Part shown: positions 1-64,000 of the stretch, piece after piece | How positions within the stretch are numbered: the stretch's first letter is position 1 | Layout: each line of letters opens with the position of its first letter | NCBI RefSeq assembly: GCF_014207985.1 | Contig: NZ_JACHMI010000001.1 | Span: 9,531,001-9,595,000 of the forward strand | Direction of reading: 5' to 3' | Origin: Nonomuraea rubra | GTDB taxonomy: Bacteria; Actinomycetota; Actinomycetes; Streptosporangiales; Streptosporangiaceae | DNA: 64,000 nt | Notes under the pieces: model-generated | Told to the model about the DNA's origin: nothing | Database searches by the model: none | The model's input: only the letters and a program-made list of their open reading frames with translations | Made by a program: the position numbers and the translations under genes

Positions 1-315
1 GTGGGCGGGGCTCACGCGCAGCGCCGTCTCGTACGCGATCAACGAGCCCAGGCTGTGCCCGAACAGCACGGCCGGGCGGTCCAGCAGCGGGCGCATGGCC
101 TCGGCGATCAGGTCGGCCAGCGCGTGCGCGTCGTGGAGGGGCGCCTCGCTTGCGCGGTCGGCGCGGCCCGGGTACTGCACGGCCCGCACCTCCACGCTCG
201 GCGGGACCGCCCGGTGCCAGTCCCGGTAGGCCGCGGCGGCGCCGCCGGCGTGCGGGAAGCAGAACAGCCGCATGGCGGCGTGCGGGCGGGGGTCGAGCGA
301 GTGGAACCAGGTCAT
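1..315 (-). CDS. Type II thioesterase (GrsT/RifR-like), 3' end cut by window edge
   Basis: The 105 visible residues begin MTWFHSLDPRPHA and form the N-terminal half of an alpha/beta hydrolase. FPHAGG (about residues 20-25) is the oxyanion loop of type II thioesterases, YPGRADR follows, and GHSLG (86-90) holds the nucleophile Ser88. The family frees stalled acyl groups from carrier proteins of NRPS or PKS lines, so a biosynthetic cluster may lie to the left; that is inference. Its ATG overlaps the stop of the MFS remnant (ATGA), which suggests co-transcription. The Asp and His of the triad lie outside the window. Confidence 0.9.
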   Translation of the reverse strand, partial: MTWFHSLDPRPHAAMRLFCFPHAGGAAAAYRDWHRAVPPSVEVRAVQYPGRADRASEAPLHDAHALADLIAEAMRPLLDRPAVLFGHSLGSLIAYETALRVSPAH

Positions 316-1037
316 ACGATCTCCTCGGGCGGCCGGCGGCTCCTCGTCCCGCCATTCTGAACCAGCCCACGCCCCAGCCCGAGCAGCACCAGCCCAGGCA
401 GCACCCGCACCCACGAGGCCCCGGCGTCGGCCAGCAGCAGCGCGCCCAGCCCGGCCGCGGAGACGAGGAACCCGGCCGCGGCCAGCGCTCCGAGCGGCAC
501 CTTGGCCGCCGCCCTGGCGGACACGAGCGCGGCCCCGGTGAAGGACCTGATCCGGAACAGCGACAGGTCGAGCAGCGGCCGCCGTCCCCGTGCCTGCGTC
601 ACCAGGAACGCGCCGAGCCCCAGCACCCCCACCCCGGCCTGGGCCAACGTGGCGAAGCTGGTCCAGCCCTGCGCCTCGCCGCGCAGCAGCGCCAGCGTGA
701 CCGCCGACACCCAGGCGGCCAGCGTGATCACCCCGGCCACGTCCACGTGCGCGGGCCCGCGCCGGGCGGCGTCGGCGGGCAGCCGCCGCGCGGCCGGCCA
801 GCAGAGCAGCAGGCCGAGTGGCACGTTGATGATGAACATGCTGCGCCAGCTCACCGACTCCACCAGCACCCCGCCGGCCAGCGGGCCGAGCGCTCCGGCT
901 CCGGTCGTGGTGGCGCCGAAGATCGCGATGGCCCTGGTCCTGGCCGCGTCGCCGTACGAGGCCGCGATGATCGCCATGGACGGCGCGAACGCGAACGCCC
1001 CGCCCACGCCCTGCAGAGCCCGCATGACGTCCAGCAC
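312..1037 (-). pseudogene. MFS transporter remnant (DHA2/EmrB-QacA type) with N-terminal, internal and C-terminal deletions
   Basis: The open frame gives about 241 residues against about 480 for 14-helix DHA2 exporters. It opens in the middle of the family motif RALQGVGGAF, normally near residue 110. It continues through GAGALGPLAGG and the WRSMFIINVPLG loop to RSFTGAALVSA. There it jumps in frame to AKVPLGALAAAGF, skipping about two helices, and ends at GLGRGLVQ with a short unrelated tail. No start codon or upstream helices are available, because the sequence to the right is the sense strand of a TetR gene. It reads as a deletion-scarred pseudogene. An assembly or cloning artefact cannot be excluded from sequence alone. 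Confidence 0.75.
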
Positions 1038-1038
1038 C

Positions 1039-1329
1039 GCGACCGTGGGCGCCCTGATCGGCTACGGCTTCTCCGTCGAGAACGCGTTCCTGGCCGTGGA
1101 CACGGTCTTCGACCTGGCCATCGACGTGTTCAGCAGGGGCAGGCAGCTGGACGCCGCGGTGGGCGGGAGCAACGTCCGCGACAGCACGGCGCAGGCGTGG
1201 GCCGAGGCGGTGGGGCCGGAGGTGGCGCCGGTCATGCGGCAGGCGCTCGCGGATCCGGCCGCGACGTGGTTCGACCGTAAGCTGAAGCTCGTCCTCGACG
1301 GCATCGCGGCGGGGCTCGCACCCACGTAG
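1039..1329 (+). pseudogene. TetR/AcrR regulator fragment, C-terminal domain only
   Basis: From about 1039 the plus strand encodes a helical segment containing GYGFSVENAFLAVDTVF and, near its end, WFDRKLKLVLDGI. It ends at a stop at 1327-1329. This looks like the C-terminal ligand-binding part of a TetR-family repressor of the class often found divergent from an MFS exporter. The helix-turn-helix and roughly the first 100-120 residues are missing. Upstream codons in this frame are only the antisense of the MFS remnant, so no functional start exists. Together with the MFS remnant it looks like a divergent pair whose two 5' ends and shared promoter were deleted. Confidence 0.65.
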
Positions 1330-1355
1330 GATCCGGTCGTGAGCCAGGAGGCCCG

Positions 1356-1943
1356 ATGAGACCTGTGGATCGTGCCGAGTACCTGGGGTACACACCCGAC
1401 ACCGAGAGCCGCCGCCTCATCGCGCACGGCCTGCCGAAGGAGCTGCCGGAGACGCTCGGCGGCCGGCACCGCTTCACCCCGCTCTCCCTGTACGTCGGCG
1501 ACCGCCTGGCGGCCGCGGCCTTCGCCCGGCTCGACGGGGTGGGGCTGTTCTGGCTGGACGTGTGGCTGCTGTCCCCGAGGCGCGGCGGCCGGTGGAGCCT
1601 GCGTGCGGGCGGCACCGCCGCGGCGGACCCGTCCGACGAGAGCGTCCTGCGGCCGCGCCCGGGGTGCACCGTGCTCGACGGGCACGCCCACGCCGGGGAG
1701 AGCGCCCGCTTCAACGCCAGCCCGGTGCCGTGGCTGCGCCGGCCGTACCGGTGGGTCGGCTACGGGATCGTGCGGCTGTCGGCCGAGGTGGGGGCGGTGC
1801 GGCTCGGGGAGCGGGACATCATGGTCCCCGAGCACGGCCTGCAGGCGCTGGCGTGGCAGGCCGGCCGTACGGGGGCCGAGGTGGACCTGCTCGGCCACCG
1901 CGGCGAGCACCTCTCAGCCCTGCCCCTGCCCACGTACACCTAG
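1356..1943 (+). CDS. Hypothetical protein, 195 aa
   Basis: I do not recognise this protein. The ATG at 1356 follows a strong ribosome site (AGGAGG, 6 bases upstream). It has no obvious signal peptide or membrane helix. It is rich in Arg, Leu and Gly, with WLDVWLLSPRRGGRWSLR mid-protein and WLRRPYRWVGYGIVRL later. Its stop overlaps the stop of the convergent TetR gene in the shared tetramer CTAG. The ribosome site and codon pattern support a real gene. Function is unknown. Confidence 0.6.
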   Translation: MRPVDRAEYLGYTPDTESRRLIAHGLPKELPETLGGRHRFTPLSLYVGDRLAAAAFARLDGVGLFWLDVWLLSPRRGGRWSLRAGGTAAADPSDESVLRPRPGCTVLDGHAHAGESARFNASPVPWLRRPYRWVGYGIVRLSAEVGAVRLGERDIMVPEHGLQALAWQAGRTGAEVDLLGHRGEHLSALPLPTYT

Positions 1944-2557
1944 TCGCCGGGCGTGAGGGGAGCTCTGCCCTGGTCGCCGGGTGCGAGGCGGGCGAGGTGC
2001 CGGTCCACGAGCGCCACCACCGCCTCGGGCGGGTAGAGGCCGATCAGCGCCGGCTGTCCCAGCCCCTGCGCGAGCGCGAGCAGCGCGCTCGCCTCCTGGT
2101 CGGCGTCGAGGCCGGCGGCCAGTTGTCCCCGGGCCTGCGCGGCCCGGATCTGGCCGGCGTAGAACTCCAGGACCAGCGGCAGCCCCGCCCGCATCGCCTC
2201 TCCGAGCTCGGCGGAGACGACCGACCTGGCCAGGTACGCCAGCCCGACGCGGGCCTCGAAGCGCCGGGTCTCGTCCAGCGGCAGGATCTCCAGGATCCCG
2301 GCCCGCAGGAGGTGCAGCGGGTCGCTCTGGTCGGCGGCGGCCACGCGGAGGCTGATCCGCGCGTTGAGGTGTTGCAGCGCCACCAGGAGCATCTCGTCCT
2401 TGGTGGCGAAGTAGTACTGCACGGCCCCCATGGACATCCCGGCCTCGGCCGCGACCTCGCGCAGGCTGACGCTGTCCATGCCCTTGGCGTCGATGATCCG
2501 GTGCACGGCGTCGGCGATCAGCAGCCGCCGTGCCTGATGATCGACGATCTTAGGCAT
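1940..2557 (-). CDS. TetR/AcrR family transcriptional regulator, 205 aa
   Basis: The N-terminal helix-turn-helix spans about residues 10-55, with VSLREVAAEAGMSMGAVQYYF as the recognition segment; the rest is an all-helical ligand domain. It starts inside the 3' end of the GntR gene (8-bp overlap), so it is the last gene of a leftward four-gene unit with aldehyde dehydrogenase, CoA-transferase and GntR. A second regulator in a catabolic operon suggests two-signal control, or control of a distant target. The ligand is not predictable from sequence. Confidence 0.85.
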   Translation of the reverse strand: MPKIVDHQARRLLIADAVHRIIDAKGMDSVSLREVAAEAGMSMGAVQYYFATKDEMLLVALQHLNARISLRVAAADQSDPLHLLRAGILEILPLDETRRFEARVGLAYLARSVVSAELGEAMRAGLPLVLEFYAGQIRAAQARGQLAAGLDADQEASALLALAQGLGQPALIGLYPPEAVVALVDRHLARLAPGDQGRAPLTPGD

Positions 2558-3212
2558 CCAGGAGCGGCTCCAGCTCGGCGACGGCGTGGTCGCGGTGGAC
2601 GTTGAGCGTGGTCACGGCCTCGTCGGCGGAGCGGCGGCGCAGCGCGTCGAGCGCGGCGCGGTGCTCCTTGACGACCCGCTCCCTGTTGCCCGCGTCGCCG
2701 TAGTACATCGACCGGTAGGCGTCGGTCGTGTCCCACAAGGTCCTGATCAGCCGGGCCAGGCGTGGCATCGCGGCGCACTCGAACAGCGTCATGTGGAAGG
2801 TCCGGTTGGCCGTCGCCATGGCGGCCACGTCACCCGCCGCGGCGGCCCGCTCGACCTCCTCCTGCGCCGCCTCGATCCGGCGGAGGTCGTCGTCGGTGAG
2901 CCTGGCCACCGCCGCGCGCACGGCCTCCTCCTCCAGCAGCTCGCGGATGCGGTAGACCTCGCGCAGGTCGTCGAGGGAGAGCATGGCGACGCAGTAGCCC
3001 TTGTGCGGCTTGTACGTGACCAGCCCCTCGCCTTCGAGCGTCTTCAGCGCCTCCCGCAGCGGGACCCGGCTGACCTGCAGCTCCTCGGCCAGCGCGTCCT
3101 GCCTGATGGGGGTGCCTGGGCGCAGCCGGCCGGTGGTGATGGCACGGCGCAGCTCACCCAGCACGAACTGCTGGGCCGTGGGCGGCCTGCGTCGTGCCTC
3201 GTCCGGACTCAC
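2550..3212 (-). CDS. GntR family regulator, FadR/FCD subfamily, 220 aa
   Basis: A winged helix-turn-helix (about residues 12-75, with RQDALAEELQVSRVPLREAL) is followed by an FCD effector domain (about 90-212). Conserved metal/ligand histidines are visible in NRTFHMTLF, VVKEHRAAL and NVHRDH. FCD regulators typically bind carboxylic acids and repress adjacent catabolic genes. The GTG start overlaps the CoA-transferase stop (GTGA). The obvious target is the tandem ATTGGAT element between the divergent dehydrogenases about 2.6 kb upstream. A glutarate- or glutaryl-CoA-responsive repressor is inferred from the neighbours, not read from the protein. Confidence 0.9.
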   Translation of the reverse strand: MSPDEARRRPPTAQQFVLGELRRAITTGRLRPGTPIRQDALAEELQVSRVPLREALKTLEGEGLVTYKPHKGYCVAMLSLDDLREVYRIRELLEEEAVRAAVARLTDDDLRRIEAAQEEVERAAAAGDVAAMATANRTFHMTLFECAAMPRLARLIRTLWDTTDAYRSMYYGDAGNRERVVKEHRAALDALRRRSADEAVTTLNVHRDHAVAELEPLLDA

Positions 3213-4372
3213 GGGTCCAATATCTCACGGAGCCACGAGTCGTCCTGCCCGAGCGCGGGCGGCGGGCGGTGGTAGGAGGGCGGGGTGGCGCTGAGGCGGA
3301 TGGGGTTGGCGACCTGGCCGGCGCCGCCGAGCTCGACGGCCGGTTCCAGGCCGAGGTCCTGGGCGAGCGCGAAGGCGGCGGCCAGGTCGTTGATCGGCCC
3401 GCACGGCACCCCGGCAGCCGTGAGCCGTTCGAACCACTCGTCCGCGGTGCGTCCGGCGAGGGCCGCGTTCAGCTCGGGGACCAGGCTCTCGCGGGCGGCC
3501 ACCCGCCCGGCGTTGGTGGCGTAGCGGGGGTCCCCGGCGAGGTCCGGCCGGTCGAGGGCCGCGCACAGGGCCTGGAACTGGCGGTCGTTCCCGGCCGCGA
3601 TCACGATCGGGCGGTCGGCGGCCTGGAACACCTCGTAGGGAACGATGCTCGGATGCCGGTTGCCCATGGCCCTGGGCACGACGCCGGCGGCGGCGTAGGC
3701 GGAGGAGTGGTTGGTGAGCGCGGACAACAGGGACGACAGCAGCGACACCTCCACACGCTGACCGACGCCGGACGACTGCGGGCCGCCGCCGACCTGGCTG
3801 CCCTCGCCCGTACCGTCGCGGTGGCGCAGGGCGGCCATGATGCCGAGGGCGGCGTGCAGGCCGGTGATCACGTCCACCAGCGCCACGCCCGCCTTCGTGC
3901 CGGGCCCGCCGGGCTCGCCGGTGACGCTCATGAGCCCGCCGACCGCCTGCGCGATCAGGTCGTACCCGGGCAGCCCGGCCCCGGCCCCCGACCCGAACCC
4001 GGTGATCGAGCAGTACACCAGCCCGGGGTTGAGCTCGCGCAGCGCGTCGTACCCGAGCCCGAGCCGCTCCATCGTGCCGGGCTTGAAGTTCTCGACGAGC
4101 ACGTCCGCCCGCGCCGCCAGTGCCCGCGCCACCTCGGTGTCGGCCCGCAGGTCGAGGGCGATCGAGCGCTTGTTGCGGTTCACGCCGAGGAAGTAGGTGG
4201 CCTCCCCGGAGGAGGCGTACGGCGGCCCCCAGGCGCGGGTGTCGTCCCCGCTCCCCGGCCGCTCGACCTTGACCACCTCGGCCCCGAGATCGGCGAGCAA
4301 CATCGTGCAGTAGGGCCCGGCCAGCACCCGGCTGAAGTCGGCCACCAGCAGCCCGGAGAGCGCTCCGCTCAC
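3209..4372 (-). CDS. Class III CoA-transferase (CaiB/BaiF family), probable glutarate CoA-transferase
   Basis: This 387-residue protein has the family hallmarks: LLVADFSRVLAGPYCTMLLA at the N terminus, VENFKPG near residue 94, and LPGYDLIAQA with the acyl-carrying Asp at about 138. A Gly/Ser-rich insertion of about 15 residues near 180, just before VEVSLLSSLL, is unusual. The GTG start overlaps the aldehyde dehydrogenase stop. Beside a semialdehyde dehydrogenase and a glutaryl-CoA dehydrogenase, the best reading is activation of glutarate with CoA from succinyl-CoA. The family also uses other dicarboxylates, so the substrate is inference. Confidence 0.85.
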   Translation of the reverse strand: MSGALSGLLVADFSRVLAGPYCTMLLADLGAEVVKVERPGSGDDTRAWGPPYASSGEATYFLGVNRNKRSIALDLRADTEVARALAARADVLVENFKPGTMERLGLGYDALRELNPGLVYCSITGFGSGAGAGLPGYDLIAQAVGGLMSVTGEPGGPGTKAGVALVDVITGLHAALGIMAALRHRDGTGEGSQVGGGPQSSGVGQRVEVSLLSSLLSALTNHSSAYAAAGVVPRAMGNRHPSIVPYEVFQAADRPIVIAAGNDRQFQALCAALDRPDLAGDPRYATNAGRVAARESLVPELNAALAGRTADEWFERLTAAGVPCGPINDLAAAFALAQDLGLEPAVELGGAGQVANPIRLSATPPSYHRPPPALGQDDSWLREILDP

Positions 4373-5802
4373 GCCGGCGCCCCCAGGTAGACGGTGACCG
4401 TCCGGGTGTAGAACTCCCTGGCCGCCCGCCCCTGCTCCTTGGGCCCGAACCCGCTCTGCTTGGCCCCGCCGAACGGCACGTACGGGAACGTCCCCGCCGA
4501 TTCGGAGTTGACGTGCAGCACGCCCACCTCCAGCCGCTCCACCGCCGACAGCGCCACCCCGAGGTCGCGGGTGAAGACGGCCGCCGACAGGCCGTGGTCG
4601 CTGAGGTTGGCCAGCCCGAACGCCTCCTCCGTGCTCGACGCGCGCACGGCGCCGACCACGGGCCCGAACAGCTCGGTACGCCAGAAGTCCACCCCGGTCC
4701 CCGGCAGGTCCAGCACGGTCGGCGGCACGAACCAGCCCTCGCGCTCCAGCGGCGAGGCGCCGGCCAGCGGCTTGGCGCCCTCGCCCACGGCCAGCCGCAC
4801 CCCGGCCGACACGCGTTCCCGCGCGGCCGAGCTCACCAGCGGGCCCATCTCCACCTCCGGCGACAGCGGGTCGCCCACGACGAGCCGCGCGGCCCGCTCG
4901 GCCACCCGCTCCAGCAGCTCGTCGGCGACCTGCGAGGCCACGATGAGCCGCGAGGTGGCCGTGCACTTCTGCCCGGTGGACCGGAACGCCCCCAGGCAGA
5001 CCTGCTCGGCGGCGTGGCCGAGGTCGGCGTCGGCGAGCACGACGGAGGCGTTCTTGCCGCCCATCTCGGTCTGCACCGGCTTGCCCAGCTCGCCGCAGCG
5101 CGCGATGACGGCCCGCCCGACGTCCGTGGACCCGGTGAACGACACGGCGTCCACGCCCGGGTGGCCGACGATGGCCGAGCCCGCCTCGGCCTCGCCGTAC
5201 ACGAGGTTGAGCACCCCGTCCGGCAGGCCGGCCTCCACCAGCGCCTTCGCCAGGCGGTAGGCCAGCAGCGGCACCAGCGAGGACGGCTTCCACACCACGG
5301 TGTTGCCGTAGGTCAGCGCGGGGCCGAGCTTCCAGGCGGGGATGGCGATCGGGAAGTTGAACGGGGTGATCAGCCCGGCGACGCCGATCGGCTTGCGCAC
5401 GACCAGCACGTTCTCGCCGGGGCGCGGGGAGGCGAAGACCTCGCCGCTCTCCCGGTCGGCCTCGCTCGCGTAGTAGCGCAGGATGCGGGCCGCGCCCCTG
5501 ACCTCGGCGACGGCCTCGGCCAGCGTCTTGCCCTCCTCGCGGGCCAGCTCCGCGCCCCACTCCCCGGCGCTCGCGTCCACGAGGTCGGCGGCTCCCGTCA
5601 GCACGGCGGCGCGGGCGTGGTGCGGGGTCGCGGCCCAGCCGGGCGCGGCCTCGCGGGCCGCGCCGATCGCCCGCTCCACCTCGCCCGCGGAGGCGAACCG
5701 CCCGCGCGCCACGACCTCGGCGGGCCGCGCGGGGTTGGTGTCGGCGAACTCCTCGCCCTCCCCCTCGGCCCAGCGGCCACCGATGAGATTCAGAACGTCC
5801 AT
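4369..5802 (-). CDS. NAD(P)-dependent aldehyde dehydrogenase, probable glutarate/succinate semialdehyde dehydrogenase
   Basis: This is a full-length class I aldehyde dehydrogenase of 477 residues. It has the oxyanion Asn149 (TPFNF), cofactor motif FTGSTDVG (222-229), general base Glu246 (TEMGGK) and nucleophile Cys280 in FRSTGQKCTATSR. I start at ATG 5802, preceded by AGGGTG; a TTG two codons earlier is possible. It is first in a leftward unit with a CoA-transferase and two regulators, divergent from a glutaryl-CoA dehydrogenase. That context suggests oxidation of glutarate semialdehyde to glutarate in lysine, cadaverine or 5-aminovalerate breakdown. The sequence alone does not fix the substrate. 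Confidence 0.9.
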   Translation of the reverse strand: MDVLNLIGGRWAEGEGEEFADTNPARPAEVVARGRFASAGEVERAIGAAREAAPGWAATPHHARAAVLTGAADLVDASAGEWGAELAREEGKTLAEAVAEVRGAARILRYYASEADRESGEVFASPRPGENVLVVRKPIGVAGLITPFNFPIAIPAWKLGPALTYGNTVVWKPSSLVPLLAYRLAKALVEAGLPDGVLNLVYGEAEAGSAIVGHPGVDAVSFTGSTDVGRAVIARCGELGKPVQTEMGGKNASVVLADADLGHAAEQVCLGAFRSTGQKCTATSRLIVASQVADELLERVAERAARLVVGDPLSPEVEMGPLVSSAARERVSAGVRLAVGEGAKPLAGASPLEREGWFVPPTVLDLPGTGVDFWRTELFGPVVGAVRASSTEEAFGLANLSDHGLSAAVFTRDLGVALSAVERLEVGVLHVNSESAGTFPYVPFGGAKQSGFGPKEQGRAAREFYTRTVTVYLGAPA

Positions 5803-5827
5803 GGTCAACGCACCCTAACTGTGCCAT

Positions 5828-5855
5828 ATTGGATTTTCAATATTGGATCCAAAAT
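5828..5855. promoter_or_regulatory. Tandem operator-like element between divergent catabolic genes
   Basis: Two 14-bp units lie end to end: ATTGGATTTTCAAT (5828-5841) and ATTGGATCCAAAAT (5842-5855). The second contains the perfect palindrome TTGGATCCAA, and the first keeps the ATTG/CAAT arms. They fill much of the 65-bp gap between the aldehyde dehydrogenase and acyl-CoA dehydrogenase starts. This is the expected place for the FCD regulator encoded in the same operon. Assignment to that regulator is inference. Confidence 0.65.
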
Positions 5856-5867
5856 ACGGAGAGGTCG

Positions 5868-7031
<1,164 letters not shown>

Positions 7032-7034
7032 CAC

Positions 7035-8099
7035 TCAGAACGTCTGCCAGGTCGCCTCGGTGACCTGGCAGGGCCCGCCCCGGTGCACCCGGAGCCGCCC
7101 GGCCGGCAGGTCGAGGCCGATCGTCGCCACGGTCTCCCAGCGCTGGTTGATCGGCTGGGTGAGGTCGGGGTGGGCGCAGACGGGCGCGCCCTCGGGGGCG
7201 TGGCTGAGCATGGTCAGCGCCCGGCCGTTCAGCTCGGCGCCGCTCAGCCCTTCGACGTTGTCCTCCAGGTGCCGCATGCGGTCGTAGGTGCCCGGCCGCT
7301 CGGTGGCGTGCCGCTCCCCCGCCGCCAGGCCGGCGTCGAGGAAGTGGTTGCAGTGCAGCAGGACGCCGTCGGGGCCCGGCGGGATGGCGGCCACCCCCGC
7401 CGGGGAGATCTCGATCGAGGCGGCTCCGGTCCCGGTCACCACCGTGATGACCGTGGAGGCCGAGACCCGGGCCGAGCGGGCGAGGTCCACCGCCTCCTCC
7501 ACGGAGGACGCCTCGTCGAGGATGCGGCGGGCGATCAGATGCACCGGCACTCCCGTCTCCGGGGTGTCGGAGTCGTGGCGCAGGATGTTGAAGTGCACGC
7601 CGAGGCCCGCCGTGGTGACGCCGATCTTGGCCAGCGTGCCCGCCTCGGTGAACGTGCGCACGACGCGGCCCGAGTCCTGCTCGTACTCCCACAACACCGG
7701 CGCGTCGCGCAGGTGGTCGTGCCAGTCCCACGTCTGCACCGTGCGCGGCGGGCCGTCCTGCGGCAGCACCACGGAGGTCGAGCACTCGCCGTGCCCGACC
7801 ATGTCGATGGCGGCCAGGATCTCGGTGCGGGCGTTGATCACGCCGACCTGCCACGGCTCCAGCCCCGCGCCCGCCGCGATGCCGGCGATCTCCTCTGCCA
7901 GGGGCGGCGCCCAGGCGGCGCAGGCGTCCAGCGCCCGCTCGCCCCACGCGCGCACCTGCGCGTCACCCGCCCCGGCGGCCCTGAAGAGGTCGGTGTAGCC
8001 GGCGAGGTTGGCGGCGATCCGCTTGCGCAGGTGCGTGCCGAACTCCTTGCCACGGGCGCGGGGGTCGGTCTGGCTGGAGGTGAACGTGGGAAATGTCAT
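7035..8099 (-). CDS. C45 family autoproteolytic acyltransferase/hydrolase (isopenicillin N acyltransferase-like), 354 aa
   Basis: This Ntn-fold protein resembles acyl-CoA:6-aminopenicillanate acyltransferase. NARTEIL (about 89-95) is followed by HGECSTSVV with Cys106, the expected autoprocessing site and nucleophile. VQTWDWHDHL and HFNILRHDSD are typical of the family. Members cleave or transfer acyl groups on amides and lactams. It is the last gene of the nine-gene operon, overlapping the PaiB-like gene by 4 bp. It may remove N-acyl groups from imported substrates, which is inference. No signal peptide is visible, so cytoplasmic action is likely. Confidence 0.8.
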   Translation of the reverse strand: MTFPTFTSSQTDPRARGKEFGTHLRKRIAANLAGYTDLFRAAGAGDAQVRAWGERALDACAAWAPPLAEEIAGIAAGAGLEPWQVGVINARTEILAAIDMVGHGECSTSVVLPQDGPPRTVQTWDWHDHLRDAPVLWEYEQDSGRVVRTFTEAGTLAKIGVTTAGLGVHFNILRHDSDTPETGVPVHLIARRILDEASSVEEAVDLARSARVSASTVITVVTGTGAASIEISPAGVAAIPPGPDGVLLHCNHFLDAGLAAGERHATERPGTYDRMRHLEDNVEGLSGAELNGRALTMLSHAPEGAPVCAHPDLTQPINQRWETVATIGLDLPAGRLRVHRGGPCQVTEATWQTF

Positions 8100-8680
8100 G
8101 ACCTGTCCATCAACTCGGCGAGCCTCGGGTTGTCGGCGCCGGCGGAGGCGCGCACGCGAGCGTACCGGTCGGCGTCAATGTCCTGGCTCAGCTTGAACAC
8201 GCTCTGCCGCGTACGAACATGCACGCGAAAGGCCACTACCCCGGGCAGCAGCGCGCGGAACCTCTCCCTGGAGGCGGGCGTCGGCTCCCAGGACGGCGAG
8301 CGCAGCGACTCCGCCGCCGCCACCGTGCGCTCCACCACCTCCAGCGCGTCGTCGATCAGCTCCACCCTGCCGGTCACGTGCACGGCCGCGTAGTCCCAGG
8401 TCGGCACGGCCGGATCGGTGCCGTACACGGTGGGCGAGACGTAACCGTGCGGCCCGGAGAACACCACCAGCACCTCGGGCGCGGACTCGAACGCGCGCCA
8501 CTGCGGGTTCGCCCTGGCCAGGTGCCCGACCAGCGTGCCCGCCTCGCCCAGCAGGACGGGCGTGTGCGTGGCCACGGGCACCCCGTCCACCGTGCTGACG
8601 ACCAGGGCGAACGGGTTCCGCCTGATCAGCTCGTCCTCGTGGGCGGGGTCCTTGGCCGCGTAACGCGGGGACGTCCACAT
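8096..8680 (-). CDS. paiB: PaiB family FMN-binding negative regulator, 194 aa
   Basis: The protein opens MWTSPRYAAKD and carries the split-barrel flavin-binding fold of Bacillus PaiB. FALVVSTVDGVPVATHTPVLL (about 23-43), VFSGPHGYVSP and TWDYAAVHVTG are characteristic. PaiB is linked to polyamine and degradation control in Bacillus, and most homologues are uncharacterised flavoproteins. Here it sits between the NylC-like hydrolase (4-bp gap) and the C45 protein (4-bp overlap). That agrees with an amine- or amide-related operon. Whether it regulates or acts as a flavoenzyme cannot be told. Confidence 0.85.
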   Translation of the reverse strand: MWTSPRYAAKDPAHEDELIRRNPFALVVSTVDGVPVATHTPVLLGEAGTLVGHLARANPQWRAFESAPEVLVVFSGPHGYVSPTVYGTDPAVPTWDYAAVHVTGRVELIDDALEVVERTVAAAESLRSPSWEPTPASRERFRALLPGVVAFRVHVRTRQSVFKLSQDIDADRYARVRASAGADNPRLAELMDRS

Positions 8681-8684
8681 GCCG

Positions 8685-9665
8685 CTACTCCGCCGCGCTC
8701 AGGATGGCGTCCCACGCGACCTCGGAGGCCAGCGTGCCCAGGCCCGTGGGCTTGACGCCGGACAGCTCGACCTCGTCGGTCGTCATCGCGAACATCGTGT
8801 CACCGTCGGTCAGCGTGTGGAACGGCTGGATGCCGCGGTGCATCGAGCTGTGCACCTGGCGGCCCACCTGCAGCAGCTCGACGTCCGTCAGCTTCACGTT
8901 GGTGATCATCACGGTCAGCGTCGTGTTGCCCATGACGGCGGGGGCCCCGGTCAGCTCGGCGTAGTCGGCGCTCGGGTGGCGGCGCTCGCCCAGCTCGGCG
9001 TGGTAGTTGCCGCGCACCACCCGGCCCTGCCTGTCGATCACCGCGCCCACCGAGTTGACCACCGTCGCGACCAGCACCTTGATCTCGCCGAACGTGCCGA
9101 ACGCGGCGCCCTGCCCGGCGAACTCGGCCCGGCCGAAGTCCACCTTGCCCGCGCTGGCCGTACGCCCCGCGCCGCACCGGCCCACCGGGAACTCGCCCTC
9201 CCTCGCCCACCGCACCGCGGCCCTGCCCAGCTCGGCGTCCGGGTAGACGGCGGTGTCGCGGCAGGAGAAGTCGTAGATCACCGCCCCGGACACCAGTTGC
9301 AGCTCGTCCCACTTGGTGAGGTTGTCCCTGCGGGACAGCAGCTCGTCGCTCACCCCCGCCGCCGCGGCCAGCCCGTACACCGAGCCGCCCGCCAGGCAGA
9401 TGGCGTGGTTGTAGTCGTAGCCGCCGCTCATGCCGACCGCGCCGCCGCGCGCGTCCACGGCCGTGCGGGCGCCCTGCGGGAGGTGGATCACGGTGCAGCC
9501 GGTGGGGCCCTCGCCGTACTCGGCGGTGCCGACGTACACGCCGGGCAGGTCGAACGCGACCGAGCCGCGTCCCGGGCTGGGCTGCGGGGTGAGCGGCAGG
9601 TCCGCGTTGCGCGGGACGCCGGGCGCGAACGCAGACGGCGTCGCGAGCCGGTGCTCGGTGGTCAT
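8685..9665 (-). CDS. P1/S58 family N-terminal hydrolase, NylC-like (6-aminohexanoate-oligomer hydrolase family)
   Basis: This 326-residue protein closely resembles my recollection of NylC, the nylon-oligomer endohydrolase, along its length. TAVDARGGAVGMSGGYDYNH and SSMHRGIQPFH are near-identical blocks. The autoprocessing pair Asn247-Thr248 sits in VMGNTTLTVM. Residues equivalent to the NylC active-site set as I remember it are present: Tyr131, Lys174, Asn204, Thr248, Asp287 and Asp289. The family also includes D-aminopeptidase DmpA and beta-peptidyl aminopeptidase BapA, so the substrate may be beta-peptides or other oligoamides. No secretion signal is seen, so it probably acts on substrates brought in by the ABC importer. 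Its ATG overlaps the ATPase stop. Confidence 0.9.
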   Translation of the reverse strand: MTTEHRLATPSAFAPGVPRNADLPLTPQPSPGRGSVAFDLPGVYVGTAEYGEGPTGCTVIHLPQGARTAVDARGGAVGMSGGYDYNHAICLAGGSVYGLAAAAGVSDELLSRRDNLTKWDELQLVSGAVIYDFSCRDTAVYPDAELGRAAVRWAREGEFPVGRCGAGRTASAGKVDFGRAEFAGQGAAFGTFGEIKVLVATVVNSVGAVIDRQGRVVRGNYHAELGERRHPSADYAELTGAPAVMGNTTLTVMITNVKLTDVELLQVGRQVHSSMHRGIQPFHTLTDGDTMFAMTTDEVELSGVKPTGLGTLASEVAWDAILSAAE

Positions 9666-10396
9666 AGGGCCTCCAGCAGTTGCTTCGAGTACTCGTGTGC
9701 GGGTGCGGTGTAGAAGGTGCGGGTGTCGGCGGTCTCCACGACCTCGCCCGCGCGCATGACGGCGATCCGGTCGGCGACGTAGCGGACGGCGCCGAGGTCG
9801 TGGGAGATGAACAGGGCGCTGAAGCCGTACTCCGCCTGCAGGTCCTTGATCAGGTTGAGGATCTGCACCTGTACGGAGACGTCCAGCGCGCTGACGGCCT
9901 CGTCGAAGACGAGGAACCCCGGCCTGGTGACCAGGGCGCGGGCGATGGAGACGCGCTGGCGCTGGCCGCCGGACAGCTCGTGCGGGTACCGGCCGGCGAA
10001 GTCCGCGCTCAGGCCGACGTGCTCCAGCATCTCGGTGACGGCGTTCCCGTCCGTACGGCCCAGCACGTCGAGCGGCTCGGCGACGCTCTGGCCGACCCGC
10101 ATGCGCGGGTTCAGAGACCAGTGCGGGTGCTGGAGCACCGCCTGCATGCGGCCGGCCAGCTCGCGCCTGCGCCTGGGGAACGGCCGGCCGTCGAACCTGA
10201 CGGTGCCCGCGGTGGGACGTTGCAGGCCGAGCGCCACCCGGCTGGTGGTCGTCTTGCCGGAGCCCGACTCGCCGACCAGCCCGAGCGTCTCGCCCTCGCC
10301 GACCGACAGCGAGACGTGCCGCATCGCGTCGAGGCGGATGCGACGGAACGGGGGCCCGGCGGCAAAGGTGACGGTGACGTCGTCGAGTTCGAGCAT
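9662..10396 (-). CDS. Oligopeptide/dipeptide-type ABC transporter ATP-binding protein (DppF-like), 244 aa
   Basis: Walker A is GESGSGKTTTSR (about 42-53), the signature LSGGQRQRVSIARAL lies near 144, and Walker B LVFDEAVSALD near 166. FISHDLGAVRYVADRIAVM is the H-loop region. It lacks the C-terminal oligopeptide cysteine motif that its partner has, as is common for a shorter second ATPase. The ATG overlaps the stop of the first ATPase in TGATG. It supplies half of the ATPase dimer for the importer in this operon. Confidence 0.92.
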   Translation of the reverse strand: MLELDDVTVTFAAGPPFRRIRLDAMRHVSLSVGEGETLGLVGESGSGKTTTSRVALGLQRPTAGTVRFDGRPFPRRRRELAGRMQAVLQHPHWSLNPRMRVGQSVAEPLDVLGRTDGNAVTEMLEHVGLSADFAGRYPHELSGGQRQRVSIARALVTRPGFLVFDEAVSALDVSVQVQILNLIKDLQAEYGFSALFISHDLGAVRYVADRIAVMRAGEVVETADTRTFYTAPAHEYSKQLLEAL

Positions 10397-11352
10397 CAGG
10401 CCTTCACCTCCTCCTGCTGGGAGGGCCCGAGCCGCAGGCCCGCGGCGCGGTGGCACAGCACGTCCTGGTCGCGGACGCGCACCGGAGCCGGTCGCTCGTG
10501 CTCGCACCGTTCCTCGGCGAACGCGCAGCGCGGCGCGAAGGCGCAGCCGGGGGACGGCCCCGTGAGAACGGGCGGGCGGCCGGGCACCGGCTCCAGGCGC
10601 ACCCCGTGGGCCGCGGCGGCGGGCGCCGACCCGGCCAGCGCCGCCGTGTAGGGGTGGGCGGGGTTGCCCAGCACCTCGCGGGCCGGCCCCGACTCGACCA
10701 CGCGGCCCCCGTACATGACGGCCACCCGGTCGCAGCGGCGGGCCACGGCGGGCAGGTCGTGGCTGAGCCACAGGATGCTCGTGCCCGCCTCGGCGGCCAG
10801 CGAGAAGATCATGTTCGACACCTCCTCGCGCACCTGGCTGTCCAGCGCGGCGGTCGGCTCGTCGGCGACGAGCAGGTCGGGCGAGGTGGCCATGGCCATC
10901 GCGATCGCCACCCGCTGCGCCATGCCGCCGGAGAGCTGGTGCGGGTACGCGCGCAGCACGCGCGGGTCGTCCAGCCTGACCCGCCCCAGGTGGAAGCGCA
11001 CGTCACCGCCCCGCCCGAGCACCAGGCGGAGCTGGGCGCCGACGCGCATGGTCGGGTCGAGCGAGCCGATCGGGTCCTGGAAGACGAACCCGAGATGCCG
11101 CCTGCGCAGGTGCCGCAGCCTGCCGTCCGGCAGGTCGAACACGGGCTCCCCCGCAACCAGCACCTCGCCCTCGGTGCGCCGCGCGGCCCGCGGCAGCAGG
11201 CGGCCGGCGGCGGAGCCGAGCGTGGACTTGCCGGACCCGCTCTCGCCGACCAGCCCGACCGTCTCGCCCTGCGCCACCTCCAGGGAGGCGCCGTCGAGCG
11301 CGCGGGTGCGGTCGTAGTCGATCACCAGGTTCCGTACGGAGAGCAGGCTCAT
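10396..11352 (-). CDS. Oligopeptide/dipeptide-type ABC transporter ATP-binding protein (DppD-like), 318 aa
   Basis: Walker A GESGSGKSTLGS is near residue 35, the signature LSGGMAQRVAIAMAMA near 140, Walker B LLVADEPTAALD near 160 and the switch His in WLSHDL. The C terminus has the oligopeptide-transporter extension PGCAFAPRCAFAEERC, whose spaced cysteines can hold an iron-sulfur cluster in some homologues. It starts inside the permease stop. It is one of the two non-identical ATPases of the import system. Confidence 0.92.
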   Translation of the reverse strand: MSLLSVRNLVIDYDRTRALDGASLEVAQGETVGLVGESGSGKSTLGSAAGRLLPRAARRTEGEVLVAGEPVFDLPDGRLRHLRRRHLGFVFQDPIGSLDPTMRVGAQLRLVLGRGGDVRFHLGRVRLDDPRVLRAYPHQLSGGMAQRVAIAMAMATSPDLLVADEPTAALDSQVREEVSNMIFSLAAEAGTSILWLSHDLPAVARRCDRVAVMYGGRVVESGPAREVLGNPAHPYTAALAGSAPAAAAHGVRLEPVPGRPPVLTGPSPGCAFAPRCAFAEERCEHERPAPVRVRDQDVLCHRAAGLRLGPSQQEEVKA

Positions 11353-12167
11353 GTCAGTGACCTCGTCTCTCGGGGTTCGAGCCGGTCGCGCAGCCCGTCG
11401 CCGACCACGTTGATGGCCAGGATGGCGGCCACCAGCACCACGCCGGGGCCGAGGATCAGCCAGGGCGCGGCGATCATGTACGTGCCGCCCTGCTGGATGA
11501 GCACCCCGAGCGACGCCTGCGGCGGCTGCACCCCGAAGCCGAGGAAGCTCAGCCCGCCCTCGACCGCGATGCCGACCGACAGCGCGTACGTGCCCTGCAC
11601 GGCGATCGTGCCCGCCACGTTCGGCAGCACGTGGCGCAGCAGCACGCGCGGCAGCCGGGCGCCGCTGATCACGGCGGAGGTGACGTAGTCACGCTGCGAG
11701 ACGGCCACGGCGGCGGCCCGGACCAGCCGGGTCATCAGCGGGATCGTCACCAGCACGATGCCCGCCAGCGCCGCCGTCTGCCCGGGGCCGAGCACGGCCG
11801 CGACCAGGATGGCCAGCACGATGGCCGGGAAGGAGTAGAGCACTTCCACCAGGCGCATCACCAGCTCGTTCAGGTAACCGCCACGGTATCCGGCGAGGAT
11901 GCCGAACGCGGCGCTCAGCACCGCCGTGACCAGCACGGCGATCGACGAGAGCAGCAGCGTGGTGCCGACGCCCTCCATGACGCGGGGCAGCACCGAGCGC
12001 CCCAGGTTGTCGGTGCCCAGCCACCAGCCGGGCCCCGGCGGCTGCAGGCGCGGGCCGACGATGGCGTCCGGGTCTCCCCCGGCGCCGGCGAGCGACCCGA
12101 GCGCGAACAGCACCAGGACCGCCAGGCAGGCGAGCCCGCCGATGGACAGCCGGTCCAGCTTCCTCAC
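11349..12167 (-). CDS. Oligopeptide/dipeptide-type ABC transporter permease (DppC-like), 272 aa
   Basis: About six membrane helices are visible. An N-terminal helix is followed by a periplasmic-side GTDNLGRSVLPRVMEG loop, diagnostic of DppC/OppC. The ATPase-coupling EAA-like loop ISGARLPRVLLRHVLPN lies near residue 165. The GTG start overlaps the preceding permease stop (GTGA), and its own stop overlaps the next ATG. It pairs with the DppB-like permease upstream to form the transmembrane channel. Confidence 0.9.
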   Translation of the reverse strand: MRKLDRLSIGGLACLAVLVLFALGSLAGAGGDPDAIVGPRLQPPGPGWWLGTDNLGRSVLPRVMEGVGTTLLLSSIAVLVTAVLSAAFGILAGYRGGYLNELVMRLVEVLYSFPAIVLAILVAAVLGPGQTAALAGIVLVTIPLMTRLVRAAAVAVSQRDYVTSAVISGARLPRVLLRHVLPNVAGTIAVQGTYALSVGIAVEGGLSFLGFGVQPPQASLGVLIQQGGTYMIAAPWLILGPGVVLVAAILAINVVGDGLRDRLEPRETRSLT

Positions 12168-13132
12168 GAGCGCCTCCCCGCCATGACTCCCAGCCGGGGG
12201 TCGATGGCTCCGACGAGCAGGTCGATCAGCACGTTCATGACGATGAACACCCCGGCGGCCAGCAGCACCCCGGCCTGCACGACCGCGTAGTCGCGGCGGC
12301 CGACGGCCTGCACGAGGTAGGAGCCGACGCCCGGCAGGTTGAACACGTGCTCCACGATCAGCGCGCCGCCCAGCAGGTACGCGGTGGTCGTGCCGACGAG
12401 CGTGACCACGGGGGTGGCGGCGTTGCGCAGCACGTGGTGCCTGACGATGAACCACGGCGACTCGCCGCGCCCGACGGCGGCCGTGACGTACGGCTCGACC
12501 AGCACGCCCATGACGGCGTCGCGGGTGGTCCTGGCGGTCACCGAGATGGAGAAGACCGACAGGACGGCGGCGGGCAGGATCATCGTGGCCAGGTTCGCGG
12601 CGGGGTCCTGGGTGAGCGGTATCCAGGAGCCGACCTCCAGGCCGAGCGTGTACCGGGAGAAGACGAACACGACCAGGCTGCCCAGCACGAACTCCGGCAC
12701 GCTGACGCCCAGGCCGCTGACCAGCCGGCCGAGGCCCCCGCCGCCGGTCGGGCGGGCGCGGACGGCGGTCAGCACGCCCAGCGGGACCCCGAGCAGCACG
12801 CTCGCGGCCACCGCCAGCACGGTCAGCTCGGCCGTCACCGGCAGGCGGGCCAGCAGCTCCGCGCCGACCGGCTGGCGGCTGATCATCGAGATGCCGAAGT
12901 CGCCGCCGGCGACGGCGCCCAGCCAGTGCCCGTACTGCATGAAGACCGGCTGGTCGAGCCCGTAGCGGGCGGCCAGCTCCGCCTTCTGCTCGGCGGTGGC
13001 GAACGGCCCGAGCACGGTCTCCGCGAAGCCGCCCGGCATCAGGCGCACGGCGGCGAAGATCAGCACGGAGACGCCCAGGAGCGTGGCGGCCGAGCTGAGC
13101 GCCCGGCCTGACCACCACATCAGCAGCCGCAT
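12164..13132 (-). CDS. Oligopeptide/dipeptide-type ABC transporter permease (DppB-like), 322 aa
   Basis: The N-terminal helix WSGRALSSAATLLGVSVLIF is followed by the extracytoplasmic AARYGLDQPVFMQYGHWL segment and five further helices. The coupling loop GRGESPWFIVRHHVLRNA lies near residue 220. This order is typical of DppB/OppB. It begins 2 bp after the substrate-binding protein stop and overlaps the DppC-like gene by 4 bp, so the transporter genes are translationally linked. Confidence 0.9.
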   Translation of the reverse strand: MRLLMWWSGRALSSAATLLGVSVLIFAAVRLMPGGFAETVLGPFATAEQKAELAARYGLDQPVFMQYGHWLGAVAGGDFGISMISRQPVGAELLARLPVTAELTVLAVAASVLLGVPLGVLTAVRARPTGGGGLGRLVSGLGVSVPEFVLGSLVVFVFSRYTLGLEVGSWIPLTQDPAANLATMILPAAVLSVFSISVTARTTRDAVMGVLVEPYVTAAVGRGESPWFIVRHHVLRNAATPVVTLVGTTTAYLLGGALIVEHVFNLPGVGSYLVQAVGRRDYAVVQAGVLLAAGVFIVMNVLIDLLVGAIDPRLGVMAGRRS

Positions 13133-13134
13133 GG

Positions 13135-14751
13135 TTACTGCGGCTTCTTCACGCGGGCGTCGGCGACCAGGCGCAGCACGTTGCCGTAGCCCTCGGTGGC
13201 GTACAGGCTCGGGCTGAGCGCGTCGGCGCGGTAGGCGACGGTGGAAGGGCGGGTGACCAGCGGGATCATCTGCGCGTCCGCGTCGGCCCTGGCGCAGACG
13301 TCGGCCAGCGCCTTCGCCCGGTCCTGCGGCTGCTGGTTGGCCGCGTCGATCAGCTTGCTGAGCTCCGGGTCCGGCTTCATGAAGCCGGCGTTGAAGCCGG
13401 CCGTCTCCGGGTTCCACCACTTGGTGACCATGCCGGGGTCGGCGTACCCGGCGAACCAGGACATGGCGGCGTCGAACTCGGCGGGCGCCTTGCCGTACAC
13501 CTTGCCGGACCAGCTCGCCTCGTCCAGCTGCTCGATCTTGACGGTGATGCCGGCCTGCTGGAGGTTCTGCTGGATCACCTGGGCGACGGCGGGGGCGGGC
13601 TCGGTGTTGAAGATGGTGAGCGTGAACGACAGGTTCTGCGCGCCCGCCTCGGCCAGCAGCTGCTTGGCCTCGTCCAGGCTCCTGGCGGCCGACGGGAGCG
13701 CGGCCGGGTCGCAGGCGCCCGGCAGGCCGGCCGGGGTGATCGCGGTCGGTTTCCCCTTGCCGCCGAGCGCCACGTCGGCGATCTGCTGGGTGTCGAGGGC
13801 GATGCCGATCGCCTGGCGCACCTTGGGGTCGGCGAGCTTCGAGCCCGGCTTCAGGCTGTTGAGCATCAGGTAGTAGAAGTCCGTGGTGGCCTGGGTGACG
13901 ACCTTGACGTCCTTCGCGCCGGCCAGCATGGTCTCGGAGTCCACGTTGCCCAGGGTGGCCAGGGCGGCGCCGCCGTTCTGCAGGGCCGCGATGCGGGCGG
14001 CCTCCTCGGGGGCGATCGTGATGTTGAGGGTGTCGGCGGCGGGCTTGCCCTGGTTCCAGTACGCGTCGTTGCGCTTGAACGTCCACGAGACGTCCTGGCG
14101 GTGGTTCTCCACCACGTACGGGCCGGTGCCGAGCAGCGTGGTGGCCGGATCGACCGACTTGTCGTCGATCTCCTTCATCGGCAGGATCGCGGCGGGCACG
14201 TTGGCCAGGGCGGCCAGGAACGGCGTGTACGGCTCCTTCAGCGTGACCCTGACCTTGCCGTCGCCGTCCTTCGTGATCTCCTCGACCGGGCCGAGCTGCC
14301 CCGCCCACACCGACTTGGAGGCCAGCAGCCGCTTGAGGCTGCCCACGACGTCGTCGGCCGTCATCTCCCTGCCGTTGGAGAACGTGACGCCCTTGCGCAG
14401 GTGGAAGACGTACGTCTTGTCGTCGGGGGTGTCCCACTTCTCGGCGAGCAGCGGCTGGACACCGAAGTCCGGGCCCACCGTGACCAGCGTCTCGTACGAC
14501 AGCGAGAGGAGCTGCCAGGTCGTGGCCACGTCGGCGAGCTGCGGGTCGTAGCCGGTGGCGGCGCCGCTGTCGATGTGCACCTGAAGGTTGAGCGTGCCGC
14601 CCTTCGCCAGGGCCTGGTCGGCGACGGCGAGAAAGCCGGGGGCGGCGGTCTCCTGGGCGGCGGGGGCCGGGGTGGTGGTCGTTCCGGTGGCGGCGCAGGC
14701 CGTTGCCAGCAGGGCTGCCGCGACACCGCAGGCCAGGCGTATGGGACGCAT
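13135..14751 (-). CDS. ABC transporter substrate-binding lipoprotein (family 5 / DppA-like), 538 aa
   Basis: The N terminus MRPIRLACGVAAALLATACA is a lipoprotein signal with a lipobox ending in Cys19. The mature part is a full family-5 solute-binding protein with YDPQLADVATTWQLLSLSYE, LAEKWDTPDDKTYVFHLRKG and LLGTGPYVVENH. A strong ribosome site (GAGGAG) precedes ATG 14751. This is the outside-facing specificity determinant of the importer. It follows the amine oxidase by 14 bp, suggesting that the imported ligand carries or releases a primary amine. Confidence 0.92.
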   Translation of the reverse strand: MRPIRLACGVAAALLATACAATGTTTTPAPAAQETAAPGFLAVADQALAKGGTLNLQVHIDSGAATGYDPQLADVATTWQLLSLSYETLVTVGPDFGVQPLLAEKWDTPDDKTYVFHLRKGVTFSNGREMTADDVVGSLKRLLASKSVWAGQLGPVEEITKDGDGKVRVTLKEPYTPFLAALANVPAAILPMKEIDDKSVDPATTLLGTGPYVVENHRQDVSWTFKRNDAYWNQGKPAADTLNITIAPEEAARIAALQNGGAALATLGNVDSETMLAGAKDVKVVTQATTDFYYLMLNSLKPGSKLADPKVRQAIGIALDTQQIADVALGGKGKPTAITPAGLPGACDPAALPSAARSLDEAKQLLAEAGAQNLSFTLTIFNTEPAPAVAQVIQQNLQQAGITVKIEQLDEASWSGKVYGKAPAEFDAAMSWFAGYADPGMVTKWWNPETAGFNAGFMKPDPELSKLIDAANQQPQDRAKALADVCARADADAQMIPLVTRPSTVAYRADALSPSLYATEGYGNVLRLVADARVKKPQ

Positions 14752-14765
14752 GGGCCTCTTCTCCT

Positions 14766-16670
14766 CTAGTGGCAGGATGAGCGTTCCGAGGCGCTCGGCG
14801 GGACGTCGAGCGTGGGGTTCCGGTCGAAGAAGCCGACCGGCTTGAGTACGAACCCGCAGGTGTCGACCGGCATGATCGGCCAGTCCTCGGTGCGGGGGAA
14901 GTGCGTCAGGCCGAACGTGTGCCACAGCACGATGTCCTGCCCGTCGAGGTCGCGGTCGGCCCTGGTGTAGGCGGGCAGGCCCGCGCCGCCGGGATGCTGG
15001 TTGACCAGGTCTCCGGCGGGATAGCGCTCCGCGGGGTGGTAGCGGGTGACCCACAGGTGGCTGGTCGCGAACTCGGCCCTGCGGTGGATGCTGGAGCCCT
15101 CGGCGGCCATCAGGGTCGGCTTGCCCTCGGCGTGCAGCGCGTAGCCGACGGGGCGGCCCAGGCGGTTGCGCACGCCGGGGTTGACGACGTGCCAGGTGCG
15201 CTCCGCCTTCAGGTCGGCGTCGCGCCTGGCCTCCCGTTCGGTACGCAGCCGGGTGACGGTGCGGCCGAACGCGTTGCCGTACCGGCTGTCGAGCGGCGTG
15301 GCCTCGACCTCGTCCACGGCGTTGGCCACGCCGTCCACCGTCATGTCCAGCCGGGCGCTGAACAGGTGCTGGTGGTACGGCGCCGCCAGGCCGGGCGCGA
15401 CCTCGGACGCGTACGGGGCGGCCCGGTCGTCGTAGGCGCCGGTGAAGACGATGCCGGTGGCCTTGACCTCCAGCTCGATGGTGCCGTCGAGGTAGAGGTA
15501 CCAGTAGAAGCCGTAGTCGTAGTTGCCGACGGTCACGAAGAACGAGATCACCAGGCGCCGCTGCCTGCGCGTCTCCCTGGAGCCGTTGGCCGGGTCGGTG
15601 TGCTTCCACAGCACGCCGTAGTCCTCCTCGTGCATGCAGATGGCGTTCCTGATCACCTTGGGCGTGCCGGCGCCGTCGGTGACGACCGCGTCGAAGTAGG
15701 TGATCTCGCCGAGGCAGTCGCAGCCGAGTTCGAGGGAGTTGGCGAGCTTGCCGAGCTGGTACTCGCCGGTGTCGAAGTAGTTCTGCCAGAAGCGGATGGG
15801 GCTCGGGTCGCCGTACGGGACGACCATCTCGGCCACCGACGCCCGGTAGACGATCGGCCTGGTGCGGCCGCCGTCCTCGAAGCCGATCCGGTGCAGGGTG
15901 AGGCCCTCGCGCATGTCGTAGCCGAGCCGCAGGCTCCACTTCTCCCAGGTGACGAGCGGGCCGTCGACGGTGAAGCTCGGGCCGTCCGGCTGGGTGATGT
16001 GGATGGGCTTCTGCGTGGTGCGGTGCTCGACGTGGGTGTAGTCGCCGCTCTCCTGGGGGATGGGCTGGGGGCCGGTGTCCACGATCTCCAGCACCTCGCC
16101 CTTGACCAGGTCGACGTACGCGACCAGGCCGTCCACGGGGTGGGCCCAGGGGAGGCTCTCGGGGGTGGGCATCCGGTGCGCCAGCACCCTGGCGACCCGC
16201 CTGCCCTCCTCCTTCGCCAGCCCGAAGTGGCCGGCGCTGAGCGCGGCCAGGTAGACGCCCGCCGGGTCCTCGATGCCCCTCCTGGCCAGGGCCTGCGCCC
16301 AGTCCCCGTCCTCGCGGAGCACCCTGCGGACCAGGGCGTGCTCCTCGTCCAGCATCGGCACCTGGCCGTCGGTCAGGGGGTCGATCGGGGCGGCGGTCTC
16401 CACCTTGCCGTCGCCGATGGACACGATCACGTCCTGCGCGGCCTCGGTGGCCAGGTCCAGCAGGAGCGCGCGGGCCCTGCGGGCGGGGCGGGCGGTGCCG
16501 GACTCGTACGCCAGCACCTGGTCCTTCGGCGGCTCCTCCAGCCCGAGATAGGCCACCCGGACCGTCTCGGTCAGCAGGCCGTCCGTCATGAGAACCCGTC
16601 TGACCTCGTCGATCTCCTGCGCGGCGAGCGGGTCGAGAGGGTGGGGACGCATCCCGGTGGACAGGTGCAA
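14766..16670 (-). CDS. Copper/topaquinone-containing primary amine oxidase
   Basis: This enzyme oxidises primary amines to aldehydes, releasing ammonia and hydrogen peroxide. Numbering from the internal Met at 16652, the topaquinone precursor is Tyr378 in VGNYDYGF, the catalytic base is Asp294 in NYFDTGEYQ, and copper ligands His427 and His429 sit in PYHQHLF. A third His is in GLTHFPRTEDW. The block NSLELGCDCLGEITYF matches Arthrobacter phenethylamine and histamine oxidases. I start at TTG 16670 because AAAGGGG precedes it; ATG 16652 is the alternative. It is first in the nine-gene operon, directly downstream of an 18-bp palindrome. No signal peptide is seen. Confidence 0.92.
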   Translation of the reverse strand: MHLSTGMRPHPLDPLAAQEIDEVRRVLMTDGLLTETVRVAYLGLEEPPKDQVLAYESGTARPARRARALLLDLATEAAQDVIVSIGDGKVETAAPIDPLTDGQVPMLDEEHALVRRVLREDGDWAQALARRGIEDPAGVYLAALSAGHFGLAKEEGRRVARVLAHRMPTPESLPWAHPVDGLVAYVDLVKGEVLEIVDTGPQPIPQESGDYTHVEHRTTQKPIHITQPDGPSFTVDGPLVTWEKWSLRLGYDMREGLTLHRIGFEDGGRTRPIVYRASVAEMVVPYGDPSPIRFWQNYFDTGEYQLGKLANSLELGCDCLGEITYFDAVVTDGAGTPKVIRNAICMHEEDYGVLWKHTDPANGSRETRRQRRLVISFFVTVGNYDYGFYWYLYLDGTIELEVKATGIVFTGAYDDRAAPYASEVAPGLAAPYHQHLFSARLDMTVDGVANAVDEVEATPLDSRYGNAFGRTVTRLRTEREARRDADLKAERTWHVVNPGVRNRLGRPVGYALHAEGKPTLMAAEGSSIHRRAEFATSHLWVTRYHPAERYPAGDLVNQHPGGAGLPAYTRADRDLDGQDIVLWHTFGLTHFPRTEDWPIMPVDTCGFVLKPVGFFDRNPTLDVPPSASERSSCH

Positions 16671-16688
16671 CGTTCGGCCCCTTTCTGC

Positions 16689-16706
16689 TGCCGGAACGTT
16701 CCGGCA
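16689..16706. promoter_or_regulatory. 18-bp perfect palindrome, probable LacI-family operator
   Basis: TGCCGGAACGTTCCGGCA is a perfect inverted repeat centred on a CpG, the usual form of a LacI/PurR-type operator. It lies 18 bp upstream of the amine oxidase start and about 100 bp upstream of the divergent LacI gene. It could block the operon promoter and possibly autoregulate the repressor. Confidence 0.75.
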
Positions 16707-16806
16707 AGTTTCGCGATAACTTAATTGCGATGGCCGGAGGGCACAAGACCTGGAGCCCAGGCGAAACACATCGTTTACGGGAGACAGGGCTCGAAGAGGG
16801 GGGTGA

Positions 16807-17940
16807 ATGGGCCGCTACCATCAGGGCGTGCAAGCAGACGAGCCGGTCACGATCCTCACCGTCGCCCGCGAGGCGGGGGTGTCCAAGACGACGGCCTCCG
16901 ACGCGTTGCGCGGCTCGGGGCGGGTGTCCGAGCGCACCCGCGAGACCGTGGTCGCGGTGGCCGAACGGCTCGGCTACGTGCCCAACGGCTCCGCCCGCCA
17001 CCTGCGCAAGGCCAGCACCGGCACGATCGGGCTGCACGTGCCCGAGGTGCTGACCCGGTCCTCGTACTACATGTCGTTCGTGTTCGGCGTGGTGGAGCAG
17101 GCGGCGCGGCACGACTACGACGTCACGCTGATCACCTCAGGGCAGCGCCGCGCGCGGCCGCCGCGCGTGGACGGGCTGGTGCTCGGCGACCCCCTCGGCG
17201 GGGATCCCGTGGTGGAGAGCCTGATGGCGACCGGGCTGCCGGCCGTCTCGTGCGAGCGGTTCCCCGGGGCGCGGCAGGCGGACGGGGTGGTGTGGTCGGA
17301 GCACGCGGTCATGCTCGCGCGGCTGCTCGGCCACCTGCGCTCGGCGGGCGCGGCGCGGCCGGGGCTCATCGTGGCGGGGGACGAGAGCGACTGGGCGGCC
17401 AGCGTGCACCGGGGGTACCAGGAGTGGTGCGCCGGGCAGGGGATCGTGCCGCTGGTGCGCAGGGTGTCGTTCGACGCGACGGGCGACGAGGTACGCGCCG
17501 CCGCCCGCGCCCTGCTCGGGGCGGACGGCGGCGACGGCGCGCCCGGCACGGCCGGTGACGCGTCCTCGGCGGGTCGCGCGCTCGCCGCGGCCGGTGACGC
17601 GTCCGGGACGGCTGGTGGCGGGGGGCCGATGGACGCGCTGGTGTGCGCGCCCGCGGGGGCCGCGACCGAGGTGGCGCCGCTGTTGCGGGAGGCCGGGGCG
17701 AGCGTGCTGCTCGCCTCGTGCGTGGACAGCGCCGCCACCCGGATGGCCGACCCGCCCATCACGGCGATCGACCTGCGCCCGCGCGAGGCGGGAGCGAGCT
17801 GCGCGGAGTTGCTGTTCGAACTGCTGTCGGGCGCGGCGCAGCCGGGCACGGAACGTGTCCATCCGATCGAACTGGAGATCCGCGCCTCGACCACGCCGCG
17901 CCCGGAGGAGGCAGGCGCCCGGCCAGGCCACGCCCGTTAG
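16807..17940 (+). CDS. LacI family transcriptional regulator, divergent from the amine oxidase operon, 377 aa
   Basis: The DNA-binding helix-turn-helix TVAREAGVSKTTASDALRG lies at about residues 18-36, with hinge YVPNGSARHLRKASTGTIG after it. A periplasmic-binding-protein-like effector domain follows. Near residues 240-275 is an Ala/Gly-rich insertion with AGDAS repeated, which probably forms a disordered loop. The ATG at 16807 has GAGGGGGG upstream; GTG 16828 is an alternative. Divergent placement and the intervening 18-bp palindrome make it the likely repressor of the amine oxidase/ABC/NylC-like operon. The inducer is unknown. Confidence 0.9.
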   Translation: MGRYHQGVQADEPVTILTVAREAGVSKTTASDALRGSGRVSERTRETVVAVAERLGYVPNGSARHLRKASTGTIGLHVPEVLTRSSYYMSFVFGVVEQAARHDYDVTLITSGQRRARPPRVDGLVLGDPLGGDPVVESLMATGLPAVSCERFPGARQADGVVWSEHAVMLARLLGHLRSAGAARPGLIVAGDESDWAASVHRGYQEWCAGQGIVPLVRRVSFDATGDEVRAAARALLGADGGDGAPGTAGDASSAGRALAAAGDASGTAGGGGPMDALVCAPAGAATEVAPLLREAGASVLLASCVDSAATRMADPPITAIDLRPREAGASCAELLFELLSGAAQPGTERVHPIELEIRASTTPRPEEAGARPGHAR

Positions 17941-17978
17941 GAGGCACCGCCCGGCCAGGCCGCGCCCGGAGGAGGCTC
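17915..17978 (+). repeat. Imperfect tandem duplication at the 3' end of the LacI gene
   Basis: A block containing CGCCCGGCCAGGCC followed by GCCCG and GGAGGC occurs twice, about 32 bp apart. The first copy encodes the last residues of the LacI protein and the second spans the gap to the convergent oxidoreductase gene. This probably reflects slippage, and no function is evident. Confidence 0.45.
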
Positions 17979-19134
17979 AGACGAGGGCCGGTTCCACGGA
18001 GCGCGGGGCGCCCTTCACGTAGACGTAGGAGCCCGGCTTGCGGGCCTCGCGGCGGATCCTCCCCATGGCGAGCTTGCAGGTCGCCTCCTTGATCGCCGCC
18101 CCCGGCCGGCCCCCGATGAAGAAGTTCACCGGGGTGTCGTCCTTGCGGGCGAACTGCCGGATGCCGGCGTGCCGGCCGATGCTGACGCACGCCCCCGTGA
18201 AGCGCACGTTGATCAGCTCCGGCTCGGTGCCCGCGATGCGGCTCAGCACGGTGTCGGCGGCCTGCGCCCCGAGCGGCCCCGCGGCGTAGCAGCTCATCCG
18301 CAGCGCCCGGCCCGACGGCGCGGCGGCGTCCCCCGCCGCGACGATGCGGTCGTCGTCGATGCTGGTCAGCGTCTCGTCGGTGAGCAGCCGCCCCAGCTCG
18401 TCGGTACGCAGCCCGCTCGCGACCGCGAGCTGCGGCACGCCGAACCCGGTCGCCCAGACGGTCAGCCCGCTCTGACGCACCGCACCATCGGTGAGGACGA
18501 CCCCGCCCTGCCGGACCTCGCTCACCGCGACCCCTTCGAGCACCTCGACACCGTGCCGGGACAACCAGCCCGCGATGTACCGGCGGCTCGACGCGCTGAA
18601 GGTCGGCGCCAGGGCCTGGCCGCACACCAGCGTGACCCTGCGCCCCTGCTCGGCCAGCTCGGCGGCCGTCTCGATGCCGGTCAGCCCGCCGCCGACCACG
18701 GTGACGGAGGCGTCGCGGGGCACCTCCGCCAGCCCGGCGCGCAGCCGCTGCGCGGACTCCCATTCGGCGAGGTCGTACGCGAACTCGGCCACGCCGGGCA
18801 CCGACGGCGGGATCGCCCCGGTGCTGCCGACCGCGTAGATGACGTAGTCGTAGTCCAGCGCGCGCCCCGACTCCAGCCGCACCTCGCGGGCGCCGGTGTC
18901 GATGCGCGCGGCGCTGTCCACGACCAGCTCGACGCCCTCACCGAGCAGCGTGCCGTAGTCGGCCGTGGCCTCGCCGGTGCCTGCCACGTACTGGTGCAGC
19001 CGGATCCGGTCGACGAACTGCGGGCGGGGATTGACCAGCGTGATGTGCACGTCGGAACGCATCCGCAGGTGGTTGGCCGCGAGGGTGCCCGCGTAACCGC
19101 CGCCGACCACTACGATCTTGTGAGGTGTGGACAT
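17977..19134 (-). CDS. FAD-dependent NAD(P)/pyridine nucleotide-disulfide oxidoreductase (NDH-2-like), 385 aa
   Basis: Two Rossmann motifs are clear: IVVVGGGYAGTLAANHL at residues 7-23 for FAD, and VVGGGLTGIETAAELA near 155 for NAD(P)H. The C-terminal FAD motif is RIVAAGDAAAPSG. There is no membrane anchor beyond possible amphipathic helices. It resembles type II NADH dehydrogenase-like proteins. It lies 26 bp behind a four-helix membrane protein, and both are divergent from an ECF41 sigma factor, the usual neighbourhood for such oxidoreductases. It is probably a redox or quinone reductase induced by that sigma factor. Confidence 0.88.
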   Translation of the reverse strand: MSTPHKIVVVGGGYAGTLAANHLRMRSDVHITLVNPRPQFVDRIRLHQYVAGTGEATADYGTLLGEGVELVVDSAARIDTGAREVRLESGRALDYDYVIYAVGSTGAIPPSVPGVAEFAYDLAEWESAQRLRAGLAEVPRDASVTVVGGGLTGIETAAELAEQGRRVTLVCGQALAPTFSASSRRYIAGWLSRHGVEVLEGVAVSEVRQGGVVLTDGAVRQSGLTVWATGFGVPQLAVASGLRTDELGRLLTDETLTSIDDDRIVAAGDAAAPSGRALRMSCYAAGPLGAQAADTVLSRIAGTEPELINVRFTGACVSIGRHAGIRQFARKDDTPVNFFIGGRPGAAIKEATCKLAMGRIRREARKPGSYVYVKGAPRSVEPALV

Positions 19135-19160
19135 GATGAGGTTCCCTTCGATATCAGCGA

Positions 19161-19538
19161 TCAGGAGGCCTTGAGCACGCGGCTGAGCTGGAGGAGGCTC
19201 AGGCCGAACATCAGCACCCCCAGCGGGATGTGCAGGGTCGTCACGTGCGCGATGCCCAGCGCGACCTGCGCCAGCGTGGCCGCGAGGAACCCGGCCGCGT
19301 TCAGGATCGGCCGGGGCGAGCCGCCGCCCGGCCGCCACGCCAGGATCGCGGCGGCCACGTGCACCACGGCGACGCCGAACACGCTGTACGCCGCGGCGCT
19401 GTGCAGCACGTGCCCGCCGGGCGTGGTCAGCAGCAGCCCGGCGGTGACCGGGGCGGCGAAGACGGCCAAAGTCTGCAGGGCGATCGCGACCCGCAGGAAC
19501 GCGAGGTTGCCCCGCTTGATCATCGTGGGTGTGGACAT
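19161..19538 (-). CDS. Small four-helix membrane protein, 125 aa
   Basis: I do not recognise the family with certainty. Four hydrophobic helices are visible at about residues 14-36, 45-66, 78-97 and 101-118. The last two contain AATLAQVALGIAHVTTL and IPLGVLMFGLSLLQL. Histidines lie in the second helix region (GGHVLHSAAAY, VVHVAAA) and at GIAHVT, so heme or quinone contact is possible but unproven. It is first in the unit with the FAD oxidoreductase and could anchor or partner it. The candidate promoter at 19593-19619 lies 55 nt upstream. Confidence 0.75.
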   Translation of the reverse strand: MSTPTMIKRGNLAFLRVAIALQTLAVFAAPVTAGLLLTTPGGHVLHSAAAYSVFGVAVVHVAAAILAWRPGGGSPRPILNAAGFLAATLAQVALGIAHVTTLHIPLGVLMFGLSLLQLSRVLKAS

Positions 19539-19592
19539 CAGGTCTTCTCTTCTCCGGCTCGTGCCTCGGGCCTTGTTGGCTCCGCTACGTCC

Positions 19593-19619
19593 GACAGCGC
19601 TGCCACCGGAAATGTGAGG
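19593..19619 (-). promoter_or_regulatory. Candidate ECF41 promoter, leftward (membrane protein/oxidoreductase unit)
   Basis: Read on the minus strand this is CCTCACA, then 16 bases, then TGTC. It resembles the published ECF41 promoter pattern TGTCACA-16-CGTC in spacing and core bases. An element of the same form faces the other way 12 bp away, upstream of the sigma factor gene. Confidence 0.6.
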
Positions 19620-19631
19620 TGGCGGCCCCGG

Positions 19632-19658
19632 CCTCACAGTCCGCCGGGCTGTCTTGTC
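19632..19658 (+). promoter_or_regulatory. Candidate ECF41 promoter, rightward (sigma factor/P450 unit)
   Basis: CCTCACA at 19632-19638 and TGTC at 19655-19658 are separated by exactly 16 bases, the same sequence and spacing as the opposing element. It lies 42 nt before the sigma factor start and would make the gene autoregulated. Confidence 0.6.
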
Positions 19659-19700
19659 GAATGGGTGAAGCCGGAGACGACCAAGGGAGTCAGCGACACG

Positions 19701-20609
19701 ATGGCCAGTCAACCCGACCCAGGACTGAGCGTGATCATGAGCGAGCGCCGGCACCTGATCAACCTCTCCTACCGGCTGCTCGGCTCGCTGGCCGACGCCG
19801 AGGACGTGGTGCAGGAGACCTACGCCCGCTGGTACGCGATGTCCCGCGAGGAGCAGCAGGCCATCGAGTCGCCCGGCGCCTGGCTGACCAAGGTGGCCGG
19901 GCGCCTCTGCCTCAACGTGCTGACCTCGGCCCGGGTCAGGCGGGAGACGTACGTGGGCGAGTGGATCCCGGAGCCGCTGCCCGACCGTACGGAGTGGATG
20001 GACGCCAGGCCGGGCGACCCGGCCGACCGGGTGACCCTCGACGAGTCGGTCAACATGGCCTTCCTCGTCGTGCTGGAGTCGATGACCCCGGCGGAACGGG
20101 TTGCGTTCATCCTGCACGACGTGTTCCGGTACCCGTTCGCCGAGGTGGCCGAGATCGTCGGCCGCACGCCGGCGGCCTGCCGGCAGCTCGCCACCTCGGC
20201 CCGCCGCCGCATCCGCGACGCGCAGGCGCCCACGGCCCGCGTGACCCGGCAGGCCCGGATCGTCAGGGAGTTCAAGCAGGCGTGGGAGGCCAAGGACATC
20301 GACGCCCTCATCGCGCTGCTCGACCCCGACGCCACGGCGATCTCCGACGGCGGCGGCGCCGTCAGCACCGTGCTGCACCCGATCGAGGGCGCCGAGCAGA
20401 TCGTGCGCTCGGTGACCAGGCTCGCCGGCGTGCTGGCCGGCGTGACGATCCTGGAGCGGACGGTCAACGGGTGGCCGGGCCTGGTCGTCCAGCGCGACGG
20501 CGTCACCGTGACGGTGTGCGCGTTCGAGGTCGCGGGCGACCGGATCAAGCACATCTGGGCCGTGCGCAACCCCGACAAGCTCCGGCTCTGGACCGCACCT
20601 TCCAGTTGA
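19701..20609 (+). CDS. sigJ: ECF41-type RNA polymerase sigma factor (SigJ-like) with SnoaL-like C-terminal domain, 302 aa
   Basis: Sigma region 2 lies at about residues 15-85 (SYRLLGSLADAEDVVQETY) and region 4 at about 115-170 (VFRYPFAEVAEIVGRTPAACRQL). A C-terminal NTF2/SnoaL-like domain follows, with the ECF41 signature DGGG near 216. In ECF41 this domain modulates activity in place of a membrane anti-sigma factor. It shares a transcript with the P450 gene (14-bp gap) and a divergent promoter region with the membrane protein/oxidoreductase pair. I chose ATG 19701, with GGGAG a little far upstream at about 12 bases. Confidence 0.9.
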   Translation: MASQPDPGLSVIMSERRHLINLSYRLLGSLADAEDVVQETYARWYAMSREEQQAIESPGAWLTKVAGRLCLNVLTSARVRRETYVGEWIPEPLPDRTEWMDARPGDPADRVTLDESVNMAFLVVLESMTPAERVAFILHDVFRYPFAEVAEIVGRTPAACRQLATSARRRIRDAQAPTARVTRQARIVREFKQAWEAKDIDALIALLDPDATAISDGGGAVSTVLHPIEGAEQIVRSVTRLAGVLAGVTILERTVNGWPGLVVQRDGVTVTVCAFEVAGDRIKHIWAVRNPDKLRLWTAPSS

Positions 20610-20622
20610 GAGGACGAGCACG

Positions 20623-21816
20623 ATGACACGGACCTTGGAATCGCCGCTGCACATGCGGCGCGACGGCCTCGACCCGGTCGGGGAGCTGGCCCTGGCCCGC
20701 GACGGCGAGGGGGTGGTGCGGGTCGAGACGCCGTTCGGCCTGCCCGCCTATCTCGTCCTCCGCCACGAGGACGTGCGCGCGGTGCTGGCGGATCCCGCCC
20801 GGTTCAGCAGCGCGCTGACGCCGATGCCGGGAGCCGCCGCGCTGGACGCCGGCGAGCGGGAGAGGCTGCGCGCGGGCCAGCTGATCGGGTTCGATCCGCC
20901 GGAGCACACGCGGCTGCGCCGGATGCTCACCGCGGAGTTCACCGTGCGCCGGATGCGGCGGCTGGAGCCGCGGATCGAGGAGATCGTCCGGACGTGCCTG
21001 GACGACCTCGAACGGGCCGGCAGGCCCGCCGACCTGGTGGCGCACTTCGCGCTGCCGGTGCCGTCGCTGGTGATCTGCGAGCTGCTGGGGGTGCCGTACG
21101 CCGACCGCGCGGGGTTCCAGGAACGTTCGGCCCGCATGGTGGACGCGTCGCTGCCGCCGGAGGAGCAGGCAGCGGCCCGGCGGGAGGACCGCGACTACAT
21201 GGCCGGCCTGGTCGCCCGCGCGCAGGCCGACCCCGGCGAGGACCTGCTGGGCATGCTGGTGCGCGAGCACGGCGACGACCTCACCACCGACGAGCTGATC
21301 GGCATCGCGAGCCTGCTCCTGCTGGCCGGCCACGAGACGACCGCGAACATGCTCGCCCTGGGCACCCTGGCCCTGCTGCGGCACCCCGCCCAGCTCGCGC
21401 TGATCCGGGAGGAGCCTGAGCGGATCGAGCCCGCCGTCGAGGAGCTGCTGCGCTGGCTGTCCATCGTGCAGGCGCTGCCGCCGCGCACCACCACGACGGA
21501 CGTGGAGCTCGCCGGGCACACCATCCCCGCGAACTCCCTGGTGATCTGCTCGACTCCCGCCGCCAACCGCGACCGCGCCTTCATCGACTCCCCCGACACC
21601 CTCGACCTCGCCCGGGGAGCCGCCGGCCACGTCGCCTTCGGCCACGGCGTGCACCACTGCCTCGGGGCGCCGCTGGCGCGGATGGAGCTGCGCCTCGCCT
21701 TCCCCGCCCTGCTGCGCCGCTTCCCCGGCCTCGCCCTGGCCGACCCGGACGAGCGGCTCGGCTTCCGCGCGTTCAGCATCGTGTACGGCCTCGACGCGCT
21801 CCGCGTGACCTGGTGA
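20623..21816 (+). CDS. Cytochrome P450, 397 aa
   Basis: All P450 landmarks are present. The I-helix oxygen-activation motif is AGHETT (235-240), the ExxR pair is EELLR (273-277), and the heme loop FGHGVHHCLGAPLARMEL has the thiolate Cys346. Length and motifs fit soluble bacterial CYP105/107-like enzymes that need ferredoxin partners, but no ferredoxin gene is adjacent. It is co-transcribed behind the ECF41 sigma factor, so it is probably stress- or signal-induced. The substrate is unknown. The ribosome site GAGAGGA precedes ATG 20623. Confidence 0.93.
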   Translation: MTRTLESPLHMRRDGLDPVGELALARDGEGVVRVETPFGLPAYLVLRHEDVRAVLADPARFSSALTPMPGAAALDAGERERLRAGQLIGFDPPEHTRLRRMLTAEFTVRRMRRLEPRIEEIVRTCLDDLERAGRPADLVAHFALPVPSLVICELLGVPYADRAGFQERSARMVDASLPPEEQAAARREDRDYMAGLVARAQADPGEDLLGMLVREHGDDLTTDELIGIASLLLLAGHETTANMLALGTLALLRHPAQLALIREEPERIEPAVEELLRWLSIVQALPPRTTTTDVELAGHTIPANSLVICSTPAANRDRAFIDSPDTLDLARGAAGHVAFGHGVHHCLGAPLARMELRLAFPALLRRFPGLALADPDERLGFRAFSIVYGLDALRVTW

Positions 21817-21823
21817 GCCGGCG

Positions 21824-21857
21824 CGACCCCGCCGTGGCGCCTCGCCCGGCGGGGTCG
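21824..21857. terminator. Bidirectional hairpin terminator
   Basis: CGACCCCGCCG and CGGCGGGGTCG form a perfect 11-bp stem with a 12-base loop. It lies in the 60-bp gap between the convergent P450 and LPMO genes. No T-tract is present, as is usual in high-GC actinomycetes. Confidence 0.75.
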
Positions 21858-21876
21858 GCCGTGAGCGGCGGGACGG

Positions 21877-22542
21877 CTAGCTGAAGTTGACGTCGCTGCA
21901 GAAGTAGTACGTCTGGTCCATGTGCGAGGCCTTCCACACCGTGAAGACCACGTGCCGGCCGGTGCGCGAGCCCTTGTTCAGGCCCGTGATCGGGTACGTG
22001 TTGGCGGGCGCGTACCTGGGGGTCGTCCGTACCAGCTCCAGGTGGTTCCAGCCGAGCCGCGTGGTCGTCGCGTCGTAGCCCTGGCGGGTGATGTACACGA
22101 GGATGTAGTCGGCCCCGTGGTAGGCCTGGTCGGTGAGGCGGATGTCGAACGTGCTGCCCAGGTTCGTCGTCTTCCAGGCGCCGGGAGTGTCCATGGAGCG
22201 GTAGCGGCCGCCGTCCGTCTGGCCGGCGCTGCAGAGCTGGCCGTTGGGGATGACGCCCTGGTGGTTGCCGGCGACGCCGTCACGGTAGAGGCCGTTCCAG
22301 TTCCACATGGCGTTGGGGTTGTCCTGCCACGCCTGCCAGCACATCGGGTCCTGCTGCTGCATGGCGGGGTTCTGGAAGTCGCTGCCCCAGCGCAGCCAGC
22401 AGCCGTAGTTGCGGGAGGCCGGGTCGACGACCGAGCCGTGCGCCGAGGCGGTGCCGGTCAGCGGGACTGTGAAGATCATCGCCAGGGACATCAGCAGGAT
22501 CAGGGCGCGTTTCACCCGGCGGGGTGGTGCTACTCGGGGCAT
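21877..22542 (-). CDS. AA10 lytic polysaccharide monooxygenase, secreted, 221 aa
   Basis: A twin-basic signal peptide ends TGTASA before His35, which becomes the N-terminal copper-brace histidine (HGSVVDPASRNYGC). The second copper ligand is probably His142 in DQAYHGADY. Extra disulfide cysteines and an HLEL segment resemble cellulose-active AA10 enzymes of Streptomyces. It consists of the catalytic domain only, with no carbohydrate-binding module. It oxidatively cleaves crystalline cellulose or chitin outside the cell. A CebR-type palindrome 38 bp upstream of the start supports cellulose. The ribosome site GGAGA precedes ATG 22542. Confidence 0.92.
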   Translation of the reverse strand: MPRVAPPRRVKRALILLMSLAMIFTVPLTGTASAHGSVVDPASRNYGCWLRWGSDFQNPAMQQQDPMCWQAWQDNPNAMWNWNGLYRDGVAGNHQGVIPNGQLCSAGQTDGGRYRSMDTPGAWKTTNLGSTFDIRLTDQAYHGADYILVYITRQGYDATTTRLGWNHLELVRTTPRYAPANTYPITGLNKGSRTGRHVVFTVWKASHMDQTYYFCSDVNFS

Positions 22543-22579
22543 GTGCGGTCTCCGTGTTCCGGTCGGGGTTCCGGTGGTG

Positions 22580-22591
22580 GGGAGCGCTCCC
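22580..22591. promoter_or_regulatory. CebR-type operator upstream of the LPMO gene
   Basis: GGGAGCGCTCCC is a perfect 12-bp palindrome. It equals the core of the actinobacterial cellulose-utilisation box TGGGAGCGCTCCCA and differs only at the outermost base on each side. It lies 38 bp before the LPMO start codon. The cebR gene is not in this window. Confidence 0.75.
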
Positions 22592-22754
22592 GGTGGGGGA
22601 CGGTATCTGACCGGCCGGGCGGGGCCAAGTGAGGGTGCTTGTCAGTTCGCGGGTGGACCAGGCCGGGGCCCTGCTGAACAGCGGAAAGGGCTTTCCGTGG
22701 ATGGGTCACAGAGTTGAAAGTTTCAACCCGCCGAGCATCCCCGATACTGAGCAT

Positions 22755-23324
22755 GTGAGCGCGTACAACTTCGGGCCTACGATTCTTCCTGGGAAGCCAC
22801 CGTTCACCGTTGACGACCTGTTCGGCTTTCCGGACGACGGAAATCGCTACGAACTCTGCGACGGCAGTCTGCTCGTGAGCCCACCCCACACCGTGCGGCA
22901 TCAAGTGGCCCTCAAGAATGCCCTCTTCATCCTCGATGATGCGGCGACGCACGACCTGGCAGCCTTGATGCAAGTCAATTTCCGCGCGTCGGACACTGAC
23001 TGCTACATTCCGGACCTCGTGGTCATGCCGAGGAATGCAGCATTCAGCACGGAGCTTATGATCTCGCCCCACGACATACTGCTCATTGGGGAAATCGTCG
23101 GTCATACAACCAGCAAGCAGGACAAGGGACTCAAGCCCGTGGCGCATGCGGAGGCGGGCATCCCCACCTACTGGCGGATCGAACCGGATGAAGGCCCCAC
23201 TCTCTACGTCTACCAGCTCCATGGCGACGTCTATGGCCCACCGACCGCGTACCAGGCGGGCACCACGGCGAAATTGACCGCGCCGTTCCCCGTGAGCTTC
23301 GACCCCGCCCAGTTCCTCGATTAG
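22755..23324 (+). CDS. Uma2 family (DUF820) restriction-endonuclease-fold protein, about 189 aa
   Basis: FTVDDLFGFPDDGNRYELCDG near the N terminus is the typical Uma2 opening. A PD-(D/E)xK-like core follows, with CYIPDLVVM supplying Asp and LIGEIVGHTTSKQDKG supplying Glu and nearby Lys. GIPTYWRIEPDE is the family C-terminal block. Such genes are common in multiple copies in actinomycetes and cyanobacteria; their role is unsettled, and nuclease activity is inferred from the fold. The start is uncertain: GTG 22755 fits family length but lacks a ribosome site, and ATG 22701 lies behind GGAAAGGG. Base composition is visibly lower in GC than the neighbours, suggesting later arrival. Confidence 0.8.
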   Translation: MSAYNFGPTILPGKPPFTVDDLFGFPDDGNRYELCDGSLLVSPPHTVRHQVALKNALFILDDAATHDLAALMQVNFRASDTDCYIPDLVVMPRNAAFSTELMISPHDILLIGEIVGHTTSKQDKGLKPVAHAEAGIPTYWRIEPDEGPTLYVYQLHGDVYGPPTAYQAGTTAKLTAPFPVSFDPAQFLD

Positions 23325-23381
23325 ACCTGGACCCCGGCTCTGCCGGCCCCCTCCTGCCGGGAGCACCGAGGCCCAGGAGCA

Positions 23382-24056
23382 TCATTCCTGCTGGTCAGCA
23401 GGCGTCTGAGCGGCCAGCGAAGTGTAGACGGTCACCTCGTCAGGACGGACCAGGCCGTCCTGGATGGCGCAGATGAGCAGTTTCTCCTTGGTGGGCGCGG
23501 GCCTTCCGGCCGCCGCGTATTTGACCCGCGCCCGGTCTATGTACTGCCGCACCGTCCGTTCCTTGATCCCCATGCGCGCCGCCACCGACGCCTTGGACAT
23601 GGACTGGAACCAGTACAGCAGCGCCGCCCGCTCCTTGTCGGACAGCTGCGGCCGGTGCGGGCCCTCGTCCGTCGCGATGGCCTGGGCCATCGGCGGCGTG
23701 ACGGTGGGCCGGTCGGCCGCCACCTCCAGGATCGTCTCCAGGCAGGACTCCCGGGTCGCGCGGCCCTTGCCGATGAAGGCGGAGGCCCCGGCGTCCAGCA
23801 CCTTCCGTACGATCTCGGGCTCCTCGTGCTCCGAGAAGACGATCACCCGCTGGCCGCCGGCGCACAGGTCGGCGACCCGGTCCACGACCATGGTGCCGTT
23901 GAGGTTGAGGTCGAGCAGCAGCACGTCGGCCGTCGTGCCGCGGACGGACTCGATGGTCGGGCCCTGCGCGACGAGCTCGACGGGGCTGGGCGGCCCGAAC
24001 CACGACCGTACGCCGTCCACCACGACCTGGTGGTCCTCCACCAGGGCCACCGTCAC
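23382..24056 (-). CDS. NarL/LuxR-type response regulator, about 224 aa
   Basis: The receiver domain has ALVEDHQVVVDG at the start and the phosphoacceptor Asp in VLLLDLNLNG near residue 50. IVFSEHEEPE and the Lys in AFIGKGRA complete it. The C-terminal DNA-binding part has LSDKERAALLYWFQSMSKASVAARM and TVRQYIDRARVKY, a LuxR-like helix-turn-helix with a divergent first half. I prefer GTG 24056, which overlaps the preceding stop as GTGA; GTG or ATG starts up to 24083 are possible. It is last in a three-gene unit with a histidine kinase and a kinase-like membrane protein. Confidence 0.85.
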   Translation of the reverse strand: MTVALVEDHQVVVDGVRSWFGPPSPVELVAQGPTIESVRGTTADVLLLDLNLNGTMVVDRVADLCAGGQRVIVFSEHEEPEIVRKVLDAGASAFIGKGRATRESCLETILEVAADRPTVTPPMAQAIATDEGPHRPQLSDKERAALLYWFQSMSKASVAARMGIKERTVRQYIDRARVKYAAAGRPAPTKEKLLICAIQDGLVRPDEVTVYTSLAAQTPADQQE

Positions 24057-25171
24057 CGGCCCTGCCAGATGCTGTTGACCCATACCTCACCTCCCAGCCT
24101 CTGGTAGCTGACGACGACCCCGCTGGCCTCCTGCACGGGGGTCGGGCTGATGGGCAGGTCGTCGTTGTCGGCCACGACCGCCACGCTCACCATGGTCGAC
24201 ATGGCGGACACGGTGACCCTGGCGCGGCTCCTGGCGCCGTCCAGTGCCCTGACGGGCGCTCTGAGCAGGTCCTCGCGCACGCCGTCCGGCAGGGTGGGCA
24301 GCCGCTCGCCGAACGGCGGGGCCGTCACGAGGACCTGGCGCCGCTCGGCCGCGTCGATGCGCTCGCGCAGCACGGACACCAGCTCGTCCGGCACGTCCTC
24401 GCGCTCGGTGATGAGCCGCCGCAGGCGCATGGCGCCGGCCGTGCAGTCCTCGCGTACGCGCGGGTCGCCGGGATCGGCGCCGTTGGCGAGCTGGGTGAGC
24501 AGCGAGTCGGCGACGTCGCGGATGGCCTCGTAGCGGCGCAGCCGGTCGGCGTGGATGCGCTGGGCGGACTCGCGCCAGGCGTCGTCGGCGGCGAGCCTGC
24601 GGGCCAGCAGCACGGTCTCCTCCGCGCGGGTGCGCAGCAGGTGGCAGCCCGCCATGTAGCCGAGCTGCATGGTGACGCCGCCGGCGATGACGACCAGGTA
24701 CTTGGCGATGGAGACGCGGTCGAACGAGCCGAGCAGCGCCATGGCGGCCAGCATGATGCCGGCGTTCGCGGCCAGGAAGGCGACGATCTCGGCACGCCAG
24801 CGCGGCCGCCCCCACGTCAGCATGACGCCGATCCAGCCGATGGAGCCCCAGCCCCAGTCGCTGATGCCGAGCAGCTCCTCGGGGCGGGAGGCGACGATCA
24901 CCGCGACGTCCACGGCGAGGGCGGCGAGGGCGAGCCCCAGGATGCGGTCCGGGCCGCGCGAGGTGTTCGACAGCGCGAGCGTGCCGGCCACGAAGATCGC
25001 AGAGTAGAGCACCCAGGCGGCGAGGGCGACCCACGGCCAGCGGAAGGAGCTCCAGCCGGTGAGGGTGACGGTGAGGTCGTAGCCGAGGTGCCAGACGGCG
25101 GCGATGACGACCGCGCCGAGCGCGGTGTAGCGGGCGTAGCGGCGGGCTATCTGCTCGATCTCCTCGGTCAT
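24053..25171 (-). CDS. Membrane sensor protein resembling a catalytically degenerate histidine kinase, 372 aa
   Basis: Six membrane helices occupy about residues 15-180, for example LGAVVIAAVWHLGYDLTV. Then comes a cytoplasmic helical region (YEAIRDVADSLLTQLANG) and a poorly conserved terminal domain (VTVSAMSTMVSVAVVADND). The layout matches its neighbour, a real histidine kinase. However, the phosphoacceptor His is absent from the dimerisation helix, and no N-box Asn or glycine-rich ATP lid is recognisable. It overlaps the kinase gene upstream (ATGA) and the response regulator downstream. It probably acts as a pseudokinase subunit or co-sensor in the same signalling complex. Confidence 0.65.
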   Translation of the reverse strand: MTEEIEQIARRYARYTALGAVVIAAVWHLGYDLTVTLTGWSSFRWPWVALAAWVLYSAIFVAGTLALSNTSRGPDRILGLALAALAVDVAVIVASRPEELLGISDWGWGSIGWIGVMLTWGRPRWRAEIVAFLAANAGIMLAAMALLGSFDRVSIAKYLVVIAGGVTMQLGYMAGCHLLRTRAEETVLLARRLAADDAWRESAQRIHADRLRRYEAIRDVADSLLTQLANGADPGDPRVREDCTAGAMRLRRLITEREDVPDELVSVLRERIDAAERRQVLVTAPPFGERLPTLPDGVREDLLRAPVRALDGARSRARVTVSAMSTMVSVAVVADNDDLPISPTPVQEASGVVVSYQRLGGEVWVNSIWQGR

Positions 25172-26358
25172 GGCCGCCACCACAGGCTCACCCGGGTGCC
25201 CCGGTCGCCGGAGAAGATCTCGGCGCCGCCGTTCGGCAGGGAGCGCATCGTGTCGAGGATCGAGCCGCGCACGCCGAACCGGTCGGGGGGTAAGCGGTGC
25301 TGGTCGAAGCCGCGGCCGGCGTCGGCGACCTCGACCACGATCTCGCCGTCGCGCCTGCCGGAGACGAGCTCGGCCTCGCGGACGCCGGCGTGCAGGGCGA
25401 CGTTCGCCAGGGCCTCGGTGACGGCGCGGGCGAAGCGCTCGGCGACGTCCCCCGGGACGGTCTCCGGGGTCAGGCGGCGCCGTACGTCGAGGCCGGCGGC
25501 CCGCTCCGCGACCTCGTCGAGCAGCGTGTCCAGGGCGATGGGGACGGAGCCGGCGTGCGGCTGGTCGCGCAGCTTCTCCAGCGCCGCCCGGTCGGTGGCG
25601 ACCTGGTCGCGCAGGGTGGGCGACGGCTCGTCGTAGGTGCCGAGGCCGACCATGGTGAGCGTGTGCAGCGAGGTCTCGTGGATGCTGGCGACCTGGCGCA
25701 GCTCGTCCTCGCGGCGCAGCCGTTCCACCATGAGGGAGATGCCGGCGCGCACGCTCTCCCGCAGGAAGGCGTCGGCCGAGGCGGCCGAGCGGCGCAGCAG
25801 CGTCATGAGCAGCACGATCGCGAGCAGCTGGACGAGGTGGATCCCGAGGGACCCGAAGATGTCGTGGGTGGGCGAGGCCAGCCGGATGCCGGCCGCGAAC
25901 GCCGCGGCGACGGCGAGCCCGACGGGGACCGCCACCTTGGGACGCCAGGTCACCCCGGCCATGACGACGGTCATCGTGACCAGCCCGTGGACCCAGCTCG
26001 ACCCCGTGACGAGCGCCTCCATCGGCACGAGGTGGACCTGTGCCAGGCAGAGCGCGACAGTGATGGCCACATCACCGGCCACCAGCCAGTGGGGCAGCAG
26101 CTCCTTGCGCCAGAACACGCGCACGTGCAGCAGCGTCCACACGAGGTGGATCAGCAGCATGGGCGCCAGCCACGAGGCCGAGACCGGTGGCACCGCCCCG
26201 AACAGGGCCGCCACGACCGCCACCGAGCCCACCGCGCTGCGCGCGCCGGCCCCCGTCCGCGCGACGGCCTTGGTCAGCTGCCTGGTGGCCGAGTCGTACC
26301 TGGTGTCGTGCGCGCTGTCGGATGTCGTGTCGTATCTCGTGGAGCCGGTGAGAGCCAT
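25168..26358 (-). CDS. Sensor histidine kinase, NarL-partner type (HisKA_3/HATPase), 396 aa
   Basis: About six membrane helices span residues 40-205. The dimerisation helix has the phosphoacceptor His in VASIHETSLHTLTMVG near residue 226. The ATPase domain shows an N-box EALANVALHAG and a G-box VADAGRGFD, with a short C-terminal GDRGTRVSLWW. The first 25 residues are an Asp/Ser/Thr-rich stretch with RYD repeated, so a later start is possible. It feeds the response regulator two genes downstream. The signal is unknown, and the intervening pseudokinase-like protein suggests a heteromeric sensor. Confidence 0.87.
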   Translation of the reverse strand: MALTGSTRYDTTSDSAHDTRYDSATRQLTKAVARTGAGARSAVGSVAVVAALFGAVPPVSASWLAPMLLIHLVWTLLHVRVFWRKELLPHWLVAGDVAITVALCLAQVHLVPMEALVTGSSWVHGLVTMTVVMAGVTWRPKVAVPVGLAVAAAFAAGIRLASPTHDIFGSLGIHLVQLLAIVLLMTLLRRSAASADAFLRESVRAGISLMVERLRREDELRQVASIHETSLHTLTMVGLGTYDEPSPTLRDQVATDRAALEKLRDQPHAGSVPIALDTLLDEVAERAAGLDVRRRLTPETVPGDVAERFARAVTEALANVALHAGVREAELVSGRRDGEIVVEVADAGRGFDQHRLPPDRFGVRGSILDTMRSLPNGGAEIFSGDRGTRVSLWWRP

Positions 26359-26673
26359 GAGCCGTCCGCACGCGATATGGGCACAGAATGGATCTCACGA
26401 TAATGGTTGAAAGAGCACGCGAAAGGGTTTCCTCCGCGCATGTCGCGGTTTTTGCGATGACGCGTGGCGTCGTGGGCCTCATGTGTCGTCTACCTCGGCT
26501 CTGCTGCGGTGGTCCCGCCCCACCCGAACCCTGTCCCGCGCCCCGCCCCGCGGCATGACGGCTGATCGGCCGTCAGGGTGCTACGACGGCCGAACGGCCG
26601 TCAGCCGCGTCCTGTTCCGAGAGCGTGTACTAGGACGCGATGTGCCGCGGGGATCGCGGTGGGAGGGGACCTC
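26359..26673. other. Intergenic region between divergent kinase and PP2C-like genes
   Basis: This 315-bp gap holds no convincing gene. It should carry the promoters for both flanking units. Its only clear structure is the pair of inverted repeats at 26556-26602. Confidence 0.6.
26556..26602. repeat. Two tandem inverted repeats (GACGGCyG-n2-CGGCCGTC)
   Basis: TGACGGCTGATCGGCCGTCA (26556-26575, one mismatched pair) and GACGGCCGAACGGCCGTC (26585-26602, perfect 8-bp arms) share arms and are spaced 28 bp centre to centre. They lie 70-120 bp upstream of the PP2C-like gene. Operator sites for one dimeric regulator, or paired RNA hairpins, are both possible. Confidence 0.6.
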
Positions 26674-27423
26674 ATGACGGTGTTCGTGATCACGTTCCTG
26701 CTGGGCTGCCTGTCCGTCATGACGGTCAGGGGCAGGCGGGGGAACTGGCCGGCCGGGATGCCGGTGGCACGGCCGCGGCTGGTGGCGGTGGGGGGCACGT
26801 ACGAGGGCGGGCAGGGGCGGCCGTCCGACGCGTACGTCGTCCAGGAGCGGCTGATCGCGGCGGCCCGGGGCGTGGGCGGCGGGGAGTCCGCCCACGCGGC
26901 CGCCGCTCTGGCACTCGGCGCGGTCGTCGCGGCACGCCCGCAGCACGGCGAGGAGGGGCTGGACGAGTGCGCGCGGGCGGCGCGCCGCGCCGTCGAGGCC
27001 GCGGCCCCGCGCGACCCGGCCGTCCCCGCGCCGGCCAGCACCCTGGACCTGGTCGTGCTGGAGCGGGCGGAGAACCCGCGGCTGCGCTTCGCGCACGTGG
27101 GCGACGGCGAGATCTGGCTCTGCCCGAGGGGCGGGGAGCCGCACCGGCTGACGACGCCGCACGTGCCCGGCGACGGCCCGCCCCCGAGCGGGTCCGGCCT
27201 GGCGTCGGCGCCGGAGATCGGCATCGTGGCGCTGCGCCCCGGCGACCGGGTGGCGATCGTCACCGGCGGGGCGATCAAGGCGCTGGGCACGGCTCGGATG
27301 AGCGAGCTGTTCACCGGAGGCGCGTCGCCGGCGGCCTGCCTGGACCGGATGTACGACGAGATGGCCGCCGTGGAGCCGAAGGATGACGCGACAGTGATCA
27401 TCGCCGAATTCGTGACAGCGTGA
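26674..27423 (+). CDS. Degenerate PP2C-like phosphatase domain protein with N-terminal membrane segment, 249 aa
   Basis: A short N-terminal hydrophobic helix (VFVITFLLGCLSVMTV) precedes a PP2C-fold domain. Late motifs are present: RFAHVGDGEIWL near residue 140, corresponding to the GDS/R strand, and the C-terminal metal-binding DDATVIIAEF. The early metal-binding DGMGG motif and the RxxNxD segment are not recognisable, so phosphatase activity is doubtful. GGAGGGG precedes ATG 26674. The DUF574-type methyltransferase gene follows after 25 bp. Its partner is unknown. Confidence 0.65.
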   Translation: MTVFVITFLLGCLSVMTVRGRRGNWPAGMPVARPRLVAVGGTYEGGQGRPSDAYVVQERLIAAARGVGGGESAHAAAALALGAVVAARPQHGEEGLDECARAARRAVEAAAPRDPAVPAPASTLDLVVLERAENPRLRFAHVGDGEIWLCPRGGEPHRLTTPHVPGDGPPPSGSGLASAPEIGIVALRPGDRVAIVTGGAIKALGTARMSELFTGGASPAACLDRMYDEMAAVEPKDDATVIIAEFVTA

Positions 27424-27448
27424 CAGTCGCCTGACTTAAGATCGCCAT

Positions 27449-28240
27449 GTGAGCGCACCACACGGCATCAACCCGAACATTCCGCACTCCGCCCGGGTCT
27501 ACGACTACTGGCTCGGCGGAAAGGACAACTTCGAGGCCGATCGCCGGGTGGCCGAGCAGACCATGGCCGCGGTGCCGGGCATCCGCGAGAGCGCCAGGAA
27601 CAACCGCGCCTTCCTCGGCCGGGCGGTGCGCCACCTGGCCGGCCTCGGCGTGCGGCAGTTCCTCGACCTGGGCACCGGCATCCCCAGCCAGGGCAACACC
27701 CACGAGGTCGCGCAGGAGCAGGCGCCGGAGTCGCGGGTCGTCTACGTCGACAACGACCCGATCGTCATGGCGCACGCCAGAGCCCTCCTGACCAGCACGC
27801 CCGAGGGCAGGACCGCCTACATCGAGGCCGACGTCCGCGAGCCGCGCTCGATCCTGGAGCACCCCGACGTGCTGGCCACCCTCGACTTCACCCAGCCGAT
27901 CGCGCTGGTCATGGTCGCGATCCTGATGCACATCCCCGACGCCGACGACCCCGAGCGGCTGGTCAAGGCGTACGCGCAGGCCTTGCCGCCGGGCAGCTAC
28001 CTGGTGCTCAGCCACCTGACGCTCGACCTCCTGCCGCGGCAGGTGGCCGACGACTACCTGGAGGCCACCCGGTCGCAGGCGATGCACCGCACGCCGCGGA
28101 CCGGAGAGCAGATCGCCCGCTACTTCGAGGGCTTCGACCTGGTGGAGCCCGGCCTGGTGGCGGTCTCCAAGTGGCACGACGAGCCGCTCTTCCCCGACGA
28201 GACGGCCTGGATGTACGCCGGGGTGGGGCGCAAGCGCTAG
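27449..28240 (+). CDS. SAM-dependent methyltransferase, DUF574/Methyltransf_19 family, 263 aa
   Basis: The family opening IPHSARVYDYWLGGKDNFEADR (residues 10-31) is diagnostic of this actinomycete-specific group. FLDLGTGIPSQGNTHEVAQ (about 70-88) is the SAM-binding loop, and YVDNDPIVMAHARALL binds the cofactor ribose. Such proteins occur in many paralogues in Streptomyces and relatives and have no settled substrate. No ribosome site is visible before GTG 27449. TAAGAT 6 bases upstream, with GTGACA 19 bp before that, suggests a leaderless transcript. Confidence 0.9.
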   Translation: MSAPHGINPNIPHSARVYDYWLGGKDNFEADRRVAEQTMAAVPGIRESARNNRAFLGRAVRHLAGLGVRQFLDLGTGIPSQGNTHEVAQEQAPESRVVYVDNDPIVMAHARALLTSTPEGRTAYIEADVREPRSILEHPDVLATLDFTQPIALVMVAILMHIPDADDPERLVKAYAQALPPGSYLVLSHLTLDLLPRQVADDYLEATRSQAMHRTPRTGEQIARYFEGFDLVEPGLVAVSKWHDEPLFPDETAWMYAGVGRKR

Positions 28241-28340
28241 CCGCGAACCTGAGCGCGTTCACAGGTAGCGCCGCGCCCTCTTCGCGCGGGCCGTTTAAGG
28301 TGCAAGCTGTGTATCGGATCGGGGACGACAGGACCGCGGC

Positions 28341-29330
28341 GTGAGCACCGCGGTCGGCATCGAGCAGGCCGAGTCCGGCGACCGGCCGAGGCCGAAGAGG
28401 CGGCGCAGGCGATGGTTCTCCTGGACGGTCGCCGTGCTGCTGGCCGTGTGGGCCGTCATCAGGGCCGGCGGCTGGGAACAGGGCACGCTCCTCGTCCAGC
28501 TCGTGACCGTGACGCCGTACGGCGCGGCGCTGGCGGCGCTGACCGCGCTGGTGGCGCTGCTGCGGCGCAACCGCTGGGCGGCGCTGATCGCCGCGCTCGC
28601 GTGCGCGGCGATGGTCGCGGCGCTGGTGCCGCGGACGTTCGCCGCCGAGCAGCCCGCGGCCGGGGGCCCGGTGCTGCGGGTGCTGACGATCAACCTGTTC
28701 ACCAAGGGTGACGCGCAGGCCGTGGTGGACCTCGTGCGCCGCCACGACGTCGATGTGCTCAGCGCCCTGGAGCTGACCCACGCCGGGGCCGAGGTGCTGG
28801 ACGCGGCCGGGTTGAAGCAGCTCATGCCCCACCGGGTGCTGCAGCCGGAGTCCGACGCGCTCGGCAGCGGCATCTACTCCAGGCATCCGGTGACGGAGCT
28901 GCCGGGCCTGTTCCAGGTGATCGGGCACAACATGCCGGCGGCCGCCGTGACGCTGCCCGGGGGCGGCAAGGTGGAGTTCGTCGCCGTGCACCCGAGGCCC
29001 CCGCTGGGGCCCAAGGAGGCGGAGTGGAACGCCTCGCTGCGGGCCCTTCCCCCCGCCTCGCCGTCGGTGGTGCGGGTGCTGGCCGGCGACTTCAACGCCA
29101 CCCTCGATCACCGGGCCTTCCGCGACCTGCTGGGCCGAGGGTACGTGGACGCGGCCGAGCAGGTGGGCAAGGGGCTGACGCCGACGTGGCCGAGCTCCCG
29201 GGCGATCCCGCCGATCATCGCCATCGACCACGTGGTGGCGGACCGGCGGGTGGCGGTGAACCGGGTGGACATCCTGAACGTGCCCAGCACCGACCACCGC
29301 GCCGTCTTCGCCGAGCTGCGCCTGCCCTGA
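28341..29330 (+). CDS. Endonuclease/exonuclease/phosphatase (EEP) family membrane protein, 329 aa
   Basis: A basic N terminus (PKRRRRRW) precedes three membrane helices (about residues 28-100). An EEP catalytic domain facing outward follows. LRVLTINLF, the metal-binding Glu in LSALELTHAG, AGDFNATLDH and the catalytic STDHRAVFAEL are visible in the expected order. Related actinomycete proteins are annotated as exported phosphodiesterases or phosphatases of unknown substrate. GTG 28341 has a weak AGGA upstream. It converges on the GH43 gene with a 6-bp gap. Confidence 0.87.
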   Translation: MSTAVGIEQAESGDRPRPKRRRRRWFSWTVAVLLAVWAVIRAGGWEQGTLLVQLVTVTPYGAALAALTALVALLRRNRWAALIAALACAAMVAALVPRTFAAEQPAAGGPVLRVLTINLFTKGDAQAVVDLVRRHDVDVLSALELTHAGAEVLDAAGLKQLMPHRVLQPESDALGSGIYSRHPVTELPGLFQVIGHNMPAAAVTLPGGGKVEFVAVHPRPPLGPKEAEWNASLRALPPASPSVVRVLAGDFNATLDHRAFRDLLGRGYVDAAEQVGKGLTPTWPSSRAIPPIIAIDHVVADRRVAVNRVDILNVPSTDHRAVFAELRLP

Positions 29331-29336
29331 CCCCCG

Positions 29337-30863
29337 TCAGCCGCCTGGGGCGGACTCTTGGTCGCCGGGAGCGGGCTCGTAGTCGAACCAGTCGAAGGCG
29401 ACGCTGCCGGCCGTGACGTACATGCCGGCGACCCGCCCGGTGAAACCGCCGGCGACCTGCGTGGCGACGTACCGGCCGTCCAGCTCGGCGAGCACCTGCC
29501 CGTCCACGGAGAAGGCGATCGTGTCGGGGCCGCCCGCGCCGACGCCCAGGGCCTCGGTGGCCGGGGCGGTCACGGAGGGCGGGAGCAGGTCCGTCGTGCG
29601 GAAGGCCAGGGTGAGAGTGACGGGGCCGGCCGGCACCGGCCGCTCGGCCACGCACTGCCGTACCGGCCCGATGCGGGCGATCACCCGCGCCGTTCCCTCG
29701 CCCACCTCCAGGTCGTAGTGGTGGGCCTCGTCCATGCGGACCGACAGCCCGCCCGTGCCGGACCCCGGGTCGAGGCGGGCGCTGACGCGGCAGTCGGGAT
29801 GTTGCTGCCGTCGGCCGACGAACGTGCACCCGGGCCGGTCGAGCGTCGGGCCGGTGGCGTGCAGGGTGAGCGAGCCGGCTCGTTCCGTCAGCGACCAGGA
29901 GCCCTCGGGGCGGGTGCGGGGCGAGATCCAGTACGGGGCCAGCGTGCCGGCGTCGAAGTCGTCCCGCGACGGCGCCGGCGGGAACGGGTGCCAGGCGGCG
30001 GGCGCCGGATGCCGTTCGAGTACCGGGCCCGCGACGGGCCAGCCGTCCCGCCACTCGACCGGCACCAGGAACGTCTCCCGCCCCAGCACGTGGAAGCCCG
30101 GGGTGTGCCCGCGCGGCCGGGTGCCGAGCAGCACCATCCACCACGTCCCGTCGGCGGCCTGCACGAGGTCGGCGTGGCCGGTGCACTGGATCGGCAGGTC
30201 GGTGCTGCGGTGGGACAGGATCGGGTTCGCCGGCGCTGGCTCGAACGGGCCGCGCGGCGAGCGGGCGCGCGCGATCGAGACGGCGTGCCCCCGGTCGGTG
30301 CCGCCCTCGGCGATCATCAGGTACCACCACTCGCCGACGTGGTAGAGGTGCGGCGCCTCGGGCCACTGCAGCCCGGTGCCCGACCAGGTCGGGAACGGCC
30401 CCTCCAGCACCTTGCCCGTCTCCGGGTCGATGCGTGCCAGGTTCACCCCTGACGTGGCGCACCAGCACGAGCCGTCCTCGTCCCACGCCAGGTCGGGATC
30501 GACGCCCGGCAGGTCGATCCAGACCGGGTCCGACCACGGGCCCTCGGGGCGGGCGGCGCTGACGATGAAGTTGCCGCGGTCGCTCACGTTCGTGTCGACC
30601 AGGTAGAACCGGCCGTCGTGGTGGCGCAGCGTGGGCGCGAAGACGCCGCCCGACGCCGCGGTCGCGGGCGGCAGCCTGAGCTGCCCGGGCCGGTCCAGCG
30701 CGTTGCCGATCTGCCGCCAGTGCACCAGGTCGCGGCTGTGGAAGATCGGGATGCCGGGGAAGTACTCGAAGCTGGAGCAGGCGAGGTAGTAGTCCTCGCC
30801 GACCCGGCACACGCTCGGGTCCGGGTGGAAACCGCCGAGCACCGGGTTGTCGTAGGTCCGCAC
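29337..30863 (-). CDS. Glycoside hydrolase family 43 (beta-xylosidase/arabinofuranosidase type), 508 aa
   Basis: The five-bladed propeller catalytic domain begins at once with NPVLGGFHPDPSVCRVGEDYY, where the Asp of HPDPS is the general base. VDPDLAWDEDGS carries the pKa-modulating Asp, and WPEAPHLYH the acid Glu. A C-terminal beta-sandwich (about residues 310-505) matches the GH43 beta-xylosidase C2 domain. No signal peptide is present, so it acts inside the cell on imported oligosaccharides. GTG 30863 follows GGAGG and is 2 bp from the GH3 stop, so the two form an operon. Confidence 0.92.
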   Translation of the reverse strand: MRTYDNPVLGGFHPDPSVCRVGEDYYLACSSFEYFPGIPIFHSRDLVHWRQIGNALDRPGQLRLPPATAASGGVFAPTLRHHDGRFYLVDTNVSDRGNFIVSAARPEGPWSDPVWIDLPGVDPDLAWDEDGSCWCATSGVNLARIDPETGKVLEGPFPTWSGTGLQWPEAPHLYHVGEWWYLMIAEGGTDRGHAVSIARARSPRGPFEPAPANPILSHRSTDLPIQCTGHADLVQAADGTWWMVLLGTRPRGHTPGFHVLGRETFLVPVEWRDGWPVAGPVLERHPAPAAWHPFPPAPSRDDFDAGTLAPYWISPRTRPEGSWSLTERAGSLTLHATGPTLDRPGCTFVGRRQQHPDCRVSARLDPGSGTGGLSVRMDEAHHYDLEVGEGTARVIARIGPVRQCVAERPVPAGPVTLTLAFRTTDLLPPSVTAPATEALGVGAGGPDTIAFSVDGQVLAELDGRYVATQVAGGFTGRVAGMYVTAGSVAFDWFDYEPAPGDQESAPGG

Positions 30864-30865
30864 GT

Positions 30866-33250
30866 TCAGCCCTCCAGGAGGCGGGTTCGGGTGGTGAGGC
30901 GGCGCGCGCCGCGCAGCTCGCGGGCCTCGCCGGTGAGCCTGATGGCCTGGCGCAGCGGCGGCTCGTCCGCCGACGGGCCGGCGGCGAGCGTGATGAGGCC
31001 CGGCTCGACGATGCGGCGCAGCTCGACGCCGGTGTAGGAGAACGCGTCGGCCGGCACGCCGAACGTCACCACGCGGCTCTCCCCCGGCTCCAGCGGCACC
31101 CTGGCGAACCCGATGAGCTGGACGGCGGGCCTGGCGACCTGCGCGACCGGGTCGGAGGCGTAGAGCTGCACCACCTCCTCGGCGGGCCTGGCGCCGGCGT
31201 TGCGCACGGTCACCGACACCTCGATCTCGCCGTCCACGGGGCACTCCGCGAGGTCGGTGGCCATCGCGACGTACTCGATGGGCGAGTACGACAGCCCGTG
31301 CCCGAACGCGTACGCCGGCGTCGGGTCGAGCACCGTGATGCCCTCGGCCTTCCTGCCCAGGGGCGGCTGGAGGTAGGTGGAGGGGTTGATGGCCGGCGAG
31401 GCGGGGATCTGGACGGGCAGCCGCCCCGACGGGTTCACCCGGCCGCTGAGCACGCCGGCCAGCGCCGCGCCGCCCTCCACGCCGGGGAGGAACGCCTGGA
31501 TCGCCGCCGCGACCCGATCCTTGTACGGCCCCAGCGCGTACGGCCGCCCGGACACCACCACGAGCACCGTCGGCGTGCCGGTGGCCAGCACCGCCTCGAC
31601 CAGGTCCGGCTGGAGGCCGGGCAGCCGCAGGTCCGCCGCGTCGCAGCCCTCGCCCGAGGTGCCGCCGCCGAACAGCCCGGCCCGGTCGCCGACGAACAGC
31701 AGCGCCAGGTCGCACCCTCCGGCCAGCTCGGCCGCCCGTCCGATGCCCGAGCGGTCGTCGCCCATCACGTCGGCCCCGACCGCGTGGCGCAGGTCGGCGT
31801 GCGGGAACTCCTGCGCCAGCCGTTCCCTGACGGAGGGGATCGGCAGGCCCATGCCGTGCTCGGGGTAGCGGTCGAGGACGTGGTTGGGGAAGGCGTAGCA
31901 GCCCAGCAGCGTGCGCGGGTCGTCGGCGCACGGCCCGATGACCGCGACGCGGGAGGTGGTGGCCGGGTCGAGGGGCAGGACGCCGGCGGGGTTGCCGAGC
32001 AGGACGATGGAACGTTCCGCGACGGTGGCGGCGAGGCGGCGGTTGCGCGGGCTGTCCACGTCCAGGTTCGGGTCCAGGTTCGGGTCCAGGTTCAGGTCCA
32101 GGTTCACCGGCTCGCCCGCGGTACCGGCGTGCGGGAGGGCGGCCGGGTCGCCGTCGAGGAGGCCGAGCTCGATCTTCTGCCGCAGGACCCGCCGCACCGA
32201 CCCGTCCACCAGCGCCTCGTCCACCCGCCCCGCGCGGACGTGGCCCACCAGGTGCTCGCCGTAGGCATGGGTCTCGGGCAGCTCGACGTCGATGCCCGCC
32301 AGCATGGCCAGCGCCCCCGCCGCCGGCAGGTCCTCGGCCACCCCGTGCATGGACGCCAGGAACGGGATCGCCCAGTAGTCGGCCACCACCGTCCCCTCGA
32401 AGCCCCACTCGTCGCGCAGCACCCGGCGCAGCAGGTGCGGGTCCGCGCTGACGGGCACGCCGTCGAGGTCGTTGTAGGCGCCCATCACCGAGCGTGCCCC
32501 GCCCTCGCGCAGGGCAGTCTCGAACGGCGGCAGGATCACGTCGGCCAGCTCCCGCGGACCGATGCTGGCCGGCGCCTGGTTGCGGCCCGCGCGGGAGGCC
32601 GCGTACCCGGCGAAGTGCTTGAGCGTGGCGATGATCCCGGCGCCCTCCAGGCCGCGCACGTACGCCGCGCCGAGCTGCCCCACCAGGTACGGGTCCTCGC
32701 CCAGCGTCTCCTCGACCCGTCCCCAACGGTAGTCGCGCACCACGTCCAGGACGGGCGAGAGGCCCTGGTGCACCCCGGCGGCGCGCAGGTCGGCGCCGAT
32801 CGCCGCGGCCATGCGCTCGATCAGGCCGGGGTCGAAGGTGGCCGCCCAGGCCAGCGGCGTCGGGTACGCGGTGGCCCCGTACGTGGCGAACCCGGTCAGG
32901 CACTCCTCGTGCGCGATCGCCGGGATGCCGTGCCGGTTGGCGGCCATCACCTGCTCCTGCATGGAGCGCAGGCGGGCCGCGCCCTCGGCGGGGCTCAGGG
33001 GCGCGGTGCCGTAGACGCGGGTGAGGTGCCCGAGCCCGTAGCGCAGCCGCTCCGCCAGGCCGCCGGCCACGACGAAGCGATCTTGCAGGGGGGCGACGTT
33101 GCCGGGCTCGTCGCTCTGGATCCAGACGGCTCCGAGCTGGGCCACCTTCTCCTCGAGGGTGAGCTCGGCCAGCAGGCTCTCCACCCGTTCCTCGGTCGTA
33201 CGGGCGGCGTCCTGCCAGGGGGCGAGGCCCTGCGCGTTGACAGATGTCAT
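30866..33250 (-). CDS. Glycoside hydrolase family 3 beta-glycosidase (probable beta-xylosidase/glucosidase), 794 aa
   Basis: All three domains of long GH3 enzymes are present: a TIM barrel, an alpha/beta sandwich, and a fibronectin-like C-terminal domain (FSYTGVEL, VTVRNAGARPAEEV). The nucleophile Asp lies in GTVVADYWAIPF, the GH3 SDW-type motif. HFAGYAASRAGRNQAPASIG is the substrate loop. No secretion signal is seen. ATG 33250 with GAAGGT upstream is my start. An Asn/Asp/Leu repeat of about 15 residues sits between domains. With the GH43 gene it probably degrades xylo- or arabino-oligosaccharides, behind GAAAnTTTC boxes. Confidence 0.92.
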   Translation of the reverse strand: MTSVNAQGLAPWQDAARTTEERVESLLAELTLEEKVAQLGAVWIQSDEPGNVAPLQDRFVVAGGLAERLRYGLGHLTRVYGTAPLSPAEGAARLRSMQEQVMAANRHGIPAIAHEECLTGFATYGATAYPTPLAWAATFDPGLIERMAAAIGADLRAAGVHQGLSPVLDVVRDYRWGRVEETLGEDPYLVGQLGAAYVRGLEGAGIIATLKHFAGYAASRAGRNQAPASIGPRELADVILPPFETALREGGARSVMGAYNDLDGVPVSADPHLLRRVLRDEWGFEGTVVADYWAIPFLASMHGVAEDLPAAGALAMLAGIDVELPETHAYGEHLVGHVRAGRVDEALVDGSVRRVLRQKIELGLLDGDPAALPHAGTAGEPVNLDLNLDPNLDPNLDVDSPRNRRLAATVAERSIVLLGNPAGVLPLDPATTSRVAVIGPCADDPRTLLGCYAFPNHVLDRYPEHGMGLPIPSVRERLAQEFPHADLRHAVGADVMGDDRSGIGRAAELAGGCDLALLFVGDRAGLFGGGTSGEGCDAADLRLPGLQPDLVEAVLATGTPTVLVVVSGRPYALGPYKDRVAAAIQAFLPGVEGGAALAGVLSGRVNPSGRLPVQIPASPAINPSTYLQPPLGRKAEGITVLDPTPAYAFGHGLSYSPIEYVAMATDLAECPVDGEIEVSVTVRNAGARPAEEVVQLYASDPVAQVARPAVQLIGFARVPLEPGESRVVTFGVPADAFSYTGVELRRIVEPGLITLAAGPSADEPPLRQAIRLTGEARELRGARRLTTRTRLLEG
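32061..32106 (-). repeat. 12-bp tandem repeat, about 3.8 copies, in the GH3 gene
   Basis: The plus-strand unit TCCAGGTTCGGG repeats with one variant base and encodes Asn-Leu-Asp-Pro/Leu units in the enzyme. It lies in the linker before NRRLAATVAERS, a spot that tolerates length change. Slippage expansion is likely. Confidence 0.8.
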
Positions 33251-33339
33251 GGTTGCGACCTTCGAGAGATTCATCCCGATCAATTAAGCCGGGACTTTAG
33301 GGGGCGGCCGCAAACTCGTCAAGAATATTTCGAGACCAT

Positions 33340-33354
33340 ACCGAAAATTTCGGT
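33340..33354. promoter_or_regulatory. GAAAnTTTC inverted repeat (site 1) upstream of GH3-GH43
   Basis: ACCGAAAATTTCGGT is an inverted repeat with 7-bp arms around one central base, 90 bp upstream of the GH3 start. GAAAnTTTC repeats of this kind are known from promoters of actinobacterial xylan-utilisation genes bound by BxlR/XlnR-type regulators. No such regulator is encoded nearby. Confidence 0.6.
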
Positions 33355-33428
33355 GCCACCTTTCTGGAACGCCGGAAGAACTTCTCCAGCATCCCCTCTG
33401 ACCAGCGGCCATGCTCGATCAGTGCCGG

Positions 33429-33439
33429 TGAAACTTTCA
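33429..33439. promoter_or_regulatory. GAAAnTTTC inverted repeat (site 2) upstream of GH3-GH43
   Basis: TGAAACTTTCA has 5-bp arms around a central C and matches the core of site 1, about 87 bp further upstream. Two cores in one 245-bp gap make chance less likely. Confidence 0.5.
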
Positions 33440-33449
33440 GGAAACAGAA

Positions 33450-33478
33450 GCGCCCGCCCCCGTGCGGGGAGCGGGCGC
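33450..33478 (-). terminator. Hairpin terminator behind the DUF397 gene
   Basis: GCGCCCGC pairs with GCGGGCGC, extended by CCCCG/CGGGG with a single bulged A and a two-base loop. It begins 18 bp past the DUF397 stop on the minus strand and would insulate the GH3 promoter from it. Confidence 0.7.
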
Positions 33479-33495
33479 CGTCGTGCTGCGGAAGG

Positions 33496-33687
33496 TCAGG
33501 CCACGTTGCTCTCCTCGGCCTGGCGGTTGAGCGTTTCGAGGTCGAACGCGCCGGACTTGACGGCCGCGGTGAACGCCTCCCAGTCACGGCGGGGAACTTC
33601 CAGCACCGTGTCCGGGTTGTCCGCGTGGATGACCTCCACGTGGTCGTTGATCCGCTTCGCCGCGACGCGGCTGGCGTCGTGTGACAT
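33496..33687 (-). CDS. DUF397-like small protein, 63 aa
   Basis: The sequence runs from MSHDASRVAAKRINDHVEVI to EESNVA. VEVIHADNPDTVLEVPRRDW and AFTAAVKSGAFD match the C-terminal strand-helix pattern of DUF397 proteins. Those usually accompany an XRE-type HTH regulator in actinomycetes; no XRE gene is adjacent here. A good ribosome site (GAGAGGAG) fixes ATG 33687. It is cytoplasmic with no signal, and its function is unknown. Confidence 0.75.
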   Translation of the reverse strand: MSHDASRVAAKRINDHVEVIHADNPDTVLEVPRRDWEAFTAAVKSGAFDLETLNRQAEESNVA

Positions 33688-34075
33688 CTGCAGCACTCCT
33701 CTCGGTGCACTTGCGGGCTCCGCCCCGGTCACCCGTTCGCAGGAGGACCGGGGCGGTTGCGGGCAGCCTCGCATCCCGGCGGGCGATCGGCCAGCGGTAT
33801 GCCGGCCGGACCGGGTGAGGAAAACCCATCCGGAGATGACGATCTTTAGACCTCGGTGGTAGAAACGCCGCCCGCCATGGCGAGCACGGTGGCCATGGGG
33901 CCGCGGTGGTTGTAAGGCGTTGTTAAGTCAGAAGTTAGCGGTGGTGCGTAGCTTCACTGGACGAAAGAGACAGCACCGGATTTATGGATGTTTCTAGCTT
34001 CGTTGAAGCATTCATCCGGAGATCTCCCCGCTGTCTACAGTCCTACCCGTGGGGGCCCAAGTAACAAGGACCAAC
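33688..34075. other. Intergenic region at the left edge of the type VII secretion locus
   Basis: This 388-bp gap between divergent genes has no credible coding sequence. From about 33,840 it becomes relatively AT-rich. An interrupted inverted repeat (GGATG/CATCC outside GCTTC/GAAGC, 33986-34017) lies about 60 bp before the regulator start and may be part of its promoter. Confidence 0.55.
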
Positions 34076-35050
34076 GTGTGGAGCGAGCTGCGCGTGAGCT
34101 CCACGCCGAAGCTCTACCTCTCGATCTCGCCCAACCTCACCGCCCTTGCCATGATCACCGACGCCCTCGCCGGCCGCCGGCGCGGGCTGCCCGAGCTCTG
34201 GCGCAGGGCGATCAGCTCGCGGGTCGGCCCGCTCGGCCACGAGGCCGTACGGCCGCTGTCGGCTCCCGGCACGTCCATCGCACCGGACAGCCTCGTGCCG
34301 AACTCCCCCGTCAGCGGTGACTTCTCCATCCAGGCCCAGATCGGCGCGCTGCACGACCTCCCGGGCGAGGCCCTGGTCGAGGACCTGGAGCGCACGTTCG
34401 GCCCCGGCCCGCTGCCCGCGCACTGGCGCGCGGCGGCCGAGCGGCCCACCCGCTGGCTGCGCGGCTACGCCGGCGCCCTGGCCGACGTCTGGAGCACCAC
34501 CGAGCCCCTGTGGAAGCGGGCCCGCCCGCTGCTCGACAGGGAGGTCGAGCGGGTCGGCGTCACCACCGTACGCGGCGGCCCCGAGCTGCTGCTCGGCGCG
34601 ATCAGCGACCGGATCGTGTACGGCGAGCGCGGGCTGCTGCTCCCCGGACCCGAGGCCGGCACGCACGAGCTGGGCGACCGGCGGATCGTCCTGGTGCCGA
34701 TGCTGGCGGGCAGGGACGCGCTCGTCCTCGGCCTGGACGACCCCGGCGCCGTGTGGATCGCCTACCCGGTGCCGGGGGCGGAGTCCATGTGGCGCAAGCC
34801 CGTCGCGCCCGCCCTGGACGAGCTGTCCGCGCTCGTCGGGCCGGTGCGGGCGGATCTGCTGTGCGCGCTGGACCAGCCGATGACCATGTCCATGCTGGCC
34901 ACGGACATGAAGATCGCGCCCAGCGGGCTCACGTACCACTGCGACCGGCTGCGGGCCGGTCGGCTGATCACCAGGGAGCGCCGGGGGCGCGAGGTGTGGA
35001 TCGCCCGCACCCACCGGGCGGAGGAGCTGCTGGAGCTGTTCCGGCGCTGA
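34076..35050 (+). CDS. ArsR/winged-helix transcriptional regulator, 324 aa
   Basis: The C-terminal 90 residues form a winged helix with MSMLATDMKIAPSGLTYHCDRL as the recognition region and LITRERRGREVWIART as the wing, as in ArsR/MarR-like proteins. The N-terminal 230 residues (LYLSISPNLTALAMI, LLLGAISDRIVYGERGLLLP) resemble other actinomycete regulators of this layout and may bind a ligand. GTG 34076 follows AAGGA; upstream in-frame starts lack a ribosome site. It is first in a rightward unit with an EspC-like protein and a transglycosylase, and may control the secretion locus. Confidence 0.75.
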   Translation: MWSELRVSSTPKLYLSISPNLTALAMITDALAGRRRGLPELWRRAISSRVGPLGHEAVRPLSAPGTSIAPDSLVPNSPVSGDFSIQAQIGALHDLPGEALVEDLERTFGPGPLPAHWRAAAERPTRWLRGYAGALADVWSTTEPLWKRARPLLDREVERVGVTTVRGGPELLLGAISDRIVYGERGLLLPGPEAGTHELGDRRIVLVPMLAGRDALVLGLDDPGAVWIAYPVPGAESMWRKPVAPALDELSALVGPVRADLLCALDQPMTMSMLATDMKIAPSGLTYHCDRLRAGRLITRERRGREVWIARTHRAEELLELFRR

Positions 35051-35066
35051 GTGGAGGGAGGGAAGC

Positions 35067-35342
35067 GTGCTGAGGTTCCACCGCGACGCGCTGGACGGGT
35101 GCGCGGCGGCGGCCAGGTCGGCCTCCGGCGCGTTCGCCGGCCTGACCGGTCCTGCGCCGGACGCCGCGGCCTTCGGGAACGTCTCCGGTTCCGCCGCCAT
35201 GGGCAGGGCGGCGGGCGAGCTGAAGCGGCTCTCGGACGAGGCGGCCAGGACGCTCGGCAGCCGCCTGGAGGCCGTGGAACGCGCGCTGGACGCCGTCGAA
35301 CGCACGCTCACCACCGCCGACGGCGCCGCGGTGCGGCGGTGA
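35067..35342 (+). CDS. EspC/WXG100-like type VII secretion protein, 91 aa
   Basis: This short, all-helical, Ala-rich protein lacks a WxG turn. Its opening VLRFHRDALDGCAAAARSA and length fit the EspC/DUF2580-like type VII secretion target group. It lies between the regulator and a WXG100-like/transglycosylase fusion, with GGAGGGAGG before GTG 35067. It is probably a helical-bundle partner or chaperone for the enzyme encoded next. Confidence in secretion is moderate. Confidence 0.7.
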   Translation: MLRFHRDALDGCAAAARSASGAFAGLTGPAPDAAAFGNVSGSAAMGRAAGELKRLSDEAARTLGSRLEAVERALDAVERTLTTADGAAVRR

Positions 35343-35376
35343 GCGCGACCACCGCTGCGGGCGGGGAGGTGCGGCG

Positions 35377-36501
35377 GTGAGCGCGATCGACGAGGTGAGG
35401 GCGGCTCCTGGGGGTGGGGAGCTGGCCGAGCTGGCCGCCAAGGTGGTCGGCGACCCGGGTGCGATCAGTGCGGCGGCCGGGGCGTGGCGTGCCGCCGCGG
35501 GGACCGGCGAGCGGCACACCGGCGCGCTGAGCGCCGCCGCCGCGGAGGTGGACGGCGCCTGGGAGGGCGCCGGCGCGGACGCGTTCGCCGGCTACCTGGG
35601 CAGGCTGACGAGCTGCGGCGACCGGCTGCGCCAGGCGCTCGCGGAGTGCGCCGGCCACCTCGACACCGCCGCCCGGACACTGCGCGACGCCGAGGCGGCG
35701 GCACAGGAGATCTGCCGCCAGTACGCCGCGGCGGCCCAGGAACTGCGCGCCACCGGAACCCAGACGGCCACAGCCCCGGCACAGGCCGCTGCCGGGCAGC
35801 CGCTCACCGAGGAGCAGCTGGCCCAGGCCCTGCGCCCCATGCTCGACGAGTCCCGCGGCGCCCTGCAACGGCTGGTCACCGACACCGGCACGACCCTGTC
35901 CACCACCGCGGGCAAGATCGAGACCGCGCTCGCGACCATCCCGAACGTCGCCGCCGAGGTCCCGGAGCCCGACACGCAGCCGTTCACCCCCACCCCCGGC
36001 AGGCCGATCGGCTGGTCCCCCGCCCGGGTGGAGGGCCAGGTGACCGCACTGGCGGGCGCCACGGGACCGAGCCCGGGCAGCGCCGGTTTCGGCGGTTACG
36101 GCCCCAGCGGCCCGCCGCCCCCCGGCGGCGGCCCGGCCCCGCAGGGCCAGGTGGCCGACTGGATCAACCAGGCGATCGCCATCCTCAGGGCGAACGGCGT
36201 CCCCGCCGACAAGATGAACCCGAACGACATCTGGATGATCATCAAGCACGAGTCGGGCGGCAACCCGCACGCCATCAACAACTGGGACTCCAACGCCGCC
36301 AAGGGCACCCCGTCCAAGGGCCTGATGCAGACCATCGACCCCACGTTCAACAGCTACAAGCTGCCGGGCCACGGCGACATCTACAACCCGGTGGACAACA
36401 TCATCGCCGGCGTCCGCTACAGCATCGCCCGCTACGGCTCGGTCTCGAACGTGCCCGGCGTCGTCGGCATGAAGACCGGCGGCGGCTACCAGGGCTACTG
36501 A
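35377..36501 (+). CDS. WXG100-like domain fused to a lytic transglycosylase (SLT/GH23), 374 aa
   Basis: Residues about 20-130 form an ESX-type helical hairpin with AWEGAGADAFAGYLG at the turn. A Thr/Pro linker and a Gly/Pro-rich segment (about 200-255) follow. The C terminus is a transglycosylase SLT domain: DIWMIIKHESGGNPHAINN with catalytic Glu292, then SKGLMQTIDPTF and NIIAGVRYSIARYG. Such a protein could be exported by the adjacent secretion system and cut peptidoglycan. No Sec signal is present, which supports ESX export. It converges on eccB with a 7-bp overlap. Confidence 0.88.
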   Translation: MSAIDEVRAAPGGGELAELAAKVVGDPGAISAAAGAWRAAAGTGERHTGALSAAAAEVDGAWEGAGADAFAGYLGRLTSCGDRLRQALAECAGHLDTAARTLRDAEAAAQEICRQYAAAAQELRATGTQTATAPAQAAAGQPLTEEQLAQALRPMLDESRGALQRLVTDTGTTLSTTAGKIETALATIPNVAAEVPEPDTQPFTPTPGRPIGWSPARVEGQVTALAGATGPSPGSAGFGGYGPSGPPPPGGGPAPQGQVADWINQAIAILRANGVPADKMNPNDIWMIIKHESGGNPHAINNWDSNAAKGTPSKGLMQTIDPTFNSYKLPGHGDIYNPVDNIIAGVRYSIARYGSVSNVPGVVGMKTGGGYQGY

Positions 36502-37874
36502 TCGAGCGCGGGCTTGGCGGCCCGCGCCGGGTCCAGCACCGGGCCCTCGGGGATGAGCTGGAGCAGGTTCATGGGCACCGGGGTCGCCTGGGCGGCCTGG
36601 TAGCCGAGCTTCTGCAGCACGTCCGTGCCGGGCACGGCGTAGCGGCGGCCCTCCTGGGTGACGAGGTAGTACGACTGGACGGCGGCCGCCTGGCCGTCCC
36701 CCGGCAGCACGCCCGCCAGGACGGCCCGGCCGGGCGGCAGGCGTACCAGGTCGGTGGCGTCGCCGTGCGCGGCGGGCAGGGTGGCGCCGGTGGTGAGGCG
36801 GACGCGGGTGGAGCCGGCGCCGGTGTAGACGGCGCAGAGCGGGCTCGCCGGGTCGTAGGCCGTCATGCGCGGCATCACGGCGGGCAGGCCGTCGGCGGCC
36901 ACGGACGTGCGGGAGTGCGGGGCGGCGTTGGCGGTGGCGGCGTCGATGCGGATCTCCCTGACCGCTCCCCCGCCGTACGCGGCCCGGCTGGCGGGGTCGC
37001 TCAGCAGGAGCGTGGCCTGCCCCTTGGTGACGGGGGCGAGGCCGTCGCCGAGCAGCACGTACCAGCGGGCCTCGCCGCCCGCGACGCCGTCCGCGCGGAA
37101 GACCTGCCCGACGGCGGCCGACCTGCCACCGGGCCCCGGCACCGGGCGGCCGCGCCCGGTGATGGCGGGCGCGGCCAGATCGGGGCCTTCGGGCAGCGCG
37201 TTCAGCCAGGACACCGGTACGGCGGCGGGCTCGGCGGAGGTGAGCCCGCGGGCGATGCCGGGGGCCACCCGCATGCGGGTGCCGCGCCAGATCGCCCACG
37301 GCTGCCCGCCGACGTCCACCAGCAGCGCGTCCCCCTCGGCGACGGGCGTGCCGCCGACCTGGCCACCCGCGACGAGCATCACGTACGGGTCCCGCCCGGC
37401 CGGCTCCCGCACGCAGGCCGACCAGGGGCCGCGGGCCAGGTTCGACGGGTCGGGCAGCGAGTCGGGGGCGCCGGGGATGCCGATGGCCGCGCCGCGCTCG
37501 TACGTGGCCAGCGCCTCGCGCGCGACGACCCGCTCCTTGACCTGCCCCGAGGACAGGACGAGGCGGGCGGAGGCGTAGTTGGTGACGGGGATGAGCCGGC
37601 GCTGGTCCTGGCTGTAGACGAACCGGGCGCCGGTCTCGCGCTCGATGATCAGCGTGCCCGGGTTCTCCAGGGACTTGGTGCCACCGGGGCGCAGCAGGCC
37701 GTACACGGCGAAGCCGACGCACAGCAGGACCGCCACCATGATCCCGGCCAGGAACCCGACGTTCTGGCGGCGCAGCGGCCACTCCGGCTGGTTGGGCTGG
37801 GCCCGCAGCAGGGCCAGCCCGATGCGCTGCAGGGTGAGGCGGTAGGCCTGGTAAAGGTCGCGCTGGCTGTGCAC
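36495..37874 (-). CDS. eccB: Type VII secretion core component EccB, 459 aa
   Basis: The cytoplasmic N terminus HSQRDLYQAYRLTLQRIGLALL and a single helix GFLAGIMVAVLLCVGFAVYGL (about 40-60) are followed by LRPGG. The large repeated extracytoplasmic domain then shows the family blocks ERETGARFVYSQDQRRLIPV and LLVDVGGQPWAIWRGTRMRV. EccB is a membrane core subunit of the ESX translocon. GTG 37874 follows GAGGGG. It is read alone, divergent from two small ESX-type genes, with an inverted repeat 39 bp upstream. Confidence 0.93.
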   Translation of the reverse strand: MHSQRDLYQAYRLTLQRIGLALLRAQPNQPEWPLRRQNVGFLAGIMVAVLLCVGFAVYGLLRPGGTKSLENPGTLIIERETGARFVYSQDQRRLIPVTNYASARLVLSSGQVKERVVAREALATYERGAAIGIPGAPDSLPDPSNLARGPWSACVREPAGRDPYVMLVAGGQVGGTPVAEGDALLVDVGGQPWAIWRGTRMRVAPGIARGLTSAEPAAVPVSWLNALPEGPDLAAPAITGRGRPVPGPGGRSAAVGQVFRADGVAGGEARWYVLLGDGLAPVTKGQATLLLSDPASRAAYGGGAVREIRIDAATANAAPHSRTSVAADGLPAVMPRMTAYDPASPLCAVYTGAGSTRVRLTTGATLPAAHGDATDLVRLPPGRAVLAGVLPGDGQAAAVQSYYLVTQEGRRYAVPGTDVLQKLGYQAAQATPVPMNLLQLIPEGPVLDPARAAKPALDQ

Positions 37875-37912
37875 TCCGCCCCTCTGATCACACGAGTACC
37901 TGCTTACTCCAA

Positions 37913-37926
37913 TTTATCGGGATAAA
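37913..37926. promoter_or_regulatory. TTTATC-GG-GATAAA inverted repeat upstream of eccB
   Basis: A perfect 6-2-6 inverted repeat lies 38 bp before the eccB start in an AT-rich patch of the divergent region. It could be an operator or part of the eccB promoter. Confidence 0.5.
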
Positions 37927-38022
37927 GCATGGGAAGCGGCTCGGTTTCCGAGTTGAGAACGGTTAATGATCAGTGAATGACATCGGCACTTGACCGCGGT
38001 CGCGTGTTACAGGGTGGATGGC

Positions 38023-38337
38023 GTGAATCCGGATACGCGTTATATCACCCCCGACGCTATCGGGGAGGTCCGGCGCAGCATCAGGGACGAGCTGCTGCCG
38101 ATCTTCACCGAGGTGCGCCAGATCTTCGAGGAGAACAAGGCGGTCGACTTCCCCGGCTGGGGGGCCGTGGGCGAGTGGACGGTCGGCGCGCTCTACCGGT
38201 CACTGCTCGACTCCTTCCTGCGCGACGCCGACGCCGTGCTCGCCGTCCTCGGCCGGTGGGAGGGCGACGACCTGAGGTACGCGGAGCAGAACTGGCGCAC
38301 GGCCGAGGACCTGGCCGTCCAGCGGGTCAAGCCGTGA
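38023..38337 (+). CDS. Small ESX-locus helical protein, 104 aa
   Basis: This acidic helical protein contains RYITPDAIGEVRRSIRDELL, WGAVGEWTVGALYR and LRYAEQNWRTAEDL. Length, helical content and position resemble EspC/WXG100 partner proteins, although the canonical WxG turn is absent. GTG 38023 follows AGGGTGG. Its stop overlaps the next gene's GTG, so the two are translationally coupled. The products probably form a substrate pair. I cannot assign a specific role. Confidence 0.7.
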   Translation: MNPDTRYITPDAIGEVRRSIRDELLPIFTEVRQIFEENKAVDFPGWGAVGEWTVGALYRSLLDSFLRDADAVLAVLGRWEGDDLRYAEQNWRTAEDLAVQRVKP

Positions 38338-39161
38338 GCCGGGTGCCCAGGGTCGCGGGACGGGCCAGGGACGGCTCCGTCCTACGGTCCGCGAAGAGCA
38401 CGCCCGACCCCGCCGCGGTGCAGGACACACTGCGCAGGGCCGCCAGGCTGGAGCCGTCGCTCGCCCTCGGCCTGCTGGCCACGGTGCCGGCCGTGGCGAA
38501 CGTGCCGGGCATCTGGACGGCGGCCTCCAACCTGCAGTCGGGCGCGGGCGGCCGGCTCGACAAGGGCGCCAGCAACGCGCTCACCGCGGTGATCAACTCC
38601 TCGGGGCGGAGCTGGATCGCCGAGGACCAGAAGGCGTTCGCCGGCGCCGCCACCGAGCTGCGGGCCGCGCTCGACGCCTACCGCACGAACGTGCAGTGGG
38701 TGGCGGGGCACGTGGACAGCATCGGGGACGGCTTCGCCGTCTACTGGGGCGCGGCGGCCGGGATCGCGCGGGCGACGTACCTGAGGCTGCTGCAGTTGCA
38801 GGTGCTCGCGCTCGTCCCGCAGACCAGGGTGGCCGCGCGGGTGGCCATGCGCGCGACGGCGGCCCAGGCGAACGTGTCGCTGGGCGCGGCGACCGGCCGG
38901 TTGCAGACGTTCCTGAACTCGGCGTTGAGCGCGGTCGCCGCCTACAGTGGCGGCACGGCGGCCCTGCAGCTCATGTTCATGCGGCCGGACGGCGCGGCGA
39001 AGATCGACTTCACCAGGGCGGCCATCGACGCCTCGAAGGCGGGCACGTTCGCGCAGCCGCCGGGGCAGGGGCTCCCGGCCGCCGCGGGCACGTTCGACTG
39101 GCGGGTCAGGACCCCGGACGGGGACCTGGACCTGGACGACGTGGTGCGGAACCAGCCCTAG
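38334..39161 (+). CDS. ESX-locus hypothetical protein with long helical region, 275 aa
   Basis: An Arg/Ser-rich N terminus is followed by an Ala-rich, mostly helical middle (VAGHVDSIGDGFAVYWGAAA, YLRLLQLQVLALVPQ). The C-terminal end is short and acidic (TPDGDLDLDDVVRNQP). It is coupled to the preceding 104-residue ESX-type protein by a GTGA overlap, and its stop shares CTAG with the convergent eccD stop. It may be a secreted partner of the upstream protein. No domain is recognised. Confidence 0.65.
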   Translation: MSRVPRVAGRARDGSVLRSAKSTPDPAAVQDTLRRAARLEPSLALGLLATVPAVANVPGIWTAASNLQSGAGGRLDKGASNALTAVINSSGRSWIAEDQKAFAGAATELRAALDAYRTNVQWVAGHVDSIGDGFAVYWGAAAGIARATYLRLLQLQVLALVPQTRVAARVAMRATAAQANVSLGAATGRLQTFLNSALSAVAAYSGGTAALQLMFMRPDGAAKIDFTRAAIDASKAGTFAQPPGQGLPAAAGTFDWRVRTPDGDLDLDDVVRNQP

Positions 39162-40558
39162 CCGACCAGGCCGCGGATCGTCTCGTACAGGTCCAGCACG
39201 GCCAGGGACAGCGGGATCAGCGCGATCATCAGCAGGATGTCGAAGATGTCGCCCGCGCGGCCCCAGAACGGGGACGGGCGCGCGGCGGCCAGCCACAGCG
39301 CCGTCCCCGCCACGGCCAGGGCGAGCACCACCAGGCCCGGCACGACCAGGTAGAGCACCGTCGCGTCCGCCGCCGTCACCACCGCGGCGGCGGCCGGCAG
39401 AGCGACGCCGAGCAGGGTCGCGGACAGCAGCCAGGCCCGCTGGCCGCGCCCCTCGAACACGCGGGCCCGCATGAGCAGCGACAACGACAGCGCCGCGCTC
39501 ATGGCCAATGCCGTCCAGGTGTCCTCCAGCAGGAGCAGCACCTGGGCGGCGAGCACGACCATCGCCACCGCGCCGAGCAGCCCCGAGCAGAAGCGGTCGG
39601 CCACCACGGTCTTGTCCATGACCAGCTCGCCGTCCAGGTCGCCGCTCTCGCGGCGCAGGTCCTCCGCCGTGGTGGGCAGGGCGGGCAGCGGCATCCCCGC
39701 CAGCCGGAACGACAGCGACGGGATGGTCGTGGTCAGCCCCACGGCGAGCGCGGCCAGCCCCGACACCACCCCGGCCGCAGGCAGGTCGAACGCCATGACC
39801 AGCCCGGACGCGAGCAGCCCCGCGAGCGCGGCGACGGCCACGCCGAGGAAGGCGGGCAGCGCCCGCGCCACCGCGAACCCGGCCGCCGTGGCGAGCATCA
39901 GCAGCACGCCGCAGGCCGACAGCAGGTTGTCCGGTTCGAGGAGCGCCTGCCCCGAGGCGGGGCCGGCCAGCCCGGCCAGGAAGCCGTACGGCAGGGCGGC
40001 GTACCCGATCACCGTGCCGGCGCGGGAGTCGCCGAGCGCCCGCGACAGCGTCACGGCCACCAGCAGCAGCACCAGCGCCACGGCCGCGGCGACGAGCGCG
40101 ACGGGGGTCCAGGGCGGCCCGGCCAGGGGCAGCGCGGCGGCGCCCAGGCAGGACAGGGCTGCGGCGGCCCGCAGGCCGTAGGTCCTGGTGGCGGCGGGCT
40201 GCCAGCGGCCGGTGCGCTCGATCACGCCGGTGGCCACCGCGTCGGCCACGTCGTCGAAGACGACCTCGGGCAGCTCGTGGCCGCGCGGGCGCAGGTGCAG
40301 CAGCTCGCCGTCGTGCACGTCCAGCTCCGACAGCGTCACGCCCGGGTCGAACGGCGGCCCGCCCAGCCGCTGGAGCACCCAGCCGCCGTGGGCCAGGCCC
40401 GCCTCGGCCAGCCCTTCGCCGGCGACCCCTTCTCCAGCGATGCGGAGCAGGGTCGGCAGCAGGTTGCCCAGCGGGATGTCCTGCGGCAGGCCCAGGTCCA
40501 GGAAGCCGCGCGGGGTCACGACGGTGACCCGGCACAGGTCGGTTCCGGTGGCGCTCAC
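39158..40558 (-). CDS. eccD: Type VII secretion integral membrane protein EccD, 466 aa
   Basis: The N-terminal ubiquitin-like domain (about residues 8-95) contains LCRVTVVTPRGFLDLGLPQD and DGELLHLRPRG. About eleven membrane helices follow, together with the family segment ERTGRWQPAATRTYGL. A cytoplasmic loop EDLRRESGDLDGELVMDKTVVADRF lies mid-protein. EccD forms the membrane vestibule of the ESX translocon. GTG 40558 is divergent from eccC, with one copy of the recurrent AT-rich element between them. Confidence 0.92.
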   Translation of the reverse strand: MSATGTDLCRVTVVTPRGFLDLGLPQDIPLGNLLPTLLRIAGEGVAGEGLAEAGLAHGGWVLQRLGGPPFDPGVTLSELDVHDGELLHLRPRGHELPEVVFDDVADAVATGVIERTGRWQPAATRTYGLRAAAALSCLGAAALPLAGPPWTPVALVAAAVALVLLLVAVTLSRALGDSRAGTVIGYAALPYGFLAGLAGPASGQALLEPDNLLSACGVLLMLATAAGFAVARALPAFLGVAVAALAGLLASGLVMAFDLPAAGVVSGLAALAVGLTTTIPSLSFRLAGMPLPALPTTAEDLRRESGDLDGELVMDKTVVADRFCSGLLGAVAMVVLAAQVLLLLEDTWTALAMSAALSLSLLMRARVFEGRGQRAWLLSATLLGVALPAAAAVVTAADATVLYLVVPGLVVLALAVAGTALWLAAARPSPFWGRAGDIFDILLMIALIPLSLAVLDLYETIRGLVG

Positions 40559-40605
40559 AACGCACGAGTGTATGGATCGGGCATGCCACGCGAGAGGCCA
40601 AAAGC

Positions 40606-40627
40606 CTCTAGGAATTTTGAAATATCG
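40606..40627 (-). promoter_or_regulatory. Recurrent ESX-locus AT-rich element, copy at eccD/eccC
   Basis: Minus strand GATATTTCAAAATTCCTAGA resembles the elements at 46973, 48145, 57753 and 58230. It lies about 50 bp upstream of eccD and 27 bp before eccC, so it could serve either gene. Confidence 0.4.
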
Positions 40628-40653
40628 CCTATATCCCTACGTCAGCGGCTTAC

Positions 40654-43600
40654 ATGGGGCCGGTGATCGTGGTGCGCAGGCCGGAGCGGCGCAGGCCGCC
40701 GGAGCCTCCCGGCGGCGAGGTGCTCCTGGAGTCCCCGCCGGAGATTCCGGAGACCGTGACGGGTGGCGGGCTGACGCAGCTCCTGACGTACCTGCCGATG
40801 ATCGCGGGGGCGGGCGCGATGGCGCTGATGTTCACCGGCGGCTCCACCGGCAACCCGATCATGCTGGTCTCCGGCGGCCTGTTCGCGATCTCGATGGTCG
40901 GCATGAGCGTGGGGCAGCTGATGCGCAACGCCGGCGAGCGCAAGAACCAGCTCAACGGGCAGCGCCGCGACTACTACCGCTACCTGGAGCAGGTCAGGAA
41001 GCGGGTCCGGCAGGCCGCCGCGCAGCAGCACCGCGCCATGACCTGGAACCATCCCGACCCCACCGCCCTGTGGTCGCTGGCGATGACCACCCGGCTGTGG
41101 GAGCGGCGGCCCCGCGACGACGACTTCGCGCAGGTCAGGATCGCGACCTCGGCGCAGCGGCTGGCGCTGCCGATGATCCCGCCCGAGACCAGGCCGATCG
41201 AGGACCTGGACCCGGTGACGGCAGGGGCGCTGCGCCGGTTCGTCCGCACGCACGCCACCGTCCCGGGGCTGCCGGTGGCGCTGGCGCTGCACTCGTTCGC
41301 GCGGATCGTGCTCGCCGGGGATCCGGTGGCGGCCCGCGACCTCGTACGGGCTGCGCTGGCCCAGGCGGCGGTGCTGCACTCGCCGGAGGAGCTGCGGATC
41401 TCGGTGTGCGCGGGGCGCGAGCGGGCCGCCGAGTGGGAGCCGGTGAAGTGGCTGCCGCACGCCCTGCACCCGACGGAGGAGGACGGGGCCGGGCCTGTGC
41501 GGCTGCTCGTGGCGGATCTGGGCGAGCTGGACGAGCTGCTCGGGTTCGAGCTGAAGGACCGGCCCCGGTTCAGCAAGGGGCTGTCGGACGGGGCGGTGCC
41601 GTACCACGTGGTGGTTCTGGACGGCGGCACGGTGCCGGCGGGCAGCCAGCTCGGGCTCGACGTCATCGAGGGCGTGACCGTGATCCACCTGAGCGGCGCG
41701 ACCCCGCAGGCGCCGTCGCAGCTCACGCTGCGGCTGGAGGTGACACCCGGCGAGCTGGCCAGGGTCGCGGAGGACGAGCTGGGCAAGGAGGTCAGGACCG
41801 TACTGGGGCGTCCTGACCGGATGGCGCAGCCCGCGTTCGCCGCGCTGGCCAGGCAGCTCGCGCCGATGCGGCCGGCCACCGCCGGGGGCGGCGAGGACCA
41901 GCGGGACGTCTTCGCCACGAACACCACGCTCACCGACCTGCTCAGGATCGGCGACGCCCGGCAGCTCTCGCCCCGGCTCACCTGGCAGCCCCGGCCCGTC
42001 AGGAACCGGCTGCGGGTGCCGATCGGGCTCGGCGCCGACGGGCGGCCCGTCGAGCTGGACATCAAGGAGGCGGCGCAGGGCGGCATGGGGCCGCACGGGC
42101 TCGTGGTGGGCGCGACCGGCTCCGGCAAGTCGGAGCTGCTGCGCACGCTGGTGCTGGCGCTGGCGATCACGCACTCGTCCGAGGTGCTGAACTTCGTGCT
42201 GGTCGACTTCAAGGGCGGGGCCACGTTCCTCGGGCTCGACGCGCTGCCGCACGTCTCGGCGGTGATCACGAACCTGGCGGACGAGCTGCCGCTGGTCGAC
42301 CGCATGCACGACGCGCTCCACGGCGAGCTGGTACGCCGCCAGGAGCTGCTGCGCGCGGCCGGGAACCACGCCTCGCTGCGCGACTACGAGCAGGCCCGCG
42401 AGCAGGGCGCCGATCTGGAGCCGCTGCCGACGCTGTTCATCGTGCTGGACGAGTTCAGCGAGCTGCTGTCGGCCAAGCCGGAGTTCATCGAGCTGTTCGT
42501 GATGATCGGGCGGCTGGGGCGCTCGCTCGGCGTGCACCTGCTGCTGGCCTCGCAGCGGCTGGAGGCGGGGCGGCTGCGGGGGCTGGACACGCACCTGTCG
42601 TACCGGATCGGGCTGCGGACGTTCTCCGCCGCCGAGAGCCGGGCGGTGCTGGGCGTGGCCGACGCGTACTCGCTGCCGCCGGAGCCGGGCAACGCGTACC
42701 TGATGTTCGAGACGACCGGCATGACCAGGTTCAAGGCCGCCTACGTCTCGGGGCCGCACCTGGCACGGCAGCCGCACGCCCCCGCCGCTCCCAGGGGCCA
42801 CCGCGGGAAGATCGTCTGGTACGGCGCGGAACGGGTGCCCGCGCCGCCCGCCGCCGGGCCGCCACCGGTCGTGGAGGACAGGGGCAGGCAGGACACGCTG
42901 CTCGACATCGTGGTGGAGCGGCTGGCCGGCCAGGGGCCCGAGGCGCACCGCATCTGGCTGCCGCCGCTGAAGGAGCCCGCCTCGCTCGACCGGCTGCTGC
43001 CCCGCATCGAGGCCACGCCCGCGCACGGGCTCACCGCGGCGGGCACGGCGCCGGAGCGGCCGGGACGGCTGCACGCCGTGGCCGGTGTCGTGGACAGCCC
43101 GTTCGACCAGCGGCGGGACCCGTACTGGCTGGACCTGTCGGGCGCGGCGGGCAACGTCGCGATCGTGGGCGCGCCGCAGACCGGCAAGAGCACGCTGCTG
43201 CGCACGCTGATCGCCTCGCTCGCGCTCACGCACACCCCGAAGGAGGTGCAGTTCTACTGCCTGGACTTCGGCGGCGGCACGCTGTCGGCGCTGTCCGGGC
43301 TGCCGCACGTCGGCGGGGTCGCGGTCCGGCTGGACGCCGACGCGGTGCGCAGGACCGTCGCCGAGGTGCGGGGCGTGCTGGAGCGGCGGGAGCGGCTGTT
43401 CGTGGAGCAGGGCATCGACTCCATGGCCGGCTACCGGCGGCTGGTCGCCTCGGGCGGCTACGAGGGCGACGGCTGGGGCGACGTGTTCCTGGTGGTGGAC
43501 GGCTGGTCGGTGTTGCGCCAGGAGTACGAGCAGCTCGAAGGCGACCTCGGTGACCTGGTCACGCGCGGGCTCGGGTTCGGCGTGCACGTCATCGGCACGG

Positions 43601-44613
43601 CCAACCGGTGGATGGAGTTCCGCGCGGGCGTGCGAGACCTCCTCGGCACCCGGCTGGAGCTGCGGCTCGGCGACCCGTTCGACTCCGAGATTGACCGCAG
43701 GGCCGCCGCGAACGTGCCGGAACGCGCCCCCGGCCGCGGGCTCACCCGCGAGTCGCTGCACTTCCTGGCCGCGCTGCCGCGCATCGACGGGCGCCAGGCC
43801 GTGGACGACCTGGCCGACGGCGTCTCCGCGCTGGTCCAGGCGGCGAAGGCGGCCTGGCACGACCACCCGGCGCCGCCCGTCCGCCTGCTGCCCGCGCTGC
43901 TGCCCGCGCACACGCTGCCCCCTCCCCCGCCGGACGGCACGCGTGTGCCCATCGGCATCGACGAGGCCGCGCTCGCGCCTGTCCTGCTGGACTTCGACGC
44001 CGACCCGCACTTCGTGGTGTTCGGCGACACCGAGAGCGGCAAGAGCAACCTGCTGAAGGTGATCGCCCGGGGCCTGGCCACCGGGCAGGCGCGGTTCGTC
44101 GTCATCGACTACCGGCGCTCGCTGCTCGACGCCACCGACACCGAGCACCGCGTCGGCTACGCCGCCTCCAGCGCCGCCGCCGCGACCCTGCTCAAGGGGG
44201 TGCACGAGGTGATGCAGGAACGGCTGCCGCCCCCCGACCTCACCTCCGAGCAGCTCAGGACCCGGAGCTGGTGGACCGGGCAGGACCTGTACGTGATCGT
44301 GGACGACTACGACCTCGTGGCCACCTCGGCCAACCCGCTGGCCGTGCTCGGCGACCTGCTGCCCCAGGCCCGCGACATCGGGCTGCACCTGGTGCTGGCG
44401 CGGGCCATGGGCGGCGCCGGGCGGAGCATGCTGGATCCGGTGGTGCGGCGGCTGAAGGAGCTGAACTCGCCTGCCGTCATGTTGTCGGGGCCGCGGGACG
44501 AGGGGCAGCTCTTCGGCAACGTACGGCCCCGGCCGCTGCCCGCCGGGCGGGGGCTCTACGTGGATCGGCGGTCGGGCGAACGGCTCATCCAGACCGCCTT
44601 CTCCGGGACGTGA
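40654..44613 (+). CDS. eccC: Type VII secretion ATPase EccC (three FtsK/SpoIIIE-type domains), 1319 aa
   Basis: Two membrane helices (about residues 40-85) precede three ATPase domains in one chain. Domain 1 has Walker A GATGSGKSELLRT near 486 and an intact Walker B FIVLDEFSEL. Domain 2 has GAPQTGKSTLLRT near 838 but LVVDGWSVL in place of an acidic pair. Domain 3 has GDTESGKSNLLKV near 1123 and VIVDDYDLV. Only domain 1 therefore looks fully catalytic, as is usual in EccC. Mycobacterial systems often split this protein; here it is fused. No clear ribosome site precedes ATG 40654. It drives substrate export. Confidence 0.95.
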   Translation: MGPVIVVRRPERRRPPEPPGGEVLLESPPEIPETVTGGGLTQLLTYLPMIAGAGAMALMFTGGSTGNPIMLVSGGLFAISMVGMSVGQLMRNAGERKNQLNGQRRDYYRYLEQVRKRVRQAAAQQHRAMTWNHPDPTALWSLAMTTRLWERRPRDDDFAQVRIATSAQRLALPMIPPETRPIEDLDPVTAGALRRFVRTHATVPGLPVALALHSFARIVLAGDPVAARDLVRAALAQAAVLHSPEELRISVCAGRERAAEWEPVKWLPHALHPTEEDGAGPVRLLVADLGELDELLGFELKDRPRFSKGLSDGAVPYHVVVLDGGTVPAGSQLGLDVIEGVTVIHLSGATPQAPSQLTLRLEVTPGELARVAEDELGKEVRTVLGRPDRMAQPAFAALARQLAPMRPATAGGGEDQRDVFATNTTLTDLLRIGDARQLSPRLTWQPRPVRNRLRVPIGLGADGRPVELDIKEAAQGGMGPHGLVVGATGSGKSELLRTLVLALAITHSSEVLNFVLVDFKGGATFLGLDALPHVSAVITNLADELPLVDRMHDALHGELVRRQELLRAAGNHASLRDYEQAREQGADLEPLPTLFIVLDEFSELLSAKPEFIELFVMIGRLGRSLGVHLLLASQRLEAGRLRGLDTHLSYRIGLRTFSAAESRAVLGVADAYSLPPEPGNAYLMFETTGMTRFKAAYVSGPHLARQPHAPAAPRGHRGKIVWYGAERVPAPPAAGPPPVVEDRGRQDTLLDIVVERLAGQGPEAHRIWLPPLKEPASLDRLLPRIEATPAHGLTAAGTAPERPGRLHAVAGVVDSPFDQRRDPYWLDLSGAAGNVAIVGAPQTGKSTLLRTLIASLALTHTPKEVQFYCLDFGGGTLSALSGLPHVGGVAVRLDADAVRRTVAEVRGVLERRERLFVEQGIDSMAGYRRLVASGGYEGDGWGDVFLVVDGWSVLRQEYEQLEGDLGDLVTRGLGFGVHVIGTANRWMEFRAGVRDLLGTRLELRLGDPFDSEIDRRAAANVPERAPGRGLTRESLHFLAALPRIDGRQAVDDLADGVSALVQAAKAAWHDHPAPPVRLLPALLPAHTLPPPPPDGTRVPIGIDEAALAPVLLDFDADPHFVVFGDTESGKSNLLKVIARGLATGQARFVVIDYRRSLLDATDTEHRVGYAASSAAAATLLKGVHEVMQERLPPPDLTSEQLRTRSWWTGQDLYVIVDDYDLVATSANPLAVLGDLLPQARDIGLHLVLARAMGGAGRSMLDPVVRRLKELNSPAVMLSGPRDEGQLFGNVRPRPLPAGRGLYVDRRSGERLIQTAFSGT

Positions 44614-44619
44614 GCGCGG

Positions 44620-45879
44620 TCACTCCACCACGGGGGTGCCGGGGTCGATCTCCGGGCGGAAGAAGTCGTCGGCGCTCCTCGCGGCGGCCGGGTGGCGGGT
44701 GCTCTGCGCGTCCTGGGGCGCGGCGCCGCCCCAGGGCATGAACGGCATTCCTCCGGTGCCGGGCGCGGCCGGCTCGGCCGCGGCCGTCAGCGGCCTGGTC
44801 CAGGAGCCGTCCACGACGGGGACGCTGCCCGGCCGCACGGACGGGCCGGGCCCCTGGGCGGCGCTGGTCGTGTACGGGTCGCGGATGGGGCTGACGACCG
44901 GGGCGGTCTCGGGCACCGTGGGGGTGCCGATCGGCTTGCCGGTGGGAGCCGGGCGGGTCGTCGAGGCGGGTGTAGGGGTGTTCGGTTGCGCGGCCGGGAC
45001 GGGCGTGAAGGCGTTGGGTCGGGCGGCCGGCCGGCCGGGTCCCGGGTAGGTGCCGGGGACGTTGCCCGGCGTGGTGCCGCTCGTCCCTGCCTGGCTCGGG
45101 GTGATGCTGCTGAGCTGCCCGGTCCCCGCTGTAACGGCCGGGGCCGGGGTGCCACTGGTCGGAGGCTGCTGCGCGGGCGGGCCGGCCTGCGCGGGGGTGC
45201 TCGCCTGCGGGCCGGGCTGCGTGGGTGGTGTCGCCGCCTCGTACCCGGACGACTGCGCCAGCCGGGTGGCGGACCGCGCCGGCACCGTGTCCTCGTACGG
45301 CAGGTCGCCACCCTGCACCGGCGTCGCAGCCCGCTCGGGCGGCGGCAGGTACGGCGCGGGCGAGGCGAGCCGGGCGTCCCACGGCAGCCGGTCGGGCAGC
45401 ATGGTGTGCGCGTGGTGGAAGGCGCCGTTGAGCCGGGTCATGAACTCCCTCGCCCTGCCGTCCCCGTTGTCGGGCGACCCCGACCCCATCGCGTAGTGGT
45501 TACGGGGCTCGGTCTCCTGCTCGAACCGTTCCTTGGCCGAGGCCAGCGCCTGGCTGACGGTCTCCAGCGAGGGCGGGACGAGGTTCACCGCGTCGCGCAG
45601 CGACTGCAGGTACGCCTGGAGCCGGTTCATCCTGGTGAGCATGGCCCTGGCCGACTCGCCGCCCCAGTTGCCGTCGGCCACGAGGCGGGCCGCGCTGTCG
45701 CCGAGCGTGGTGATCGCCGTGGTGAGGAGCCGAGCCGTGGCCTGGTACCCCTCCACGGCCGGGCCGAACTTCTCCGGGCCCGTCGCCATGATCTGCGCCT
45801 TGATGGCGTCGCGGCCACCGTACTGGGCCGGGTTCCCGCCTTGCAGGCAACCGTCCTTGATCTGTCGCGGTTCCGGCAC
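44620..45879 (-). CDS. PPE/WXG100-type putative secreted protein with Pro/Thr-rich tail, 419 aa
   Basis: The first 180 residues are helical, with GPAVEGYQATARLLTTAITT and DGNWGGESARAMLTRMNRL carrying a W-G-G turn like WXG proteins. The rest is a long disordered region rich in Pro, Thr, Gln and Ala. The C terminus is short and acidic (SADDFFRPEIDPGTPVVE). It is the last gene of the unit that begins with the two WXG100 genes. The layout fits an exported ESX substrate. GTG 45879 overlaps the previous stop by one base. Confidence 0.75.
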   Translation of the reverse strand: MPEPRQIKDGCLQGGNPAQYGGRDAIKAQIMATGPEKFGPAVEGYQATARLLTTAITTLGDSAARLVADGNWGGESARAMLTRMNRLQAYLQSLRDAVNLVPPSLETVSQALASAKERFEQETEPRNHYAMGSGSPDNGDGRAREFMTRLNGAFHHAHTMLPDRLPWDARLASPAPYLPPPERAATPVQGGDLPYEDTVPARSATRLAQSSGYEAATPPTQPGPQASTPAQAGPPAQQPPTSGTPAPAVTAGTGQLSSITPSQAGTSGTTPGNVPGTYPGPGRPAARPNAFTPVPAAQPNTPTPASTTRPAPTGKPIGTPTVPETAPVVSPIRDPYTTSAAQGPGPSVRPGSVPVVDGSWTRPLTAAAEPAAPGTGGMPFMPWGGAAPQDAQSTRHPAAARSADDFFRPEIDPGTPVVE

Positions 45880-46217
45880 TACGCACCCCGCGGGGCGCCG
45901 CCGGCGGCGCGCTGGTCGGCGTCCCGCACCGAGTTCGCGGTGGCGACCAGGTCGTCGATGACGCGCTGGACCTGCTCCGCCACGAACCGCACCGACTCGC
46001 CCGTGGCCTGCCTGGCCCGGCCGACGGTGTCGGCGTACTGCAGGGCGAGGTCCCACGTGCCGGCGGCGCCGTGGGGCAGGTCGGCCATCCGGTGGTGCAG
46101 CCCTTCGAGCTGCGGCAGCAGGTCCGTGGAGAGCCTGCTCGCCACGTCGTGGAGCGCCTCCGGCCTGCACCTCGTCTGGTCCCCGGCCGTGGCCGGGTCG
46201 ATCAGCGGCTCGTTCAC
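45879..46217 (-). CDS. EspC-like ESX-locus protein, 112 aa
   Basis: The helical protein contains CRPEALHDVASRLSTDLL and VRFVAEQVQRVIDDLVATAN. It has no WxG turn but the length and Ala/Val-rich amphipathic helices of EspC/DUF2580-type ESX partners. It lies 6 bp behind the second WXG100 gene and one base into the PPE-like gene. It may be the helical partner of the PPE-like protein. Confidence 0.7.
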   Translation of the reverse strand: MNEPLIDPATAGDQTRCRPEALHDVASRLSTDLLPQLEGLHHRMADLPHGAAGTWDLALQYADTVGRARQATGESVRFVAEQVQRVIDDLVATANSVRDADQRAAGGAPRGA

Positions 46218-46223
46218 GCCGGG

Positions 46224-46523
46224 TCAGGTGCCCCAGCGGCGGACGTTGGCGTTCTCCGCGTCCCGCATGATCTCGGTCGCGTCGTGCAGCGCGGGCCCGA
46301 AGCGCTGCATGGTGTCGCCCATGGTGACCACGGCCTCGTTCCACTGGCGCTTGGCGTCGAGATAGACGTCCTTGGCCGAGCCCTCCCAGGTCTCCAGGAT
46401 CTTCAGGTCGGCCTCGAGGTCGGTCAGCTCGCCGACCAGGTTGGCGTAGGCGCGGCCGAGCTCGGCCGCGATCTCGTCCATCTGGTCGAAATTCGCGAGA
46501 ATGATGTCGGGGTTGCCGGTCAT
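46224..46523 (-). CDS. WXG100 family protein (EsxA-like), 99 aa
   Basis: The canonical helix-turn-helix has TWEGSAKDVYLDAKRQW at the turn, about residues 45-61. LANFDQMDEIAAELGRAY forms helix 1 and VTMGDTMQRFGPALHDAT helix 2. Its size equals the family norm. It is encoded 31 bp behind the other WXG100 gene, and the two products presumably form the heterodimer recognised by EccC. Confidence 0.92.
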   Translation of the reverse strand: MTGNPDIILANFDQMDEIAAELGRAYANLVGELTDLEADLKILETWEGSAKDVYLDAKRQWNEAVVTMGDTMQRFGPALHDATEIMRDAENANVRRWGT

Positions 46524-46554
46524 GGTCAGCTCTCCTTCGCCGTCGGATGCCCGC

Positions 46555-46881
46555 TCAGAGCTTGCCGCCGTTGAGCGAGGCCCGCAGTTGCGCGGCGACG
46601 TCGTTGGCCTGGGTGTTCGACTCGGTGTACTGGATGCCGGTCGCCTCCAGCCTCTCGGCGATCAGGTCGAGTGCCTGGATGACCTTCGTGAACTGCGGCG
46701 TCCACTCGTTGAGCACCTGCGTGTAGACGGTCGCGGCCTCGCCCTGCCAGGCGGCGCCGAGCGTCGCGGGGATCTGGTTGAGCCGGTTGCGGATCTGCTC
46801 GATGTTCCCGACGGCGAGCTGCGCCCGTTCCGCGGCGCTGTGCTGGCTGCCTTCGGCGTACGTCGTCGGCTGGACTGCCAC
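46555..46881 (-). CDS. WXG100 family protein (EsxB-like), 108 aa
   Basis: The turn motif is AWQGEAATVYTQVLNEW (about residues 44-60), between helices IRNRLNQIPATLG and VIQALDLIAERLEATG. It is first in the four-gene substrate unit. The recurrent AT-rich element lies about 92 bp upstream, overlapping the end of mycP. A start-proximal ribosome site GAGAGGTG is present. Confidence 0.92.
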   Translation of the reverse strand: MAVQPTTYAEGSQHSAAERAQLAVGNIEQIRNRLNQIPATLGAAWQGEAATVYTQVLNEWTPQFTKVIQALDLIAERLEATGIQYTESNTQANDVAAQLRASLNGGKL

Positions 46882-46972
46882 GGTTCACCTCTCGGATCTC
46901 ATGAACCCGAATTCGGCCGGGTTTCCGTTCGTCGCCGGATCAAGGTAAGCGGCCTCCGGCGGCCGGATCCAC

Positions 46973-46997
46973 GATTTCAACTTTCCTGTAAATGTCG
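46973..46997 (-). promoter_or_regulatory. Recurrent ESX-locus AT-rich element, copy upstream of the WXG100 unit
   Basis: Minus strand CATTTACAGGAAAGTTGAAA aligns with the copy at 57753, sharing CATTT.CAGG and TTGAA. It overlaps the last codons of mycP and would serve the WXG100 operon. Confidence 0.45.
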
Positions 46998-48107
46998 CGC
47001 CCGCCGCCTGCGGCCTCTGGGCAACGTCAGCCCCAGGAACACGACCAGCGCCGTGACGCCCGCGGCCCCCGCGGTGATCGCTATGGCGAGGCCGCGCCGG
47101 CGTTCGTCCGGGACCGGCGCACGGGCCAGGACGACCGGCGGCGCGGCGGCCCGGCTCTCCGCCGCCGCCGGGAGCACCGAGGTGACGGCCTGCAGGGGGT
47201 TGACCAGCCCGGCCCCCGTGCCGGCCGCGCCTCCGCCCTCGGCCGTCCGCTCCAGCCTCCGCTTGACCTGCCAGTGGTCGAGCTCCGGGTGCCTGGCCCT
47301 GACCAGCGCGGCCACGCCCGAGACGAACGGGGCGGCGAAGCTCGTGCCGTCCAGCCCCGTACGGTAGCCGCCGCCCGTCCACGCGCTCGTGACCCCGGCG
47401 CCCGGCGCGGTCACCGAGATGCGGGTCGCGGTGTTGGAGAAGTCCGGCTTCCTGCCGTCGGGCGAGGCCGCGCCGACCGCGATCACGCCCGGGTACTGCG
47501 CCGGGTAGGCGGGCGTGACCGCGCCGTCGTCCTGCTTGACGTTGCCGGCCGCCGCCACGATGACCGCGTCCTTGCGCTGCGCGTACGTCACCGCCGACTT
47601 CAGCACCGGGGCGTCGTGGGCCTGCACGGACACGTTGATCACCTCGGCCCCCAGGTCGGCCGCCCGCCTGATGCCCTCGGCCAGCCGCGTCACGTCGCCC
47701 GACTGCCCCGCGGTCTGCTTGACCGACACGATCGCGGCCTCCGGCGCGACGCCCAGCACGGGCACGCCGCGCGAGGTGAGGTCCCGCCCGGCGATGATCC
47801 CGGCGACCGCGGTGCCGTGGCCCACGCAGTCGCGCGGGCCCGTGCCCGTGAGGTCCACCTGCCGGGCGACCGCGCCGGCGAGCTGGGGGTGCCCGGCGTC
47901 CACGCCGCTGTCCACGACGGCGACCGTCACGCCCTCGCCCCTGGTCAGCCGCCACACCTGCTGGAAGCGCAGCCGCTCCTGCGGCCACGGCGTGCCGGTG
48001 ACCTCCGCGACGCCGGGCTCGGGATCGCAGGTGACCGTGCGGGTGGGGGCGGGGGTGGGCGTCAGGGCGAGGAGAACGGCCGCGGCGCCGTACCAGGTGA
48101 AGGGCAC
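46977..48107 (-). CDS. mycP: Mycosin, type VII secretion-associated subtilisin-like serine protease (MycP)
   Basis: An N-terminal hydrophobic segment (WYGAAAVLLALTPTPAPT) is followed by an S8 domain with the full triad: Asp66 in VAVVDSGVDAGHP, His98 in DCVGHGTAVAG and Ser256 in LDGTSFAAPF. A C-terminal membrane helix AIAITAGAAGVTALVVFLGL and a basic tail complete the mycosin layout. It anchors and stabilises the ESX membrane complex and processes some substrates. I start at GTG 48107 because the frame upstream enters the divergent promoter. A ribosome site is not obvious. Confidence 0.9.
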   Translation of the reverse strand: MPFTWYGAAAVLLALTPTPAPTRTVTCDPEPGVAEVTGTPWPQERLRFQQVWRLTRGEGVTVAVVDSGVDAGHPQLAGAVARQVDLTGTGPRDCVGHGTAVAGIIAGRDLTSRGVPVLGVAPEAAIVSVKQTAGQSGDVTRLAEGIRRAADLGAEVINVSVQAHDAPVLKSAVTYAQRKDAVIVAAAGNVKQDDGAVTPAYPAQYPGVIAVGAASPDGRKPDFSNTATRISVTAPGAGVTSAWTGGGYRTGLDGTSFAAPFVSGVAALVRARHPELDHWQVKRRLERTAEGGGAAGTGAGLVNPLQAVTSVLPAAAESRAAAPPVVLARAPVPDERRRGLAIAITAGAAGVTALVVFLGLTLPRGRRRRARHLQES

Positions 48108-48144
48108 GGCACGAAGTCTGCCGACCTTTCCGATTCGTACGGCT

Positions 48145-48169
48145 CTCTTAGAAATATCTTGAAATGAGG
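48145..48169 (-). promoter_or_regulatory. Recurrent ESX-locus AT-rich element, copy at mycP and the divergent unit
   Basis: Minus strand CATTTCAAGATATTTCTAAG lies about 40-60 bp upstream of mycP and 70 bp before the rightward gene at 48239. It aligns over about 25 bp with the copy at 57753. Confidence 0.45.
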
Positions 48170-48238
48170 CCCACGGTCGGCAGGGCGGCGGGTAGGCAGG
48201 TGTCGGCATGTCCATCGACGTGGACGCGGAGAGTGAGC

Positions 48239-48859
48239 ATGACGGGGATTCCCACGGCCGAGGGCGGCGACGTCCACGGCAACCCCAGGCCCGGCCTCGG
48301 ATACGCGGAGGAGTACCGGGAGACGGAGACCGAGATCGTCGGCAAGGACGTCGTCACCGGGCCCAAGGACCCCACCCTCGAGGACGCGTACGCCGAGCAC
48401 GTCCACGACCACCGCAACGGGGGCTACCCCGGCACGCCTCCCGCCCCGCCGACGCAGGCACAGCAGGATCGGCTGCTCGCCGAGAACCACGTGGACCCGG
48501 GCACCGCGAAGAAGACGTCCTTCGTCAAGCTGGCCGAGTACGAGGACGCGAGCGGCAGGCCCCTCCCGTCGTCCCCGGTGGAGCGGCTGCGCCAGAACCT
48601 CGCGTTCCTCCAGGGCGAGGCGGGCGGGCAGAGCCTCAAGCTCCGCCTCCGCAACACCGCGCTCGACGAGAACGACCTCGGCAAGTGGGAGGCCGCCACG
48701 CAGCTGAAGGCCACCACCGACCAGGCCCGCACCACGCTGGACGCGGCCGTCGACCGCGTCTACGGCGTGTACGCGGCCGTGGTCGACGCCCTGGCCGCCA
48801 CCGTCGAGACCGCGAAGTCCGCCGACCGGAGCGCCGCCGGCAGCGTCAAGAAGGTCTGA
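48239..48859 (+). CDS. ESX-locus hypothetical protein, 206 aa
   Basis: I do not recognise the family. The first 110 residues are hydrophilic and probably disordered (GLGYAEEYRETETEIVGKD, YPGTPPAPPTQAQQ). Residues about 110-200 are helical (LRQNLAFLQGEAGGQSLKLR, QLKATTDQARTTLDAAVDRV), like a single long ESX-type hairpin. GGAGAG precedes ATG 48239. One base separates its stop from the next start, so it is coupled to the Pro-rich ESX protein and pseudokinase genes that follow. Confidence 0.7.
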   Translation: MTGIPTAEGGDVHGNPRPGLGYAEEYRETETEIVGKDVVTGPKDPTLEDAYAEHVHDHRNGGYPGTPPAPPTQAQQDRLLAENHVDPGTAKKTSFVKLAEYEDASGRPLPSSPVERLRQNLAFLQGEAGGQSLKLRLRNTALDENDLGKWEAATQLKATTDQARTTLDAAVDRVYGVYAAVVDALAATVETAKSADRSAAGSVKKV

Positions 48860-48860
48860 G

Positions 48861-50087
48861 ATGACGGGCTACTGGGGCCAGGGGCTCAGGAGCGAGACCG
48901 AGCCCAGGATCGACGGCACGCAGGCGACGACCGGCGGCTCGGGCACGGTGGACGAGGTCTCCGCCCTCATCCAGGGCACGAACCCCGCCAGGATCGCCGA
49001 CGCGGGCCACAGGTACCGCGAGATCGCCGAGCTGTGCCGGGAGTCGGTGGAGACGCTGCGCCGGGAGGCCGACCGCATCGCGCAGACCCTCGGCGGCGAG
49101 TACCTGGAGCAGGCCTTCGAGAAGATCGGGGAGCTGCAGCGGGACCTCGCCCGCATCAGCTTCGCCGCCGACGGGCTGAGCCGGCCGCTCATCTGGTACG
49201 GGGAACAGGTCCTGCCCTGGTTCCAGAACAACGTGCCCAGGACGGGCGAGTGGTTCGGCGAGCGCACGTTCCTCAACGACCTGGACGACTGGATCGGCGA
49301 CAACATCGGGCAGACGGACACGAACGCCCACGCCCTGGCCAGGCACCACCTGCAGCAGCTCAACCGCTTCATCGTGGACGTGTACCACGCCGTCCCCGAC
49401 TACCTGGAGCAGCGCGCGACGGCGCCGCAGGCGGGGACGACGGGCGTGCCGCTCCCGCAGCCGGGCCTGCCCGGGCTGTCGTCCGGTGGGCCGGCGGGTG
49501 CGCCGACGGGCAATCCGTACGCGGGCGCCGGCCTGGAGTCGCCGTACGGGCAGACCCCGGGTCTCAGCGGCGGCCCCACCCCCTCCGCACCGGACATCCC
49601 CGGCCTCCAGAACCCGTCACCGCAGGACCCGTCACTCCAGAACCCCGCCACGCCCGGCCCCTCCCCTGACCTCCCTGGCACGGCCCAGAACCCCACACAG
49701 CAGAACCCCTCGCTCCCGAACCCCTCGCTCGGCACGCCTGCTCCGAACACGCCGAACCTCTCCCAGCCCCCACCCACCACGACCCTGTCCAGCGCCCCCC
49801 AGCTGACTCCGTCCAACATCCCGGTCACGAGCGTGCCCCAGCCGCCCGCCACGAGCGGCGGCCCCGGCATCTCCCCCGGAAGCGCCCAGGTCACGCCGTT
49901 CACCGGCAACCCGCCCGGCGTGGCGAGCACCTCCGGCATGGGCCCGGCCGGCACGCCGATGGGCATGTACCCGCCGGGCACCGGGCCCGCCGGGCAGGAT
50001 CGCGAGCGGGAGCGGGTCCCGCTGCCCCTGGTGGAGCACGACGCGTTCGCCGGCGATGACCTGGGCGGCGAGTCCGTGATCGCATGA
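48861..50087 (+). CDS. PPE-like ESX protein with Asn-Pro-Ser-rich tail, 408 aa
   Basis: Residues about 25-185 are helical, with DAGHRYREIAELCRESVETL and a WF/WFGERTF region, resembling WXG/PPE-type helical bundles. From about 195 the chain is low complexity. Units such as QNPS, QDPSLQNP and LPNPSLGTP recur, followed by Pro/Thr/Gly-rich sequence. It ends in GGESVIA, whose codons are the first unit of a 14-bp tandem repeat leading into the pseudokinase gene. It is probably exported or surface-exposed. Function is unknown. Confidence 0.72.
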   Translation: MTGYWGQGLRSETEPRIDGTQATTGGSGTVDEVSALIQGTNPARIADAGHRYREIAELCRESVETLRREADRIAQTLGGEYLEQAFEKIGELQRDLARISFAADGLSRPLIWYGEQVLPWFQNNVPRTGEWFGERTFLNDLDDWIGDNIGQTDTNAHALARHHLQQLNRFIVDVYHAVPDYLEQRATAPQAGTTGVPLPQPGLPGLSSGGPAGAPTGNPYAGAGLESPYGQTPGLSGGPTPSAPDIPGLQNPSPQDPSLQNPATPGPSPDLPGTAQNPTQQNPSLPNPSLGTPAPNTPNLSQPPPTTTLSSAPQLTPSNIPVTSVPQPPATSGGPGISPGSAQVTPFTGNPPGVASTSGMGPAGTPMGMYPPGTGPAGQDRERERVPLPLVEHDAFAGDDLGGESVIA

Positions 50088-50125
50088 CGGTGATCGCATG
50101 ACGGTGATCGCATGACGGTGATCGC
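50076..50125 (+). repeat. 14-bp tandem repeat (3.6 copies) creating a relay of overlapping ATGA start/stop sites
   Basis: The unit GTGATCGCATGACG occurs at 50076, 50090 and 50104, with a partial fourth copy. Each unit contains ATGA. The first ATGA couples to the upstream gene's stop. Translation from 50084 or 50098 gives only Met-Thr-Val-Ile-Ala before stopping at the next ATGA, and the third ATG (50112) opens the pseudokinase frame. Confidence 0.92.
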
Positions 50126-51935
50126 CGATCGGGTCCGCGGCTACGAGCTGCTGGGGCGGGCCGGTCAGGACGGTCCGTGGACCGTGCACCTCGCCCGGCC
50201 CGCGTCCGGCGGCTCCACAGGAAACGTGCTGGTCAAGACGCTCGCCTGCCACCGGGTGGACAAGCGAGCGCTCAAGCGCATCGTGCGCGGCTTCGCCTTC
50301 CCCGAGGAGCTGTCGGCGCACCCGGGCGTGATCCCGGTGCTGGAGGTGGGGGCGACGGGGGACGGGCGGCCGTACCTCGTGACGCCGCCGCACGACGGGC
50401 TCACGCTCGCCGAGCGGCCGGGGCGGGGCGTGCCGATGCCGCTGGAGCAGGCGACCGGGCTGCTGCGGGCGGTCGCGCGGGTGGTCGCGGCCACGCACGC
50501 CGCCGGCGGGGCGCACGGGCGCGTCAAGCCGGAGAACGTCGTCATGACGGCGGGCGGAGTGGTGCTGACCGGGTACGCCATGTCGGCGCTGATGTCGATC
50601 GTCGAGCTGCCCGACGGGACGCTGCCCTCGGTGCACGCCTCTCCCGAGGAGCTGGAGGGGCGTCCGCCGGTGCCCGCCTCGGACGTGTACGCGCTGGGGT
50701 CGATGGCGTACGAGCTGCTGGCGGGGCGGCCCGCGTTCGCCCCGGACGGGCCGGGGAGCACGGCCCGGTTCGTGCTCGGGGTGCTCGGCGAGACCCCGCC
50801 GCCGCTGCCTCCCTCGGTGCCCGCCAGCCTCGCCCGGGTCATCGCCCAGGCGATGTCCAAGGACCCCGCCGCCCGGCCCACCGCCGACTCGCTGGCCACC
50901 GCCGCCCGCACGTCCGCCCGGCCCCACACCACACTCCCGCCCGCCCAACTGGGACAACCGCGCACCGCACGCCTGCCCGAATCAGAGCAACCGCTGACGG
51001 CGTGCCTGCCCGAGCCGGAGCAGCCGCTGACGGCGCGGTTGCCGGGGCTGGAGGGGGAGGTCGCGCGGTATGAGGGGTCGGGGCCGCGTGAGCTGGTGTG
51101 GACCGTGGACCCTGACCGGTCCCAAGTCAGGCCGCCGGCGGGACCTCGGCCGTTCCTCCCGCCCGCCACCGAGGCCACCCCGCCGTCTCAGGCCTCGCAT
51201 CCTCAGGACCCGCCTTCTCAGGGCCCGCCTTCTCAGGGCCCGCCTTCTCAGGGCCCGCAGCAGGCGGCCAGGAAGGGCAGCAAGGTGCCGCTGGTCGTGG
51301 CGGGCGTGTCGGCGCTGGCCGTGCTGGCGGGCGCGGGCAGCGTGGCCCTGGCGATGAGCGGCGCCGAGACCACCACCGTCACCGCCGAGAACCAGCCCAC
51401 CGACACCAGCGACCAACCGGGCGACCCGGCCACCGACCAGCCGACCGGGGAGCCGCCCCAGGCCGACCAGCGCTCGCAGCCGTCAGCGGACCCCGGGACA
51501 CCCGGAACACCCGGGACGACGGCATCCGCCCCGGCCACCTCCCCACCCCCGCACCACACCACGAACCCCGCCACCATCGCCGCATACCGCCCTAAAAACC
51601 TCAAACTGGTGTCCGACAACGGCGCCACGGTGACGCTCTCCTGGAAGGCCGTACGCAAGAACGACTACCCCACGATCATCCAGCAGGCCCCGGGAGACCG
51701 CCTGCTGTCGGCCCCGGCCGGCAGCACCACCTACCCGGTCGGCGGCCTGGACCCGGCCACGGGCTACTGCTTCAAGGTCGGCACCGTCGTAGCCCTCGGC
51801 CAGCCGTCCTCCGTCGCCTGGTCGTCCGCGCTGTGCATCAGGGGCGCCGCCGAGGCCGACCCAGACGAAGAGGTACAGCCGCCGATCGTGCTCCCCCTGG
51901 CCACCCCGCCGCCCGCGTCACCGGAACAGGGTTAG
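50112..51935 (+). CDS. Membrane pseudokinase (Ser/Thr kinase-like) with extracellular FN3 domain, 607 aa
   Basis: A kinase-like domain spans about residues 8-275 and keeps Lys42 (NVLVKTL). The catalytic loop reads HGRVKPENV, with the HRD Asp replaced by Arg137, and the DFG motif reads GYA at about 154-156. Phosphotransfer is therefore unlikely. A Pro/Gln-rich linker with PPSQG repeats follows, then a membrane helix (VPLVVAGVSALAVLAGAGSVALAM region), a Thr/Pro stalk and a C-terminal FN3 domain (LSWKAVRKNDYP, GLDPATGYCFKVG). It probably senses or scaffolds across the membrane within the ESX locus. Its start lies in the 14-bp repeat. Confidence 0.82.
   Translation: MTVIADRVRGYELLGRAGQDGPWTVHLARPASGGSTGNVLVKTLACHRVDKRALKRIVRGFAFPEELSAHPGVIPVLEVGATGDGRPYLVTPPHDGLTLAERPGRGVPMPLEQATGLLRAVARVVAATHAAGGAHGRVKPENVVMTAGGVVLTGYAMSALMSIVELPDGTLPSVHASPEELEGRPPVPASDVYALGSMAYELLAGRPAFAPDGPGSTARFVLGVLGETPPPLPPSVPASLARVIAQAMSKDPAARPTADSLATAARTSARPHTTLPPAQLGQPRTARLPESEQPLTACLPEPEQPLTARLPGLEGEVARYEGSGPRELVWTVDPDRSQVRPPAGPRPFLPPATEATPPSQASHPQDPPSQGPPSQGPPSQGPQQAARKGSKVPLVVAGVSALAVLAGAGSVALAMSGAETTTVTAENQPTDTSDQPGDPATDQPTGEPPQADQRSQPSADPGTPGTPGTTASAPATSPPPHHTTNPATIAAYRPKNLKLVSDNGATVTLSWKAVRKNDYPTIIQQAPGDRLLSAPAGSTTYPVGGLDPATGYCFKVGTVVALGQPSSVAWSSALCIRGAAEADPDEEVQPPIVLPLATPPPASPEQG
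51201..51260 (+). repeat. 15-bp tandem repeat in the pseudokinase linker
   Basis: The unit TCTCAGGGCCCGCCT recurs about 3.5 times, preceded by a degenerate copy. It encodes Pro-Pro-Ser-Gln-Gly units just before the membrane helix, and so changes only juxtamembrane linker length. Confidence 0.8.
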
Positions 51936-54422
51936 CGGCGACAACCGCCGTACGAGCCTGCGCGTCACCGGAACCCGCCGCCTGACCAGCGCGTCCACGG
52001 CGGTGTAGTGCCGCCAGGCGAGGTCGGCGTCGGCGTGGTCCACGGGCGCGGCGCCGAACGTGGCGAGGTTCGCCAGGTCCGCGAGCACGGTCAGCGGCTC
52101 CCGCGCCTCCGCCCCCAGCCCGGCCTCCGCCCGGTACGCCACCTCCCGCGCCGTCAGCGCCCCCGACGACACCGGGATTCCGGCCCCGCGCAACCGGGAC
52201 ACGGTCTGCCGCCACGCTCCCACCACCCGGCCGGCGGCCGACGCGGCCCGGCGCCGCCGCGAACGCCGGACGCGCGGCACCACCCCCACCGCGACGAGGT
52301 AGAGCACCACCAGGCCGCCGGGCACGGCCGGCCAGAGCAGCATCCCATCCGCCGCCCCGGGCCGGGGCTCGGGCACCGGGGTGGCCTTCGCGGTGGGGGT
52401 CTTGGCGTGCTCGGGCTCCGAGGACTCGTTGTTGATCGCCTGCTCGATCTCCCTGGCCTGCTTGGGCGCGCCCTCGGCCACGTCCCCGCCCTCACCCGCA
52501 CGCGTACGGGACGGCGTCGGATAGAACGGCACCCACCCGATCCCGTCGAACGCGACCTCGGCCCACGCCAGCACATCCCCACCCCGCACCTGCCGCACCC
52601 CACCAGCCGCACCGTCGGCCGCCCCACTGGCCGCCTCTCCGGGCGCCCCATCGGCTGGCTCGCCGGGTCTGAAGCCCACCACGATCCGGCTCGGCAGCCC
52701 GATCGACCGCGCCAGCAGCGCGAACGACGCCGCGAACTGCTCGGTCGTCCCCCGCTTGGACTCCGTCAGGAAGAACTCGATGCTGCGATAGCCGTGCCCG
52801 GGCGGCGAGTTCACGTCGTTCACGGCGAGCTTGCGCAGGTACGCGGCCAGTTTGGCGGCCTGCTGCGCCGGGCCGCGCGCCCCGGCCGTGGCGCGGCGGG
52901 CGAGGTCGCGCAGGCGGGCCCGCTGCGGCGGCGTACGGCCGTCGGGCCCGTCGGGCAGCCGCAGCGCCGCCGGGTCGGCGGCGGGGCCGGCGCCGCGCAG
53001 TTCCGCGGCCGAGAACCGGCGCAGGCCCGAGGTCACCTCGTACGTCAGCCCCTCGCGCGCCTGCGTGCCGGCCAGCGCGCCGGTCGCGGGATCGACCACG
53101 ATGCCGGGCCCGATGGCCCGCAGCGGCCGGTCGGCGGCGGGCAGCCACGGGCCGGGCAGCTTCTGCAGCGTGAACCGCTGCTCGACGATGTCGCGCTCCC
53201 CCGCCGCCCCCGGCACCCGCCCGCCCGTCGGTACGAACCCGGCGCTCGACGTCCAGCTCACCCCGTCGAACGTGTCGAGAACGGCCAGCCGGAGGTTCGC
53301 CTCGGACGACGTGCTGACCGTGAACAGCTCGCGCTGCGGGTTCTGCAGCCAGGCCGACACCTGGTCGAGGGCGCTCACGCCGCGGATCGGGCGGGGCGGG
53401 GGCTGCTCGACCAGCTCGCGCACGTCGTACGGCCGCTCGGCCCTGGGCAGCACGGGCCCCACGACGACCCCGACCGGCACCAGCACGGCGAGCAGCACCC
53501 CACCGGCCACCAGCGCCCCCACGGACCTGCCCGCCCTGACCAGCGCCAGCAGCAGCACCAACCCCGCGAACACCGCCGCGTACGGCACCCCGCTGCCCTC
53601 ACCCGCGACGCCGAACACGATCGCGACGGCCAGCACGGGCAGCGCGGCGGCGGCGGGCGGCAGGATCGCCCTCGACCTCAGCACCAGCTCGGTCCCGGCG
53701 GTGGTGGCGGCCCAGACCAGGAAGCTGACCAGCACGATCGCCGTGCTGCCGGGGGCGGCGGGCAGGATGGTGGTCAGCAGCACGCCGCCCGCGTCGCGCA
53801 CGCCGATCAGCGCGGCCCGCACGGCGGCTGGGCTCGGCACGAACCCGAGCCACGCGTCCGCCCTGAACAGGGTCGCCGACACCGCCGTCAGCCACGCCAG
53901 CACGCTCACGGGGATCGTCCCCCAGACCGGCAACCTTCCGGCGAGCACCAACGCCAGCACCCCCGGCCCTCCGGCGGCCACCGCCACCACCGGCACCAGC
54001 GCCCCGACCGGGAACACCCCGTCGAACGCCATCCCGGCCGACGCGACCAGCAGCACCACCACGGCAACCGCGGCCAACCGCCTCACCTGCGCCTCGGGCC
54101 GCGCCGCAGGCGAGCCATGCGCCGGCTTCCCCGGCGACGCCACGCCGGGCGCCGGCACCCCGGGCTGCGCCGCACCGGACGGCGGCACGGGCGTCCCAGA
54201 CGGCGCGTCCCCGGCCCGGCGCCCCCCAGCGCCCGCAGAGGCGCCGTACGGCTCGCCACCCGCCGCACGCGGCCCCGGCCCAGCGCCCCCGCCCGGCCCG
54301 CCCACCCCCCGCACCACGCCGGACGGCGGCACGCCCGCGGGCGACGAGCCGGCTGGCGGTGGGCCGGCGGGCGGCGGGCCGGCTGGGGGTGGGCCGGCTG
54401 GGGGTGGGGTCAGCGTGGCCAT
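51918..54422 (-). CDS. Transglutaminase-fold membrane protein (DUF3488/TgpA-like) lacking the catalytic triad, 834 aa
   Basis: A Pro/Ala/Gly-rich cytoplasmic N terminus (PPPAG repeats, about 110 residues) precedes six or more helices. The outward transglutaminase-like domain follows, then one helix and a DUF4129-like tail. Where active enzymes have Cys, this has Thr in KRGTTEQFAASFALL (near 560). The His position reads DVLAWAEV (near 617) and the Asp position WVPFYPTP (near 634). All three residues are thus replaced. It lies next to a DUF58 gene, the usual partner, but the usual MoxR ATPase is missing. Its stop lies 18 bp inside the convergent pseudokinase end. Confidence 0.85.
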   Translation of the reverse strand: MATLTPPPAGPPPAGPPPAGPPPAGSSPAGVPPSGVVRGVGGPGGGAGPGPRAAGGEPYGASAGAGGRRAGDAPSGTPVPPSGAAQPGVPAPGVASPGKPAHGSPAARPEAQVRRLAAVAVVVLLVASAGMAFDGVFPVGALVPVVAVAAGGPGVLALVLAGRLPVWGTIPVSVLAWLTAVSATLFRADAWLGFVPSPAAVRAALIGVRDAGGVLLTTILPAAPGSTAIVLVSFLVWAATTAGTELVLRSRAILPPAAAALPVLAVAIVFGVAGEGSGVPYAAVFAGLVLLLALVRAGRSVGALVAGGVLLAVLVPVGVVVGPVLPRAERPYDVRELVEQPPPRPIRGVSALDQVSAWLQNPQRELFTVSTSSEANLRLAVLDTFDGVSWTSSAGFVPTGGRVPGAAGERDIVEQRFTLQKLPGPWLPAADRPLRAIGPGIVVDPATGALAGTQAREGLTYEVTSGLRRFSAAELRGAGPAADPAALRLPDGPDGRTPPQRARLRDLARRATAGARGPAQQAAKLAAYLRKLAVNDVNSPPGHGYRSIEFFLTESKRGTTEQFAASFALLARSIGLPSRIVVGFRPGEPADGAPGEAASGAADGAAGGVRQVRGGDVLAWAEVAFDGIGWVPFYPTPSRTRAGEGGDVAEGAPKQAREIEQAINNESSEPEHAKTPTAKATPVPEPRPGAADGMLLWPAVPGGLVVLYLVAVGVVPRVRRSRRRRAASAAGRVVGAWRQTVSRLRGAGIPVSSGALTAREVAYRAEAGLGAEAREPLTVLADLANLATFGAAPVDHADADLAWRHYTAVDALVRRRVPVTRRLVRRLSPLTLFR

Positions 54423-55534
54423 GTTGCCGCCAGCTCATCGAGATCGCCCACCTCGATCACCATCACCCCCGCCGCCCGCGGCACAGGCCCCACCCCCGGA
54501 TCCCCCACCCGCACGAACACCACCTGATCGAACCGCCGCCGCACCGCCGCCACATCCGCCAAAGCCTCGAACGACCCGCTCACGACCACCAGAGCCCCAC
54601 CACCCCGCCCCCGCCGCAACACGTGCAGCGGCGGCTCGGCGGCGGCGGACCGCTCCACCACGGCCAGCCGATCGAGCACCTGCTCGTCCTCCCCCGGCCC
54701 GCCCCGGGCCCAGGCCAGCTCGCCCACCCCCGTGAGCACCCGCACGGGGAACCGGGCCCGCGTCACCGCGCAGGCCGCCGACGCCACCACGTCCACGGCC
54801 AGCTCGAACTCGTCGTCCCCCGCGTACGCCGAGAGCCGGGTGTCCAGGACCGCGACGGTGTCCGGCAGGTTGACGTCGGTGAGTTCCTTCACCATCAGCA
54901 CCCCGGTCCGGGCCGTGGACCGCCAGTGCACGTGCCGCAGCTCGTCGCCGACCACGTACTCGCGCAGCCCGTTGAAGCTGCTCGCCCCGGCCGGCGCCGA
55001 CCGGGAGGCCAGCCCGTCCAGGTGCCGGCGCCGCCCCGAGTGCAGCGGGGTGAGGGGCACGGTGCGCGGCCGTACCAGCAGGAGGTCGACCCGCCCGTAG
55101 TCGCGGACGCGGCGCACCAGCCCGAACGGGTCGGCGCGGTCGAGCAGCAGCGGCCCCACCGGCGTCTCGCCGCGGCGGCGGGTGGGCAGCCGGTACGACA
55201 CGGTCCGCGCCGTGTGCCGGGCCAGTGACGGCACCTCGACCGTCACCGTCGTGTCCCGGCAGGTGTCGCGCGCCACCAGCCCCGAATGCCGCCACCGCCC
55301 GGTGTTGCGCACGTGCAGGACGGCCACGGCCGGCTCCCCGCGCGTCACCTTCACCGGCGTCACCTCGCGCCGCACCTCCAGCCCCGCCCCGCGCAGCGTC
55401 CACAGCGCCCCGGCCCCCACGGCCGCCAGCCCGGCCACCGCCAGGACCGCCGGCTGGACGTACCCGAACGGCGCTCCCACGGCGTAGACCAGCACCGACG
55501 CGGCGGCCAGCCCCCACCCGGCCCTGGTGATCAT
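54410..55534 (-). CDS. DUF58 domain membrane protein, 374 aa
   Basis: Two N-terminal helices (WGLAAASVLVYAVGAPFGY, PAVLAVAGLAAVGAGALW) precede a beta-sandwich. The DUF58 signature block follows: FNGLREYVVGDELRHVHWRSTART at about 190-213. The vWA-like remainder has DTVAVLDTRLSAY. In other bacteria these accompany transglutaminase-like and MoxR proteins in envelope assembly. Here the partner transglutaminase gene overlaps its end by 13 bp. ATG 55534 overlaps the preceding stop (ATGA). Confidence 0.88.
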   Translation of the reverse strand: MITRAGWGLAAASVLVYAVGAPFGYVQPAVLAVAGLAAVGAGALWTLRGAGLEVRREVTPVKVTRGEPAVAVLHVRNTGRWRHSGLVARDTCRDTTVTVEVPSLARHTARTVSYRLPTRRRGETPVGPLLLDRADPFGLVRRVRDYGRVDLLLVRPRTVPLTPLHSGRRRHLDGLASRSAPAGASSFNGLREYVVGDELRHVHWRSTARTGVLMVKELTDVNLPDTVAVLDTRLSAYAGDDEFELAVDVVASAACAVTRARFPVRVLTGVGELAWARGGPGEDEQVLDRLAVVERSAAAEPPLHVLRRGRGGGALVVVSGSFEALADVAAVRRRFDQVVFVRVGDPGVGPVPRAAGVMVIEVGDLDELAATWPR

Positions 55535-57678
55535 TCGCACTCCCAGAGCGGGGCCGCCGGGAAGCCCCCCTTCGGGGTGGCCATCATCACGTCGTTGATC
55601 CAGCCGTTGCCGTACTGGGATTCGATCTTGTTCCAGACGTCGCTGCTCTGGCCCGTGTACGTGTCGGTGTAGGCGGCGCCCTTCTGCTGGCAGAGCACGG
55701 TGACCGTGACGTACACGCCCTTCGGGATCTTGCCAGCCTCGCCGCCGGGGCTGGGTCCGGTGCGGATGATCGTGTTGGTGTCGTTGTTGTTGGCGTTCTG
55801 GAACTGGGCGGACGGCGGGCGCAGGTCGGCGGTGGCCTCCGCGCGTTCCTCGCTCTCGCCGGCCTCGTTCCTGGCGCGCAGGGTCCAGGTGTAGGACTGC
55901 CCGTTCTTGAGCCCGGTCACCTCGGCGCTGGTGCCCTCCGGCCGGTCCGGGTGGGCGCCGGGGCCTTCCAGCACGTACGTGACGCCGTTCCGCGCGTTGT
56001 CCGGGGCGGACCAGGTCAGGTCGGCGCCGTGGTTCTTGCCCTTGGCGGCGAAGTTCGCGGGGCGGCCGGGGGCGACGCAGGGGCGTACCGGGATCGTGGA
56101 GGCGGACTCCACCTCTCCGCCGTCGTACTGGGCGGCGACCCGGAACGTGTACTCCTGGCCGCAGCTCCCGCCGGTGACCTTGAACTGGTACGGGCCGCCG
56201 GGGTCGGCCCGGGACGGGGTGACGTCGGCCCCCGGGGGCGCGCCCTTGAGCGTGTACCCCGTGACGCCCTCGCTCTGCCCGGACGGCGTGAAGACGATCT
56301 CCATGTAGCCGGGCCCCGACTTGGCCGTGACCGAGGCGGGCGGCTCAGGCTTCGGGGTGGGGGTCGGGGTGGGAGTGGGCGTCGGGGTGGGGGTGGGGGT
56401 CTCCGTCACCGTGGGCGTGGGAGTGGCCGTGACGGTCACCGTCGGCACCGCGGTCCTGGTCCGCGTCGGCACGGACGTCGGCTTCCCGGTGGGCTGCCTC
56501 GTCGGCTGCACCACCGTGGGGACGGAGGTCGGGACGGGCAGCGGCGTCGGGGTGTCCTTCTGCCCGACCGCCTCGTCGTACTTGCCGACCCGGTGCCCCC
56601 TGCCGTCCTGCTCGATGACCAGGGCGGTCTCGCTGAACTGGTCATTCACCCAGAGCAGCCCGTCCTTGACGAACACCTCCAGCGGCCCCGCCTTCCCGGT
56701 GACCACCTTGTCGGCCTCGAACTGCTTGGCCACCGTGTCGTACACGATGAGCTTGCCCGTGCTCTCGTCGGCGAGGTAGATCCGCCGCCCGAGCGCCTGC
56801 GGCGCGCCCAGCTTGCCGCCCTTCACCGAGACCGTCGTCAGCGCGCCGGTGCCGGTGTCCACCAGGACGAGCGCGTGCTGCTTGGGCGCCAGGATCGGCA
56901 CGACCTGGCTCTCGGCCACGGCGGGGACCAGCAGCCCGGCGCCCCCTGCGTCCGTCACCGTGCTGGGCAGGCTCACCTGCAGCCGTGTGCCCGTGGCGCC
57001 GATCACCATGGCGGAGGCGGCGGCGGAGTTGGTGACCAGGGGGACGCCGTTCGCGATCGTGAGGGTGAGCGGATCGCCCGCCTCGCCGACGGTCACGGCC
57101 TTGCCCTGCTGGGCGCCGTTGACCTGGACGAGAGTCCCCTCCTCCGGCACCGGCACCCAGAGCGTGCCGTTCCTGTCGATCCCGGCCGCGCCGAGCGGCG
57201 GCTTCAGCACGATCGGCGCGCCGATCGTGTCCACGGTCAGCGGGTCGAGCTGCCGCACGGTGCCACCGCGCGGGTCGATCCCGTACGCCTTGCCCGCCCC
57301 CATCACGATCTGCATGCCGCCCGCGCCGAGGGAACCGGTCTGGGCGACCTCCAGCTGGGTGGGGTCGATGCGGCTGACCTTGCCGGTGGACTCGTCCATG
57401 ACCAGCACGTTGTCGCCGTCCTGGACCACCTTGAGCTCATGCCCGCCGGCGGAGGCCAGGTCCACCCGGGCGTCCACCTGCCCGGACAGCCCGTTGGCGT
57501 GCACGACCTCGCCGTTCAGCGCGCTGGCCAGCCAGGCCCCCACGTCGGAGAGCCTGGGGCGGGCGCTGGAGACGCCCGTGCCCAGGAACAGGCCGACTCC
57601 CACCAGCGCGGCGACCAGCACCCCGGCGACGATCCCCGCCGCCTTGCGGCCCGCCGCGCTCCGCCACCGAATGGCCAC
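55531..57678 (-). CDS. Membrane-anchored beta-propeller/FN3 protein of the ESX locus, 715 aa
   Basis: A single N-terminal helix (AAGIVAGVLVAALVGVGLFLG) anchors an outward chain. Residues about 45-370 are repeated strands typical of an NHL/PQQ-like beta-propeller (VLVMDESTGKVSRIDP, IYLADESTGKLIVYD). A Thr-Pro stalk of about 70 residues follows, then two FN3 domains. The C-terminal domain contains GVYVTVTVLCQQKGAAYTD and may be SH3-like. It probably contacts the wall or exported proteins. It is first of three overlapping leftward genes with DUF58 and the transglutaminase-fold protein. Confidence 0.8.
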   Translation of the reverse strand: MAIRWRSAAGRKAAGIVAGVLVAALVGVGLFLGTGVSSARPRLSDVGAWLASALNGEVVHANGLSGQVDARVDLASAGGHELKVVQDGDNVLVMDESTGKVSRIDPTQLEVAQTGSLGAGGMQIVMGAGKAYGIDPRGGTVRQLDPLTVDTIGAPIVLKPPLGAAGIDRNGTLWVPVPEEGTLVQVNGAQQGKAVTVGEAGDPLTLTIANGVPLVTNSAAASAMVIGATGTRLQVSLPSTVTDAGGAGLLVPAVAESQVVPILAPKQHALVLVDTGTGALTTVSVKGGKLGAPQALGRRIYLADESTGKLIVYDTVAKQFEADKVVTGKAGPLEVFVKDGLLWVNDQFSETALVIEQDGRGHRVGKYDEAVGQKDTPTPLPVPTSVPTVVQPTRQPTGKPTSVPTRTRTAVPTVTVTATPTPTVTETPTPTPTPTPTPTPTPKPEPPASVTAKSGPGYMEIVFTPSGQSEGVTGYTLKGAPPGADVTPSRADPGGPYQFKVTGGSCGQEYTFRVAAQYDGGEVESASTIPVRPCVAPGRPANFAAKGKNHGADLTWSAPDNARNGVTYVLEGPGAHPDRPEGTSAEVTGLKNGQSYTWTLRARNEAGESEERAEATADLRPPSAQFQNANNNDTNTIIRTGPSPGGEAGKIPKGVYVTVTVLCQQKGAAYTDTYTGQSSDVWNKIESQYGNGWINDVMMATPKGGFPAAPLWECE

Positions 57679-57752
57679 CGACTCACCCCGGAAGTTGCGT
57701 GCGCATACGTGTCCGCGGACGACACTAGGGTGGGCCCCGCCGGTCGCGGCGG

Positions 57753-57777
57753 CTCTTCAAATAACCTGGAAATGTCC
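57753..57777 (-). promoter_or_regulatory. Recurrent ESX-locus AT-rich element, copy upstream of the propeller/FN3 gene
   Basis: Minus strand CATTTCCAGGTTATTTGAAG lies about 80-100 bp upstream of the start at 57678, directly behind the YbaB-like stop. It is the copy most similar to those at 48145 and 46973. Confidence 0.45.
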
Positions 57778-57780
57778 GGG

Positions 57781-58182
57781 TCAGGGGGCGTTCCGGTGCC
57801 GGTCCTCGATGTCCTTCAGCTGCTCGGCCATCGACGCCTCGAACGACTCCAGCATGCTGGTGAAGCGCTCCGCGTCGAGGTCGTCCGCCGGGGTGCCGGC
57901 CATGATGCGGTCCACCTGGCGGGCGGCGTCGTCGTGCGCCTCCTGGGCGGCGCGCAGGAGGGCCTCCGCCAGCTGCCGGCTGTCCAGGCGCAGGGCGCGC
58001 GGCGCGAGCTCGACGTTCACGAGCCGGCCCGAGGCGCCGGCCGTCACGCGTACCTGGCCGTCCGCGGCCTCGCCACGGCCGACGACGACGTCGATCTCGT
58101 TCTTGAGCTGCTCGACGTGGACCAGCATCTCCTCGGCCCGCGCCGTGATCCGTTCCAGGTCTTCTGGGGCGAAGTCGTGCAC
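57781..58182 (-). CDS. YbaB/EbfC family protein, 133 aa
   Basis: A long N-terminal helix (LERITARAEEMLVHVEQLKNE) and the strand pair GQVRVTAGASGRLVNVELAP match the YbaB/EbfC fold. The C terminus is an extended helix (MLESFEASMAEQLKDIED). Actinomycete ESX loci often carry such proteins, which may bind DNA or act as helical adaptors. GTG 58182 follows GGGAGGT. It opens the leftward run that ends with the transglutaminase-fold protein. Confidence 0.82.
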   Translation of the reverse strand: MHDFAPEDLERITARAEEMLVHVEQLKNEIDVVVGRGEAADGQVRVTAGASGRLVNVELAPRALRLDSRQLAEALLRAAQEAHDDAARQVDRIMAGTPADDLDAERFTSMLESFEASMAEQLKDIEDRHRNAP

Positions 58183-58229
58183 CGTACCTCCCGGCTGTGT
58201 TGCGGGGAGCGTACGGGGTGATCCGGCCA

Positions 58230-58251
58230 CTTCGGAAAAGCTTGAAGGATC
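58230..58251 (-). promoter_or_regulatory. Weak copy of the recurrent ESX-locus element upstream of the YbaB-like gene
   Basis: Minus strand CCTTCAAGCTTTTCCGAAG matches the 48145 and 40606 copies over TTCAAg..TTtC. It lies 48-69 bp before the start at 58182 and is the least certain copy. Confidence 0.3.
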
Positions 58252-58976
58252 TACGGGGCGACGGCCAGCAGGGCGAAGCGGCGGGCGGTGGCCCTCAGCG
58301 GGCGGCCCCGGGCCAGGTCCTCGTGGAGGGCGCGCAGCCGGTCCTCGTACGCGGCCACCTCGAAGCCCGGCACCTGCCAGGAGACGGCGCGCAGGAACAG
58401 CACGAGCGCGCCGATGTCGTGGAACCTGGTGGTGAAGGACGCCTCCTCGCTCCACACGATCTTCAGGCCGAGCGCCGCCGTGGCCGCGGCGAGGTCCCAG
58501 GCCCGGTCCGGGTGCGGGGGGCCGCCGAGCGCGGCGTTGAGCTCCTCCAGGTCGCGTCCGGACACCTGCTGGGTGAGGTAGCGGCCGCCGGGGGCGAGCA
58601 GGCGGCGGACCTCGGCCGGGTCGTAGGGCGCGTGGCGGTTGAGCACGAGGTCGAAGGAGGCGTCGGGGAACGCGTGCGTGGATTCGGCGACCTCGACGCC
58701 CAGCGGCTCCAGGCGGGCCCTGGCGATGGGCAGGTTCGGCGCGTACCCCTCGGTGGCCGCCGTGCGCGGGGGCAGGGGGGCCAGGCCGGACAGCAGCTCG
58801 CCGCCGCCCGTTCCCAGGTCGAGGAGGGAGGCGGCGGTTCGCAGGTGCTCGCGGGCCAGGTGCTCGTAGTCCCAGGGCGGCTCGCCCTCGTCGGTGACGC
58901 GGCCGCGGAGGAGGGAGAAGTCCCAGCCCTCGAACGGGGTGGCCGTCGCCTCGCGGATCAGCTCCTCGAAGTCCAT
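58251..58976 (-). CDS. Class I SAM-dependent methyltransferase, about 241 aa
   Basis: The SAM-binding motif is LLDLGTGGGELLSGLAPL (about 60-77). FDLVLNRHAPYDPAEVRRLL is the post-I strand and helix, and LAPGGRYLTQQVSG the later strand. The opening MDFEELIREA and EGWDFSLL fit a common actinomycete methyltransferase group of unknown substrate. ATG 58976 and ATG 58988 are both possible and neither has a clear ribosome site. It marks the right boundary of the ESX locus. Confidence 0.85.
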   Translation of the reverse strand: MDFEELIREATATPFEGWDFSLLRGRVTDEGEPPWDYEHLAREHLRTAASLLDLGTGGGELLSGLAPLPPRTAATEGYAPNLPIARARLEPLGVEVAESTHAFPDASFDLVLNRHAPYDPAEVRRLLAPGGRYLTQQVSGRDLEELNAALGGPPHPDRAWDLAAATAALGLKIVWSEEASFTTRFHDIGALVLFLRAVSWQVPGFEVAAYEDRLRALHEDLARGRPLRATARRFALLAVAP

Positions 58977-59046
58977 GCGGGCGATCATGCCGTACGGCCG
59001 TGGCGGCTCGCACCGCGATAAATCCGCCGAGATCACGGCCGCGCCG

Positions 59047-60069
59047 TCACGCCCGGGGCGGGGTGCTCTCGCGCAGGACGACGGTGGTCGGCAGGCGCAG
59101 CTCGGCCGGCGCGTCGTCCGACAGCGCCAGCCGCATCGCGCTCAGCCCCGCCTCGCGCAGCGGCACCGCCACCGAGGTCAGCGCGGGCACGACGTCCACC
59201 GTCGAGGCGATGTCGTCGAAGCCCGCCACCCCGAGGTCCCTGCCCGGCAGCACGCCGGCCTCGCGGAAGGCGGTCATCGCGCCGATCGCCATCACGTCGT
59301 TGACGGCGAACACCGCCTCCACGTCGTCCAGCCCCCGCTCCACCAGCCGCCGCGCCGCCTCGTGGCCGCCCGCGCGGGTGAACCCGGTCTCGACGGCGAC
59401 CACGCTCCCGGCCCCGCCCAGGCCGGACAGGAACCCTTCGTGGCGCTCGCGGGAGGTGCGCAGCGAGGGCGGCGCGTGGAAGACGGCGAAGCGCCGGTAC
59501 CCCGCGCCGAGCAGGGCGCGGGCCAGGCCGGCCGAGCCGCCGTGGTTGTCGATGGTGACCGTCCCGAACGGCAGGTCGAGCTGGCTGATCAGGACGGCCC
59601 TGCCCCCGGCCGTCCGGTACGCCTCCAGCTCGTCGGCGAGCTCGTCCCTGGTGCCCGCCCCGTCGATGCGGCTGCCGGTGACGATGATGACCTGCGGCCG
59701 CTGCCCTCGGAGGGTCCTGACGATCTCCAGCTCGCGCTCGGGCGAGCCGCCCGCCACCGCCATCGTGACGATGAGCCCGGCCTCCTCCGCCGCCTGGCCG
59801 ACCCCGGCGGCGATGGAGGAGAAGTACGGGTCGGCCACGTCGCGCACCACCAGCGCGACGGTCCTGGTCGAGCCCCTGGCGATGGCCTGGGCCGACAGGT
59901 GCGGCTGGTAGCCGAGGCGGGCCGCCGCTGCGCGTACCCGGTCGGCGTTCTCCGCCCTGACGTTGCGCGCGCTGCCGTTGAGCGCGCGGGAGGCGGTGGC
60001 GACGGAGACTCCCGCCTCCCGCGCGACGTCGTGCAGGGTGGGCGCGGGCCCTTCGTCCATGGCGGTCAT
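59047..60069 (-). CDS. LacI family transcriptional regulator, 340 aa
   Basis: The helix-turn-helix is LHDVAREAGVSVATASRALNG (about 12-32). The periplasmic-binding-like domain includes VALVVRDVADPYFSSIAAG and AVFAVNDVMAIGAMTAFREAG, and resembles sugar-responsive repressors. Its ATG overlaps the stop of the large secreted beta-helix protein (ATGA), so both share a transcript whose promoter lies right of the window. It probably represses polysaccharide-degradation genes. Confidence 0.92.
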   Translation of the reverse strand: MTAMDEGPAPTLHDVAREAGVSVATASRALNGSARNVRAENADRVRAAAARLGYQPHLSAQAIARGSTRTVALVVRDVADPYFSSIAAGVGQAAEEAGLIVTMAVAGGSPERELEIVRTLRGQRPQVIIVTGSRIDGAGTRDELADELEAYRTAGGRAVLISQLDLPFGTVTIDNHGGSAGLARALLGAGYRRFAVFHAPPSLRTSRERHEGFLSGLGGAGSVVAVETGFTRAGGHEAARRLVERGLDDVEAVFAVNDVMAIGAMTAFREAGVLPGRDLGVAGFDDIASTVDVVPALTSVAVPLREAGLSAMRLALSDDAPAELRLPTTVVLRESTPPRA

Positions 60070-63000
60070 CTTGTCACCACGGCGAGCGGTTCGCCGCGGG
60101 TCGTGCCCGCTTCGTTCGCCAGCTCCGCGACGTACGTGTGCGTGCCCGCCGGGCGTCCGGTCAGCACGGTGGCGGCGCTCTGCGCGGCCGGGGTGGCGGC
60201 GGTGAGCTGCTGGGTGTCGACGAGCACGCCGTCCTCGTAGAGGCGGTAGGTGGTGGCGTTGGTACCCCACCACATGTTCATGCGGATGGTGTACGAGCCG
60301 TCGCCGTCCCAGTTGTCGCTGCTCAGCACGGGTTTGCCGGGGTTCGCCTGGGTCACCTCGACCTTGAGCGGGGTGGTGGAGGTGCGGCCGGCCTGGTTGA
60401 GCAGCTCGGCGGTGTAGAGGTACGTGCCGTTGACGCGGCCCGTGATCTGGACCGTGGCCTTCTGGGCGCGCGGCGTGTCCGGGGTCAGGGTGCGCCTGGC
60501 CAGCTCCCTGCCGTTCTCGTAGAGGACGAGGACGCTGCCGTTGACGCCGTACCAGAGGTTCATGGTCACGTCGTAGGTGCCGTACCGGTGGCCGCCGCTG
60601 ACGGAGAGCGCGGCCTTCGCGGGCGGCGCGGTGGCGCCGTCCTGCGGGAGCTCCGGCTCGGGGCGGGTGACCTCGATCGTGTACGTGGCGTCCGCCGTGC
60701 CGTCCTCCGACGCCACCCTGACGGCCACCTCGGTGTCGCCCACCGGGATCGGGACGGCGGGCGAGGCCGTGCCGCTGGCCACCGGCCTGCCCTGGACCGT
60801 GATGGCGGACCTCGGGTTGAGCGCGGTGGGGGTGACGGTGAGGGAGTCGCCGGGGACGGTCAGCGTGTAGTCGTGCCTGCCGGGGTCGAAGGCGGGTTCG
60901 AGGGTGCCGGCGGAGGGGGCGAGGCTCGTCAGCGTGGTGTCCTGGGCGAGGGGGCGGCGCTCGATCCGCAGGGTGTGGGTGGCCTCGGTGCCGTCCTCCG
61001 CGGTGACCACGATCTTCACCTCGGCCCCGGTGGCGCCGAGGGTCACCTGGCGCGTGGCCTGGGCGCCGTCCGTCTCCGCGCCGTCGATGGTGACCGACCT
61101 GGCGAACGGGCTGCGGGCCACGGCCGTCACCTCGACCTCCGTCACCCGCGCCGGCACCTCCAGCACCCCGTCCACCGGAGCGCCGTGGCTGGTCTCCAGG
61201 CTGAGCAGGGCGGTGTCGTCGCGGGAGAGGCCGACGCCCTGGGAGAGTCGGAGGTCGTCGAGGGTGACGCTGCCGTAGTTGGTGCTGGTGGCGGCGTACT
61301 CGATCTTCGCCAGTGAGTCGACGGGGGTTCTGAAGGCGGCGCCTTCGAGCACCTTACGGCCGTCGATGAGCAGGTCGAAGCGCTTGTTCACGGTGTCCAT
61401 GACCGCCGCGACGTGGTACCAGCGGCCCGGCTCGTACGCGCCGACGGTCTTCGTGGTGGAGCCGGCGTAGGCGACGATCGTGTTCTTGGTGAACGCGAGG
61501 CTGACGGCGTTCTGGCCCGCGGCGTCCTTCGCGTACGGGATGGACCACCAGTGGTTGCCCGAGGTGTAGGGCTGCTCGCTCATGACGTTCGTCTCGACGG
61601 TGACGATGCCCTTGAGCGCGGCCGCCGTCGTGAGGCTGGTGACGCCGCTGTTGGCGGTGCGGGTCAGCCTGACGCTCCTGTCGCCGCCCGCCTCGACGAT
61701 CTCGACGCTGCCGCCGCCGCTGGTCACGGCCAGGTCGTCGTCGCCCGCGTACGGGCCCGTGGGCAGGTGGTCGAAGTCGTGCACGGCCACGTAGTCGGGG
61801 GTGGGGCGGACGAGGAGCAGGGACCCGGCGTCCGTCGTGGTCGCCGCCTCGACCTTCAGGCCCGCGCTGGTCTTCGGCTCGAAGCCGCCGGCCGTGGCGC
61901 GCAGCGTGTAGCCCTCGCCGACGGGGACGTCGGCCGCGGTGTAGGAGCCGTCGGCCGCGCTGGTGGCGGTGGCGAGGGTCTGGTCGCCGTCCCTGACGGT
62001 GACGGTCGCGCCGGGCAGCGGCCGGGCCGCCTGGTCCAGGACCCTGCCGGTGATCGTGCCGGCGGTGCTGGTCGAGGCCATGGTGAGGGCGACGGTGGTC
62101 ACGTTGCCCGGCCGGACGTTCACGGTGGCGGCGGCGCTCTGGTAGCCGTTCCTGGTGGCGGTCACCTCGATGCCGTCGGCGAAGGGCACGCCCCTGATCG
62201 CGAAGCGGCCGTCCGCGCCGGTCGTGGCCGCGCCGGTCGTGGCCGCGCCGGTCGTGGCCGCGCCGGTCGTGGCCGCGCCGGTCGTGGCCGCGCCGGTCGT
62301 GGCCGCGCCGGTCGTGGCCGGGCCGCCTCCCGCCGTCACGGTCGCGCCCGAGACGGGCGCGCCGGACGGGGTGCGGACGGTGCCGGTGATGGACTCCGTG
62401 GTGGCGCCGGCGGGGGTGGCGTACTCGAAGGCGCCGAGGTCGGGGGCGCCGTTGTAGAGGGCCAGGCCGGCGTAGTCGCGCCCGCCGTTGCCGTCGATCG
62501 GGGTGCCCGCGTCGATGGCGTACGAGCCGGAGGTGACGCGCAGCCCGTGGGCCGTCTGGAGGGCGGGGCCGGTCTCCGGGGTGCCGTACGGGCCGTCGAG
62601 CGGCGCGTCCGCGAACAGCGGGTCCGCTGTGACCACGGCCGCCTCGTCGCCCGGCGGCACCGTGAGCGCCGCGCCGCCGTAGAGGTTGTGGCTGTAGGCG
62701 ATGGTGGGGCTGGTGGTCAGGACCGCGCCCGGCCTGGTGGAGTAGAGGAGGTTGTTCGTGATGTCGTAGCGGGCGTCGAGGTAGCTGCCGTACCCGTAGA
62801 TGAGGTATCCGGATTTGTCGTTGTAAATCGTGTTGTTGTAGATCTTCGCGGTGGCCGCGCGGTCCGAGTGCAGGTAGATCTGGTAGCGGCTGTTGCCGGC
62901 GATGACGTTGTTCCGCACCACGGCGTCGCCGAAGCCGAACTGGCACAGCAGCACGCCGTCCCCGTTGCCGTGCAGGAAGTTGTACTGGACGACCTGCCGG

Positions 63001-64000
63001 GTGGTGCCCTTGTCCGGGTCGATGCCGTTGGAGTCGGCGCCGCCCGCCTTCTGCTGCGTCTCGTACACCTCGTTGAACTGGAACGTCACGTCGTCGGCGA
63101 AGTACGTCTCGATGCCGGACGTGCCGGCGCGATGGACGACGTTGCGCTCGATCAGGGCGCCGCGCACGTTGGTGACGTACATGCCGTTGCACCCGTACGC
63201 GGTGCCCGCCTGGGTGACGTGGTTGTTCCTGATGACGATGTTCGTGTGCGGGGTGAACTTCGCGTCGTCCCTGTTCACCCGGGTGCCCCAGCCCGTGGGC
63301 ACGGCGCTCTCGCCGTCGCCGGTGTACTGCTTGAACACGATCCCGGCGAACGAGGTGTTCGCCACCGTGGAGTTCTGGATCACCACGTCGTTCAGCACGG
63401 TCGCCTGACCCGGCGGCGCCTGGACGTCGGGCACCGTCGTGTCGAACACGATGCCGCCGGTCCGCTTCGAGCCGTCCCAGCCGGTGCCGAAGTGCACGCC
63501 GGGCTCGTCGTTCTCGCTGCTCCCGCCGATCCAGTTGACCTCGCCGGTGACGTCGTGCACGGCCACCCCGTCGATGACGAAGCCGTCGAGCGTCCGGCCG
63601 TCGTCGCCGGAGACGTGGATGCCGCGCAGGTCGCGCAGGTTCTCGCCGGGCGTGCCCGTGGCGGGCACCTCGTTGGTGACCTCCAGGTTCTTGAGGGTCC
63701 AGAACTCCTGGTTGAACAGCCGGACGGCGTCCGCGGCCTGCCCGGCGGCGTCGATGCGGGGCCTGGCGCCCTCGCCGTAGCGGTCGATGGTGATGGGGGC
63801 GCCGCTCTCGCCCGAGCCCTTGGGCCAGAGCTGCTCGCCGCTCCAGCGCTGCCCCGCCCGCAGGAGGATGCGGTCGCCCGGCTGGAACGTGGTCGCGCTC
63901 ACCTTGGCCAGGCTCCTCCAGGCGTGTGCCTCGTCCTGGCCGGAGGCGGAGTCGTCGCCCGCGGCGGCGTCCACGTAGTACGTCGTCCCGGCCTGGGCGG
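60066..64000 (-). CDS. Large multi-domain secreted parallel beta-helix protein, 5' end beyond the window
   Basis: At least 1,310 residues are visible. The N-terminal visible part (TYYVDAAAGDDSAS) opens a right-handed parallel beta-helix like polysaccharide lyases and alginate epimerases, with ILLRAGQRWSGEQLWPKGSG and serial Val/Asn-rich turns. Next come two carboxypeptidase-regulatory-like beta-sandwiches joined by a pentapeptide repeat, then a concanavalin-like domain and two cadherin-like beta domains. Two C-terminal modules both carry a WYG/WWG-N motif (MNLWYGVNGS, MNMWWGTNAT) that resembles chitinase A N-terminal domains. No catalytic residues can be assigned. It probably binds or cleaves a polysaccharide outside the cell, under the coupled LacI regulator. 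Confidence 0.82.
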   Translation of the reverse strand, partial: AQAGTTYYVDAAAGDDSASGQDEAHAWRSLAKVSATTFQPGDRILLRAGQRWSGEQLWPKGSGESGAPITIDRYGEGARPRIDAAGQAADAVRLFNQEFWTLKNLEVTNEVPATGTPGENLRDLRGIHVSGDDGRTLDGFVIDGVAVHDVTGEVNWIGGSSENDEPGVHFGTGWDGSKRTGGIVFDTTVPDVQAPPGQATVLNDVVIQNSTVANTSFAGIVFKQYTGDGESAVPTGWGTRVNRDDAKFTPHTNIVIRNNHVTQAGTAYGCNGMYVTNVRGALIERNVVHRAGTSGIETYFADDVTFQFNEVYETQQKAGGADSNGIDPDKGTTRQVVQYNFLHGNGDGVLLCQFGFGDAVVRNNVIAGNSRYQIYLHSDRAATAKIYNNTIYNDKSGYLIYGYGSYLDARYDITNNLLYSTRPGAVLTTSPTIAYSHNLYGGAALTVPPGDEAAVVTADPLFADAPLDGPYGTPETGPALQTAHGLRVTSGSYAIDAGTPIDGNGGRDYAGLALYNGAPDLGAFEYATPAGATTESITGTVRTPSGAPVSGATVTAGGGPATTGAATTGAATTGAATTGAATTGAATTGAATTGADGRFAIRGVPFADGIEVTATRNGYQSAAATVNVRPGNVTTVALTMASTSTAGTITGRVLDQAARPLPGATVTVRDGDQTLATATSAADGSYTAADVPVGEGYTLRATAGGFEPKTSAGLKVEAATTTDAGSLLLVRPTPDYVAVHDFDHLPTGPYAGDDDLAVTSGGGSVEIVEAGGDRSVRLTRTANSGVTSLTTAAALKGIVTVETNVMSEQPYTSGNHWWSIPYAKDAAGQNAVSLAFTKNTIVAYAGSTTKTVGAYEPGRWYHVAAVMDTVNKRFDLLIDGRKVLEGAAFRTPVDSLAKIEYAATSTNYGSVTLDDLRLSQGVGLSRDDTALLSLETSHGAPVDGVLEVPARVTEVEVTAVARSPFARSVTIDGAETDGAQATRQVTLGATGAEVKIVVTAEDGTEATHTLRIERRPLAQDTTLTSLAPSAGTLEPAFDPGRHDYTLTVPGDSLTVTPTALNPRSAITVQGRPVASGTASPAVPIPVGDTEVAVRVASEDGTADATYTIEVTRPEPELPQDGATAPPAKAALSVSGGHRYGTYDVTMNLWYGVNGSVLVLYENGRELARRTLTPDTPRAQKATVQITGRVNGTYLYTAELLNQAGRTSTTPLKVEVTQANPGKPVLSSDNWDGDGSYTIRMNMWWGTNATTYRLYEDGVLVDTQQLTAATPAAQSAATVLTGRPAGTHTYVAELANEAGTTRGEPLAVVTR
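62215..62319 (-). repeat. Seven perfect 15-bp tandem repeats in the secreted protein gene
   Basis: The plus-strand unit GCGCCGGTCGTGGCC occurs seven times without mismatch. On the coding strand it gives a Thr-Thr-Gly-Ala-Ala pentapeptide repeat inside the first carboxypeptidase-regulatory-like domain. Perfect identity at the DNA level indicates recent expansion. Confidence 0.95.

Follow-up and report, generated by a model that had tools for sequence, protein, structure and literature searches.

We propose that a nine-gene operon of Nonomuraea rubra probably directs the LacI-controlled catabolism of an amide or hydroxamate of N-hydroxycadaverine, the most likely source of which is desferrioxamine-type siderophores made by other microbes. 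The window, the whole stretch of 64,000 nt that was analysed, carries the nine genes consecutively on the minus strand, with neighbours overlapping by 1 or 4 bp or separated by gaps of 2, 4 or 14 bp, which confirms the compact leftward arrangement (overlaps or gaps of at most 14 bp) described in the first-pass annotation. In the direction of transcription, the genes encode a copper/topaquinone primary amine oxidase resembling AGAO (14766-16670; TTG start, AAAGGGG upstream), a family-5 substrate-binding lipoprotein (13135-14751; lipobox recognized by eye), ABC permeases 1 (OppB/NikB-like; 12164-13132) and 2 (OppC/NikC-like; 11349-12167), ABC ATPases 1 (OppD-like; 10396-11352) and 2 (OppF-like; 9662-10396), a NylC-family Ntn hydrolase (S58/P1; 8685-9665), a homologue of N-hydroxylamine dehydratase (NohD) annotated as PaiB/FMN-binding (8096-8680), and a C45 autoprocessing Ntn hydrolase/acyltransferase (7035-8099). 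The permeases and ATPases were assigned from Pfam and NCBIfam scans.

The genes keep close company across genomes. Of 78 NylC-family loci fetched for comparison, 63 have the importer adjoining NylC, in 21 genera; 57 of these 63 also encode C45, and they divide into 42 loci with the amine oxidase and 21 without. Most of the gene set is found again in genera that include Nonomuraea, Prauserella and Microbacterium, and the alphaproteobacterium Aestuariivirga retains most of it without the amine oxidase and NohD. A chance neighbourhood is ruled out by this recurrence, by the locus counts and by a conserved operator. The first-pass proposal that one operon takes up a compound, cleaves its amide bonds and oxidizes the amine gains support from the recurring gene set; rare co-occurrence, named there as a refuting outcome, is the opposite of what was seen. 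No description of the operon was found in searches of the open-access PMC literature.

Between the operon and a divergent LacI-family regulator gene (16807-17940, plus strand; Pfam LacI and Peripla_BP_3) lies a perfect 18-bp palindrome, TGCCGGAACGTTCCGGCA (16689-16706), which is a probable LacI operator and whose edge coincides with the end, 16706, of the interval given in the first-pass annotation. It is the sole match in the window with up to three mismatches allowed, where shuffled sequences average 0.07. The palindrome core, GCCGGAACGTTCCGGC, occurs once per genome, at the operon locus, in 18 of 19 genomes and is present in 40 of the 42 amine-oxidase-type loci, and a LacI gene accompanies 56 of the 63 importer loci at the threshold used. 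LacI control, already suggested in the earlier annotation, is made likely by this operator. No copy of it was found at the glutarate genes of the window described below, which may be under the control of a GntR-family regulator (2550-3212, minus strand) whose gene closes the CaiB/ALDH cluster.

The genes that flank the operon (outside 7035-16706) comprise a glutaryl-CoA dehydrogenase gene convergent with it (5829-7031, plus strand) and minus-strand genes for an aldehyde dehydrogenase (ALDH; 4369-5808) and a CaiB-type CoA-transferase (3209-4372), and point to a C5 amine. The dehydrogenase scored 630 bits to 3sf6 and 396 bits to 1siq (which we take to be the human enzyme), and the six best solved matches are all named glutaryl-CoA dehydrogenase, one of them 'putative'. 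We assign it by these closest chains; the NCBIfam models speak against the assignment, as GlutCoADH_Des scores 200 bits (cut-off 470) and FadE, the top model, 250 bits (cut-off 600). CaiB falls below the cut-off of its best model, succinate--glutarate CoA-transferase (333 bits, cut-off 750; a Microbacterium copy reaches 330 bits), and ALDH below that of its nearest models, for alpha-ketoglutaric (2-ketoglutarate) semialdehyde dehydrogenase (430 bits, cut-off 770). Glutaryl-CoA dehydrogenase and/or glutarate-type CoA-transferase genes adjoin 32 of the 42 amine-oxidase loci, compared with 0 of the 21 importer loci without amine oxidase. The linkage is seen in only 4 of 11 amine-oxidase-type genera; of the others, Streptosporangium has ALDH only and the rest had none of these genes in view. 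Linked ALDH copies occur in Microbacterium/Frigoribacterium and Streptosporangium, and a class III transaminase is found in 4/4 extended Microbacterium/Frigoribacterium loci and 3/3 Phytoactinopolyspora loci. The transaminase copy of locus L049 passes the GABA-transaminase cut-off, and no GABA/5-aminovalerate-type transaminase was found in the window. Extended flanks held no glutaryl-CoA dehydrogenase on either side in Prauserella, Murinocardiopsis and Aestuariivirga, or on the left side in Leucobacter komagatae, Leifsonia, two Agromyces, Herbiconiux and Nocardiopsis; besides a kinase/aminotransferase fusion, these extensions yielded only a 33% CaiB match (Murinocardiopsis) and a 42% ALDH match (Nocardiopsis).

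Catabolism of cadaverine or 5-aminovalerate through glutarate to crotonyl-CoA uses DavTD/GabTD, SUGCT and GCDH. The operon resembles this route in its linkage to genes for glutaryl-CoA dehydrogenase, CaiB and ALDH, to which some lineages add a GABA-type transaminase; it differs in that these are joined to genes for NohD, the amine oxidase, the importer and both Ntn hydrolases. Catabolism of a C6 nylon monomer was rejected, since the dehydrogenase beside the operon is a glutaryl-type enzyme.

The amine oxidase scored 875 bits against NCBIfam NF008559 (cut-off 651), which predicts a copper amine oxidase of the AGAO type, and all 43 copies compared keep the Tyr of the NYD motif, three His and an Asp that presumably serve as topaquinone (TPQ) Tyr, copper ligands and catalytic base. 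The closest solved protein is AGAO itself, the phenylethylamine oxidase of Arthrobacter globiformis (788 bits), with which the TPQ and copper sites are shared. This likeness favours the more general version in the first-pass annotation, in which a substrate lacking an N-hydroxyl group is taken up and hydrolysed, either omega-amino-acid oligomers or the amide of some ordinary or aromatic amine (phenylethylamine, tyramine, polyamines). However, AGAO residues F105 and Y307, which we take to line the substrate channel, are replaced by H and L in 43/43 operon enzymes, which weakens the case for an aromatic amine; the catabolism encoded alongside is of the glutarate type, and NohD would be left without explanation. 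We regard this version as improbable. None of the results pointed to beta-peptides, which the first-pass annotation had listed among the compounds to feed.

An N-hydroxylated substrate is suggested by the protein that had been labelled a PaiB-like flavoprotein. The label did not survive comparison: the protein scored 315 bits to N-hydroxylamine dehydratase, 130 to piperazate synthase and 109 to PaiB, and high identity over the full chain together with the site residues places it with heme-type NohD. A PaiB flavoprotein or regulator was rejected on these scores and on the deposited NohD complexes. Because the supposed flavoprotein appears to be a heme-type N-hydroxylamine dehydratase, the amine that is set free probably carries an N-hydroxyl group. 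The solved NohD is 100% identical, over the 181 residues compared, to P0145 of Actinomadura sp. ATCC 31491 and to the product of the gene between NylC and C45 in locus L129, a full copy of the operon with the same operator; by this identity, the solved enzyme comes from a copy of the NylC operon. Residues T98 and K167, mutated in the deposited complexes, correspond to T94 and K163 in the window and are invariant in 47/47 sequences.

The ligand deposited with the NohD mutants (PDB 9oqs series) is N-hydroxylated ornithine, not N-hydroxycadaverine, and the closest kin of NohD, the piperazate synthases, use N5-hydroxyornithine. Together with the peptide/nickel class of the importer, these points lend some weight to a peptide siderophore or antibiotic with N5-hydroxyornithine or N6-hydroxylysine, which would enter as a peptide and be hydrolysed by both Ntn enzymes. 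Such a substrate seems unlikely: N-hydroxylated amino acids offer the amine oxidase no simple primary amine, the name given to NylC refers to unbranched aliphatic amides, and the expected products, glutamate- or aminoadipate-semialdehyde, are not glutarate.

NohD is encoded in 45 of the 63 importer loci, and seven others carry a MOSC-reductase gene in its place, preceded by a variant form of the operator. The two never occur together (0/63), and neither was in view in 11 loci, some of which lie on short contigs. Domain scans of two of the seven MOSC-type proteins showed flavin/NAD and 2Fe-2S domains alongside MOSC; mARC and YcbX are examples of MOSC proteins that act as reductases of N-hydroxylated compounds. 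A NohD copy of at least 48% identity was found in all 11 amine-oxidase- or NohD-type genomes examined, N. rubra included, and the MOSC-type genomes (6/6) hold a copy of at most 40% identity or none. Zimmermannella (L101) breaks the pattern, with a NohD-like gene behind the variant operator, and the MOSC-type loci carry the kinase/aminotransferase fusion, for which a desferrioxamine-type substrate gives no explanation.

The distribution of NohD also bears on the idea that the operon degrades an amide without N-hydroxylation, derived from cadaverine or 5-aminovalerate (N-acyl-cadaverine or 5-aminovaleryl peptide), with NohD acting on another compound or protecting against hydroxylamines. The glutarate module by itself requires only a C5 amine, the PDB name of NylC implies cleavage of plain, unbranched aliphatic amides, and NohD is missing from the loci of Phytoactinopolyspora and Thermocatellispora. 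In each of these two genera, one genome nevertheless has a NohD copy elsewhere (49% or 54%), and the frequency of NohD, with its replacement by an unrelated, probably N-OH-directed reductase, makes a non-hydroxylated substrate quite unlikely.

The window NylC is 59% identical to PDB NylC (3axg/5xyg; 391 bits). Its N247/T248, K174, N204, D287 and D289 align with NylC N266/T267, K189, N219, D306 and D308, which we take to be, by their S58/P1 family roles, the autocleavage Asn/Thr and the catalytic Lys, Asn and Asp residues. T248, D287, D289 and N204 are present in 88/88 family members, N247 in 87/88 and K174 in 86/88, and the window hydrolase thus appears to share both family and catalytic residues with PDB NylC. 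Its companion is a predicted C45 member, scoring 244 bits against NF040521 (cut-off 85) with C106 as Cys nucleophile; E105-C106-S107 is kept in 66/66 sequences.

Judging from its reference titles, PDB NylC is a plasmid-borne enzyme of nylon-oligomer degradation, whereas the window NylC shares an importer operon with C45, NohD and amine oxidase. Because PDB NylC is 96% identical to a Microcella protein and 93% identical to a Leucobacter celer protein, both inside importer-NylC operons, such operons are the native context of the nylon hydrolase. A recent adaptation to man-made nylon oligomers would account for a hydrolase of the true NylC family, but the operon type is widespread with a conserved operator, the linked catabolism is C5 and not C6, and the deep tree with its well-supported clades makes this explanation very unlikely indeed. 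The chances are about even that NylC is by descent a hydrolase of desferrioxamine, an N-hydroxycadaverine-succinate polyamide, in an operon that consumes the hydroxamate siderophores of other microbes as carbon and nitrogen and has two solutions for the N-OH group: heme NohD with the amine oxidase, or a molybdenum-type MOSC reductase with the kinase/aminotransferase fusion. Nylon hydrolysis would then be a side activity on a chemically similar aliphatic polyamide.

The binding protein (Pfam SBP_bac_5, 267 bits), two permeases and two ATPases pass Pfam gathering scores and are predicted to form a family-5 (Opp/Nik) importer; among the NCBIfam equivalog models listed, none reached its cut-off. 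The nearest solved chains of the binding protein are nickel- and peptide-binding proteins at ~120 bits, with no close solved relative, and known desferrioxamine importers belong to another class. The analysis shows the gene content and its conservation, the operator, the conserved catalytic residues, the family to which NohD belongs and the link between the glutarate module and the amine-oxidase type; we infer the substrate, the cellular location and order of the steps, the flux through them and the division of bonds between the hydrolases. The importer would take up the compound, probably iron-free, and NylC and C45 would cut its amide and hydroxamate bonds to release succinate and N-hydroxycadaverine. 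Dehydration of the NHOH end by NohD could yield an imine, which on hydrolysis becomes an aldehyde, and the copper amine oxidase could convert the primary amine end to an aldehyde. ALDH, with a GABA/5-aminovalerate-type transaminase in some lineages, would lead to glutarate, CaiB to glutaryl-CoA and glutaryl-CoA dehydrogenase to crotonyl-CoA.

Bacteria are described as using desferrioxamines as a carbon or nitrogen source via amide hydrolysis in the consulted parts of two reports (PMC11800396; PMC10866069). Azospirillum irakense and Mesorhizobium loti are reported to grow on desferrioxamine in this way, as proposed for the operon; according to PMC10866069, the hydroxamate groups stayed intact in the degraders described so far, unlike the hydroxamate cleavage proposed here, and the M. 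loti enzyme is called a serine protease. The consulted passages on desferrioxamine degradation name no genes for this consumption, and those of two NylC papers name no natural substrate. If correct, our proposal would assign genes to bacterial desferrioxamine consumption, which affects soil iron availability, supply a physiological function for a heme dehydratase with relatives labelled as FMN-binding regulators, and explain the origin of a nylon-degrading enzyme. For nylon recycling, where NylC is a lead enzyme, the native operon suggests a natural substrate, and its copies provide dozens of naturally occurring variants.

NIS siderophore synthetase genes (PF04183) were present in 9 of 20 genomes tried, N. 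rubra included, and in none of the 7 Microbacteriaceae genomes tried; this absence is compatible with scavenging in Microbacteriaceae and is uninformative for large actinomycetes. Among 13 plasmid records listed, none was pOAD2. Two Variovorax plasmids carry the importer-NylC core without C45 or NohD, and a Sinorhizobium plasmid has an S58 gene beside an amidase. C45 genes with no NylC within 12 kb were seen on Burkholderia, Streptomyces and Sinorhizobium plasmids, the last of which further shows a LacI match and a weak one (29%) to the MOSC reductase.

Gene calls together with domain and family model scans of the window upheld the nine genes of the operon (7035–16670, minus strand), with the order and tight spacing described in the first-pass annotation. 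The amine oxidase gene is also present as proposed, its start being better set at the TTG at 16670, with AAAGGGG upstream. The label ‘PaiB-like flavoprotein’ is a misnomer for the gene at 8096–8680 (minus strand), a homologue of the N-hydroxylamine dehydratase NohD. The amine oxidase gene is closely preceded by a perfect 18 bp palindrome (16689–16706), the probable operator of the divergent LacI regulator (16807–17940, plus strand). Of 35 other genomes of the genus, 13 encode an orthologue at 78 % identity or more, so the operon is common, though not universal, in Nonomuraea. The NylC protein encoded in the window, from a host genome of 12.9 Mb, shares 97 % identity with its Nonomuraea gerenzanensis counterpart; in Nonomuraea basaltis, the operon appears incomplete, as the amine oxidase, SBP, NohD and LacI were not found beside NylC at the thresholds used.

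A 30-homologue NylC alignment yielded, from the best 80 matches of one scan, 78 loci that represent a sample of close relatives rather than a census, onto which the window proteins were mapped with fixed identity thresholds. The full importer (SBP, two permeases and two ATPases) accompanies NylC in 63 of these 78 loci, covering 21 genera. C45 is found in 57 of the 63 (the six without it being three Acrocarpospora, Thermocatellispora and two short contigs), LacI in 56 (two Leucobacter among the seven without it have a LacI slightly below threshold), NohD in 45 and the amine oxidase in 42. Part of the importer is missing at these thresholds in the other 15: four Micromonospora loci with NylC and LacI only, four Thermomicrobiales, Tengunoibacter, one Planctomycetota MAG, two second NylC loci of Agromyces, a Rhizobiales locus with one permease absent at the threshold used, a short Microbacterium contig and N. 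basaltis.

The operator core, GCCGGAACGTTCCGGC, occurs exactly once per genome, always at the operon locus, in 18 of the 19 whole genomes searched, the exception being Pseudonocardia, with one mismatch. The exact core is present in 40/42 amine-oxidase loci; the remaining two are the one-mismatch Pseudonocardia form and a locus (L050) in which no core was seen. A second form of the locus, represented by seven copies (Agromyces, Herbiconiux, Nocardiopsis, Leifsonia and Microbacterium paraoxydans), has two operator variants in each copy, one before the SBP gene and one before a divergent gene, an arrangement that ties both genes to one regulator. Elsewhere, in five Leucobacter loci (L063, L064, L067, L071 and L082), Sediminivirga (L065) and Microcella (L069), the GC-rich operator upstream of SBP gives way to a near-palindrome that is A/T-rich and built around ACG(A/T)T (TTTAAAACGTTTTAAA, for example), an apparent change of LacI specificity.

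In all seven second-form loci, the divergent gene behind the variant operator is a MOSC gene and NohD is absent; domain scans of two of the seven proteins showed MOSC with FAD and/or NAD and 2Fe–2S domains. NohD and the MOSC gene were never found together in the 63 importer loci, and neither was in view in 11. A NohD copy of at least 48 % identity is encoded in all 11 amine-oxidase- or NohD-type genomes examined, including that of the window, and lies away from the locus in Phytoactinopolyspora (49 %) and Thermocatellispora (54 %; one genome each). The best NohD match was at most 40 %, or none, in all six MOSC-type genomes and in Aestuariivirga and Acrocarpospora. One locus breaks the split: Zimmermannella (L101) has a variant operator yet a NohD-like gene. 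mARC and YcbX represent a kind of MOSC protein that acts as a reductase on N-hydroxylated compounds. Because two unrelated candidate N-OH enzymes alternate in versions of one regulon, the gene content argues for a substrate that would bear an N-OH group. A fusion of an APH kinase and a class III aminotransferase (NCBIfam PRK06149) accompanies the MOSC form (L090:1–4561; left ends of L073, L076, L079, L080 and L096; L057:11010–14111); in L057, from Acrocarpospora, it follows NylC immediately and scores 1353 bits against a cut-off of 973. We liken this fusion to amino-alcohol kinase/phospho-lyase pairs, and by that analogy an amine bearing an adjacent hydroxyl may be the substrate of the MOSC form.

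Genes flanking the operon point to a C5 amine. A glutaryl-CoA dehydrogenase (GCDH; 630 bits to 3sf6, 396 bits to 1siq) adjoins the window operon, as do an ALDH, which falls under its equivalog cut-offs, and a CaiB CoA-transferase, whose best model is succinate–glutarate CoA-transferase, also under the equivalog cut-off. CaiB is present in all 13 Microbacterium and Frigoribacterium amine-oxidase loci, joined by transaminase, GCDH and ALDH in all four extended ones, and GCDH, CaiB and transaminase occur together in 3/3 Phytoactinopolyspora loci; the L049 transaminase exceeds the GABA-transaminase cut-off (718 versus 639 bits). The linkage to glutarate genes thus recurs in independent lineages. 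GCDH or CaiB is found in 32/42 amine-oxidase loci against 0/21 importer loci lacking the oxidase, counts that are inflated by phylogeny, since the figures per genus are 4/11 and 0/11, and that come from flanks of unequal length. Microbacterium holds both states, with GCDH/CaiB in 12 loci and not in M. paraoxydans. The amine leading to glutarate is cadaverine or 5-aminovalerate.

An amide with an N-hydroxylated five-carbon amine part, in soil actinomycetes, is a description of the desferrioxamines, which are chemically akin to aliphatic nylon. Given the N-OH group and the five carbons that the genes indicate, and the reported growth on desferrioxamine, we consider it reasonably probable that the operon serves catabolism of an amide or hydroxamate of N-hydroxycadaverine, of the desferrioxamine type; its ligand, flux and localisation we infer. 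Bacteria growing on desferrioxamine via amide hydrolysis have been reported, and the available text of those reports names no genes and describes hydroxamates that remain intact (PMC11800396, PMC10866069). NohD-type organisms would need to go further than the described degraders, past the intact hydroxamates. No description of the operon or of a natural NylC substrate was found in searches of the open-access literature in PMC. The NohD structures carry a release date of 2025-12-03, implying a study that may discuss the operon neighbourhood.

The window NylC aligns with the solved NylC at 391 bits and 59 % identity, retaining its catalytic residues. A tree thinned from 89 to 69 rows, with several long branches whose order is uncertain, groups the PDB nylon hydrolase with proteins from Microcella (96 %) and Leucobacter celer (93 %). 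Since both adjoin importer genes, nylon hydrolase most likely descends from the importer–NylC operon type. On the Microcella contig, of 7.4 kb, the importer is seen and C45 is not; the L. celer locus also holds C45, NohD and LacI. Agromyces genomes encode an additional NylC–C45 pair elsewhere (L095:9884–12030 and L106:9884–12030), and this site has a variant operator to itself. On a Variovorax boronicumulans plasmid (L126:4722–14538), the importer–NylC core precedes a gene annotated as M81 metallopeptidase; a second, divergent P1 peptidase and an RpiR-type regulator are also encoded there.

Elsewhere in the window, an NAD(P)/FAD oxidoreductase (17977–19338) and a Sigma-70-family (ECF-like) protein (19230–20609) are encoded on opposite strands, and domain scans identified an LPMO_10 lytic polysaccharide monooxygenase (21877–22542). 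The scans also placed a 1319 aa FtsK/SpoIIIE-family ATPase at 40654–44613 and a protein with a protein kinase domain at 50112–51935; both perhaps belong to a type VII-like secretion locus.
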